Source: Methylacidimicrobium tartarophylax (GTDB lineage Bacteria > Verrucomicrobiota > Verrucomicrobiia > Methylacidiphilales > Methylacidiphilaceae). From it: a DNA stretch of 45,494 nucleotides. Positions within the stretch are counted from its first letter, which is position 1; each line of letters opens with the position of its first letter. The stretch is from contig NZ_CABFVA020000001.1 of the NCBI RefSeq assembly GCF_902143375.2, positions 1-45,494 on the forward strand. Reading direction: 5' to 3'. The translations under genes and the position numbers were made by a program. The notes beneath the pieces were generated by a model that was given only the letters and a program-made list of their open reading frames with translations, made no database searches and was not told the origin of the DNA. Of this stretch, positions 1 to 45,494 are shown in pieces.

Positions 1-84
1 GAAGCGCTTCGGGAGGCGGACCGCATCATCGCCGATCTCGATGCGTCAACCCCTTCGGAGATCGAACGATGGCTCTTCCCATAG
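1..84 (+). CDS. 3' end of an unidentified gene (partial)
   Basis: The first reading frame is open from the left edge to a TAG at 82-84 and encodes 27 residues (ends EIERWLFP). The composition (charged, helical, with common GC-ending codons) looks like the C-terminus of a real protein, but it is too short to name. It converges on the minus-strand aminotransferase gene and overlaps its last 39 bases. The alternative is that the frame is open by chance. Confidence 0.4.
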   Translation, partial: EALREADRIIADLDASTPSEIERWLFP

Positions 85-1398
85 CCGCCTGAGAGTTTCT
101 CCCAGCTGCTCGAGTCCCCCTTGCAGCTCCTCTTCGGTGATCGTCAAGGGCGGAGCCACCAGGATCACGTTATGCTTGCAGAACGCATAAACCCCTCGCC
201 CGAGCAGCTGCTGCTGCAGCCAGCCCATCTCTTGCGAAAGGGGCTTGTGCCAGAGGGAAAGCGGTTCGCGCGTCTGCCGGCTGCGGACCAGCTCGATCCC
301 GAAGAAGGCTCCCAGGCCGCGGACATCCCCGACGAGGGGACTCTGCTTTGCCAGCTCGCGTAGCCCGCGCTGCAGCCACTCCTCGATTCGGCCCGCCCGT
401 TCAAATAGCCCCTCATCCCGATAGGCGGCCAGTGCTCCCAGCCCCGCAGCCATCGCGAGCGGGTGGCCGGAATAGGTATGCCCGCACCAGAGTGGCTGCT
501 CGTCGAAGGTCGCCGCAAGCCCCTCCCGCACCAACACTCCCCCGAGAGGCACGTAGGCCGAGGTCACCCCTTTGGCGAACGTGATCATGTCGGGGACGAC
601 CTCGAAACGATCCGCTCCGAAGGTAGCCCCCAACCGGCCAAACCCGGTCATGACTTCATCGAGGATGAGCAAGATGCCATGGCGGCGGCAAAGCTCGCGA
701 ACTCCGGAGAGATATCCGGCCGGGGGAACTAGAACCCCGTTGGAGCCGACGACCGGCTCCAGAAGGATCGCAGCCACCCGGCTTGGATCCTCATGTAGCA
801 GCACGAGTTCCAGGTGGCGGAGAGCACGCTCGCTCTCCTCGCCCTCGTTCGCTGAAAAGAACGGGCTGCGATAAAGATAGGGTCCCCAGAAATGGACAAC
901 CCCCGGAATCCCTGGCTCGCCGGCAAACCGCCGGTACTCCCCGGTGAGCGTGCCCGCTCCCAGGGTAGAACCGTGAAAGGATCGATACAGCGAAAGGATC
1001 TTTTGTCGCCCGGTGATCATCCGGGCCATCTTGATTGCGTCCTCGTTGGCTTCCGCGCCTCCCGTCGTGAAGAAGACCCTGGCTCCTTCCGACCACGGTG
1101 CGCACTGGCTCAAGCCCTGGGCAAGGAGGGCCCGCTGGTCGTGGAAGAACACGGGGGAGGCGTAACAGAGGCGGGCCGCCTGCTGCTGGATCGCTTGGAC
1201 CACCTGCTCCTTCCCGTGGCCAAGATTGACGGCCACGAGACCCGCACTCAAGTCGAGGTAGCGGTTCCCTTCCGAATCGTAAAGAAAACTTCCCTCGCCT
1301 CGGACGATCATCGGGCCCGAGGCCCGCTTCTGGACCGCCCAGGGAGTCAATACATGTTTGGCGTGAACTTCCGCCAGCTCTTTTGCCCAGGTTACCAT
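46..1398 (-). CDS. Class III PLP-dependent aminotransferase
   Basis: A 450-residue fold-type I aminotransferase of the omega-amino acid/taurine/beta-alanine:pyruvate type. Visible landmarks are the glycine-rich PLP phosphate site (TTGGAEANEDAIKMAR), the SFHGST segment, the cofactor aspartate in LILDEVMTGFGR and the Schiff-base lysine in TFAKGVTSAYVPLGG. The start at ATG 1398 is chosen because homologous sequence begins there and it is preceded by a purine-rich GGGAAGGGG; the open frame continues upstream only as the shadow of the methyltransferase gene. The ATG lies inside the end of that gene (overlap of 7 bases), so the two are probably translationally coupled. The amino donor cannot be read from sequence; the enzyme may act on the same small molecule as the methyltransferase. 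Confidence 0.88.
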   Translation of the reverse strand: MVTWAKELAEVHAKHVLTPWAVQKRASGPMIVRGEGSFLYDSEGNRYLDLSAGLVAVNLGHGKEQVVQAIQQQAARLCYASPVFFHDQRALLAQGLSQCAPWSEGARVFFTTGGAEANEDAIKMARMITGRQKILSLYRSFHGSTLGAGTLTGEYRRFAGEPGIPGVVHFWGPYLYRSPFFSANEGEESERALRHLELVLLHEDPSRVAAILLEPVVGSNGVLVPPAGYLSGVRELCRRHGILLILDEVMTGFGRLGATFGADRFEVVPDMITFAKGVTSAYVPLGGVLVREGLAATFDEQPLWCGHTYSGHPLAMAAGLGALAAYRDEGLFERAGRIEEWLQRGLRELAKQSPLVGDVRGLGAFFGIELVRSRQTREPLSLWHKPLSQEMGWLQQQLLGRGVYAFCKHNVILVAPPLTITEEELQGGLEQLGETLRRLWEEPSFDLRRG

Positions 1399-2420
1399 CC
1401 CCTTCCCTTTCTGCTGCCCAGCACCACCATTTCCGTACCGCCGGCAAACCCGTAGACCGACGTTTTCCAGCCCGCCTCTTCGACTCCCGCAATTACCTCG
1501 GCGGAGGTCAGGAGCCGTGCCCCCTGTGCATACTCGTGGAGGTTCTGAAACGCAAGGTTGCGTCGGGCAGGATCGCGCAGGGATGCGACGGTTTCCGGCC
1601 AGCACGGCTCCCAGAGAAGGATGGTCCCATCCTCCCGCGCAAGCCGCTCCAGATGCGCAAAGAACCTGTTGCGTGCCGGCCAGAGATGATGGAGCACCCG
1701 ACTCACCAGAATGAGCTGGGCGGGCTCTGGACTACTCCAGGAAAACAGATCCGCTTCGACCAGCTCCATCCGTTCAGAAAGACCTGCGGTTTCCGCCGCC
1801 TGCCTTCCCTGGGCGATTCGCCCCGCCTCGCGGTCGATGCCGATCCCGCGCCAACCCGGAAAGCGGGGAAGCAAGCGGCGAAGGAGCCAGCCATTCCCGC
1901 ATCCTAGGTCCAAAACGACGCCCTCCCGCTGCGCCAGCTCCACAAAAAGCGGCACCCCGGAGAAGATCTCCTCTTCGAAGAGGGAAGAATGCTTTTCCTC
2001 CAAAAACCGGCCGAACCAAGGGAGAATTTCGGGATCGATCAAGGCTCCCGGCTCCGGTCGATACCCCGTCCGAAAGAGAGGCACCAGGCGTAGGGCGACC
2101 GAGGGACCCAAGACGGCATCTACCGCCGCTGCCAGAAAGGAACCTTCCGCGGCTCTCCGCCGACCGCCCGACTCCGGCGCGAGGCAATACCGACCGCCCT
2201 CCTCTTCGAGATAGCCGAAGGCAAAACCGGCTTCGCAGAAACCTCTCACATAACCAGCATCCAATCCCATCCGGCCGGCAATCTCCTCCGGAGCGACCAT
2301 TCCGGATCGGCGGAGGAAATCGAAGATTCCGGTGGCGATCCCTAAAAACCCGACAACGGCGCCCACTCCCTGCTCCCGTCCCGCAACAATCGACTCGTCT
2401 CCCACGATAAGAGAAAACAT
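1392..2420 (-). CDS. SAM-dependent methyltransferase with N-terminal winged-helix domain
   Basis: A 342-residue protein. Residues about 15-80 look like the helical/winged-helix dimerisation domain of small-molecule O-methyltransferases (GIFDFLRRSGMVAPEEIAGR, then a YLEEEGGRY wing). The C-terminal half is a Rossmann methyltransferase with motif I VLDLGCGNGWLLRRLL, an acidic residue after strand 2 (GIGIDREAG) and motif IV-like LILVSRVLHHLW. The start ATG 2420 has GGGAGGG about 11 bases upstream; sequence further upstream in frame is antisense to the amidotransferase gene. It overlaps the aminotransferase gene by 7 bases and is divergent from the C26 amidotransferase gene with 55 bases between starts. 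The substrate is unknown; acting on a natural-product-like or amine substrate is inference. Confidence 0.85.
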   Translation of the reverse strand: MFSLIVGDESIVAGREQGVGAVVGFLGIATGIFDFLRRSGMVAPEEIAGRMGLDAGYVRGFCEAGFAFGYLEEEGGRYCLAPESGGRRRAAEGSFLAAAVDAVLGPSVALRLVPLFRTGYRPEPGALIDPEILPWFGRFLEEKHSSLFEEEIFSGVPLFVELAQREGVVLDLGCGNGWLLRRLLPRFPGWRGIGIDREAGRIAQGRQAAETAGLSERMELVEADLFSWSSPEPAQLILVSRVLHHLWPARNRFFAHLERLAREDGTILLWEPCWPETVASLRDPARRNLAFQNLHEYAQGARLLTSAEVIAGVEEAGWKTSVYGFAGGTEMVVLGSRKGRGW

Positions 2421-2475
2421 TACGGGAACGGACCCTCCCAGACAACGCTTGTCGTCACGGGAAGAGCCACGCCTC

Positions 2476-3183
2476 ATGATCAGCCCGTTCCCCCACGCCA
2501 TGAAAAAAGGGCTGCGGGCACGCCTTTCGTGCGCCATCATCGCCTCTATGCTCGCTGTTGCCTCCTGGATCCGGGCCAAGGACGAAGCGCTTTTCGCACG
2601 GATCTTCGAGCCCGAGGGCTTGTGGCTCCGCAACGCCCGGACGGAGGAGGTTCCGCCGGGGGGCTGGCAGGGGCTCCTCCTGACCGGCGGCACCGACATC
2701 TCCGCCGCTTTCCTTCGGCAGGAGATTGATGCGCCGGAGAAGATCCGCTCCCCCAACTCGAAACGGGACGAGTGGGAGTTTGCCGCTTTGCAGTCGGCCT
2801 TGGCCCGCCGGCTTCCCGTCCTCTCGATCTGCCGCGGCGTGCAAATCCTCAACGTCGCCTTGGGGGGAACCCTCCATCTCGACATCCCGGGCCACGAGAA
2901 CCTGGAGGATTCCCATACGCAGCCGCTCGTCTACGCCGAGGGGGTCGAGATCCTATTCCCACTGGTGAACAGCTCTCATCACCAAGCGATCGATCGGTTA
3001 GGATCGGGAGTCGTTCCCGAGGCCTGGTGCCGGCTGGACGGAATCGTCGAGCAGGTTCGCGTGGAGGGTTACCTTTTCGTTCGCGGCGTGCAGTTCCATC
3101 CGGAGCGAGATCCTCTCCGCTACCGTCCGCTCTTCGCCGCCTATTTCGAGGCGGTGCGGCAGGCCGGCCGGGCGAATGGCTAA
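2476..3183 (+). CDS. Class I-like glutamine amidotransferase, peptidase C26 (gamma-glutamyl hydrolase/PuuD type)
   Basis: A 235-residue protein of the C26 group, which hydrolyses gamma-glutamyl amide bonds. The oxyanion region LLLTGGTD, nucleophile elbow LSICRGVQILN with the catalytic Cys, the SSHHQAI segment and the catalytic His-Glu in VQFHPE are all present. The N-terminal part before LLLTGG is short for the family. ATG 2476 is preferred because GGAAGAG lies about 10 bases before it; ATG 2500 and 2548 are alternatives that keep the whole domain. The stop overlaps that of the facing hydantoinase-B gene: the four bases CTAA at 3180-3183 end both. A role with the divergent methyltransferase-aminotransferase pair is possible but unproven. 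Confidence 0.82.
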   Translation: MISPFPHAMKKGLRARLSCAIIASMLAVASWIRAKDEALFARIFEPEGLWLRNARTEEVPPGGWQGLLLTGGTDISAAFLRQEIDAPEKIRSPNSKRDEWEFAALQSALARRLPVLSICRGVQILNVALGGTLHLDIPGHENLEDSHTQPLVYAEGVEILFPLVNSSHHQAIDRLGSGVVPEAWCRLDGIVEQVRVEGYLFVRGVQFHPERDPLRYRPLFAAYFEAVRQAGRANG

Positions 3184-4763
3184 GCCGTCCCCCGGGAGGT
3201 CGGACGGCCCCATCCACCCCCGCCCGGAGTTCGAATGGAGAGGATTTGCCCGGGTCTACCCTGGAAGCTGATCTTGCCGGGCAAAAACGTCTCCCCACCT
3301 TCGTCGATCAACACATTCTGGCCGCGCTCTCCGTTCGCTCCTCCTTGCAACCCGTACGGGGGAAAGCGCCTTCGCTCGGACAAAAGAGTAATATCCATCT
3401 CGGCCAGGAACTCGATCTCGCGGATGATCCCATCCCCACCTCGGGATTTCCCGACTCCTCCGGAACCCCGCCGCAGCCGGTAGGAGACGACGCGGATCGG
3501 CAGCGCGTGCTCCAGCTCCTCGACGGGGGTGTTCCGCGAGTTGGTCATATGGGTGTGGACCCCGCTGTCACCGTCTCCTTCCGGTCCTCCCCCCATGCCT
3601 CCGGCGATCGTCTCATAGTAGGCAAAGCGGCAGCCGGATTCCGGATCGACCCCTCCGAGGGTTAAATTGTTCATCGTTCCGCCGCTTGCGGCAGGAATCG
3701 CTTCGGGCAGGGCTTGGCTAAGCGCTCGCAAAATCACGTCGACCAGCCGCTGGGAGGTTTCCACATTTCCCGCGGCGACTGCAGCCGGAAAAAGAGCATT
3801 GACCACCGTGCCGGGCGGGGCCACGACCTGGACGGGTGCCAACAAGCCCGCATTCGCCGGGACGTCCTCCCGCAATAGGGCGCGCACGACATAGGAGACC
3901 GCGGAGAGCGCAATGGCGAGCACGGCGTTGACGCTTCCCCGCACCTGAGGTGCGGATCCGGTGAAGTCGACGAACGCCTCCTCGCCTCTTTTGCGAATCG
4001 CTACGCGAATCGGAATCGGTTCTTCGGAAAAACCGTCGTCATCCAAGTAGTCCACCGCCTCATAGAGGCCATCCGGAATTTCGGACAGCCGCTTGCGAAC
4101 CATCCGCTCCGTGTAGTCGATCAGCGAATCGGCCGCCGAATTCAGCTGCTCCTTTCCATACCGGCCGAGCAGTTGCCGGAGCCGCGCCTCGCCGGTCCGA
4201 TTCGCCGCGAGCTGGGCGGCTAGATCGCCCTCCCGTTCCCCCGGCGTGCGCACGTTGGCCAGAATCACCTGGAGCAGCGCCTGGTTCCACCGTCCGTTCT
4301 CCACGAGCTTGACCGCCGGGATGCGCAGGCCTTCCTGGAAGATGTCGGAGGAGGGCGGCATCGAGCCGGCCGTCATTCCTCCGATATCCGCGTGATGGGC
4401 ACGGCTGGCGACGTAGAAGAGAGGAGCCCCCCTCTCCTCTTCCTTTTCATAGACGGGGGTGACCAAGGTCAAGTCGGGCAGATGGGTTCCGCCCTCGTAG
4501 GGGTCGTTGAGGATCACCGCGTCACCCGGACCCATCGGCACCGCTTGAATGGCCCTCCGGACGGCGACCGGCATCGAGCCGAGATGGACGGGCATGTGAT
4601 CTCCTTGGGCCGCGAGCCGTCCGTCCGCCTTGTACACCGCGCAGGAGTAGTCGCACCGCTCCCGGATATTGGGGGAAAAAGCGGTTCGGCGCAGAGTATG
4701 TCCCATTTCCTCCGCCACGGAGGTAAAGAGTGCCCGAAAGATCTCCAGATGGATCGGGTTCAT
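3180..4763 (-). CDS. Hydantoinase B / 5-oxoprolinase B-type subunit
   Basis: A 527-residue HyuB/OplB-family protein (ATP-dependent hydantoin or 5-oxoproline hydrolysis, normally with a HyuA subunit). Typical segments are the N-terminal LEIFRALFTSVAEEMGHTLRRTAFSPNI, the metal-site motif HHADIGG, NDPYEGGTHLPD, and the C-terminal YRLRRGSGGVGKSRGGDG and TPGGGGWG. The start is taken at ATG 4763 because family similarity begins there; a GTG at 4802 would add 13 residues. The gene lies downstream of gpmA on the same strand. No hyuA-like partner is next to it, so either the partner is elsewhere or this is a single-subunit variant. Confidence 0.88.
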   Translation of the reverse strand: MNPIHLEIFRALFTSVAEEMGHTLRRTAFSPNIRERCDYSCAVYKADGRLAAQGDHMPVHLGSMPVAVRRAIQAVPMGPGDAVILNDPYEGGTHLPDLTLVTPVYEKEEERGAPLFYVASRAHHADIGGMTAGSMPPSSDIFQEGLRIPAVKLVENGRWNQALLQVILANVRTPGEREGDLAAQLAANRTGEARLRQLLGRYGKEQLNSAADSLIDYTERMVRKRLSEIPDGLYEAVDYLDDDGFSEEPIPIRVAIRKRGEEAFVDFTGSAPQVRGSVNAVLAIALSAVSYVVRALLREDVPANAGLLAPVQVVAPPGTVVNALFPAAVAAGNVETSQRLVDVILRALSQALPEAIPAASGGTMNNLTLGGVDPESGCRFAYYETIAGGMGGGPEGDGDSGVHTHMTNSRNTPVEELEHALPIRVVSYRLRRGSGGVGKSRGGDGIIREIEFLAEMDITLLSERRRFPPYGLQGGANGERGQNVLIDEGGETFLPGKISFQGRPGQILSIRTPGGGGWGRPTSRGTA

Positions 4764-4824
4764 CTCCGCGGATTCCCCCACGCCCGCCTGCTTCTCTCGC
4801 ACCTTTCCACCCGGATGGGTACGC

Positions 4825-5574
4825 TCAACGCGCCCGGCCTTGAGCGGCTACGCTCGCCGAGGCCCGGGCGACCTCATCGTCCGAAGCCAGGTAGCGGTGG
4901 CTGACCGCTCGCAAATCCGAGTCGAGTTCATAGATCAGAGGCATGCCGGTCGGAATGTTGAGCCGGACGATCTCCTCGTCCGAGAGCCCGTCCAAATACT
5001 TCACCAGCGCCCGCAGGCTGTTTCCGTGAGCCACGACGATGAGCTGCTTGCCCGCCAGGATCCGCGGAGCGAGCTCGCCTTCCCAGTAGGGGATCACGCG
5101 CGCCAAGGTATCCTTGAGGCTCTCCGCCGCGGGCAGATCCTTCGAGGCGACCGAGGCGTAGCGGGGATCGTGGCGAGGATGTCGCGGATCGTTCGGAGAA
5201 AGCAGAGGCGGGCGGACATCGTAGGAGCGCCTCCAGAGCAGGACCTGATCCTCTCCATACTTATGGGCGGTCTGGCCCTTGTCGAGGCCTTGGAGGGCGC
5301 CATAATGGCGCTCGTTGAGCTGCCAAGCGCAGACCGTGGGAATCCACATCTGATCGAGCCGGTCGAGCACGCTCCAAAGCGTGCGGATCGAACGCTTCAG
5401 AACGGAAGTGTACGCCTCGTCGAAGCGAAAGCCGGCTTCCTTGAGCCGCTCGCCGGCTCGCAGCGCCTCCTCCTTCCCCCTTTCGGAGAGGTCGACATCC
5501 GTCCAGCCGGTGAAGAGATTCTCCTGGTTCCAGATGCTCTCCCCATGCCGCAACAAGATGAGACGGAAGCTCAT
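4825..5574 (-). CDS. gpmA: 2,3-bisphosphoglycerate-dependent phosphoglycerate mutase
   Basis: A 249-residue cofactor-dependent phosphoglycerate mutase, interconverting 3- and 2-phosphoglycerate in glycolysis. It shows the phosphohistidine motif [45 protein letters not shown] and the second catalytic His in [16 protein letters not shown], and aligns with the E. coli enzyme over its full length. ATG 5574 matches the family start. The open frame reaches a TTG at 5610, but that TTG is part of a -35 box, so it is rejected. There is no Shine-Dalgarno sequence; the -10 element ends six bases before the ATG (see promoter). Confidence 0.96.
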
Positions 5575-5580
5575 TTGTTT

Positions 5581-5610
5581 TTTATAGTCGCCGCAAGGAA
5601 CCGACGTCAA
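5581..5610 (-). promoter_or_regulatory. Near-consensus sigma-70-type promoter of gpmA, apparently leaderless
   Basis: On the minus strand, TTGACG (5610-5605) and TATAAA (5586-5581) are separated by 18 bases; each hexamer matches the consensus at five of six positions. The -10 box ends six bases before the gpmA ATG at 5574, so transcription would begin at or within a base of the start codon. The match is seen directly; promoter activity and leaderless translation are inferred. Confidence 0.55.
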
Positions 5611-5699
5611 GCAGCGGCCGGAGCGGGCTCCGCCGCGATTCGCAGTATGCGCAAAAGAGCTTTTCGCCCTCTTCTCTTCCTCTTTATAGAAGATTCCTG

Positions 5700-7046
5700 A
5701 TGCGTCTTGGCAGGAAACGGGCGAGAGCCTTGCTTGAAGGAATCGCCGGGCCTTTCGCGCTCGGCGTCCTTTTTCTTCTTACCTCGGCTTCCCGCTCCGA
5801 AGCGACATCGCCGCGGGAGGACGTCTTGCGCGCTCTGGTGGCCGAGGCTCGATCCGAGAATCCCGATTATCGGTCCTATGAAACGGCCATCCAGGCCGCG
5901 GAGGGGCAGTTCGTCCAGGTCACGATGCTTCCCAAGCCCCAGGTCGTTGCCTTCGTCGGGCCTTATCTGAGCGGCGGAGGAGCCGGCCAGACGGTCTTGG
6001 GATACCAGCAGGAGTTCGAGCTGCTCCAGCCCTTCTACTTTCCGGGAAAGGTCTCTTTGCGAAAAGCCGTCGCTCGCCGGGACGTCATCCTCGCACAGCT
6101 TCTCCTTCAGGAATTTGGCCTTTCGCTCGAGGTAGCAGTGAGATCCCTGGCCCAGCAGGTCGCCGTCACCGTCGCCGGCGCGGCGGCAGCGCGGGAGATC
6201 GAGGAGCGGACCTCTTCGGTGGTCGACTTCTTGGAGAAACGCCCCAAGGCAGGCATTCTCGGATACCTCGACGCACGAATCTTGGCGGGGAGCCTCATCG
6301 GACTGCAGCAGGAGCTCCGGTGGCTGGAGGAGAGCCGGTGGACGCTGATCGCGCAACTCAATGCCTACTTGGGGCGACCGTCGGACACCCCCGTGCCGGA
6401 GCAACTGCTTCCTTGGGAGTCCTTTCCTCCGGTCTCCCTGGATCGCCTCCTCGCGCAAGCGCAACGCCACAACATCCTCCTGCAAATCCATCGAGTCCTG
6501 ATCGATCGGGCTCGCCAACAGCGAAAGGCGACACAGATCGCCAACTACCCCGACCTTGCCCTGGGACCCTTCTGGATGGCCTACCAGGGAGTCAATTATG
6601 ACGCAGGCCCCGGTATCGAGATCTTGGTCGGCCTCCCGGTCGGAAAAGCAGAGGTCCCCGGAATCGAGGGAGTGGCCTGGGCCAACCAGCGCGGCAACCT
6701 AGCGACCGCCAAGGCCCAGGAAGAGCAGGCGATGGCTCTCTTCCCGGTCGTCCAGCGGAATGTGGAGAGCCTGATCTTCGCCCGCCTCTCCGCCTACGAA
6801 GCAACGAGGAATCAGCTGGCGCTTCAGCCACCGAGCCTGATCGCCTCCCTGAAAGAGGCCGCCGCGCTCGCCGAGCGGCAATACCGGATTGGTGCCATCG
6901 ACGTACACCGCTTCCTTGCGGCCCAGCAGCAATATCTTTCCGCCTTCCGCACCACGCTCGCCGCCCGGATGGACGCGGCGACCGCATGGCTCGACCTCTT
7001 CTTCTTGACGGGAGGAGAGTTCACGGCCAAGGGTTTCCCCGAATGA
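5700..7046 (+). CDS. TolC-family outer-membrane factor of metal efflux system (first copy)
   Basis: A 448-residue protein with an N-terminal signal sequence (basic start, hydrophobic [13 protein letters not shown]) followed by two OEP/TolC half-repeats of long amphipathic helices. The repeat phrases [16 protein letters not shown] and, later, [23 protein letters not shown] are typical of CzcC/CusC-like channels, which carry substrate across the outer membrane. It opens the efflux operon and overlaps the next gene by ATGA (7043-7046). It is divergent from gpmA with about 125 bases between starts. It and the second copy are clearly related over their whole length, by eye less than half identical. 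Confidence 0.85.
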
Positions 7047-8302
7047 AGGGAGTGCGATTTGTCCTTTCCTTTCTGCTCGTCGCCGCCGCGGGTGGATCCG
7101 CTCTTGCCGCCGATCCGCAGAGCGCTCTCGATGCACTCGTCGCCGAAGCCCTGGCGCGCAACCCGGAAATCGCCTATTACGAAGGAGCCATTGGTGCCGC
7201 CAAGGGGCAGGTGGTCCAAGCACGGATTCTTCCCTACCCGCAGATCGAAGGATTCGCCGGTCCCTGGTACAGCACGCCGACCCGGGGAGGAACGGCCCAC
7301 GGCTGGATGCAGGAATACGCGATCTACCAGCCGGTCTTCTTCCCCGGCAAGATGTCCCTGGCAAAGGCGATCGCGGAAAAGGACGTCCGCGTCGCCGAAC
7401 TCGGGCTCCAGCAGTTTCGATTGAGCTTGGCCATGCAGGTCCGGACGCTGGCTTACCGACTCGGCGTCGCCACCGCCAACGCGAGAATCGCCCACGAGAT
7501 CTCCGAGCGCGCAAACGGCTTGGTCGACCTCCTCCGCAGGCGCCCGACCGCCGGCGTCCAAGGCTATCTCGATTTACGGATCTTAGAAGGGAGCCTCGTC
7601 GATCTGCAGAGGCTGGCTCGGGAGCTCGAGCAGAATCGAACCGCGATCCAATCCCAGATCAACGCGCTGCGCTCCCGACCCTCTGCGACGCCCGTTCCCG
7701 ATACCATTTTCCCGCCGGCCGAAGCCCCCTCTCTCGCCCTGCCCGTGCTCCAGGAGCAAGCCAGAAGCCGGAACTACGCCCTTCTCATGCGCGAGACCGA
7801 GATCGACCGGGCCGCCAAATCGCTCGACGCAGCCAAGCTTGCTGCTCTTCCCGACTTTTCGGTCGGTCCCTTCTGGATCGGCGAGAGAGGAACCAACTTC
7901 GATCAGGGGCCCGGCATCGTCTTCACGAGCGGTCTCCCCTTCTGGAACGACAATCGAGGAAACATCCTGACCGCGGCCGCGCAACGCCGACAAGCAGAAG
8001 CGCTCCATGGCTCGGCCCTCTGGAGCGTCCAGAGCGCGGTCGCCGCCTCCTTCGCCACCTACCAGACGACGCGCAAGCAGCTCGCGGAGCAGTCGCACGA
8101 CGTCATTGCCCGGCTTCGACGCGCCGCCGAGCTCGCCGACCGCCAGTATCGGCTGGGTGCGATCCCGGTCCAGACCTTCCTCGAAATGCAGCGCCAATAC
8201 CTCTCCTCCGCCCAGGCCCTCTACACGGCGGCCCTGGACCTGCAAACGGCGCTCCTCAACCTAGAAAACCTGACGGCGGGAACGACCCTCGCCCCTCGTT
8301 AA
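7043..8302 (+). CDS. TolC-family outer-membrane factor of metal efflux system (second copy)
   Basis: A 419-residue paralog of the preceding gene. ATG 7043 overlaps the upstream TGA as ATGA, and [20 protein letters not shown] is a clean signal peptide ending at ALA/AD; the longer in-frame extension is antisense-like and rejected. The two OEP repeats share landmarks with the first copy: YYEGAIGAAKGQVVQA, QPVFFPGKMSL, QGYLDLRILEGSLVDLQ and ADRQYRLGAIPVQTFLEMQRQYL. Two channels in one operon suggest either channels specialised for the two pumps or a mixed trimer; neither can be decided from sequence. Confidence 0.85.
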   Translation: MKGVRFVLSFLLVAAAGGSALAADPQSALDALVAEALARNPEIAYYEGAIGAAKGQVVQARILPYPQIEGFAGPWYSTPTRGGTAHGWMQEYAIYQPVFFPGKMSLAKAIAEKDVRVAELGLQQFRLSLAMQVRTLAYRLGVATANARIAHEISERANGLVDLLRRRPTAGVQGYLDLRILEGSLVDLQRLARELEQNRTAIQSQINALRSRPSATPVPDTIFPPAEAPSLALPVLQEQARSRNYALLMRETEIDRAAKSLDAAKLAALPDFSVGPFWIGERGTNFDQGPGIVFTSGLPFWNDNRGNILTAAAQRRQAEALHGSALWSVQSAVAASFATYQTTRKQLAEQSHDVIARLRRAAELADRQYRLGAIPVQTFLEMQRQYLSSAQALYTAALDLQTALLNLENLTAGTTLAPR

Positions 8303-8315
8303 CCTGCCGGAGGTC

Positions 8316-9158
8316 ATGATGGACGCGCTCCTGACCCCCTCGCAACGGTTCGGCTGCGTGCTCTACATGCTGCTCGCCTTTTTGCCCACTCCAGGATGGG
8401 CGGCGGAACGGATGAACCGACCCGACCTTCCGGCTCCGCAAGAACCCACGGTCGCTTTGGAAGATTCCCGTTCGAAGAGGGAAGCCGAAGAGCCCCCGCA
8501 GCTCGTTCCGGACAAGGGGCTCCTTCTCGGGGAGATCACCCGCAAGGCCTTGCATCTCGAGACGACGCCGGTGATTGTCCACGATCTGGCTCCCCAACTC
8601 AGCGGAAGCGCGCAAGTCTACCGCGGAGCGTCCGAAAGAACGCAGTCGAGCGGCTCGATCCGCTCCGGCAATGCTTACGCCACCGTTTTCATCGATCCAC
8701 GAACGGCGGAAAAGCTCAAGGTCGGCAAACCCGTGCTCCTCCGTCACAAGGGCCAGGATGTAAACGGGCCGCCGGAAAAGGAAGGCAAGATCTTCCAAAT
8801 CGATCACGAGCTTGTTTCGGTGACCGGCCAAGCCGAGCTCCTGATCGAGTTCCCCGATCCCGCTAACGCCTTCCCCGTCGGCACATGGATCGAATTCTCG
8901 ACCCCGCTCGGAAGCGACACCTCCCGTCTCGCCGTCCCCCAGAGCGCTCTTCTGGCAAGCGCGGAAGGGAACTTCGTCTACGTTTGGGACGGCCGGTTCT
9001 ATCGGAGAACACCGATCGCGGTCTCTTTCTCGATTGATGGGCTCGTCGCTTTCGTGGGCAACCCGCCCGCAGGCACGCTCGTGGTCTCTCACGGGGCGGA
9101 AGATCTTTGGCTCCTGGAGCTCTCGCTCCGCCAGGGAGTCACCCGGAGTTCCGAATGA
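8316..9158 (+). CDS. Short periplasmic adaptor (membrane-fusion-protein-like) lacking hairpin and lipoyl domains
   Basis: A 280-residue protein with a signal peptide (hydrophobic core CVLYMLLAFLPTPGWA). The segment YATVFIDPRTAEKLKVGKPV followed by a beta-rich stretch resembles the beta-barrel domain of RND adaptors, and LAVPQSALLASAEGNFVYVWDG through GTLVVSHGAEDLW resembles the membrane-proximal domain. The lipoyl half-motifs and long coiled-coil hairpin found in 400-residue CzcB/CusB adaptors are not recognisable. Two ATGs overlap (8316 and 8319); GGAGG at 8309-8313 is better spaced for 8319. Its place between channels and pumps supports the adaptor role, but on sequence alone the family assignment is moderate. 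Confidence 0.68.
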   Translation: MMDALLTPSQRFGCVLYMLLAFLPTPGWAAERMNRPDLPAPQEPTVALEDSRSKREAEEPPQLVPDKGLLLGEITRKALHLETTPVIVHDLAPQLSGSAQVYRGASERTQSSGSIRSGNAYATVFIDPRTAEKLKVGKPVLLRHKGQDVNGPPEKEGKIFQIDHELVSVTGQAELLIEFPDPANAFPVGTWIEFSTPLGSDTSRLAVPQSALLASAEGNFVYVWDGRFYRRTPIAVSFSIDGLVAFVGNPPAGTLVVSHGAEDLWLLELSLRQGVTRSSE

Positions 9159-9204
9159 GAAGCAATTGCGCTAGGCTGAGTTTTCCGGATTGCAGGAGCA
9201 AGCG

Positions 9205-12200
9205 ATGATTCGCCGACTGTTGGCCTTTTCGCTGCATCGGCGGGAGCTGGTCCTCTTCGCCGCGATCGGGCTGCTCTGCGCAGGATTCTGGTCCGCTTTG
9301 CAGATCCCCATCGATGCGGTTCCGGACATCACCAGCCCCATGGTGCAAGTAAATACTCCGGTCCCGGCCCTGGCGCCCGAGGAAATCGAAAAGCTGGTGA
9401 CCTTTCCCCTGGAGATCGAGCTTTCGGGCATCCCAGGCATGGAGACGATGCGATCGCTCTCCAAGTTCGGACTTTCCCAAATAACGATGATCTTCCGGGA
9501 CGGCACCGACCTCTACCGAAGCCGTCAACTGGTCAGCGAGCGGCTCCTGGGTGCAGTGTCGAAGCTTCCCCGAGACTTGACCCCGACGCTCGCGCCGATC
9601 GCCACGGGAATGGGCGAAATCCTCTATTACACGCTCCACTACCGGCCGGATGCCAAGGAGAAGCCGCCAACCGAAATACTACAGCTCATGGAGTTGCGCC
9701 TTCTCCAGGAATATACGGTCAAACCCCTTCTCCGCATGGTGTCGGGAGTGGCCGATGTGAACACCAGCGGAGGCTATCAGAAGCTCATCTTGATCGAGCC
9801 GAACCCGGAAAGCCTCTTTCACGCCGGAATCACCGCTTCGGAGTTGGCCTCCGTGGTGGGAAAGAACGTGGAAAACGTGGGAGGTGCCGTCATCGACCAG
9901 GCCGGACAGCAGCTCTTCGTCCGCTCGCTTGGCCGGGTCGAGGATCTCCTGCAAATCGAGCGGCTGCCCGTCAAATATGGAGGCTCCTCCAAACCGATCC
10001 TCGTGAGCGACTTGGCCCGGGTGACCGTCGGACCGAACATTCGGACCGGCGCCGCGACCTGCAACGGTCAGGAAACCGTCCTGGGGACCGTCCTCATGCT
10101 GATTGGAGAAAACGCGCTGAGCGTCGCCGGGCGAGTCCGGGCAAAGATGGCGGAGATCCAGCAGCGGCTGCCGCCGGGAGTCGAGCTTCAAATCGTCTAC
10201 GATCAATCCGATCTCGTGAACCGTACGATCCACACCGTCATCCAGAACCTCTCGGAAGGAGCGCTACTGGTCATCGGCGTGCTCTTTTTCCTGGTTGCCA
10301 ATGTTCGCGCCAGCCTGCTCGTCGCCTCGGTCATTCCTCTCTCCTTTCTCTTCGCGATCTTCCTCATGCAGCCGCTCCATGTTTCGGCCAACCTGATGAG
10401 CCTGGGAGCCATCGACTTCGGATTGCTCGTCGATGGGGCGGTGGTGATCGTGGAAAATACCATCCGCGAGGTTGCCCGCCGTCAGGCGCAACTCGGCCGG
10501 CTGCTCACCCCCGCCGAACGCCAGTCGGCCATTCTCTCCGCCACCGAGCAGGTCGGACCCTCGGTCTTCTTTGGCGTGCTGGTCATCACCGTAGTCTATT
10601 TTCCCATTCTGGCGCTCGGGGGGATCGAAGGGAAAATGTTCCGGCCCATGGCTCTGACGGTCATCCTGGCCCTCTCCGGTTCTCTCTTGCTCGCTCTGAG
10701 CTATGTTCCTGCGGGAGCCTCGCTCTGGCTCGGCAAAAAGCTGCAGGATCGGGAAAGCCCGCTGATTCGCTGGGCGCGTGCCCTTTACACCCCGGCGCTG
10801 CGATGGACACTCGGCTGGGGAGGGCCCCTTGTCGTCTTCTCCTCCTTCGGACTCTTCGCTCTCTCTCTCTTTTTCTTGAGCCGGATGGGAGCAGTCTTCG
10901 TACCTCGGCTCAATGAAGGGTCTTTCACCGTGATGATGTACAAAACGTGGTCGATGGGGCTTCCCGCCTCGATGGCGCTTGAAAAGGAGACCGAGTCGAT
11001 GCTTCTCTCCCGGGTCCCGGAGATCTCCCTCATCTTTTCCCGGGCGGGCACCCCGGATATCGCCACCGATCCGATGCCTCAAAACGAAAACGACACCTAT
11101 ATGATCCTCCGCCCTCCGGAAGGGTGGCGCAAAGAGAAGGGAAAGCCGATCGACCGAGATCGCTTGATCGAGATCATTCAAGGCGAGATCGCGATGCGGG
11201 TTCCCGGACAAGGAATGCTCTTCGGCCAGCCGATCGAGATGCGCTTCAACGAGATGCTGGAAGGCGAAAAGGCCGACTTGGCGGCAAAGTGGTATGGGCC
11301 GGATTTCGACGTGCTCGAGCCCCTGGCGTCACAAACCATGGAGATTCTGCGCCAGATCCCTGGGGCCCTCGATGTCCAGATGCAGTCGGCGGGTCGGGCT
11401 CCTTCGCTCGAGTTCTCTCCCGACCGGTCCGCGATGGATCGGTACACGGTGGAAGCAGGGGAGATCAATGCCGCGGTAGCGACTTCCATGGCCGGACAGG
11501 TCGTGGGAACAATGATCGATGGGGAGCGGCGATACCCGGTTGTCATTCGCCTTCCGGAAGTCTTGCGTTCCGACCCTCAGGCGATCCTCCGGCTGCCTGT
11601 GCGAAGCGAATCGGGGGGGCTCTTGCCGCTCGGAGAGGTGGGAAAATGCAACGTGGAACAACGGGTGCGCATCATCCACCGCTCAGGAGGAATCCGCTAC
11701 CAGCCGGTACAAGTGACCCTGGGGAGCCGCGACGTGGCGGGATTCGTTCGCGAGGCGCAACGCCGCATTTCCCAGACGATCCAGACCCCTCGGGGCTATT
11801 TTTTGGAATTCGGCGGCCAATACCAGAATCTCCTTCGTGCCCAGGCCCGTCTGGCCGTGATCGTCCCCGCCGCGCTCCTCCTCATCTTCTTCCTGATCTT
11901 TACGGCCTTGGGAAACTTCCGGCAGACCGCCCTGGTGTTGATCAGCGTTCCGGTCGCAATCACCGGGGGGATTTTTGCCCTCCAATCCGCCGGACTTCCC
12001 TTCAGCCTGTCGGCGGCCGTCGGCTTCATTGCCCTCTCCGGCATCGCGGTCCTGGCAGCCCTCGTGCTGGTCTCTTTCTTTAATCAGTTGAGGGAGGAAG
12101 GACAGACGGTGGCCGAGGCGGTATGGGAAGGTTGCCAAATCCGCCTCCGGCCGATCCTGATGACGGCTACGGTCGCCAGCCTCGGTTTCCTTCCCATGGC

Positions 12201-12423
12201 GCTCGCACAGGGTGCCGGCGCGGAAGTGCAGCGGCCTCTGGCGGTCGTGGTGATCGGGGGAGTGCTCTCCTCGACGCTTCTCTCCCTCCTGCTCTTGCCG
12301 ACCCTCTATGCCTGGATGGAACGGTGGCGGGAAAGCGCACGCACAAGGAACGGCCGCCCACCGGCCGGCGGCGGGCCGCAACCGTTGGCCGGAGAAAAGA
12401 TCCGCCGCTTGCCCGAGGGATGA
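9205..12423 (+). CDS. CzcA-type heavy-metal RND efflux pump (first copy)
   Basis: A 1072-residue inner-membrane proton-driven transporter with the usual 12-helix RND layout and two large periplasmic loops. HME-RND hallmarks are IPIDAVPDITSPMVQVNT near the N-terminus, RSLSKFGLSQITMIFRDGTD, and at about residue 400 the helix-4 proton-relay sequence SLGAIDFGLLVDGAVVIVEN. The two acidic residues in DFGLLVD resemble CzcA (Zn/Co/Cd) rather than CusA (Cu/Ag), which lacks the first. ATG 9205 is chosen because AGGAG lies six bases before it; an in-frame TTG at 9190 is less likely. The exact metal is not shown by the sequence. Confidence 0.92.
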   Translation: MIRRLLAFSLHRRELVLFAAIGLLCAGFWSALQIPIDAVPDITSPMVQVNTPVPALAPEEIEKLVTFPLEIELSGIPGMETMRSLSKFGLSQITMIFRDGTDLYRSRQLVSERLLGAVSKLPRDLTPTLAPIATGMGEILYYTLHYRPDAKEKPPTEILQLMELRLLQEYTVKPLLRMVSGVADVNTSGGYQKLILIEPNPESLFHAGITASELASVVGKNVENVGGAVIDQAGQQLFVRSLGRVEDLLQIERLPVKYGGSSKPILVSDLARVTVGPNIRTGAATCNGQETVLGTVLMLIGENALSVAGRVRAKMAEIQQRLPPGVELQIVYDQSDLVNRTIHTVIQNLSEGALLVIGVLFFLVANVRASLLVASVIPLSFLFAIFLMQPLHVSANLMSLGAIDFGLLVDGAVVIVENTIREVARRQAQLGRLLTPAERQSAILSATEQVGPSVFFGVLVITVVYFPILALGGIEGKMFRPMALTVILALSGSLLLALSYVPAGASLWLGKKLQDRESPLIRWARALYTPALRWTLGWGGPLVVFSSFGLFALSLFFLSRMGAVFVPRLNEGSFTVMMYKTWSMGLPASMALEKETESMLLSRVPEISLIFSRAGTPDIATDPMPQNENDTYMILRPPEGWRKEKGKPIDRDRLIEIIQGEIAMRVPGQGMLFGQPIEMRFNEMLEGEKADLAAKWYGPDFDVLEPLASQTMEILRQIPGALDVQMQSAGRAPSLEFSPDRSAMDRYTVEAGEINAAVATSMAGQVVGTMIDGERRYPVVIRLPEVLRSDPQAILRLPVRSESGGLLPLGEVGKCNVEQRVRIIHRSGGIRYQPVQVTLGSRDVAGFVREAQRRISQTIQTPRGYFLEFGGQYQNLLRAQARLAVIVPAALLLIFFLIFTALGNFRQTALVLISVPVAITGGIFALQSAGLPFSLSAAVGFIALSGIAVLAALVLVSFFNQLREEGQTVAEAVWEGCQIRLRPILMTATVASLGFLPMALAQGAGAEVQRPLAVVVIGGVLSSTLLSLLLLPTLYAWMERWRESARTRNGRPPAGGGPQPLAGEKIRRLPEG

Positions 12424-12496
12424 AAGAACCCGGATCGTCTCCCGTTTCCGGAGCGTCCGGAAACAGCGACTCACCCGATCATGCAGGGAGATCGCC

Positions 12497-15400
12497 GTGA
12501 TTAACACCCTCCTTCGTTTCTCCGTTCGCCGGCGGGAGTTGATCTTTTTTGCCTCTGCGGCGCTCTTCGCTCTCGGGTTCTGGGCGGCTCTTCGGCTGCC
12601 GATCGATGCGGTTCCCGATATCACCAGCCCCATGGTGCAAGTCAACACCCCCGTGCCATCGCTCGCACCCGAAGAGATCGAAAAGCTCGTCACCTTTCCC
12701 ATCGAAGTCGAGCTCGCCGGCCTCCCGGGGCTCGACGTGATGCGCTCCCTCTCCAAGTTCGGCCTCTCCCAAGTCACCCTGATCTTTCGCGACGGCACCG
12801 ACATCTACCGAAGCCGGCAGCTCGTCAGCGAACGGCTGCTGGCTGCGCAAGCCAAAATCCCCCGCGACTTGAGCCCCTCGCTCGCCCCGATGGCGACCGG
12901 TCTGGGAGAGATCCTCTACTACTCCCTTGAATACCGCCCGGAATCCAAGGAGAAGCCTCCCACCGAAATGCTCCAGCTGATGGAGTTGCGCCTTCTCCAG
13001 GAATACACCGTCAAGCCGCTGCTCCGGAGAATTCCCGGGGTTGCCGATATCAACACCACGGGCGGCTATGAAAAACTGATTGTCGTCTCGCCTACCGCCG
13101 AAAGCCTCCTCCACGCCGGCTTGACCGTTTCCGATCTCGGCGCCCTGGTCGGCAAGAACGTGCAAAATGCGGGAGGCGCCGTCATCGACCAGATGGGCCA
13201 GCAGCTCTTCGTCCGCTCCCTTGGCCGAGTCGAGGATCTCGCGCAGATCGGGCGGCTGCCGATCAAGTATGCGGGCAGCACGCAGCCCGTGCTCGTCGGC
13301 GATCTGGCTCAAGTCGCCGTCGGGCCGAATATCCGAACGGGAGCGGCCACCGTGAACGGCAAGGAGGAGGTGGTCGGCACGGTCCTGATGCTGATCGGAG
13401 AGAACGCGCAGGCCGTCGCGAGCCGTGTAAAGGAAAAGATCGGAGAAATCCGAAAGCGGCTTCCGCCCTCCGTCGATATCCACATTCTTTACGATCAGTC
13501 GGAGCTGGTCGGCCGGACGATTCAGACCGTCGTCAAAAACCTCTCGGAAGGCGCCCTGCTCGTCGTTGGGGTCCTCTTTCTCCTGGTGGGCGAGGTGCGG
13601 GCAAGCCTCCTGGTCACCTCCGTGATTCCCCTCTCCTTTCTTTTCGCGCTCCTGGCCATGGGCCCGCTCCATGTCTCCGCCAACTTGATGAGCCTGGGCG
13701 CGATCGACTTCGGGCTCCTCGTCGACGGCGCGGTCGTTCTCGTCGACAACGCTCTGCGCGAACTGGCCCGGCGCAGGAGCGCCTCGGGACAACCTCTCAC
13801 CCCAAGCGAACGGCTCTCAACGGTCCTCTTGGCCGCCGAGCAGGTCGGCCCTTCCGTCTTCTTCGGCGTGCTGGTGATCACGGTCGTCTACGTCCCCATA
13901 CTCTCCCTCGGCGGCATCGAAGGGAAGATGTTTCGCCCCATGGCCTTCTCTGTGATCCTCGCGCTCTCGGGATCGCTGCTCCTCGCACTCACCTATGTAC
14001 CCGCGGCGGCCACGGTCTGGATCCGGGAAAACGCCTCCGGGCGGGAGACCTGGCTGATCCGGCTCGCCCGCAGAGCCTATCTCCCGATCCTTCGTTGGAC
14101 GCTCGGCCGGGGTGGGATTCTTGTGGTGGCAGGCTCCTTCGCGGCATTTGCCTTCGGTCTCTGGACGCTGAGCCATATGGGAGCCGTTTTCGTCCCACGC
14201 CTCGACGAGGGAGCCTTCACCATCGAGTTTTACAAGGCCCCCTCGGTCAGCCTGGAAGCGTCGGTGGCCCTTGAAAAGGAGACGGAGAAGATGCTGCTCT
14301 CCCGCATTCCGGAAGCCGAGCTCCTCTTCTCACGGACCGGCACCTCCGAGATTGCGACCGATCCCATGCCCCCGAATGAAAACGATCTCTACATGATGCT
14401 TCGGCCCCGCGCGCAGTGGCGCCAAGAGAATGGCCGCCCGATCGATCGGGAGAAGCTGATCGAGATCATCTCCCGGGAAGTCGAAACGCGGGTTCCCGGG
14501 CAGACCATGCTCTTCGTGCAGCCGATCGAGATGCGCTTCAACGACATGCTTGAAGGTCAGCGAGCCGAGCTCGCCGTGAAGTGGTTCGGACCGGATTACG
14601 ATGTCCTCGAGGGCTTGGCCTCGCGCACCCAGGAGATCCTTCGCACCATCCCGGGCGCCCTCGAGGTCGAGTTCCAGTCGGCCGGGCGCTCTCCCTCCTT
14701 GGAATTCCTGCCCGATCGCGGAGCCATGGAGCGATACATCGTCCAGTCGGCGGAAATCAACAGCGCCGTCGCCACCGGCGTGGGAGGGGAGAACGTCGGA
14801 ACGATGATCGACGGAGAGCGCCGCTACCCGATCGTGATCCGACTCCCCGAAGGGGAGAGAAGCGATCCCGAGAAAGTTCTCCGTCTTCCCGTCCGCAGCG
14901 AGAACGGAGGCCTGCTCCCCCTCGGGGAAGTCGCCGACTACACGATACGCGACCGGGTCCGGATGATCCACCGCGGCAACGGAATCCGCTACCAGGTCTT
15001 GGAAGTGACGCTCGGCAGCCGGGATCTCGAAGGCTTTGTCCGGGAAGCGCGCGCCCGGATTCTCCGGGCTCTCCATCCCCCGCCGGGATACTTCCTCGAG
15101 TTCGGCGGCCAATATCAGAACCTCGTTCATGCCCAAGCTCGGCTCGCCGTCATTGTGCCCACGGGTCTTCTGCTCATCTTCTTTCTGCTCTACACCGCGC
15201 TCGGCAGGCTCCGGCAGACGCTTCTGGTGCTTCTGAGCGTCCCCGTGGCGGCAACGGGGGGAATCTTTTCCCTAAGGCTGATGAACCTGCCCTTCAGTCT
15301 TTCCGCCGCCGTGGGCTTTATCGCCCTTTCGGGCATTGCCACCCTCGCGTCGCTCGTGCTCATCTCGTTTTTCAACCAGCTACGGAACGAAGGAAAGAGC

Positions 15401-15670
15401 GTGCGGGAGTCGGTCTGGGAAGGCTGCCAGATTCGGCTGCGGCCCGTGCTCATGACGGGCGCCGTAGCGAGCCTAGGCTTCCTCCCGATGGCTCTCGCGC
15501 AGGGCGCGGGTGCAGAGGTCCAACGACCGCTTGCGCTTGTCGTCATCGGAGGCATTCTCTCTTCTAGCCTCCTCTCGCTTCTCCTCTTGCCGACGCTCTA
15601 CACCTGGACCGAGCGGGACAGCGAAAAGCGGCACCCTTCGGGAAGCCCGACGGCGGGCGAGCGGTCATGA
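12497..15670 (+). CDS. CzcA-type heavy-metal RND efflux pump (second copy)
   Basis: A 1057-residue paralog of the preceding pump, highly similar throughout (long runs such as PIDAVPDITSPMVQVNTPVP and LMELRLLQEYTVKPLLR are identical). It keeps GAIDFGLLVDGAVVLVDN around residue 400. A GTG at 12497, six bases after GGGAG, is the likely start; it matches the N-terminus of copy one (INTLLRFSVRRREL against IRRLLAFSLHRREL). The in-frame extension to 12308 overlaps the first pump and is rejected. The gene ends in ATGA shared with the ATPase gene. Differences cluster in the periplasmic loop near 14,200-14,500, which could alter substrate choice or allow mixed trimers. Confidence 0.9.
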   Translation: MINTLLRFSVRRRELIFFASAALFALGFWAALRLPIDAVPDITSPMVQVNTPVPSLAPEEIEKLVTFPIEVELAGLPGLDVMRSLSKFGLSQVTLIFRDGTDIYRSRQLVSERLLAAQAKIPRDLSPSLAPMATGLGEILYYSLEYRPESKEKPPTEMLQLMELRLLQEYTVKPLLRRIPGVADINTTGGYEKLIVVSPTAESLLHAGLTVSDLGALVGKNVQNAGGAVIDQMGQQLFVRSLGRVEDLAQIGRLPIKYAGSTQPVLVGDLAQVAVGPNIRTGAATVNGKEEVVGTVLMLIGENAQAVASRVKEKIGEIRKRLPPSVDIHILYDQSELVGRTIQTVVKNLSEGALLVVGVLFLLVGEVRASLLVTSVIPLSFLFALLAMGPLHVSANLMSLGAIDFGLLVDGAVVLVDNALRELARRRSASGQPLTPSERLSTVLLAAEQVGPSVFFGVLVITVVYVPILSLGGIEGKMFRPMAFSVILALSGSLLLALTYVPAAATVWIRENASGRETWLIRLARRAYLPILRWTLGRGGILVVAGSFAAFAFGLWTLSHMGAVFVPRLDEGAFTIEFYKAPSVSLEASVALEKETEKMLLSRIPEAELLFSRTGTSEIATDPMPPNENDLYMMLRPRAQWRQENGRPIDREKLIEIISREVETRVPGQTMLFVQPIEMRFNDMLEGQRAELAVKWFGPDYDVLEGLASRTQEILRTIPGALEVEFQSAGRSPSLEFLPDRGAMERYIVQSAEINSAVATGVGGENVGTMIDGERRYPIVIRLPEGERSDPEKVLRLPVRSENGGLLPLGEVADYTIRDRVRMIHRGNGIRYQVLEVTLGSRDLEGFVREARARILRALHPPPGYFLEFGGQYQNLVHAQARLAVIVPTGLLLIFFLLYTALGRLRQTLLVLLSVPVAATGGIFSLRLMNLPFSLSAAVGFIALSGIATLASLVLISFFNQLRNEGKSVRESVWEGCQIRLRPVLMTGAVASLGFLPMALAQGAGAEVQRPLALVVIGGILSSSLLSLLLLPTLYTWTERDSEKRHPSGSPTAGERS

Positions 15671-17565
15671 AGCCTGGTCTTCCTTCTTCCGCGGAGAGAT
15701 CCGATGCACGCCGGCCCGCATTATGGCTGCTCCGCCACCGAAATGGATCGGTTGCGGCCTTGACCCTGATCGCCGTCGCTCTCCATCTGGCACTCCGCTT
15801 CGGGTTCCGATCGCAACCGCGCCTCTACGACGCACCGCTTCTGCTCGCGCTGGGAGCGGGAGGACTTCCCCTCATCGTTGAATTGGGGCGAAAAGCAATC
15901 CGCCGCGAGTTCGGATCGGATCTCCTCGCCGGCATCTCCATCCTTACCTCACTCTGTCTCGGGGAATATCTCGCCGGGTCGATCATCGTCCTCATGCTCT
16001 CCGGGGGAGAGTTCTTGGAGAGCTTCGCCATGGGGCAAGCGTCCTCGGTATTGCGCGCTCTGGCCAAGCGGATGCCTTCGAGCGTCCATCGGAAGGCGCC
16101 GTCCGGCCTCGAGGAGGTCTCCTTTTCGGCGGTTCGCATCGGCGATCAGGTCGTTGTTTTTCCCCATGAAACCTGCCCGGTGGACGGCGTCGTCGTCGAA
16201 GGCCACGGAGAGATGGACGAGGCCTACTTGACGGGCGAACCTTTTCGGATCCGGAAGACTGTGGGCACCTCGGTCCTCTCCGGCGCGATCAACGGGGAGT
16301 CGGCTCTGACCGTCCGCGCGACTCGCCTAGCCGAGGATTCCCGCTATGCGAAAATCATGGCCGTGATGGCTCGGGCCGAACAGGAGCGCCCGAGGCTTCG
16401 CCGTCTCGCGGACACCCTCGCCGTCTACTATACTCCCGCCGCGATCGCCCTCGCCGGGGCCACCTGGCTTTTCACCGGCCAACCGGTCCGCTTTCTGGCC
16501 GTGCTCGTGATCGCGACTCCCTGCCCGCTCATCCTCGCCATTCCCGTGGCCATCATCGGAGCGATCTCCCTCTGCGCTCGCCGGTCGATCATCGTCAGGA
16601 CGCCCGCGGCACTGGAACAGGTGAGCCAATGTCGAACCGCCTTTTTCGACAAGACCGGCACCCTCACCTATGGCAAGCCTCGACTGACCGAACTCTCCGT
16701 CGCAGAGGGCTTTTCCCGAAGGAAGGTGCTGAAGGTCGCCGCCGGACTCGAACACTATTCCAAGCATCCGCTCGCGCGCGCGATCCTCGCCGCCGCCCGA
16801 AAGGAGGGAATCGCCCCTCCCGAGGCTTCGGAGGTGAGAGAGCCGCCCGGGCAGGGACTCACCGGAGTGGTCGAAGGGCTCCAGGTGCGGATTACCGGCC
16901 GCTCGCAGCTCACCGGGGCCGAGATCGAGGAGGCCAAGCTCCCGCCTTCTTCCGGCGGCCTGGAATGCATTCTCTGGATCGGGGGACGCTATGCCGCCGC
17001 TTGCCGCTTCCGGGACGCGCCGCGCCGCGAGAGCCGTTCCTTCGTGGCCCATCTCGGGCCGAAGCACCAGTTCCACCGGACGATTCTGGTCTCCGGGGAC
17101 CGGGAATCCGAGGTCCGCTATCTCGCGGAGCAGGTGGGAATCCGGGAGATCCACGCCGGTCAGACGCCGGAGGAGAAGTTGACGCTCGTGCGGAAGGAAA
17201 CGGCACGAGTCAAGACGATCTATGTCGGCGACGGGATCAACGATGCCCCCGCCATGATGGCGGCCACGGTCGGCATGGCGATCGGGCAGAATGCGGATGT
17301 TACGGCGGAAGCCGCCGATGTGGTCTGCCTGGAAAACTCGCTTCGAAAGATCGACGAATTCCTCCACATCAGCCGGCGGATGCGGCGGATTGCGTTGCAG
17401 AGTGGGGTCGGAGGCATGCTGCTGAGTCTGTGCGGTATGCTGATCGCCGCCGGTGGGCGCTTGACTCCCGTGGAAGGAGCGATCGCCCAGGAGCTGATTG
17501 ACATCCTGGCGATCGGGAACGCGCTTCGAGCCGCCCTGCCTCCGCGAACTCTGCATGATGTGTGA
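15667..17565 (+). CDS. P1B-type heavy-metal-transporting ATPase with TPCP motif
   Basis: A 632-residue P-type ATPase. Actuator-domain TGEPFRI is near residue 188, the membrane metal-site motif IATPCPLILAIP near 283, the phosphorylated Asp in FDKTGTLTYGKP near 327, the nucleotide-domain HP motif (YSKHPLARA) near 365 and the hinge VGDGINDAPAM near 520. There is no N-terminal CxxC metal-binding domain. TPC instead of CPC argues against the usual Cu(I) or Zn/Cd/Pb types; TPC has been linked to the P1B-5 group (Ni/Fe), but that transfer is tentative. Its ATG overlaps the pump stop as ATGA, so it is part of the efflux operon, moving metal from cytoplasm to periplasm where the RND pumps could collect it. 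Confidence 0.9.
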   Translation: MKPGLPSSAERSDARRPALWLLRHRNGSVAALTLIAVALHLALRFGFRSQPRLYDAPLLLALGAGGLPLIVELGRKAIRREFGSDLLAGISILTSLCLGEYLAGSIIVLMLSGGEFLESFAMGQASSVLRALAKRMPSSVHRKAPSGLEEVSFSAVRIGDQVVVFPHETCPVDGVVVEGHGEMDEAYLTGEPFRIRKTVGTSVLSGAINGESALTVRATRLAEDSRYAKIMAVMARAEQERPRLRRLADTLAVYYTPAAIALAGATWLFTGQPVRFLAVLVIATPCPLILAIPVAIIGAISLCARRSIIVRTPAALEQVSQCRTAFFDKTGTLTYGKPRLTELSVAEGFSRRKVLKVAAGLEHYSKHPLARAILAAARKEGIAPPEASEVREPPGQGLTGVVEGLQVRITGRSQLTGAEIEEAKLPPSSGGLECILWIGGRYAAACRFRDAPRRESRSFVAHLGPKHQFHRTILVSGDRESEVRYLAEQVGIREIHAGQTPEEKLTLVRKETARVKTIYVGDGINDAPAMMAATVGMAIGQNADVTAEAADVVCLENSLRKIDEFLHISRRMRRIALQSGVGGMLLSLCGMLIAAGGRLTPVEGAIAQELIDILAIGNALRAALPPRTLHDV

Positions 17566-17737
17566 GAAAAAGGTCGCTTTGCCCGCCGTCACCGGAATCG
17601 GCCTATCCCGCAGAGCCTCCGGCTCCCGTGGGCGATGGCATCCGCCGCCTCGTTCCCCGATCCATCCCGCACCCGGACCCGCGCAAACCGCTTGCCGTTT
17701 GGAGAAAAGCAGAGCACAAATCTGAGGACAATCGACG

Positions 17738-20700
17738 ATGGCTTTCTCAAAGAGAAGCGATTCCCTGCATTCCCTTGTGGCCAGTAGACTGGCGCTCCCC
17801 GCCACTCCCCGAAGACGCAAACGTCGTGGCATTTTGGCCGCACCCCTCGTCGAACCGCCACCCCACTGGTGGATGGATGCCGTCCTCTATGAAGTGCACG
17901 TCAAAGCCTTTGCCGACGGCAATGGAGACGGCATTGGCGACTTCGTGGGCCTCGTCGAGCGGCTCGATTACTTGAAGAAGCTCGGGATTACCGCGATCTG
18001 GCTCCTGCCGTTCTACCCCTCGCCGCTACGCGACGACGGCTACGACATCGCCGACTACTGCAGCGTCCATCCCAACTACGGAACCTTGAAGGAATTCGTC
18101 CGCTTTCTGGAAGAAGCCCATCGCCGGGAGATCCGGGTCATCACCGAGCTTGTCCTCAACCACACTTCCGACCAACACCCTTGGTTTCAACGGGCTCGCC
18201 GGTCTACCACCAAAAGCCGCTGGCGGAACTATTACGTCTGGAGCGATACCCCGAACCGCTACACGGAGGCCCGGATCATCTTCCAAGATTTCGAGAACTC
18301 GAACTGGACGTGGGACCCGATGGCCCGAGCCTACTTCTGGCACCGCTTCTACTCCCATCAGCCCGACTTGAACTACGACAATCCCGAGGTCCGAAAGGAA
18401 GTCTTGGCGGTCATCGATTTCTGGCTGGGCCTCGGCGTCGACGGTCTCCGCCTCGATGCCGTTCCCTACCTCTTCGAACGGGAAGGGACCAATTGCGAAA
18501 ACCTCCCGGAGAGCCACGCATTCCTCAAGGAGCTTCGCCGATACATCGACAGCCGTTACGCCAACCGGATGCTCCTGGCCGAGGCGAATCAGTGGCCGGA
18601 AGATGCAGCCGCCTACTTTGGCAACGGGGACGAGTGCCACATGGCTTTTCATTTCCCCGTCATGCCGCGTCTCTTCATGGCGATGCACATGGAGGAACGC
18701 TATCCCATCGTCGACATCCTGGAGCAGACGCCCCAAATTCCGGCGGGCTGCCGTTGGGCCACCTTTCTTCGAAACCATGACGAGCTCACGCTCGAGATGG
18801 TGACCGACGAGGAGCGGGACTATATGTTCCGGGTTTACGCCAAGGACCGGCGAGCGCGTTTGAACCTCGGCATCCGCCGGAGGCTGGCTCCCCTGTTGCA
18901 AAACAACCGGAGGAAGATCGAGCTCCTCACGATCCTCCTCTTCTCCCTGCCGGGGACGCCGATCCTCTATTACGGCGATGAGCTCGGCATGGGCGACAAT
19001 ATCTACCTCGGGGATCGCGACGGCGTGCGCACTCCGATGCAGTGGAGTGCGGACAAAAACGCCGGCTTTTCCCGCGCCAATCCCCAGAAGCTCTACCTTC
19101 CGGTGATCATCGACCCGGAATATCACTACGAGACGTTGAATGCCGAGCTCGAGGAGAACAACCCCTCCTCCCTCCTCTGGTGGACCCGGAGAGTCATCGC
19201 GATGAGACAACGCTTTTCCGCGTTTCGCCGGGGAGGCTTGCAGTTTGTCCACTCGCAAAACCCGAAGGTTCTCTCCTTCCTCCGCTCGGATGGGGAACAG
19301 AACATTCTGGTGGTCATCAACCTCTCCCGTTTCAGCCAGGTTGCGCAGGTTCCGCTTTCGAGCTTCCTGGGGGCGATTCCCGAAGAGGTCTTCGGGCGCA
19401 TGCGCTTTCCCGAGATCACCGACCGTCCTTACGCCTTCACCTTGGGTCCCTATGGACACTTTTGGCTCGAGCTCCACCCGCCCACCGCAACTCCCTCGAC
19501 TTCCCGAGAGAGGATCGCGATGTTGCCGGAGCCGCCGTCGCCCGAGTTTTGGCTCTCCGAGAGGGGACGAGCTTTCGCGGGAGATGCTCTCCCCGATTAC
19601 CTCTCCCATGAGGTTTGGTCGACCCGCTCCCTCCGGAAACTCACGCAGGCGGTCGCGGAGGACGCGCTCGAGGTCGAGACCCTCCGCTCCCTGGGGGAAC
19701 CCGTGCAAGCTGTCCTCTTTCGTCTCTCCTATTCCGAAGGCGAAGCCGGGACCGCCTTCTGCGGATGGCTTCCTGTCGAAGGCGAGGAGGCCGAACGTCT
19801 TCTCCAGAAGGAACCACAAAAGGTCTTCGCCCAGTATGCTCGGGAAGGAAAGACGGGCGTCTTGATCGACGCCTTCCTCGATCCGGCCTTCCGCGCATGG
19901 GTGCTCGACTGGTTGGCTTCGCGGAGGCGCGTCTCCTTGAAGACCGCCACCATCCAGGCGCGGCCGGCCGGCTACCTGGAAGATCTTCGTCGAAAGGGAG
20001 ATCTGCCTAGCGAATCCGAGATCCTTCCCGGTGCCAAGCAGAGTCGGACCGTGCTCTATGAGAAGCGGTTTGCCCTGAGATGCTATCTTAGGCTCGAAGA
20101 GGGTCCCAACCCCGAGGTCGAGATCGCCCGTTACTTGGGAGAACACCGCCTTCTGTCATTCGTCCCGCGGTATGCGGGCACAATCGATCTCCATCGGCAG
20201 CAGGGCGGGACCATTGTCCTTGCGCTGCTCCAAGAATTCCCTCCCATCGAAGCCGACGGCTGGTGTCTGGCCCTCGATGCCGCCAGCCGATTCCTGGAGA
20301 GAGCCTTAGGCCAGCGTTCCGCCTCGGCTGAATTTTCTCCTCTTCCGGCCGGCGATCCGCAAAGTTGGCCTCCGGAGCAGGTGCAGCTGATCGAAGGGGT
20401 CTTTTGCGAGCACCTTCGTCTCCTGGGAAAGCGAACGGCGGAACTGCATCGGGCGCTGGCGGCCGCTACAACCGATCCCGCATTCTCCCCGGAAGCGTTC
20501 ACCCCTTGGTCCCAGCGGTCCCTTTTCCAGGTTGCGATGGAGGCCCACCGGCGTGTCGGCCGGATGTTCGCCCTCCGGCAGCAAGATCCGGAGCATCAAG
20601 AATGGCAATCGCTGAGCGATCCATTGGAAAAAGCCCTGGCCTCCTTCCTTGGCCCCGTAATCCGAGCCGCAAAGATTCGAGTTCACGGAGATTATCATCT

Positions 20701-21139
20701 CGGGCGATTGCGCTTCACCGGCAAGGACTTCGTGCTTGCGGACTTCGAAGGCGAATTTTACCGGCCTCTCTCGGAGCGCAGGCTCAAACGGCCCGCCCAC
20801 CGGGATATAGCGAGCCTCATCTCCTCCCTCTATGCGGCTGCGCTCTCCGCGCTCGCTCGAAATGGAGGCCTGCCGCAAACCGATCTTCCCTGGATGCAAG
20901 CGGCGGCGGAGAGCTGGTGGTTCTATGCAAGCCATGTCTTCTGGCGCGCCTATCGCGAAGCCATGGCTCATGCCCCCTGCTGCCCGGCTTCCAAGGAAGA
21001 AGAGGCTCGCCTTCTCAAGTTTTGCCTTGTGGAGCGCGGTCTTTCGGAACTCGATTTCGTGCTGCGTTGGGAGCCCCCGTCCACGACGATCCGGCTCCGC
21101 TTCCTCAAAACCATCCTGGAACACCCCCTCTATGTTTGA
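17738..21139 (+). CDS. treS: Trehalose synthase fused to maltokinase (TreS-Mak)
   Basis: A 1133-residue fusion. Residues about 45-590 are a GH13 trehalose synthase (maltose/trehalose interconversion): DGYDIADYCSVHPNYG, nucleophile Asp240 in GVDGLRLDAVP, acid Glu282 in LLAEANQWPED and Asp348 in FLRNHDEL. The C-terminal part is a maltokinase-like aminoglycoside-phosphotransferase fold with HGDYHLGRL near residue 984 and VLADFEGEFYRPLSERR (metal-binding Asp). The fused enzyme would turn trehalose through maltose into maltose 1-phosphate. ATG 17738 has GAGGA nine bases upstream; the first 40 residues are an arginine-rich extension without clear homology. The last eight bases overlap glgX, indicating an operon. 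GlgE, the consumer of maltose 1-phosphate, is not in the window. Confidence 0.93.
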   Translation: MAFSKRSDSLHSLVASRLALPATPRRRKRRGILAAPLVEPPPHWWMDAVLYEVHVKAFADGNGDGIGDFVGLVERLDYLKKLGITAIWLLPFYPSPLRDDGYDIADYCSVHPNYGTLKEFVRFLEEAHRREIRVITELVLNHTSDQHPWFQRARRSTTKSRWRNYYVWSDTPNRYTEARIIFQDFENSNWTWDPMARAYFWHRFYSHQPDLNYDNPEVRKEVLAVIDFWLGLGVDGLRLDAVPYLFEREGTNCENLPESHAFLKELRRYIDSRYANRMLLAEANQWPEDAAAYFGNGDECHMAFHFPVMPRLFMAMHMEERYPIVDILEQTPQIPAGCRWATFLRNHDELTLEMVTDEERDYMFRVYAKDRRARLNLGIRRRLAPLLQNNRRKIELLTILLFSLPGTPILYYGDELGMGDNIYLGDRDGVRTPMQWSADKNAGFSRANPQKLYLPVIIDPEYHYETLNAELEENNPSSLLWWTRRVIAMRQRFSAFRRGGLQFVHSQNPKVLSFLRSDGEQNILVVINLSRFSQVAQVPLSSFLGAIPEEVFGRMRFPEITDRPYAFTLGPYGHFWLELHPPTATPSTSRERIAMLPEPPSPEFWLSERGRAFAGDALPDYLSHEVWSTRSLRKLTQAVAEDALEVETLRSLGEPVQAVLFRLSYSEGEAGTAFCGWLPVEGEEAERLLQKEPQKVFAQYAREGKTGVLIDAFLDPAFRAWVLDWLASRRRVSLKTATIQARPAGYLEDLRRKGDLPSESEILPGAKQSRTVLYEKRFALRCYLRLEEGPNPEVEIARYLGEHRLLSFVPRYAGTIDLHRQQGGTIVLALLQEFPPIEADGWCLALDAASRFLERALGQRSASAEFSPLPAGDPQSWPPEQVQLIEGVFCEHLRLLGKRTAELHRALAAATTDPAFSPEAFTPWSQRSLFQVAMEAHRRVGRMFALRQQDPEHQEWQSLSDPLEKALASFLGPVIRAAKIRVHGDYHLGRLRFTGKDFVLADFEGEFYRPLSERRLKRPAHRDIASLISSLYAAALSALARNGGLPQTDLPWMQAAAESWWFYASHVFWRAYREAMAHAPCCPASKEEEARLLKFCLVERGLSELDFVLRWEPPSTTIRLRFLKTILEHPLYV

Positions 21140-23303
21140 ACGATTTCTGCCGGGAAATCCCTTCCCCTTGGGCGCTTACTGGGATGGCCGAGGGGTGAAC
21201 TTCGCCCTCTTTTCCGCGAGTGCGGAGAAGGTCGAGCTCTGCCTCTTTTCCGAAGATCGTCGCGAGCTCCAGCGAATTCCCGTGTCCGAGTCGGACGGAG
21301 AGGTCTGGCATACCTACGTTCCAGGGATGCTGCCGGGACAGCAGTATGGCTATCGGATCCATGGACCCTACGAGCCCTCACGCGGCCTACGGTTCAATCC
21401 GAGCAAGGTGCTCCTCGACCCCTATGCCCGGGAAATCGGCGCCCACCTCAAGTGGGACGACGCGGTTTTCGGCTACACGGTCGGCGATCCCGACCAGGAT
21501 CTCAGCCTCGATTCCCGGGACGACGCCTCCTTCGTTCCGTTGGCCCGCGTCGCCCACACCATGTTTCCCTGGACCGACGATCGTGCTCCGGCAGTTCCTT
21601 GGCATAAGACCGTGATTTACGAGACGCACGTCAAGGGGCTCACCAAGCTTCATCCCAAAATCCCGCCGGAACTCCGGGGCACCTACCTCGGCCTGGCCCA
21701 CGATGAGATGATCCGCTACTTCCTGGAGCTCGGTGTTACCGCGATCGAGCTCCTTCCCGTACATCACCATATCGATGAGCGAGTCCTGATCGAAAAAAAG
21801 CTCTCCAACTACTGGGGATACAACACACTCGGTTTTTTTGCGCCGGATTTCCGCTACGCCGTTGCGAATTGCGGCCTCACCTGCGCGGAGCAGTTTCAGT
21901 CGATGGTCCGCTCTCTCCATCTCCACGGGATCGAGGTGATCCTCGATGTGGTTTACAACCATACGGCGGAAGGCAATCAGCTAGGACCCACTCTCTCCTT
22001 CCGAGGCATCGACAACCTCTCCTACTACCGGCTTTCTTCGGAAGATCCCCGCTACTACGTCGACTTCACCGGCACCGGCAATACCTTCAACATGCGCCAT
22101 CCCCGGGTGCTCCAGCTGATCATGGACAGCCTCCGATACTGGGTCACCGAAATGCACGTCGACGGGTTCCGCTTCGATCTGGCCAGCAGCTTGGCCCGCG
22201 AGTTTTTCGAGGTCGACCGGCTTTCGGCCTTCTTTGATCTCATTCATCAGGACCCCGTTCTTTGCCGCGTGAAATTAATTGCAGAGCCTTGGGATCTCGG
22301 TCCCGGAGGTTACCAGGTCGGGAATTTTCCCGTCGGTTGGGCCGAGTGGAATGGCAAGTACCGAGACTGCGTCCGTCGCTTCTGGAAGGGAGAAGGAGGC
22401 ATGGTCTCGGAACTGGCCACCCGCCTCGCGGGATCGAGCGATCTCTACGAAGCAAGCGGAAAGCTGCCCCACGCCAGCATCAACTTCATTACCTGTCACG
22501 ACGGCTTTACCCTTCTGGACCTGGTCTCCTACGAGCAGAAGCACAATGAAGCCAACGGGGAGGAGAACCGGGACGGCACCGATGCCAACTGGAGCATGAA
22601 CTGCGGCGTCGAAGGGCCGACGGAGGATCCTGCGATCCTGGCGCTTCGAACCAAGCAGAAACTCAACTTCTGGCTCACGCTGCTCACCTCGCAAGGAGTG
22701 CCCATGGTCCAGGCGGGCGATGAGTTCTGCCATACCCAGTCGGGCAACAACAATGCCTATTGCCAGGACAACGAGATCTCTTGGCTCAACTGGGAGCCGA
22801 CGGCAGAAAAGCTCTTTTTCACCCAACTGGTGCAACAACTCATCTGGATGCGGCGGAAGGAGCCGGTCTTCCAGCGTCGTCATTTCTTCCAAGGGAGGGA
22901 AATCCGCGGCTCCGACATTCGCGACGTGGTCTGGATCGGCCCGTCCGGAAAGCCGATGGACGAATCGGAGTGGACCTCCCCTGCGGTCCAGTGCCTGGGA
23001 GTACGCCTCTCCGGCGACATGACGGGCGTCGTCGATGAGTTCGGCAACCCGGTTGAGGGGAGCTCGATGCTCCTTCTTTTTAACGCTTCGGAGCAGCCGA
23101 TCCCCTTCGTGCTTCCCAAGCGGCGAGGAAGCCTTCGTTGGGAGCGGATCCTCGACACCGATCAACCCAGGCTGGCTCCCGAGCGGTTGGCCGCCGGAGA
23201 AACCTACACGCTGATGGGACATACCAGTGTCCTGTTCCGCGGGGAGCGCCCCACAGAGCCTCTGCCTCCCGGGGAATTCCTGGAACCGATCCTCAGCGAG
23301 TAG
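21132..23303 (+). CDS. glgX: Glycogen debranching enzyme GlgX/TreX (isoamylase type)
   Basis: A 723-residue GH13 debranching enzyme that hydrolyses alpha-1,6 branches of glycogen. An N-terminal CBM48-like domain (PFPLGAYWDGRGVNFALFS) is followed by the catalytic barrel with ILDVVYNHTAEGN, nucleophile in VDGFRFDLAS (about residue 347), acid in LIAEPWDLGPGGYQVG (about 383) and the third acid in CHDGFTLLDLVSY (about 455). ATG 21132 lies inside the end of treS (overlap 21132-21139) and its product begins exactly as the family does; the in-frame extension into treS is rejected. It would release linear maltooligosaccharides, the substrate of TreY. Confidence 0.94.
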   Translation: MFERFLPGNPFPLGAYWDGRGVNFALFSASAEKVELCLFSEDRRELQRIPVSESDGEVWHTYVPGMLPGQQYGYRIHGPYEPSRGLRFNPSKVLLDPYAREIGAHLKWDDAVFGYTVGDPDQDLSLDSRDDASFVPLARVAHTMFPWTDDRAPAVPWHKTVIYETHVKGLTKLHPKIPPELRGTYLGLAHDEMIRYFLELGVTAIELLPVHHHIDERVLIEKKLSNYWGYNTLGFFAPDFRYAVANCGLTCAEQFQSMVRSLHLHGIEVILDVVYNHTAEGNQLGPTLSFRGIDNLSYYRLSSEDPRYYVDFTGTGNTFNMRHPRVLQLIMDSLRYWVTEMHVDGFRFDLASSLAREFFEVDRLSAFFDLIHQDPVLCRVKLIAEPWDLGPGGYQVGNFPVGWAEWNGKYRDCVRRFWKGEGGMVSELATRLAGSSDLYEASGKLPHASINFITCHDGFTLLDLVSYEQKHNEANGEENRDGTDANWSMNCGVEGPTEDPAILALRTKQKLNFWLTLLTSQGVPMVQAGDEFCHTQSGNNNAYCQDNEISWLNWEPTAEKLFFTQLVQQLIWMRRKEPVFQRRHFFQGREIRGSDIRDVVWIGPSGKPMDESEWTSPAVQCLGVRLSGDMTGVVDEFGNPVEGSSMLLLFNASEQPIPFVLPKRRGSLRWERILDTDQPRLAPERLAAGETYTLMGHTSVLFRGERPTEPLPPGEFLEPILSE

Positions 23304-23363
23304 CGCTCGAAAGCAACGCTTGTCCGGAAAATCGATTTCCAACCATTCGAAAAGACAGTCCTC

Positions 23364-25196
23364 ATGAATCAAGGAGCATTTCTCACCCCGGACGGATGTC
23401 GTTTTTGCGTCTGGGCTCCCTATCGTTCGCGCTGTGAGCTCTCGCTGGTTGATCCCACCCAACGGATCTATCCCATGGAAAAAGATGGCGCGGGCTACTG
23501 GACCGTGACCGTACCCGAGGCCAAGCCGGGCTGGCTCTATCAGTACCGGCTCGACGGCGAGAAGGAGTTGCCCGATCCCGCTTCCCGATGCCAACCGCGG
23601 GGGGTCCACGGACCTTCCGAGATCATAGACCCCTCTTTCCCCTGGACGGATCGATCCTGGTCAGGACTCGCCTTACCCGATTACGTCCTCTACGAGCTCC
23701 ACGTCGGAACCTATACTCCGGAGGGGAGCTTTGCCGCGATCCTTCCGAGATTGCCCGAGCTGCGCCAGCTGGGGATTCGCGCGATCGAGATCATGCCGGT
23801 CGCCCAGTTCCCCGGCAGGCGCAACTGGGGCTACGACGGCGTCTACCCTTTTGCCGTGCAAACCTCTTACGGCGGGATCGCCGGTCTCAAAACGCTGGTC
23901 AACGCCTGTCATACGGCAGGACTTGCCGTCGTCCTGGACGTGGTCTACAACCATCTCGGCCCCGAGGGGAACTACCTCTCCCAGTTCGGCCCCTATTTTA
24001 CCGAAAACTACCGGACGCCTTGGGGGCCGGCGGTCAACTTCGATGACGCGGACAGCGACGAGGTTCGTGGCTACTTCCTGCAAAACGCGCACACCTGGTT
24101 TGCGGAGTTTCACATCGATGCCCTCCGCCTCGATGCGATCCACGCGATTCATGATGAATCGGCCTTTCCCTTCCTGGAAGAGCTCGCCCTGCGCACCCGG
24201 CAATGGGAGCGGGAACTCGATCGACCGCTTCTTCTTTTTGCGGAAACCGACCGTAACGATCCCCGGCTCGTTCGGCCGAGACCGGGTGGCAACGGGCTTC
24301 CCGCCCAGTGGTGCGACGACTTCCACCACGCCCTTCACGGCCTGCTGACCGGCGAAAAACAGGGCTACTACGCCGATTTTGGGGGCGTGACGGATCTCGC
24401 CAAGGCCTTCTCCCAAGGCTATGTCCTCGATGGCCGCTACTCCCCCTATCGTCGGCGGCGTCACGGCGCCCCTCCGGATGGGGTGGGACGAGAGCAATTC
24501 GTCGTCTTCGCCCAAAATCATGACCAGGTGGGCAATCGGGCACACGGCGACCGCCTCAGCAGCATCCTCGACTTCTCGTCCCGGAAGCTGGCCGCCGCCT
24601 CCTTGCTCTTCTCGGACTTTCTCCCTCTGCTCTTCATGGGGGAGGAATATGGAGAGCCCCGCCCCTTTCCCTACTTTGTCGATCACGAGGATCCGGAGCT
24701 CCTGGAAGCGGTCCGCAATGGCCGCAAGCGCGAATTCGCCGCCTTTCACGATGCGGCAGGCGACGACATCCCCGACCCGGCCGCCGAGGCGACCTTTTTT
24801 TCCGCCGTCCTTCAATGGGAGCGCCGCCATGCGGGGAGCCACGGCGTTCTCTGGGAATTCTATCGAGAACTTCTCATCTTACGGGAGCGCGTGCTTCGCC
24901 ATATCCCGCTCGATGCGCGCGAGGATTCCTGCGAGGCGGACGAGAAGACCGGACTGCTTCGGCTTCGGCGAAACAAGGGAGAAGCCCGGGTGGAAGGCTT
25001 TTTTAATTTCTCGCGGCAGCCGCGCTCGATCCGCATCGATCCGGATCTCCCCACGATCGAGAAGATTTTTGACACTGAAGAAGCGCGGTGGATGGGGGAA
25101 GGCTCCACGGGACCGAGCCGCCTCGAGCCCGGCTCCCTCCTTTCCTTAGCCGCTCGCAGCGCCGTTTTCTATGCCAGGGGCATCGACTCCGCTTGA
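23364..25196 (+). CDS. treZ: Malto-oligosyltrehalose trehalohydrolase
   Basis: A 610-residue GH13 enzyme that cuts free trehalose from maltooligosyltrehalose. It has an N-terminal E-set domain (GCRFCVWAPYRSRCELSL), the barrel motifs VVLDVVYNHLGPEGNYL, nucleophile in FHIDALRLDAIHAIHD (about residue 255), acid in LFAETDRNDPRLV (about 292), FAQNHDQVGNRAHGDR (about 385) and LLFMGEEYGEP. The ATG is 60 bases after glgX; no strong Shine-Dalgarno is seen. Its last 51 bases are also the 3' end of treY on the opposite strand. With TreY it forms the TreYZ route from glycogen to trehalose. Confidence 0.94.
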   Translation: MNQGAFLTPDGCRFCVWAPYRSRCELSLVDPTQRIYPMEKDGAGYWTVTVPEAKPGWLYQYRLDGEKELPDPASRCQPRGVHGPSEIIDPSFPWTDRSWSGLALPDYVLYELHVGTYTPEGSFAAILPRLPELRQLGIRAIEIMPVAQFPGRRNWGYDGVYPFAVQTSYGGIAGLKTLVNACHTAGLAVVLDVVYNHLGPEGNYLSQFGPYFTENYRTPWGPAVNFDDADSDEVRGYFLQNAHTWFAEFHIDALRLDAIHAIHDESAFPFLEELALRTRQWERELDRPLLLFAETDRNDPRLVRPRPGGNGLPAQWCDDFHHALHGLLTGEKQGYYADFGGVTDLAKAFSQGYVLDGRYSPYRRRRHGAPPDGVGREQFVVFAQNHDQVGNRAHGDRLSSILDFSSRKLAAASLLFSDFLPLLFMGEEYGEPRPFPYFVDHEDPELLEAVRNGRKREFAAFHDAAGDDIPDPAAEATFFSAVLQWERRHAGSHGVLWEFYRELLILRERVLRHIPLDAREDSCEADEKTGLLRLRRNKGEARVEGFFNFSRQPRSIRIDPDLPTIEKIFDTEEARWMGEGSTGPSRLEPGSLLSLAARSAVFYARGIDSA

Positions 25197-28007
25197 GATC
25201 CAGAGAGCGACCGGTAGCTCGGCCATCGCTTCTTTCAGCGGGAGCTGCCCCTCCCAATGGCGCGAATTCCCCGTAAGGGCGCATCGCCACGAGCCGGAAA
25301 GCGACTCGGGCAGAGGAGCCGAGGTGTCGCTCCATGCCGCCGGACCGATCGGTGCCTCCTCGCTGGAACAGAGCTTCGTGACGAAACGGGGAACAATCGC
25401 GATCAGGTGCTGCGTTCCCCAGGAGCGCAAGAAGCCGAAGGCATGCTCCACCTGCGGTCCGGAAAACGGGATCGGCTCATAGCTGCCGGAGCGGAAGAGT
25501 TCCGGGAAGAGCCGCCGCGCCTGCAAAGCCTTGTGCGTGACGAAGAGCTTGATCCTTCCATCCTCGACATGCGCCAGAAGCTCCTTCCGATAGCCCGGCT
25601 GGTCTCCCTTCCCGCGGATTTCCGCCAAAAGCTCTCTGCGCAGGCTAAAATCGACTGGCCGTCGGTTATCCGGATCAACGAACGAGAGATCCCAGAGCTC
25701 CGTCCCTTGATAAAAGTCGGGGACTCCAGGCGCCGCCGTCTTCAGGACGACTTGTGAAAGCGAGTTGTAGACCCCGTACCGAGCAATCTTCTGCTGAAAG
25801 GGGAGGAAAGCCGTTAAAAACTGCTTTCCTTGGTCCCAATCGAGAATCTGATCCAGAAAGGCGCAGCATCGCTCCTCGTAGAGACGGTTCGGATTCTGCC
25901 ATCCGGAAAAGCTCCGCGCCTCCCGACTCGCCTTGATAAAGTAGGCCTTGAAGCGCTCGCGGAACCCTTCGATCTCCTCATTCTTCCATGGCCAGCTTCC
26001 CAAGAGGGCCTGGTAGATGGCATACTCCGCATTCGCGTCGGGGACAGAGAGATCGCCAACCTTGGGCTTCTTTCCCGCATTGATCTTGCTCCACCGGCCG
26101 AGTAGAAGCGCCCATTCTTCGGGAAGTTCGGCCAACACGCACAAGCGGGCGCGAGCGTCCTCTCCCCGCTTTGCGTCGTGCGTCATCGTGGCATTGAGCG
26201 TGTGAGGCCAGTGGAGCCAGCGATCTCTTAGGAATTGATGAAATTCCTCCGCATCGATCCCGAAGCGGGAAGGATCGTTTCCGACCTCGTTGAGGGAAAG
26301 GAGCCGATTGTAAACGTAGAACTGGCAATCTTCCGAGCCCTTGGCCATCAGAGGTCCGCTGAGTTGCTGAAAACGACGGACGAAGTCGAGCGCCTGCGCT
26401 CGATCTTCCTCGGCAAGCTCGTGAGGCATTTCGCCGAGGAGAAAACGGCGGATGAATTCAAGCTCCGCCCTGAGCTGCGGCAGATTCTCTTCCGAGGTCT
26501 GGATCGCTTCGTCGATCCACCGCCGATCCTCCGGACTTGGCCCATCGGCATCGACGTAGGAACGATAGACCGGGAAACAGGAGAGCGCCTCGACCAGCGC
26601 TCTGCGAATCGCGTAGATCGTCACGTCCGGTCCAAACCAGAGACGGGCGCAGAGCGAGTGGATCATAAGGGCGATGCGGTCGAGATCCCCCGCGAGTCGG
26701 CGACCGATGACGAAGCGTTTCTTTTCCCTCAATAACCGGCTATAGCTCTGCTCAAGCCTGGTGAAATCTTCATAGCAGCGGGTAAAGGCTTCGGTGCTCT
26801 CCCTCGGGCAGAAGAGCTGAGTTGCCATGGCCAGGAAGTCGTACCCGGTCGTGCCTTCGACGGGCCAATCCTTCGGGAGATCTTCTCTCCCCAATGCCAG
26901 GATCTTCTCCACGACGGTGTAGGTATCCGGCAGGGCTTTCCGCAACGCATCCAAGTAGGCACGCGGACGATAGAGCCCGTCGATATGATCGACGCGAATC
27001 CCGGTGATTTTTCCTTCCGCGACCAAGCCCTGAATCAGCCGGTGGACACGCGAAAAGACCTCTTCCCGCTCGATGCGCACCGAGATGAGATCATTGACCG
27101 TGAAAAAACGCCGATAGTTGATCTCTTCCGAAGCCACCCGCCAGTGGGCAAAACGGAAGTACTGCTCGGACAAGAGCTGATCCAGGAGCGCCAGCGATGC
27201 CGCGGTGGGATTGGCGGGAGAGAACCCCTCCAGGCTCCGGTCCAGAGACGTCCGCACGAAGCCATTCTTTTGAGAGAGCTCTTCCAAGACGGCCTTCACG
27301 AAAGTCGTCTGGTCGATTCTCTCTTCGCGATTCGCCGCCGAACCCAGGTTGCGAACCGTGTAGATCACGCCCAGGAGCTTCAGATAGTCCGGATCTCGGC
27401 GCTCCAAGCGGCTACGAATCTGCTGCTGGACCTGCGCGAGAACCGTTCCGTAGCTCTCGATGGAGAGCGGGAAGCGGTGTTCGAAATAGGAGACCCAAAA
27501 GGCCCCCTTTTCAAAGGACAAGCGAATCTCCCCCTTTTGCAGCGCCTCTCCGTAATGGGGACCCAAGAACGGGGCAAGTACCCGGCGCCGCAGCGTCGGA
27601 TAGGGGTGGTTCCACTCGATGTCGAAGAACTCATAGAATTCGGATTGCGGACCGTTCTCAAACACGTCCATCAGGAACCGGTTTTCCTTGTCGTAGGCCA
27701 TGTGATTGGGAACCACATCCTGAAGCCATCCCATCTGCCGGGCATGGACGTTTTCCATGAGGCGAGCGAAGGACTCAGGGGAGCCGATCTCCGGATTGAT
27801 CTCTCCCGGATCAACGACGTCATATCCGTGACTGCTGCCCGTCCGCGCTCGCGTGATCGGCGAAGCGTAGATATCCCCGATTCCCAAATCACCGAGATAC
27901 GCCACGACGGGCTCCAAGGCTGCAAAACCCAGTTCTTTTCGGAGCTGAAGGCGGTAAGTAGAAACGGGAATACGCATATCGAGCGACTTCAGTCCACCAA
28001 CCTCCAC
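25146..28007 (-). CDS. treY: Malto-oligosyltrehalose synthase
   Basis: A GH13 maltooligosyltrehalose synthase of about 950 residues, converting the reducing-end alpha-1,4 bond of maltodextrins to a trehalose-type bond. It starts with the typical VSTYRLQLRKELGF and has SPITRARTGSSHGYDVVDP, nucleophile in GIRVDHIDGLYRP, acid in TVVEKILALGREDLP, EGTTGYDFL and, near the end, PGVPDFYQGTELWDLSFVDPDNR RPVD. Start choice is open: GTG 28007 has GAGGGAG nine bases upstream, ATG 27977 fits the shortest family N-terminus, and GTG 28013 is also possible. It converges on treZ with a 51-base overlap of the two coding ends. Confidence 0.93.
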   Translation of the reverse strand: MEVGGLKSLDMRIPVSTYRLQLRKELGFAALEPVVAYLGDLGIGDIYASPITRARTGSSHGYDVVDPGEINPEIGSPESFARLMENVHARQMGWLQDVVPNHMAYDKENRFLMDVFENGPQSEFYEFFDIEWNHPYPTLRRRVLAPFLGPHYGEALQKGEIRLSFEKGAFWVSYFEHRFPLSIESYGTVLAQVQQQIRSRLERRDPDYLKLLGVIYTVRNLGSAANREERIDQTTFVKAVLEELSQKNGFVRTSLDRSLEGFSPANPTAASLALLDQLLSEQYFRFAHWRVASEEINYRRFFTVNDLISVRIEREEVFSRVHRLIQGLVAEGKITGIRVDHIDGLYRPRAYLDALRKALPDTYTVVEKILALGREDLPKDWPVEGTTGYDFLAMATQLFCPRESTEAFTRCYEDFTRLEQSYSRLLREKKRFVIGRRLAGDLDRIALMIHSLCARLWFGPDVTIYAIRRALVEALSCFPVYRSYVDADGPSPEDRRWIDEAIQTSEENLPQLRAELEFIRRFLLGEMPHELAEEDRAQALDFVRRFQQLSGPLMAKGSEDCQFYVYNRLLSLNEVGNDPSRFGIDAEEFHQFLRDRWLHWPHTLNATMTHDAKRGEDARARLCVLAELPEEWALLLGRWSKINAGKKPKVGDLSVPDANAEYAIYQALLGSWPWKNEEIEGFRERFKAYFIKASREARSFSGWQNPNRLYEERCCAFLDQILDWDQGKQFLTAFLPFQQKIARYGVYNSLSQVVLKTAAPGVPDFYQGTELWDLSFVDPDNRRPVDFSLRRELLAEIRGKGDQPGYRKELLAHVEDGRIKLFVTHKALQARRLFPELFRSGSYEPIPFSGPQVEHAFGFLRSWGTQHLIAIVPRFVTKLCSSEEAPIGPAAWSDTSAPLPESLSGSWRCALTGNSRHWEGQLPLKEAMAELPVALWISSGVDAPGIENGAASG

Positions 28008-28013
28008 AGCCAC

Positions 28014-28428
28014 AGACTCCCTCTTTCAAGGAGGAGTGCCCTTCCGGCCCCTCCCGACCTAAAAATCAGTTCTGACCGGCCGAGAGGCGGTACCCGGCGT
28101 CGCCAACCAGCGGAGCGGCGAAAGGCACACGTTCCTCCCATTCCTCCTACGGCACCGCCACGGTCGGGCACGGGCAATGGAACAAAGCATGGCAAAGCTC
28201 GCTATCGAAAGCAAGGCCCCCGCTTGCTCTTCCTCGGTAGCGAGCGATCCTTCCGAAGAGAGGCGGTCCTTTTAGCGGAGGCGCAGAATCGGCTTGCTTG
28301 CCGCAAACCCAGCTGTTAACGATTGGCCTTATCGGTTTCCTTACAAAGTCAGTAGGGACGAACGGATCGCCCTCCGAAGCCATCCATCCACCGAATCGCA
28401 AAACCCCCGTGATTAGCCTCCCAATCCC
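28014..28428. other. Intergenic region between treY and pgi, divergent starts
   Basis: A stretch of about 415 bases without a convincing gene. Short open frames on both strands have poor codon patterns and no ribosome-binding site. It should hold the promoters of treY (leftward) and pgi (rightward); I find no near-consensus promoter. The one clear structure is the nested inverted repeat at 28197-28245. No tRNA-like folding or repeat array is visible. Confidence 0.6.
28197..28245. repeat. Nested inverted repeat (possible structured RNA or operator)
   Basis: The outer arms GCTCGCTA (28197-28204) and TAGCGAGC (28238-28245) are exact complements, and inside them AGCAAG (28210-28215) and CTTGCT (28223-28228) form a second stem around a GC-rich 7-base loop. 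There is no T-run after it, so a simple terminator is unlikely. It lies about 185 bases before pgi. It could be a leader structure of either gene or chance in GC-rich DNA. Confidence 0.4.
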
Positions 28429-30075
28429 ATGAACTCTCCCACCGCTTTACCCGCCTGGCGCAAGCTTCAAGCACACTACGCCCAGATCAGCCCGCTTCAT
28501 CTTCGGGATCTCTTCCGCGAGGATCCGGGCCGCGCGGAACGCTTTTCGCTCTCCCTGGAGGAGATCGTCTTCGACTACTCCAAGAATCGGATTACGAACG
28601 AGACCCTCGAGCTATTGCTGGAGCTCGCACGGCAGGCGGATCTGTCGGGCTGGATCCAAAAGATGTTCGCCGGGGAGAAGATCAATGTATCCGAGAGACG
28701 CGCGGTTCTGCACACCGCACTCCGCAACCCTCGCGGCAGCTCCGTCCTCGTCGACGGGAAGGACGTCATGCCGGAGGTACACGCCGTTCTCGCTCAGATG
28801 AGGCAATTCAGCGAAGCCGTGCGAGAGGGCAAATGGCGGGGTTATACGGGGCAGCCGATCCGTGACGTCGTGAACATCGGCATCGGCGGATCCGACCTCG
28901 GCCCGGTGATGGTCACCAATGCCCTTCGCCCCTACCACTCTTCTCTTCGCCTCCACTTTGTTTCCAACATCGACGGCACTCAGCTTACCGAAGTTCTTCG
29001 GGACCTCTCTCCGGAGACGACTCTTTTCCTGATCTCATCCAAGACCTTCGGCACTCTGGAAACGCTCACCAACGCCCGTTCGGCCCGCGCATGGTTTCTC
29101 GAAAAGGCCAAGGATCCCGCGGCGGTGGCCAAGCATTTCGTGGCGATCTCGACCAATGAAAAGGCGGTCGTTGCCTTCGGAATCGACAAAAAAAACATGT
29201 TTCCCTTCTGGGACTGGGTCGGCGGCCGCTATTCCCTCTGGTCGGCGATCGGCCTCTCCATCGTTCTGGCCATCGGCATGGATCGCTTCGAGGAGCTGCT
29301 GGCCGGCGCGCACGCGGTGGACGAACACTTCCGCACGGCTCCGTTCGAAAAGAACATTCCTGTCCTCATGGGGCTTCTTGGCGTCTGGTACAATAACTTC
29401 TTCCAGGCGTCGACCCACGCGGTCTTCCCGTACGATCAATACCTCGCCTTTCTTCCGGCCTACCTGCAGCAGGCGGACATGGAGAGCGACGGGAAACATG
29501 TCCAGAAGGACGGGACACCCGTCTCCGTGACGACGGGACCGATTCTCTGGGGTGCCCCGGGAACCAATGGACAACATGCCTTTTTTCAGCTTCTCCACCA
29601 AGGCACCAAGCTCGTCCCCGCCGATTTCCTCATCCCCGTCCAGAGCCATAATCCCCTGGGACCCTCGGACGAGCATCACCGGATCCTGCTGGCCAACTGC
29701 CTGGCGCAAACCGAGGCGCTCCTTCGGGGCAAGACCGCGGACGAGGTGCGCACCGAAATGGAAGCGGCCGGACTGGCGGCTGATGACATCGCAAGGCTCA
29801 CTCCCCACCGGACTTTCGAAGGCAATCGCCCCACCAACACCTTTCTCTTTCGCAAGTTGACGCCTCGCACCCTGGGCAGCCTGATCGCTCTCTACGAGCA
29901 CAAGATCTTCGTCCAAGGAACGGTCTGGAACATCGACTCCTTCGACCAGTGGGGGGTCGAGCTGGGCAAACAGCTCGCTCAGCTCATCCTGCCCGAACTG
30001 AGCGGAGAGCCCGCACGCAAGCCGCACGACGCCTCCACTGAACGTCTGCTCCGCCTCGTGCGCTCCAGGATCTAG
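28429..30075 (+). CDS. pgi: Glucose-6-phosphate isomerase
   Basis: A 548-residue phosphoglucose isomerase (glucose 6-phosphate to fructose 6-phosphate), the long form like that of E. coli. Signatures: [14 protein letters not shown] (sugar phosphate site), [17 protein letters not shown], the family pattern [20 protein letters not shown], and [13 protein letters not shown] near the C-terminus with the catalytic lysine region. It follows the trehalose/glycogen block and converges on the fructokinase gene with 14 bases between stops. Together they feed free hexoses and fructose 6-phosphate into glycolysis or storage. Confidence 0.96.
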
Positions 30076-30089
30076 CCGCCGATGCCCTT

Positions 30090-31025
30090 CTACGGAAGCG
30101 GGCGGGAGGTCGGGGGATCCCAAAGGCGAGCCGCCCCTCGCACCCCGCTTGAGTCGCCGTGACGAGGCGGGACGAGCTTGGTAACGATCTGGTCGGAAAA
30201 GATCCACCGGCTCCAAAGAGCGGGGACTCGGCGATAGAGGCGGTCGACGTTGGAGAGCCCTCCGCCGAGAACGATCGTGTCTGGATCGAGCAGGTTGATC
30301 ACATGAGCGAGCCCCCGAGCCAGCCGCACCTCGTACCGTAGCAGAGTGGCCTCACAATCGGGATCGCCGCAGGCAGCGCCCCGAACGATCTCCTCCGGCC
30401 CCAGCCGCATCCCGGTCACCCTCTCATGGTCCGAGGCCAATCCGGGACCGGAAAGGAAGGTTTCAATGCAGCCCCGTTTTCCGCAGTAGCATTCCGGTCC
30501 CGGAAGCTCTTCGGGCCGGGCCCAAGGCAAAGGATTGTGGCCCCACTCCCCGGCGATCCCGTTGGCGCCGGAAAGAATCCTTCCCTCGATCACCAGACCG
30601 CCCCCCACCCCCGTTCCCAAGATCACTCCAAAGACGACAGACTCCCCTTTCGCCATGCCGTCGGAGGCTTCGGAGAGCGCGAAGCAGTTCGCGTCGTTGG
30701 CAACGCGGACGGGCCGAGCCAGCCGCCGCTCCAGGTCCGCCTGCAACGCCCTCCCGTTCAGGCAGACGGTATTGGAATTCTTCAAGAGGCCGCTGGTCGT
30801 CGATACGCTGCCCGGCGAAGCAACACCGAGGGGGAGCGGGTCGAGGTCCAACTCTTGCTCGACCTCCATTACGAGCCGCTGCACTGCTTCGAGGATCGCT
30901 TGGTAACCGTCGGTTGGGGTCGGGATTCGCCGCCGGGCGATCTCCCGGCCCTCTCCTTTCAGGACGAGGATCTCGATCTTCGTTCCCCCGAGATCGACGC
31001 CTGCGCGGATCCGCTGCTCTCTCAT
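30090..31025 (-). CDS. mak: ROK-family fructokinase (Mak type)
   Basis: A 311-residue ROK sugar kinase closely resembling E. coli Mak, a manno(fructo)kinase. ATP-site DLGGTKIEILVL, the NDANCFALSEA segment, the ROK signature with ILGTGVGGGLVIEGR, catalytic/zinc site GEWGHNPLPW, the CYCGKRGCIETFLSG zinc knuckle and NLLDPDTIVLGGGLSNVDRLY are present. ATG 31025 matches the family start; ATG 31046, seven codons upstream, lies inside a perfect inverted repeat. Neither start has a strong Shine-Dalgarno. It is divergent from the malic enzyme gene and convergent with pgi. Fructose is the best-supported substrate by similarity; glucose cannot be excluded. Confidence 0.9.
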   Translation of the reverse strand: MREQRIRAGVDLGGTKIEILVLKGEGREIARRRIPTPTDGYQAILEAVQRLVMEVEQELDLDPLPLGVASPGSVSTTSGLLKNSNTVCLNGRALQADLERRLARPVRVANDANCFALSEASDGMAKGESVVFGVILGTGVGGGLVIEGRILSGANGIAGEWGHNPLPWARPEELPGPECYCGKRGCIETFLSGPGLASDHERVTGMRLGPEEIVRGAACGDPDCEATLLRYEVRLARGLAHVINLLDPDTIVLGGGLSNVDRLYRRVPALWSRWIFSDQIVTKLVPPRHGDSSGVRGAARLWDPPTSRPLP

Positions 31026-31033
31026 GTCCGGGA

Positions 31034-31053
31034 CTCGAGGATTCATCCTCGAG
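31034..31053. promoter_or_regulatory. Perfect 9-base inverted repeat at fructokinase start (candidate operator or hairpin)
   Basis: The arms CTCGAGGAT (31034-31042) and ATCCTCGAG (31045-31053) are exact reverse complements separated by two bases. If fructokinase starts at 31025, the repeat occupies -9 to -28 relative to the ATG, where the ribosome binds; it also covers an alternative ATG at 31046. It could be a repressor site for the divergent fructokinase/malic enzyme pair or an RNA hairpin. Function is inferred. Confidence 0.42.
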
Positions 31054-31141
31054 AGAGATTCTGAAATCAAAAAGAACGTGCGCCCCGCGTCGCTACCCAT
31101 TAAAAAAGGCTACTTTAGGCCATTTTAAGAGATCCTACCCC

Positions 31142-32554
31142 ATGGAGTCCAAATCGCTTCGTCCATCCGCCAGCTACAGCTTCCTTCTGCGTCTTTCCTA
31201 TCCCAACAAGATCGGAATGTTGGCCGAGATCGCTCGGGTGCTGAGCGCCAACGGAGGGGATCTTGGCGCGATGGATATCGTCACGGTGCACTTGGGACAG
31301 ATGATTCGAGAGATCACGGTCAATGCCCGAAGTGAAGAGCATGCAAAGCTGCTCGAGGAGGCGGTCGCCCAGTTGCCGAGCGTGACGATTCTCTCTGCAT
31401 CCGATCGCGTCTTCCTGCTCCATCAAGGTGGCAAGATCCATGTCGAGAACAAAGTTCCCTTGACCAACCGCGACACCTTGTCGATGGCCTACACTCCCGG
31501 AGTCGCCCGCGTCTGCGAAGCGATCGCCGCGCATCCCGATCTCGCCTTCGAGCTGACGATCAAGAGCAACTCCGTGGCCGTGGTCAGCGACGGCTCTGCC
31601 GTCCTGGGCCTTGGAGATATCGGGCCGGCGGCGGCCATGCCGGTCATGGAAGGCAAAGCGATGCTCTTCCGCGAATTCGGACAGATCCACGCCTACCCGA
31701 TCTGCCTCGACGCACGGGAAACGGACGAGATTGTCGACACCGTCGCCCGAATCGCCGTCGGCTTTGGCGGAATCAATCTGGAAGACATTTCCGCACCGCG
31801 CTGCTTCGAGATCGAGGAGAAGCTGCAGAAGCGATTGGATATTCCCGTATTCCACGATGATCAACATGGGACGGCCGTGGTCGTGCTCGCCGCATTGATC
31901 AACAGCGCCCGGCTGCTCGGCCGAGAGTTGGCGTCGCAGCATTACGTCATCATGGGGGCCGGATCGGCGGGAGTGGCGGTGGCAAAGATGCTTCTCAAGG
32001 TCGGCTGCCGCTCGATCGTCGTCTGCGACCGTAACGGCATCATTCAAGCCGGTCGCTCGGATCTCACTCCCATTAAGCAATGGTTGGCCGCCCACACGAA
32101 CCCCGACGGGATCCGTGGAACGGCGAAGGACGCCATGAAAGAAGCCGATGTCTTCATCGGGGTCTCCTCCGGAGGCCGGGTTTCCGCCGAGGACATTCAG
32201 GGGATGCGGGAGCCGAGAACCGTCTTCGCGCTGGCCAACCCGACTCCGGAAGTCATGCCGGAAGAGGCCGCCCGATACGCGCAGATTGTCGCTACGGGCC
32301 GAAGCGACTACCCCAACCAGATCAACAATGTCTTGGCCTTCCCGGGCATCTTTCAAGGCGCCCTCTCCGTGCGAGCTTCTCGGATCACGGAGGGAATGAA
32401 GCTCGCGGCGGCCGAAGCAATCGCCTCGTGCATTCCTGCCTCGGAAGTGGCTCCGGAGTACATTGTGCCGAGCGTCTTCAACCGAGACGTTGCCAAGGGC
32501 GTAGCCCAAGCGGTCGCCCAGGCAGCGCGGAAGGATCAGGTTGCTCGCGCCTGA
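31142..32554 (+). CDS. NAD(P)-dependent malic enzyme with N-terminal ACT domain
   Basis: A 470-residue malic enzyme (malate to pyruvate plus CO2). Residues 1-85 form an ACT-like domain ([26 protein letters not shown]), a ligand-sensing module found in a subset of bacterial malic enzymes. The catalytic part has [11 protein letters not shown] with the catalytic Tyr, [20 protein letters not shown] with the catalytic Lys, [17 protein letters not shown] with metal-binding acids and the Rossmann motif [12 protein letters not shown]. The gene lacks a phosphotransacetylase domain. ATG 31142 begins the ACT domain; in-frame sequence upstream is antisense to the fructokinase gene. NAD or NADP preference cannot be told. 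Confidence 0.92.
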
Positions 32555-32578
32555 CGCCCTGGACTGAAAGGCCGCATC

Positions 32579-33391
32579 TTGGTCCGACCTCTCGGAGCCT
32601 CTCTCGGACGGATTGCAGCCGGGCCTTCCAAGAGCGTGCTCCTGCGGCAGCGTTCCTCCTCCGCCCCGCTCCTCCTGCTCGCATTCCTCTTCCTGACGCT
32701 TGGCGCCGGCTCGGCTTGGGCGACCAACCCGCCGGTGCAACTCGTGAGCGCAAGACGCTACTACTCCCTCTTCCTCTCGACCCCGAGTCGGCCAGGCGAG
32801 CCGGCCTCCCCCCGGATCCGCTACCAGGGCGTCTGGGAGTGCGTCAACTGGGGCGGAACGGGCGACATCTCCCTTTTCCAACAGGAACCGGCCCATCTCC
32901 CCTATCTCGACTTTCGCGCCAAGGCAAACGGCATTTCGATCCCCGTCCAAAAGCAAGGAGACCGCTACTGGGTACCGCTCCACTTCCCAGGCGGACAGAG
33001 AGTTCGCGTGCAGATCGAATCGCTGCAGCAGGTTCTTCCCGTCGATCCCGGACAGAAGATCGATTCGTTCGAGGACCTGATCCAACCCACCGGCTGGCGG
33101 CCGCCGGTCGTCAACTACTGGGTCGTGGTCGACCTTGGTCGTCTCTTCAATGCCTACATGGCGCAGGAATCGAAGAGCCCCGCCTTTGGCCTCGCGCCCC
33201 GAAGCTCTCCCGGCTCCCCTCCTTCCTCTGCTTTCCCGCAATTTCTGGCCAACAAGATTCTTGAGGTCTCCCCCAAGGGATATCGGATCGAGGGAAACAA
33301 GATCTGGTGGTACTATCACAATCTCGGAGATGCCGCCTCGTCCCAACCAATGGGGACCCTTCGCGTCGTCTGGCAAGCCTGGTATCGATGA
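32579..33391 (+). CDS. Secreted protein of unknown function
   Basis: A 270-residue protein I do not recognise. It has a long basic n-region (residues 1-28), a strong hydrophobic core APLLLLAFLFLTLGAGSAWA and a likely signal peptidase site after AWA, so it is exported. The mature part is rich in Trp, Tyr, Pro and beta-forming stretches (YQGVWECVNWGGTGDISLF, GDRYWVPLHFPGGQRVRVQ, IWWYYHNLGD), with a proline/serine-rich linker around residues 205-222 and a single Cys. A TTG at 32579 with GAAAGG eight bases upstream is the best start; a GTG at 32636 would shorten the n-region. It follows malic enzyme by 24 bases and converges on addA. Confidence 0.68.
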   Translation: MVRPLGASLGRIAAGPSKSVLLRQRSSSAPLLLLAFLFLTLGAGSAWATNPPVQLVSARRYYSLFLSTPSRPGEPASPRIRYQGVWECVNWGGTGDISLFQQEPAHLPYLDFRAKANGISIPVQKQGDRYWVPLHFPGGQRVRVQIESLQQVLPVDPGQKIDSFEDLIQPTGWRPPVVNYWVVVDLGRLFNAYMAQESKSPAFGLAPRSSPGSPPSSAFPQFLANKILEVSPKGYRIEGNKIWWYYHNLGDAASSQPMGTLRVVWQAWYR

Positions 33392-33398
33392 ATGGCTA

Positions 33399-36300
33399 CT
33401 ACCTGTCCGCCGAAGGCGGTGGGACTTCCACCAGGCGTTGCGGCCCTACCCAGACCAGGATGGCGCGAATCTTCTCGATCGGAAGCGCCGTCATCTGGGC
33501 AAGAACCGCCCGGTAGAGCCCGACCTGTTCCCGATAACGGGCGACGAGTCCCTCCTCGCCTCGCTCCAGCGGCTCCCGATCGGTCTTGAAGTCGTAGAGA
33601 ATCACAGAAGCCGGAGAGCCGTTCGGATCGAGAAAAAGGTGAACCCGGTCGAAGATTCCACTGATCCATCGGCCGGAGACCAGCGCTTCAAACGGCTTCT
33701 CCCGCCAGAGGATCGTGTCGCTTGGCACAGAGAAAATCGTCCCGCAAACCTGACTTTCGATACAACCGAGCGCCATTCTCGCCGCCTCCTCGATCGTCGT
33801 GGATGGTAGGGCGGAAGCAATCCGCCGCAGAGACGCCAAGCTTTCGGCATCCGCCCGCTCCACCCGCGCAAGCATCTCATGGACCAGGGTGCCGAATTCT
33901 CGGCCGGACGCTCGTCCCGGGGCGAAGAGCTTTGCGGCCCTATCCTTCCCGGATCGTGAAGGGGCAAGCGGCGCCAGGCGGACGGAGCGCGGCGGAAAGG
34001 CGAGCGGCGGCAACCGCTCGGGCTCTTCGCCCGTACTCGGAACATCCTCCTGCCTTTTGGACTTCCCGAGTTCCCCCCGCTCGAAGAAGAGATCCACCCC
34101 GCTCTTCGGCCAAAACGCTCGGGACTCTCCCGCCACCAGAGTTCGGCGCAAGAGATCGCGATGCGTGAGTGCGGTGGATCTCGATCCCGCCCTTGACGCC
34201 CTCCTCCGAGCCGGAGCGGCTTCCGCGAGCACATAGAGCTCTCGCCGGGCCCGGGTCAGGGCTACGTAGAGAACGGAGAGCCGCTCGAAGAGTTCCTCTT
34301 CCCATGCCTTCTCCCTCGCCTTCGCCAGCAGAGGGATCTTGCTCGCAATCATTTTTACCGGGGCCAAGAGCAGGCCCGACTCCCCTCGCGGGAGATCCAC
34401 CTCGAGCAATCTGCTCCGCATTCGAACCGGCCGCTCGAGCTCGGTAACGACTACGGCATCGAAGCCCAGGCCCTTTGCCTTGTGGACGGTCATCACTTGG
34501 ACGGCGCCGACCGTCTCCGGAAGGCGGACCGGCTGATCCCTCAGGTAGCGCAGGAACCGTTCCACGTCGCGCGAGCCGGTCTGGTCGAACCGACAAGCCA
34601 TCTCCCGCAGCAGCGCGGCTCTCTCCTTGGAAAAATCGTCCAATTCCGTGGGCAATCGTCCCAAGATCTCGGCGACCACGCCTTGAAACCCCTCTTCATA
34701 TAGGATCCGCCACCCAGACTTCTCCCACTCTTGGCAAAACCCATCCCCGAGAGGGGAAGCCTGCACCCAGCCTCGCGCAAGCGTGTCCTCTGGATGCACC
34801 AGGCTCTGGAGGGCTGCCGCCACAAGCCGTCCAAGCTGATTGTCCCCGCCGGGAAAGATGTCTCCTTCCAGGAAGACCGAGCCGACCCGCTCTTTGCGCA
34901 ACCGATCCGCCAGACGCCGGGCCCACCGGTTGGTCTGGACGAGAACCGCACAGGAAAGCCCCCGCTCGGCGGGCCGGATGCTTTCCCGGATCAGGCGAGC
35001 CAGGGCCGAGTCGACAGGCGAGGAACGCTCTTCTTCCGCCTCCTCGTCCGTACCGTCCGCCATCCCTTCGCTCCAAGAGGGCTCATCGGAATCGGAGCCG
35101 GCCTCGAGATAGCAGCTATATCCGCTGGCGTCGCGCAACGCCGATGCATGGGGCGCCCAATCCTTCGCCCAGGCTCTCCCCGCGTCCCCGTAGAGCTCTT
35201 CCAACGCCGCCTTGCTGCCGAACAGCGCGTTCACCAGCTCAATCACGGCGGGCTGCGATCGATACGAGGTCGAGAGCGTCCTGAGTGCAACGCCACCTTC
35301 GTAGCGGGAAGCAATCTCCTCGAAGAGGCGCCGATCTCCCCCCCGCCATCCGTAGATCGACTGCTTCGCGTCCCCGACGCAAAAGACGCTCCTCGTCTCC
35401 TCCGTCGACTGAATCACCTCTCCCACCAGAAGTTCCAGCGCTCTCCACTGCGACCGGCTCGTGTCCTGAAACTCGTCGAAGAGCCAATGGTCCCATTGCG
35501 AATCGAGCCGGAAGGCGATCCGCAACCAGAGGTCTTGATCCATGCCTCCGCCCGCCGCTCCCAACTCCCGGAGGAGCCGCGGCGCATCGCTGAAAGCGAT
35601 GCGCCCCTGGCTACGAAGAGCGTGCCGATAGCGAGCGTGAAACTCGGCAAGGAGAGAGGCGAGCCCACGGGTCCGTTCGCAAGCAGTCTCGAGGCTATTC
35701 TGGATCCAGAACCGAGCAAGACGCCCCAGAAGGCGGGCCATCTCCTCATTGGGAACGATCTTTTTTCTTTGAAAATAGAACTCCCCGCAAGAGCCCGCAG
35801 CCGGATCGTAACTTTCCAAGAGATTGGCGATCAGCCGATGAGGGGTCCCGTTCCCCCGATACGCAAGCAAGAGGGGGCGAAGCCTCTCCCAGTCGTCGCT
35901 GCGATCCGGAACTTGGAGACTCCACTTTCGGGCGATCTCCTGCCAGAGCCTTTCTCCATCCGTCTCCCGGCCGTCGGGGATCAGCGCACGCCGGAGTGCT
36001 TCTCCCCCCCAACGCTCCCGGTCGGGTTCTTCCTGATAGGCTTCCCAAAATTGCGAGATCAACGGATCGAGCACCATCCAGACGCTCTTCCTCTCCTCTC
36101 CTTGCGTCAACCGGCTCACGGCCTCGGCCAACATCGCTCCGGCCTCTCCGCCCTCTCGGAGCATTTCCGCAAGCAGAGAACTCCGCAATTCCCTCGCCTC
36201 CAGCTCATCCATCAATTGGAAGCTTTCGGGAAGGCCCAGCTCGATCGGGCAGACGCGAACGATCCGTTGAAAGAGACTGTCGATCGTGCGCAACTGCAGC

Positions 36301-36593
36301 CGCGGCAGATCGGCCAGAAAGGCCTGGAGCGAAGTGAGAGCATCTCGAGCAAACCGCCCGCGGTCCTCTCCTGCGCCGGCCCGATCGGCTTCGGCTTGCT
36401 CGACGAGCTTCCCGAGAACTCGATCGAGGATCTCCGCTGCAGCCTTTCTCGTAAAAGTGACCGCAACGATCCGATGCGGCTCCACGCCACAGCGGAGCAG
36501 ATCGACCATCCGCCGCGCCAACTCTTCGGTCTTCCCTGTCCCGGCGGAAGCGCGAATCAAGCAGCAGCGGTCCATCGGCAAACTCTCTCCCAC
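33399..36593 (-). CDS. addA: AddA/RecB-like UvrD-family helicase-nuclease
   Basis: A 1064-residue SF1A helicase with a C-terminal PD-(D/E)XK nuclease, for processing double-strand breaks. Helicase motifs in order: Walker A IRASAGTGKTEELARR, Ia VAVTFTRKAAAE, II WLFDEFQDTSRSQW, III CVGDAKQSIYGWRGGD, IV LSTSYRSQP, V QVMTVHKAKGLGFDAVVV, VI LYVALTRARRELYV. The nuclease has FGTLVHEML, GIFDRVHLF, YDFKTDRE and YREQVGLYRAVL. The start is GTG 36593 (AGGAGG three bases before) or ATG 36575 (GGGAGAG nine bases before). It lies 12 bases after addB. The AddA call rests on pairing with a second RecB-nuclease protein instead of RecC/RecD. Confidence 0.88.
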   Translation of the reverse strand: MGESLPMDRCCLIRASAGTGKTEELARRMVDLLRCGVEPHRIVAVTFTRKAAAEILDRVLGKLVEQAEADRAGAGEDRGRFARDALTSLQAFLADLPRLQLRTIDSLFQRIVRVCPIELGLPESFQLMDELEARELRSSLLAEMLREGGEAGAMLAEAVSRLTQGEERKSVWMVLDPLISQFWEAYQEEPDRERWGGEALRRALIPDGRETDGERLWQEIARKWSLQVPDRSDDWERLRPLLLAYRGNGTPHRLIANLLESYDPAAGSCGEFYFQRKKIVPNEEMARLLGRLARFWIQNSLETACERTRGLASLLAEFHARYRHALRSQGRIAFSDAPRLLRELGAAGGGMDQDLWLRIAFRLDSQWDHWLFDEFQDTSRSQWRALELLVGEVIQSTEETRSVFCVGDAKQSIYGWRGGDRRLFEEIASRYEGGVALRTLSTSYRSQPAVIELVNALFGSKAALEELYGDAGRAWAKDWAPHASALRDASGYSCYLEAGSDSDEPSWSEGMADGTDEEAEEERSSPVDSALARLIRESIRPAERGLSCAVLVQTNRWARRLADRLRKERVGSVFLEGDIFPGGDNQLGRLVAAALQSLVHPEDTLARGWVQASPLGDGFCQEWEKSGWRILYEEGFQGVVAEILGRLPTELDDFSKERAALLREMACRFDQTGSRDVERFLRYLRDQPVRLPETVGAVQVMTVHKAKGLGFDAVVVTELERPVRMRSRLLEVDLPRGESGLLLAPVKMIASKIPLLAKAREKAWEEELFERLSVLYVALTRARRELYVLAEAAPARRRASRAGSRSTALTHRDLLRRTLVAGESRAFWPKSGVDLFFERGELGKSKRQEDVPSTGEEPERLPPLAFPPRSVRLAPLAPSRSGKDRAAKLFAPGRASGREFGTLVHEMLARVERADAESLASLRRIASALPSTTIEEAARMALGCIESQVCGTIFSVPSDTILWREKPFEALVSGRWISGIFDRVHLFLDPNGSPASVILYDFKTDREPLERGEEGLVARYREQVGLYRAVLAQMTALPIEKIRAILVWVGPQRLVEVPPPSADR

Positions 36594-36605
36594 GTTCCTC
36601 CTATC

Positions 36606-39413
36606 CTAATCTGCATGTCCCGCAACGTTCGTACCCGAGGCGGTTCGAACGGGGGCAACGATCTCCGCCGGACGTCCATCGAACCAGAATCGCCACGGCT
36701 CCCGATCCCACTCGGCGGATCTCTCCGGTGGCCAAAACCAGCCTTCCTCGATGGCTTGCAAAATCCGGGCGGCGCAACTTTCCGCCTCCCTCTCCAGTTC
36801 CCTGCTCCAGTTCCGCCACTCCTGGACCCCCACCTTCTCGCGATCCTTGGGGAGCACGAGGTAGGCTACCCGGAGATCGGGACAGTCCGCTTCACGAAGA
36901 CGCCATGCCGCGGCGTAGAGCGGAAGTTGCAGGTCTTTCCATCGGAGCCCTCTTCCTTCCCGCAGAAAGAGACCGGCGGCCGGCCCCTGCCCCTTCTCGG
37001 CCGCGACCAGGTGCGCGGATTCCGGGCTCAAGGCTCGTTCTGGACTCTTGAAGTCGATGAGTCGAATCCTTCCTTCGGAATCGCGATCGACCCGATCGAT
37101 CCTGCCGTCGAGTTTCCAACCGCCGATTCGGAGCTCAAAGGGCTCCTCCACAACGATCGTCCTCCATCCTTGAAGAACTTCTTTTGCCTGCACGCGGGAG
37201 AAGGCGGCAAGCCTCCCCTGGATCGCTCGCGCTTGCAAGGCCACCGCAGGCGGAATCCCCTCGGGGAAGCGCTGCCGAAGCCGCATCGAGAGAGTATCCC
37301 GGAGAAACGTCTCGATCGCCTCGCTCCGATCGCACTCTCTCATTTCGTCCGCTCGTCCGAAATCAGCCAAAACATCGTGAAGGAGAGCGCCGAATTCCGG
37401 TGCATCGAATTCTTCGGGAAGCCGTTCGACCGCTTCCCATCGCTTAACCCGGCGAAGAAAAAAGAAAAACGGGCAAGAGAGGTAATCCCGCAAGGCCGTA
37501 ACGGAGAGCTCCTTCCCTCCCTGCCAACGCAGCGGTCCGATCGCCAGGGGAAAGGAATCGGTCGACGCGGGCTGATGGCGCAGCCGCGAATCTCGAACTT
37601 CCAATATCCGCCGCACGCGCTCGGGCAGCGAGGCTGGGGGGCAGCGAAGGAGAAGCCGGGAAGGGAAGAGCGGTTCCCCTTCCCGGCTGAACCGGGCGGC
37701 CAACACATCGATCCTTCCCTGCTCCCTCCTGTGCGTCGCGATCGCTTCCAAAAGATAGGCATCCCTTGCTTCGCGCTCGGCATCGGTCCTCAGGCCAAGC
37801 CGCTCGCGGAGGCCGGAAGGGAGCAGAAAGTCATAGGCGACCGATTCGGGAACCGAGCCCTCCTGAAAACCGGCCAGGATGAGGTGAGGCGCATCGTCCC
37901 AGAGCAGCTCAAGCCAGCCCCGGAGTTCGACCGCCGCTTCGGGCCGCTCTTCCGGCAGGTCTTGTTGAGAGACTCGGTCGATCAGGAGATCGAGACATTC
38001 TGCAGCATCCAGACGGTTCTTCGCCGAGGAGCCGAGCGCCTCGATCTCCTCCAGGGCATGCTCCAGCTCCTCACAAAGGAGCCGGTGGCTCCCCGAGTCG
38101 CCTTCCGGCTCGAAAGCATCCTCCAAGATCTTCCGGATCGCTCCGAGAGGGTCTGCGCCCGCCTCGGACAAGAAGCGTTGCGCCCGCTCCACAAAAGGCT
38201 CCAGGGCCGACTCCGGCCGTGTGGCCGATCGGAACTCCTGCGACAAGGTTCGAGATGCCGCTCGATCGAGCCTTCCGAGCAGGAAGGAGCGTACCACTCC
38301 GGTTTCCCGGAAACCCAGCCAGTCCGCCGCCGCGGGATGACAGAGCAGGCGACGAAAGGAAGCGAGGTTTCTTTGCCGCAGGAGTTCCCGGAGGTCCGCC
38401 AAAAGAGAGGCCCACTTTGATCCGCGAGCGGAAATGCCGCCCGGATCAAACACGGGAATTTCCCTCTCCTCCAGAGAGAGACGCAGAAAGGGAAGGAGTC
38501 GGGAAGCGCAGACGCCGACGGTAACCGCATCCCACGAGCAATTGGCCGCCACCAGGTCGGCCGTACGGCCCATGACCTCCCCTTCCTCCGCATAGATCCG
38601 GGTGTTCGGCAGGAAGGGCATCTCCCTTCTTCGCCAAAAGGCCGGATCAGGTCTTCCCCACAGGTCGAACCCGCCTGCGATCCCTTCTGGCGCTTGGATC
38701 AACACCGAGCAGACCTCGTCCGGCAAGACCCGCTCCAACAGCCGCACGGCCAGCGGGTGAGGGTCAGGACAACCAATCAGGGCGACCTGATCGACGTCGA
38801 AATTCCAGGAAGCTTCACGGAGAGCTTCAAGCCGGGTTTCCATGGGATCCCGCAAGCCCGCACCGGCCAAGATTGCCCGATACCGCTCCTCCAGTCGGGC
38901 CAACCGGAACCAGAGTTCCGGTTCGGGGTGGCCGCTCACCTCCTGAACGCTGGAAAAGGTCGAGGCCCCTTCGGAAAGGAGATCCTGTGCCTTACAGAGA
39001 CTCTTCGCCACACCTAGAGCCCAGGAGAAATCCCGCTCGAACGCCTCCCCGGGAAAGAGGGCCATCTCCTCCATCCCCTCCTCCGAAAGCAGAAGCTGAG
39101 TCCATGCCCAAAGCCGAGCCGTCGGCCCGGCCACCTTGCCCGCCGAGCTTCGCCCCTCACCGTAAAGCTCCATCGGAGTGACCACGCGAGGAGCGAGGAA
39201 ACCTCCCGGTCTGAGCAGGCAGAGCGCGCCCCGTAGCGTCCTTCCCGACTGCCGGGTCGGTACGATCAGAAGCCATCGGGAGAGATCGGGCCAGGAGCCC
39301 TTTCCCGCTCGCTCCAGCAGCCATTCCGCCGCCTGTGGGGGAAAAGGACGATCCCATCCGAGAAAGATCCGCTCGGGACGCATGGCCGAAGGATAATCTC
39401 TTCTAGCCGCCAT
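36606..39413 (-). CDS. addB: AddB-like subunit with PD-(D/E)XK nuclease, no iron-sulphur cysteines
   Basis: A 935-residue protein with a degenerate helicase-like N-terminal part (LIVPTRQSGRTLRGAL replaces a true Walker A; no GK[ST]) and a C-terminal RecB-family nuclease: YLSCPFFFFLRRVKRWE, FGALLHDVLADF, LDGRIDRVDRD, LIDFKSPE and LQLPLYAAAWRL. This is the AddB arrangement. Bacillus-type AddB uses four Cys around the nuclease for a 4Fe-4S cluster; only the first is matched here and no C-terminal CxxC group exists. Two ATGs are possible, 39413 and 39383, neither with a good Shine-Dalgarno. It is the first gene of a two-gene operon with addA. Confidence 0.8.
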   Translation of the reverse strand: MAARRDYPSAMRPERIFLGWDRPFPPQAAEWLLERAGKGSWPDLSRWLLIVPTRQSGRTLRGALCLLRPGGFLAPRVVTPMELYGEGRSSAGKVAGPTARLWAWTQLLLSEEGMEEMALFPGEAFERDFSWALGVAKSLCKAQDLLSEGASTFSSVQEVSGHPEPELWFRLARLEERYRAILAGAGLRDPMETRLEALREASWNFDVDQVALIGCPDPHPLAVRLLERVLPDEVCSVLIQAPEGIAGGFDLWGRPDPAFWRRREMPFLPNTRIYAEEGEVMGRTADLVAANCSWDAVTVGVCASRLLPFLRLSLEEREIPVFDPGGISARGSKWASLLADLRELLRQRNLASFRRLLCHPAAADWLGFRETGVVRSFLLGRLDRAASRTLSQEFRSATRPESALEPFVERAQRFLSEAGADPLGAIRKILEDAFEPEGDSGSHRLLCEELEHALEEIEALGSSAKNRLDAAECLDLLIDRVSQQDLPEERPEAAVELRGWLELLWDDAPHLILAGFQEGSVPESVAYDFLLPSGLRERLGLRTDAEREARDAYLLEAIATHRREQGRIDVLAARFSREGEPLFPSRLLLRCPPASLPERVRRILEVRDSRLRHQPASTDSFPLAIGPLRWQGGKELSVTALRDYLSCPFFFFLRRVKRWEAVERLPEEFDAPEFGALLHDVLADFGRADEMRECDRSEAIETFLRDTLSMRLRQRFPEGIPPAVALQARAIQGRLAAFSRVQAKEVLQGWRTIVVEEPFELRIGGWKLDGRIDRVDRDSEGRIRLIDFKSPERALSPESAHLVAAEKGQGPAAGLFLREGRGLRWKDLQLPLYAAAWRLREADCPDLRVAYLVLPKDREKVGVQEWRNWSRELEREAESCAARILQAIEEGWFWPPERSAEWDREPWRFWFDGRPAEIVAPVRTASGTNVAGHAD

Positions 39414-39432
39414 TTCTTACACATTTCGTACC

Positions 39433-39455
39433 CGAGAGGTGGTAGTCACCCTCTT
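39433..39455. repeat. Short inverted repeat between addB and dksA-like starts
   Basis: GGTG (39438-39441) and CACC (39447-39450) flank GTAGT, and the arms continue outward as GAGA against CTCT with one bulged C. It sits in the divergent region of about 110 bases that must carry both promoters. It may be an operator or a leader hairpin; the short stem makes chance a serious alternative. Confidence 0.22.
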
Positions 39456-39482
39456 CTGCCTGCGACATCCAGGACAAAGTCC

Positions 39483-39511
39483 TTGGCAAACGCTGCCTTC
39501 CCTCGCATATT
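39483..39511 (+). promoter_or_regulatory. Candidate promoter of the dksA-like operon
   Basis: TTGGCA (39483-39488, five of six consensus matches) and CATATT (39506-39511, four of six) are 17 bases apart. The predicted start of transcription is only a few bases before the ATG at 39522, which has no Shine-Dalgarno, so a very short leader or leaderless message is suggested, as for gpmA. Confidence 0.3.
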
Positions 39512-39521
39512 GTCTGGCGCA

Positions 39522-40244
39522 ATGGCTGGGAAAAGCAGCAGAAAGAGTTCCAAGGATATGCAGGCTAAGGCCAAAGCAGGGTTAGAAATTTCACCCTCGA
39601 CTGCTGCAGCGGAGAAGAAATTGAGCACGAAAAAGAACAACTCCCCCGTTTCACCGAGCCGAAGCAAACAGCAGGCAGCGAAAACGCCACAAGAAGCTTC
39701 GCAAGAAAACGAAGCGAGCGTAGAAGCGTCTGAAACACCATCCACGCTCACACTCGCCGACCTTTCGCCCAAACGCCGCCAGAGCTTTATTGAAACGCAG
39801 CGCCAGCGTCTCCTCGATTTGCGCGACGACATCCTGGGGCAGATGCAAGGCATCGCCCAGGATTCTCTACGCGTTCGTCCGGAAGGCAGCGAGGCCAGCG
39901 GCTTCGGCATGCACCAAGCGGATGCGGGCACCGATGCCTACGACAAGGATTTTGCCTTGAGCCTGCTTTCTCAGGAGCAGGATGCTCTCTACGAGATCGA
40001 GGAGGCGCTCAAGCGGATCGAAGGCGGGACCTACGGAATCTGCGAAATGTCCGGCGAGCCGATCCCGCTCCAGCGATTGGAGGCGGCCCCGCACGCGCGC
40101 TTTACCGTAGCCTGCCAGCGCCAAGTAGAGTTGCAGAGCCGTTTCGAGCGGAGGTGGGAATCGGTTCCCCAGTTCGGAGAAGCGGCGGAAGCCGGCGAAG
40201 AAGAAGACGAGGCGGGAGAGGAGAGAGAAGGCCCCGGGGCCTAG
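39522..40244 (+). CDS. DksA/TraR-family protein with half zinc finger and basic N-terminal tail
   Basis: A 240-residue protein. Residues 1-85 are a Lys/Ser/Ala/Gln-rich low-complexity tail with lower GC than its neighbours. Then comes a coiled-coil pair ([24 protein letters not shown] and [20 protein letters not shown]) and the DksA finger region [33 protein letters not shown]. The usual CxxC-CxxC zinc site has only two Cys: positions two and three are Ser and Thr. The end is acidic ([12 protein letters not shown]). DksA-type proteins bind RNA polymerase through its secondary channel; this member may be zinc-free. ATG 39522 is chosen over the TTG at 39483, which falls in a promoter-like element. 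It leads rpsR by 10 bases. Confidence 0.8.
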
Positions 40245-40254
40245 TGAGACAGGC

Positions 40255-40485
40255 ATGAAAAAAAAGAGACACAACCGCAATCGCCGGCAGCACAGTGCGG
40301 AAAGCCGACGCAGAGTCGACATCAATACGGAAGCAATCGACTTTCGCAACACGGATCTCCTTCGCAAATTCACCACGGAAAGCGGTCGCATTCTTCCTCG
40401 ACGAATCACGGGAATGCCTGCTAAACTTCACAGAAAGTTAACGCAGGAAATTAAGCGTGCGCGCAACGTACTGCTCCTAAAATAG
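40255..40485 (+). CDS. rpsR: 30S ribosomal protein S18
   Basis: A 76-residue bS18. The segment [26 protein letters not shown] and the C-terminal [17 protein letters not shown] are diagnostic. The N-terminus is a Lys/Arg/Asn/His-rich tail with no Cys, so it lacks the CxxC found in zinc-binding S18 forms. It sits between the dksA-like gene and rpmB with spacings of 10 and 15 bases and is clearly cotranscribed. rpsR more often neighbours rpsF, ssb and rplI, so this location may mark a second copy. Confidence 0.95.
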
Positions 40486-40500
40486 GTTTTGGAGATTTCG

Positions 40501-40767
40501 ATGGCTCGTCATTGTTGTATTTTAGGCCAGCGACCGACTCGCGGCCATGCAATCCGGCGCAAGGGCAAACCGAAGAAGCAGGGGGGGATCGGAACCCATG
40601 TGACCGCGCAAACCCCCAGGACGTTCTTCCCGAATCTTAGGCGAAAGAGACTGTTCGTGCCGGAGCTCGGCCGCTGGGTCTCCTTGCGGCTTTCCGCTCG
40701 AGGACTCAAGACGCTGAGCAAAAAGGGAGTCTACGCGACGCTTCGGGAAGCGGGTGCGCTGGATTAG
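40501..40767 (+). CDS. rpmB: 50S ribosomal protein L28
   Basis: An 88-residue bL28: MARHCCILGQRPTRGHAIRR at the start, FFPNLRRKRLFVPELGRWVSLRLSARGLKTLSKKG in the centre. It has one Cys-Cys pair at residues 5-6 but not the four spaced Cys of zinc-binding L28, like the E. coli type. ATG 40501 has GGAG six bases upstream; a start four codons earlier is less likely. Third gene of the dksA-like operon. Confidence 0.95.
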   Translation: MARHCCILGQRPTRGHAIRRKGKPKKQGGIGTHVTAQTPRTFFPNLRRKRLFVPELGRWVSLRLSARGLKTLSKKGVYATLREAGALD

Positions 40768-40820
40768 TAACATTGGATCATTGCGTTTGAATTGCGGGAC
40801 AACTTCGGGGAGGAAGATTC

Positions 40821-41024
40821 ATGCCGTTTCATGTCGTTAGCAAAAAGTCCGGAAAAACCTATTATCTACATGCTCGCGAGCAGACCTTGCGTAACGGTCA
40901 CGAGGTAACGCTCTATTTCTTTTCGACGCAGCCTCGCGATGGAGCGATTGACGCCCTTCCGGCAGGTTATATCGTTTCCGAGAGTGACCGGACGGGTCTA
41001 CCGATTCTTAAGAAGAATCGCTAA
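40821..41024 (+). CDS. Small conserved protein of unknown function
   Basis: A 67-residue basic protein: KSGKTYYLHAREQTLRNGHE, then LYFFSTQPRDGAIDALPAGY, then a GLPILKKNR tail. Proteins with this pattern (short, with a YYLH...RNG...YYF...AIDALP...GLPxLKK layout) seem to me to be widespread and unnamed. GGGGAGG eight bases before the ATG is a strong ribosome-binding site, so it is expressed. It lies 53 bases after rpmB and may belong to the same transcript. No signal peptide, no Cys. Function unknown. Confidence 0.78.
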   Translation: MPFHVVSKKSGKTYYLHAREQTLRNGHEVTLYFFSTQPRDGAIDALPAGYIVSESDRTGLPILKKNR

Positions 41025-41075
41025 AGAGCCGCTCTACGGCCATCGCGAGAAACTTGTCCTCGAATTACCGCTCCT

Positions 41076-41972
41076 ATGGCCATGAACTCGATTATTGAAC
41101 TGCCTGGAAACTCTTGGACGGAAGCGGTAGCCTCCGAAGTGCAGGACCGAGCGATCGAGAGTCTCGAGGAAGGCAAGGTCCTCTATTTCCCGCACCTGGC
41201 GTTTGAGCTTCTCCCGGGGGAGGATGCGTTTCTCCAGCCGAAATGGAGCACGGGGGACGCAAAAAACATCAGCTTCGAGCGCGAAACCGGACAGATTTGG
41301 GGAGTCAGCGGCAGCGACGCGGAGAAGACAGCGCTTTCGAGAATGCTCCGCCGCTACGCGGATAGCACGCGCGAGTTCCTGCAAAACCTTCTCCCGACTT
41401 ATGCGTCGACTCTTCTCCAGGCAAGGACGAGCTTCCGGCCCATCGAAATCTCCGGCAGGGCCTCTTCCTATCGGAAGGACGACACCCGGCTTCATGTCGA
41501 CTCCTTTCCGTCTCGTCCGACCGGCGGAAAGCGGATCCTGAGGGTCTTCTGCAACATCAATCCGGAGGGAAAGCCGCGCTGCTGGCGCATCGGCGAAGGT
41601 TTCCGGGAATACGCCCAACGTTTTGCCGGCCGCGTTCCCCAGCCGATTCCGGGCTTCCGCTTCGTGCTCTCTCTCGTCGGAGCCACGAAAGGATACCGCA
41701 GCCTGTACGATCACTACATGCTCGGCCTACACGATCAGGGCAAGCTCGACATGGATTACCAGCGACAGAGCCCGCAGGAGGCCTTTGCCTTCCCTCCGGG
41801 CAGCACCTGGATGTGCTTTACCGACCAAGCCCTGCATGCAGTCGATTCCGGCCAGCACTTGCTGGAACAGACCTTTCATCTCCCACGCGCTTCTCTTCGA
41901 CATCCCGAGCGTTCCCCCCTGACGGTGTTGGAAGATATCGTCGGCCGACCGCTTTGCGCTTCAATCCGTTAA
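41076..41972 (+). CDS. kdoO: Kdo hydroxylase (Fe(II)/2-oxoglutarate-type dioxygenase)
   Basis: A 298-residue member of the Kdo-hydroxylase family, which adds a hydroxyl to the outer Kdo sugar of lipopolysaccharide to give Ko. The core phrase SGRASSYRKDDTRLHVDSFPSRP carries the HxD iron ligands (LHVDSF), and PGSTWMCFTDQALHAVDSGQHLLEQTF supplies the distal His and the usual ending. RILRVFCNINPEGKPRCWRIGE is also typical. ATG 41076 or 41082 are possible starts; neither has a clear Shine-Dalgarno. The gene indicates a Kdo-containing outer membrane and an aerobic lifestyle, since the reaction needs O2. No lipid A gene is next to it. Confidence 0.9.
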   Translation: MAMNSIIELPGNSWTEAVASEVQDRAIESLEEGKVLYFPHLAFELLPGEDAFLQPKWSTGDAKNISFERETGQIWGVSGSDAEKTALSRMLRRYADSTREFLQNLLPTYASTLLQARTSFRPIEISGRASSYRKDDTRLHVDSFPSRPTGGKRILRVFCNINPEGKPRCWRIGEGFREYAQRFAGRVPQPIPGFRFVLSLVGATKGYRSLYDHYMLGLHDQGKLDMDYQRQSPQEAFAFPPGSTWMCFTDQALHAVDSGQHLLEQTFHLPRASLRHPERSPLTVLEDIVGRPLCASIR

Positions 41973-41981
41973 AGAGGCTCA

Positions 41982-41996
41982 GCCGTCTTTCGGCTT
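41982..41996. terminator. Weak hairpin between kdoO and bactofilin gene
   Basis: AGCCG (41982-41986) and CGGCT (41992-41996) form a five-base stem around TCTTT, flanked by AGAG and CTCT that could extend it. It lies in the 41-base gap between two converging genes. Neither side has a clear T-run, so termination would be weak. Confidence 0.3.
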
Positions 41997-42013
41997 CTCT
42001 ATTCCTGGCCGAT

Positions 42014-42675
42014 TCATGGCCGGAGGGAAGCGATTCGCACTGCCGTGAAGAAGTCATCCAGATCGGGCCGATCCATCCTTTTTTCGGGCTCTGGGGAAGA
42101 CGGTCGGTGGCATTCACAAAACCCTTCGAATGCTGCTTCTCTCGCAATCTGCAAGCGGGCACACCGCATATTCCCATGGACATCCGCGCCTTCCCGCAGT
42201 TCGATCAAGTCATGAGCAAAAAAGCTGCCTCTCGCTTTCCCTTCGACCTGCAGCTCCGCTGCCTCCACGTCCGCCTCTACTTGTCCCTCGGCGCCAATCC
42301 GCACCGTTCCCTCCGGAGCATGGACGCTCCCTACGAAGCCACCGTGGATGACGAGGGTTCCCGCAAAAGCAATCGTTCCTCGTAACTGCGTCCCGGCCCC
42401 GATGACGTCCGTCTCTTCCTCGGGCTCCGGCACTTCCGGCAGGGAAGGAACGCGACAAACCTGGGGCACAAGAACAGAGATGAGAGGCTCCGGCGCGCGC
42501 TCTTCGGCCTTCGGCGTTTTTGCCTCACCGACCGGACAGGGAATGACGGGCAGAGGAGAAGTCGGAGTCTTTTGAGGAGAAGGAGGACCCTCGGGTGAGG
42601 AAGCCATCTCCGGCGGAGCATCGCTGCCTGGGCTTTGGGCCAACCCTAATTTTTTTTTAAGAGCTTGCCGAACAT
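42014..42675 (-). CDS. Bactofilin-family cytoskeletal protein, probably read through a -1 slippery site
   Basis: About 220 residues. The C-terminal half is a bactofilin beta-helix: DVIGAGTQLRGTIAFAGTLVIHGG, FVGSVHAPEGTVRIG, GQVEADVEAAELQVEG, KARGSFFAHDLIELREGADVHGNM. A Pro/Glu-rich linker precedes it. The in-frame sequence can be extended to an ATG at 42781, but codons above about 42685 are AT-rich and rare-type and look noncoding. An ATG at 42675, one frame off, encodes MFGKLLKK and meets a TAG at 42648-42646 right after a run of nine A (42658-42650, minus strand); a -1 shift in that run gives MFGKLLKKKLGLAQ joined to the bactofilin. An in-frame GTG at 42685 or ATG at 42607 are the plain alternatives. 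Bactofilins form polymers shaping cells or anchoring proteins. Confidence 0.75.
42650..42658 (-). other. A9 homopolymer / candidate -1 slippery sequence in bactofilin gene
   Basis: On the coding strand nine A residues follow CTCTT and precede TTAGGG. In the frame of ATG 42675 the bases read TTA-AAA-AAA, the exact A-AAA-AAA heptamer phase for -1 slippage, and the zero frame ends two codons later (AAT TAG). The run is conspicuous in GC-rich DNA. It could work by ribosomal frameshift, transcriptional slippage or phase variation, or it could be a one-base miscall. Confidence 0.5.
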
Positions 42676-42789
42676 TTGTCGGCACTCTGCCGCCGATGCC
42701 TAGCCGTGTCGAGTAAATTTGCCTTTGCCCCCGCCTTATGATACGGCTGGTATGAATTTGTTGCGGCACAATTACTAACATCCCACGTC

Positions 42790-43101
42790 ATGATTCATCA
42801 CCTCTGCTTTCTCGAACTCCTTCCTTCTACTTCTTCGTCCGAACTGGACACCCTCATGATCGAAATCCGGATTATTCTGCTCAAGCTTCCGGATATCCAT
42901 AGCCTGCGCGTAGGACGCAATCTCGCTCCGGGCGATCCTTTCAGCCTCTTTCTCTCCTTTGACATCGATTCACCGGAGAAGCTCGAATTCGCCCAGCGCA
43001 ACCCGATCTACTATCAGTTCGAGCGGCAGATCCTCGATGTGCATGCCAAGCGCGTCGTTCGCTATAACTTTGACATGGATCCAGGCAAGGAGCCCGGTTG
43101 A
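42790..43101 (+). CDS. Dabb-like (stress-responsive alpha/beta barrel) small protein
   Basis: A 103-residue protein with the ferredoxin-like beta-alpha-beta pattern of the Dabb family: MIHHLCFLELLP first strand, LDTLMIEIRIILLKLPDIHSLRVGRNL helix and strand, PFSLFLSFDIDSPEKLEFAQRNPIYYQF and a closing VVRYNFDMD. Dabb proteins are small dimers; some bind hydrophobic molecules, most are uncharacterised. No strong Shine-Dalgarno precedes the ATG. It is divergent from the bactofilin gene and its stop lies three bases from that of the converging aminotransferase gene. Confidence 0.62.
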   Translation: MIHHLCFLELLPSTSSSELDTLMIEIRIILLKLPDIHSLRVGRNLAPGDPFSLFLSFDIDSPEKLEFAQRNPIYYQFERQILDVHAKRVVRYNFDMDPGKEPG

Positions 43102-43104
43102 AGA

Positions 43105-44469
43105 TCATCTCCCGATCCTCTCCAAAAGAGAGTGAAGGGTGGCGATCGACCAGTTCAGTTCGTCTTGCGTGACGACCAGCGGGGGAGTGAACGAGAGCAC
43201 ATGGCGATCGGGACCTCCAGCCAGCAAGATCAATCCGGCTTTCAATAGGGCGGAAACCAGTCGGCCGGCCAAAGCCGCGTCCGGCCGGCCATGCCGGTCG
43301 GTCACCTCGACCCCTACGAAAAGCCCGGAACCGCGGACGTTCTTGAGAGGCGATGCCGGAAACCGCGATTCGCTCAATCCTGCCAAGAGCCGTTTTCCCT
43401 TTTCTTCGACCGCCAAACCCTTCCGGCAGCTTTCGATCTCCTCCAAGAAGGCGCAAGCCAGCCGGCAACCGAGCGGACTTCCGAGAAAGGTGCTGGTATG
43501 CAGGGCCTCTCCATCTGACTCAGGCCAGGCATCCATCACTCCCGCGGGGCCGATACAGGCCGAAATCGGAAAGCCGCCCCCCAAGGGCTTCCCCACGCAA
43601 AGCAGATCGGGCACTACCCCCCATCGCTCACAGGCAAAGCGGGGACCGGTTCGAAAGAAGCCGGTAAAAATTTCATCCAGGATCAGAAGCGCTCCCTCCT
43701 CATCGGCCACCTGGCGAAGGAGGGGTAAAAACCAGTCCGGTGGCAGGACCATGCCTCCCCGGCCTAGCATCGGCTCGACGAGCACGGCTCCCACCGAGTG
43801 GCTCGCGAAGACGCGCTTGAGATCGGCAGCCAATGCGGAACGGCAGCCTGCATCGCACTCCGAGGGCGAACGCTCTCCTTTGCCCCAGGGACAATGCCAG
43901 CAATTCGGAAAGGGCAAGAAGACCGCTCGCTTGGCCAATTGTTCAAGAAACGGTTTTTGAAAATCGCCCATCTCCGTGGCTTCCATCGCTCCATAGGCAA
44001 GCCCGTGATAGCTCCCTCGAAAAGCAATCAGCTTGGGACGCCCCGTAGCCAGGAAGGCGGTCTTCATCGCTGCCTCCACGGCGTCGCTGCCCGTACAACC
44101 GAGAATCGACTTGGCCTCTCCCCTTCCCCACGCCTCGAAGGTGAGACGCGAAAGGAACTCTAAGAGCTCGACCTTTCCCGCGGAGGGGTGGACGTCCCCC
44201 ATCCCGAGAGGTAGTTGCCGCAACTGCGCACCGCCGGCGGCGGCAATCGCCGGATGGGAATATCCCAAGGCCGCTACACCGAATCCCGCGGTCAAATCGA
44301 GATAACGGTTTCCGTCGACATCCCAGACGTTCACTCCTTCGGCCTGCTCCCAGAAAACGGGAAACTCTGCGGAAAGAAAGGTCACATTCCGGGATTCCCA
44401 GCGGCGCAACCCGGCGCATAGCATAGACGAGCGCGGTCCCGGGATCTGCGTCTTTTGTGCAGGAATCAT
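43105..44469 (-). CDS. Class III PLP-dependent aminotransferase (4-aminobutyrate/ornithine type)
   Basis: A 454-residue aminotransferase: DVDGNRYLDLTAGFGVAALGYSHP, PLP-phosphate site GCTGSDAVEAAMKTA, FRGSYHGLAYGA, cofactor Asp in LILDEIFTGFFRTG and Schiff-base Lys in CVGKPLGGGFPISA. An unusual insert with four Cys (NCWHCPWGKG...SECDAGCRSA, about residues 190-215) precedes the large-domain core; similar Cys-bearing inserts occur in some family members, and it might bind a metal. The ATG at 44469 is divergent from pdhA. It is not close to the other class III enzyme at the left end, so it is not a recent duplicate. Substrate unknown. Confidence 0.88.
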   Translation of the reverse strand: MIPAQKTQIPGPRSSMLCAGLRRWESRNVTFLSAEFPVFWEQAEGVNVWDVDGNRYLDLTAGFGVAALGYSHPAIAAAGGAQLRQLPLGMGDVHPSAGKVELLEFLSRLTFEAWGRGEAKSILGCTGSDAVEAAMKTAFLATGRPKLIAFRGSYHGLAYGAMEATEMGDFQKPFLEQLAKRAVFLPFPNCWHCPWGKGERSPSECDAGCRSALAADLKRVFASHSVGAVLVEPMLGRGGMVLPPDWFLPLLRQVADEEGALLILDEIFTGFFRTGPRFACERWGVVPDLLCVGKPLGGGFPISACIGPAGVMDAWPESDGEALHTSTFLGSPLGCRLACAFLEEIESCRKGLAVEEKGKRLLAGLSESRFPASPLKNVRGSGLFVGVEVTDRHGRPDAALAGRLVSALLKAGLILLAGGPDRHVLSFTPPLVVTQDELNWSIATLHSLLERIGR

Positions 44470-44603
44470 CGTCCGCTCATTGCCAATGGGCCCAAAATAT
44501 GCTTTGTAGGAACAGGAACCGCAAGCAGCAGCGGATCGGTCGCGGGCGAACGTCGAAACGCTCGGACGAACGATCCCTGAAAAACAAGGAGGCAGGTGCG
44601 ATT
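44470..44603. promoter_or_regulatory. Divergent promoter region of aminotransferase and pdhA
   Basis: The 134 bases between two divergent starts must hold both promoters. The AT-rich core CCAAAATATGCTTTG near 44492-44506 is the likeliest -10 area, but no convincing -35/-10 pair is visible for either direction. AGGAGG at 44587-44592 is the pdhA ribosome-binding site, 11 bases before the ATG. Confidence 0.4.
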
Positions 44604-45494
44604 ATGGTAGCGGATGATCCCGGTGTAGCCGTAGCGGAGCCCAAAGCGCCCGCTTCTTCCCTTAGTCCCGAGATTCAAATTGATCTCTACCGCCAGATGG
44701 TTCGGATCCGGCGCTTCGAGGAAAAATCGGCTCAGGCCTTTATGCGGGCTGCCATCAAGGGCTTCTGCCACCTCTACATCGGCCAGGAAGCGGTCGCGGT
44801 CGGTGCCCTATCGGTTCTGGAGCCTCGGGATGCGGTGATTACGGCCTATCGGGATCACGGAGTCGCCTTGGCGCGTGGGACCTCGGCTCGCGCATGCATG
44901 GCGGAGCTCTTAGGAAAGCAGACCGGCTGCTCCCAGGGGATGGGCGGATCGATGCACCTCTTCGATCGCAAGCATCATTTCTATGGGGGACACGCGATCG
45001 TGGGATCTCATACCGCCGTGGCAGCGGGACTCGCCTTCGCCCAACAATATGAGAGCACGGGAGGGATCACCCTCTGCCTCCTCGGCGAGGGAGCCGTGAA
45101 CCAAGGGGTCTTTTCCGAAACGCTCAACTTGGTCTCCTTGTGGAAGCTTCCGATCGTCTTCCTTATCGAGAACAACGATTACGCGATGGGGACGAGCGTT
45201 TCACGCTCCTCCGCCGGCTTGCCTCTGGTCAATCGAGCCTCGGCCTTCGATCTGGCTGGCCGGGTTGCCAACGGAATGGAAGTGGAAGAAGTGCGCGCCA
45301 TGGTGGCGGAAGCCGTGAGCCTGGCGCGAACCGAACATCTGCCCACCCTCTTGGAAGTAAACACCTATCGCTACCGAGGACATTCGATGTCCGACCCCGA
45401 CACCTATCGCACCAAGCAGGAAATCGAGGAACACAAAAAGAACGACCCGATTCTGCGCTATCGACAGAAGCTCGAAGAGCGTGAGATCCTCTCG
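44604..45494 (+). CDS. pdhA: Pyruvate dehydrogenase E1 component, alpha subunit (partial, runs off right edge)
   Basis: An open frame from ATG 44604 to the window end, 297 codons. It is a thiamine-diphosphate E1 alpha subunit: LYRQMVRIRRFEEKSAQAF, YIGQEAVAVGALSVL, RDHGVALARG, CSQGMGGSMHLFD, and the ThDP motif from LLGEGAVNQGVFSE to FLIENNDYAMGT. GEG replaces the usual GDG. YRYRGHSMSDPDTYR with the regulatory-loop Ser and SDPD is present. AGGAGG is 11 bases upstream. The E1 beta gene should follow beyond the window. PdhA, rather than a branched-chain E1, is favoured by the GHSMSDP segment. About the last tenth is missing. Confidence 0.9.
   Translation, partial: MVADDPGVAVAEPKAPASSLSPEIQIDLYRQMVRIRRFEEKSAQAFMRAAIKGFCHLYIGQEAVAVGALSVLEPRDAVITAYRDHGVALARGTSARACMAELLGKQTGCSQGMGGSMHLFDRKHHFYGGHAIVGSHTAVAAGLAFAQQYESTGGITLCLLGEGAVNQGVFSETLNLVSLWKLPIVFLIENNDYAMGTSVSRSSAGLPLVNRASAFDLAGRVANGMEVEEVRAMVAEAVSLARTEHLPTLLEVNTYRYRGHSMSDPDTYRTKQEIEEHKKNDPILRYRQKLEEREILS

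Follow-up and report, generated by a model that had tools for sequence, protein, structure and literature searches.

A periplasmic adaptor with neither lipoyl domain nor alpha-hairpin in a Verrucomicrobiota heavy-metal RND operon, and its relatives in one RND clade

The operon and its heavy-metal pumps

The window, the whole 45,494-nucleotide stretch of Methylacidimicrobium tartarophylax DNA analysed here, carries on its forward strand an operon in the order two outer-membrane channel genes, a short adaptor gene, two heavy-metal RND genes and a P-type metal ATPase gene. Both channel genes belong to the OEP family. The first lies at 5700 to 7046 (PF02321, 4.1e-17) and the second at 6986 to 8302 (PF02321, 1.1e-32), with its true start probably near 7043. 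The structural model of the second channel has ordinary TolC/CusC length and fold, matching TolC with a Z score of 28 and CusC (3pik) with 25.5. The adaptor gene, called the mini adaptor here, starts with ATG, occupies 8316 to 9158 and encodes 280 residues. Its reading frame, confirmed as real, begins 13 bp past the stop of the second channel gene, and 31 bp separate its end from the first RND frame. Flanks this tight leave no room for hidden lipoyl or hairpin sequence alongside the gene.

The two RND permeases, at 9190 to 12423 (possibly starting at ATG 9205) and 12308 to 15670, are of the CzcA-like heavy-metal type, scoring 1105.5 and 1117 bits against TIGR00914 (cut-off 701.45). The second frame overlaps the first RND gene at its start and probably begins later. 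The P-type metal ATPase gene (15667 to 17565) overlaps the end of the second RND gene by 4 bp and scores above cut-off for both TIGR01512 (450.2 bits) and TIGR01525 (500.1 bits). Beside the metal operon, at 17738 to 28013, lies a cluster which by eye resembles trehalose/glycogen metabolism and includes alpha-amylase-family genes.

We take M573, M623 and M672 (CusA numbering) to be the Cu/Ag methionine triad of CusA. The triad is not kept in either permease, reading M/E/E in the first and E/E/D in the second, and its loss makes divalent metals the more likely substrates over Cu(I)/Ag(I), as judged from sequence. A sequence-only reading of this locus had set the pumps against a CusA-type model. 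Both the triad and the RND tree described below place the RND partners as CzcA-like rather than CusA-like.

Domain content and conservation of the mini adaptor

The AlphaFold2 model of the mini adaptor (mean pLDDT 83 from a 23-row alignment; 10-residue means of 79-97 over residues 61-270) is built of strands throughout, except for short helices and a predicted N-terminal helix at residues 8-21 (8337 to 8378), likely a Sec signal. Model and alignments assign residues 62-103 (8499 to 8624) to the N-terminal strands of a membrane-proximal (MP) domain, with conserved KG and AQ(V/I)YR motifs. The beta-barrel domain (residues 119-197; 8670 to 8906) and the C-terminal part of the MP domain (residues 202-272; 8919 to 9131) are placed by the TIGR01730 match, by the comparison of profiles with solved adaptors and by the model. 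Between them and the N-terminal strands lies a linker at residues 104-118 (8625 to 8669), standing, in the model and a joint alignment, where CzcB and CusB have lipoyl half 1, hairpin and lipoyl half 2. The model runs directly from MP strand 94-103 through this loop into barrel strand 119-126. When 16 lipoyl-containing adaptors, CusB and CzcB among them, were aligned jointly with 23 minis, the gap corresponded to the same three elements, which are replaced in the mini adaptor by about 15 residues.

Profile searches gave the same picture. TIGR01730 (RND_mfp) matches the mini adaptor at profile positions 170-311 of 322 only, scoring 37.8 bits where the cut-off is 94.9, and a Pfam search returned no match at E<=1. 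A lipoyl profile found no match among the mini relatives. The mini-family profile aligns to solved adaptors at positions 112-249 (CusB 245-381) and 111-248 (ZneB 208-343), regions which, by the domain borders we assume, lie behind the lipoyl domain of each protein. The best structural matches of the model are CusB in CusBA (3ne5_C; Z 14.4, rmsd 4.7, 200 aligned), ZneB (3lnn; Z 14.2, rmsd 6.1, 194 aligned) and BesA (4kks; Z 13.5, rmsd 5.5, 180 aligned); structural neighbours were also sought with Foldseek. All three are adaptors, and homology to a non-adaptor family was not seen. The mini adaptor thus has the beta-barrel and MP domain of the adaptor class, lacks its lipoyl halves and alpha-hairpin and does not reach the TIGR01730 cut-off. 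It is encoded alongside an RND and an outer-membrane channel, as RND periplasmic adaptors are. The sequence-only reading had described this gene as the only adaptor-like gene in the operon, with barrel and MP features alone, and alignment and structure prediction both bear this out, the model of the single protein containing neither lipoyl halves nor hairpin. On alignment and model, the 280-residue protein is confirmed as a real adaptor with predicted MP and beta-barrel domains only.

The gene is also well conserved. Matches are present in 28 of 60 relatives, mostly in open frames of similar length, and six orthologues within the genus are 68-91% identical to it. Across all 21 pairs of the seven genus members dN/dS lies at 0.12-0.23; purifying selection acts on the mini adaptor gene. 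The order channel, short adaptor, RND recurs in 30 neighbourhoods (L045-L074) save where a contig end cuts it, and a weak-match locus, L075, deviates in having one 498-residue frame. The mini adaptor was matched in 23/23 named loci, titled as Verrucomicrobiota groups, Lentisphaerae or Kiritimatiellia, with identical gene order where uncut. The comparison with relatives that the sequence-only reading had suggested thus shows a kept channel-mini-RND order, with genes of similar length between TolC-type channel and CzcA-type RND genes across Verrucomicrobiota. In most members outside the family of the window the lipobox cysteine is present and the C-terminus carries a GGGH(S/C)H tail; the window protein has neither. 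A plasmid search with the mini query gave partial matches only (93 records, none covering 80%), and no plasmid minis were found at that sensitivity.

Adaptor reduction across one RND clade

To place the pump among its relatives, a 383-genome draw of the phylum was searched with one RND of the window type and two candidates per genome were scored. The 60 survey loci comprise the 58 not yet classified among the listed matches down to 811.7 bits, plus two lower ones. Neighbouring genes were classed by profiles as mini adaptor, lipoyl segment, full adaptor, channel or RND, a "full" adaptor being one with a lipoyl-profile match, which is not a row-by-row statement on the hairpin. There were 18 loci with a mini adaptor, 4 with a still shorter "micro-adaptor", 5 with channel and RND but no adaptor, 2 with a lone RND, 1 truncated and 30 with a lipoyl-containing adaptor. 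One locus (L215) was counted as mini with its adaptor 745 bp from the RND, beyond the 700-bp neighbour limit. In the truncated locus (L224; G360:C85), the RND reads only from query position 376, in a frame of 654 residues; it appears truncated and was set aside.

The micro-adaptors, of 137, 138, 144 and 150 residues, consist of signal peptide and MP domain only, the barrel being gone too. In four sphingomonad plasmid records the channel gene overlaps the RND start, and an adaptor lies neither between nor beside them. A sensitive six-frame scan of 17 adaptor-free, lone-RND or truncated loci found no adaptor of the system, with controls detected in 5/5 cases; absence was judged at the RND locus together with family searches, so an unlinked gene elsewhere in the genome is possible. 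One of these loci, L226, has a full-length adaptor further downstream, beside another channel gene.

A tree of 115 RND rows was then built, leaving out the truncated L224, L072_1903 with its very long branch and five identical duplicates. It contains one 68-row clade (SH-aLRT 100) of 49 mini, 9 adaptor-free, 6 lone-RND and 4 micro systems, and no lipoyl-containing adaptor system falls within it. All 47 rows outside have a lipoyl domain: 44 are full and 3 are hairpin-less but lipoyl-retaining. A mixture-model tree of 62 rows reproduced the split (42 rows, support 100). Inside the clade the adaptor-free rows cluster (98), and the micro-adaptors require two changes. CzcA (L166) falls in the sister group, in line with the window RNDs scoring above the TIGR00914 cut-off, but the window clade stands apart from it and has either reduced adaptors or none. 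More distant are E. coli CusA and the family's CusA-type pumps, which have full-length CusB. The simplest reading of the tree is one loss of the lipoyl and hairpin module followed by further reductions, with the root, and hence the direction, as we infer them.

The own genome holds further RND genes. One, a lone RND from the reduced-adaptor clade (L140; C83:5009-8281), lies beside genes which by eye resemble an NRAMP-type Mn/Fe transporter and a DtxR/MntR regulator, and the lone RND of this subclade recurs in G007, G010, G011 and G012, also in G008 and G009. On another contig (L139; C9:1067-7488), a tandem pair of RND genes of non-metal type is found near two channel genes (8732-12052), and a sigma-factor-like gene (8061-8693) lies in between. 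Neither the mini profile nor the general adaptor family found an adaptor on that contig.

Channel gate, alternative explanations and a proposed mechanism

We also compared the channels. In the literature excerpts drawn on, the secondary gate of TolC is D371/D374. The D371 column is acidic in 0/57 channels of reduced systems (Thr in the product of the second channel gene of the window) versus 28/32 in lipoyl-containing systems, and the D374 column in 54/57 versus 27/32. The link of this gate change to adaptor reduction is suggestive, the change probably being one event in non-independent rows. The excerpts describe an altered ring (D363/K366) in BesC, the channel of the hairpin-less BesA, as well, and a single aspartate ring in OprM although it is partnered by a full adaptor. 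Loss of the TolC-D371 acid was rejected as proof of hairpin-less docking, since OprM also has one ring. A longer channel as compensation was likewise rejected, with lengths of 440±17 residues (n=55) in reduced versus 446±28 (n=32) in lipoyl-containing systems and a TolC-like model of the second channel. So was a longer RND docking domain, where there are short indels only, of about 7 residues near CusA 151-160 and of 1-3 residues elsewhere. No helper supplying a hairpin was found among the recurring neighbour clusters inspected (clusters 0, 1, 3 and 4).

The sequence-only reading had offered three explanations: that the pump docks channels directly, that another protein completes the adaptor or that the complex differs from the CusBA-C model. 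The comparative data favour direct docking and a departure from CusBA-C, because the same RND clade holds MP-only and adaptor-free systems. Completion by another protein survives as the lesser reading, full-length adaptors being present in all genomes tested. In its main form, the mini adaptor would assemble into a mixed ring together with a full-length adaptor from elsewhere in the genome, which would supply lipoyl domain and hairpin. Two adaptors, TriA and TriB, are believed to act in TriABC, and 6vej is among the matches of the mini-family profile to solved structures. Full-length RND adaptors occur in the own genome and in 8/8 and 17/17 genomes tested, and the search for a genome without them, which could have disproved such borrowing, found none, as all tested genomes have some. 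A CusB-type adaptor with a CusA-type RND was found in 8/8 relatives fetched as loci, the copy of G006 being split over two frames. These full-length heavy-metal adaptors adjoin their own CusA-type RND, however, and in every row sampled the loss follows one RND clade, on to MP-only and to no adaptor at all, a pattern that borrowing neither requires nor forbids. We consider such a mixed ring unlikely. In the own genome, parts of a full-length CusB-type adaptor lie at two contig ends (C125:15-416 and C17:15-146) by a CusA-type RND (C17:284), and look like a gene split by the assembly.

It is also improbable, in our judgement, that the pump does not span the envelope, its RND moving metal into the periplasm or working on periplasmic metal in loose coupling with the channel, and the mini adaptor sensing metal or acting as an activator. 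The clade does include lone RNDs with no channel or adaptor gene nearby (C83 of the own genome, that is L140, with L152, L153, L155, L230 and L231 in the tree, and L154 outside it), and some clade members may accordingly not be trans-envelope pumps. In mini, micro and adaptor-free loci, by contrast, a channel gene lies directly upstream unless a contig end cuts the locus, and in some adaptor-free loci it overlaps the RND start.

Could another small protein stand in for the missing module? The foremost candidate is a small, secreted, conserved Cys-rich protein with a C-terminal C..C...EYACTC motif, whose gene closely follows that of the RND (L201-L221, L115-L137). It occurs in 29/61 reduced-adaptor loci and 4/4 micro loci, and when 16 sequences were searched it showed weak similarity to the CzcB N-terminal domain (E 1.3e-05). 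But it is about 145-175 residues long, resembles that N-domain and not a lipoyl domain or hairpin, and is absent from the window, from 10 scanned loci of the window's family (L045, L048-L056) and from 9/9 adaptor-free loci. Replacement by such a protein is thus very unlikely, and the Cys-rich protein may be an accessory. Finally, that the mini adaptor is a frameshift, an assembly error or a decaying gene has nothing but its short length in its favour and can be dismissed given the abutting flanks, the matches in relatives and named loci and the dN/dS values above.

The reading we favour, with somewhat better than even confidence, is that the mini adaptor works in the periplasm as a genuine adaptor for a divalent-metal RND pump of CzcA type, in a non-bridging role and with direct docking of the channel. 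One RND clade would have shed its outer-membrane-facing module of lipoyl domain and alpha-hairpin in a single event at its base. Later losses within the clade would have removed the barrel, giving MP-only micro-adaptors, and the whole adaptor, giving channel-RND operons and the lone RND. The remaining MP and barrel piece would sit against the periplasmic part of the RND near the inner membrane, as the same domains do in CusB and AcrA, and may serve pump activation or metal loading and not the bridging of the periplasm. With adaptor bridging lost, the outer-membrane channel would have to make direct or transient contact with the RND docking domain. We are evenly divided on the broader proposal that the whole metal RND clade gave up adaptor bridging, its adaptor being peeled away from the outer-membrane end (hairpin and lipoyl domain, then barrel, then all) with the MP domain the last part to stay functional, and its channel docking directly with an altered gate.

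The mini adaptor shares the MP and barrel order, the fold and the operon logic of CzcB, ZneB and CusB, but lacks the lipoyl halves and hairpin that CzcB and CusB have. A close parallel is BesA of Borrelia burgdorferi (4KKS-4KKU), which in excerpts of its description (PMC3807786) also lacks the alpha-hairpin and has RND and TolC-type channel genes alongside its own. BesA retains its lipoyl domain, to which its authors there assign channel contact, whereas the mini adaptor has lost that too and serves a CzcA-type pump. Plasmid adaptors of Xanthomonas (L163), Asticcacaulis (L168) and Legionella (L167) likewise stand in CzcA-type operons and have no hairpin, but keep lipoyl halves, as BesA does, and their RNDs are not part of the reduced clade. 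Direct docking of a hairpin-less pump has already been proposed for BesABC, according to excerpts of PMC3807786 and PMC4446572, and the latter, a 2015 review, names BesA as an example of efflux assemblies with no hairpin at all and regards these as perhaps the most serious challenge to the tip-to-tip model. Further literature drawn on in excerpt comprises PMC8277102, PMC13328181, PMC8779874 and PMC2279261. In the open-access literature searched we found no lipoyl-less or adaptor-free RND systems. A hairpin-less adaptor is thus already known; not seen before in that literature are an adaptor family without lipoyl domain and hairpin, its MP-only relatives and adaptor-free members, all within one RND clade.

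In current tip-to-tip models the hairpin must touch and open the channel. The sequence-only reading had held that known tripartite metal pumps need such a hairpin. The claim was too strong, as the hairpin-less, lipoyl-keeping BesA was known. The clade described here challenges the tip-to-tip picture further, with hairpin and lipoyl domain, then barrel, then the whole adaptor missing. Its members offer natural controls for the role of each adaptor domain, the MP domain being the part kept longest, and direct contact between RND and channel becomes testable in small two- or three-gene systems.
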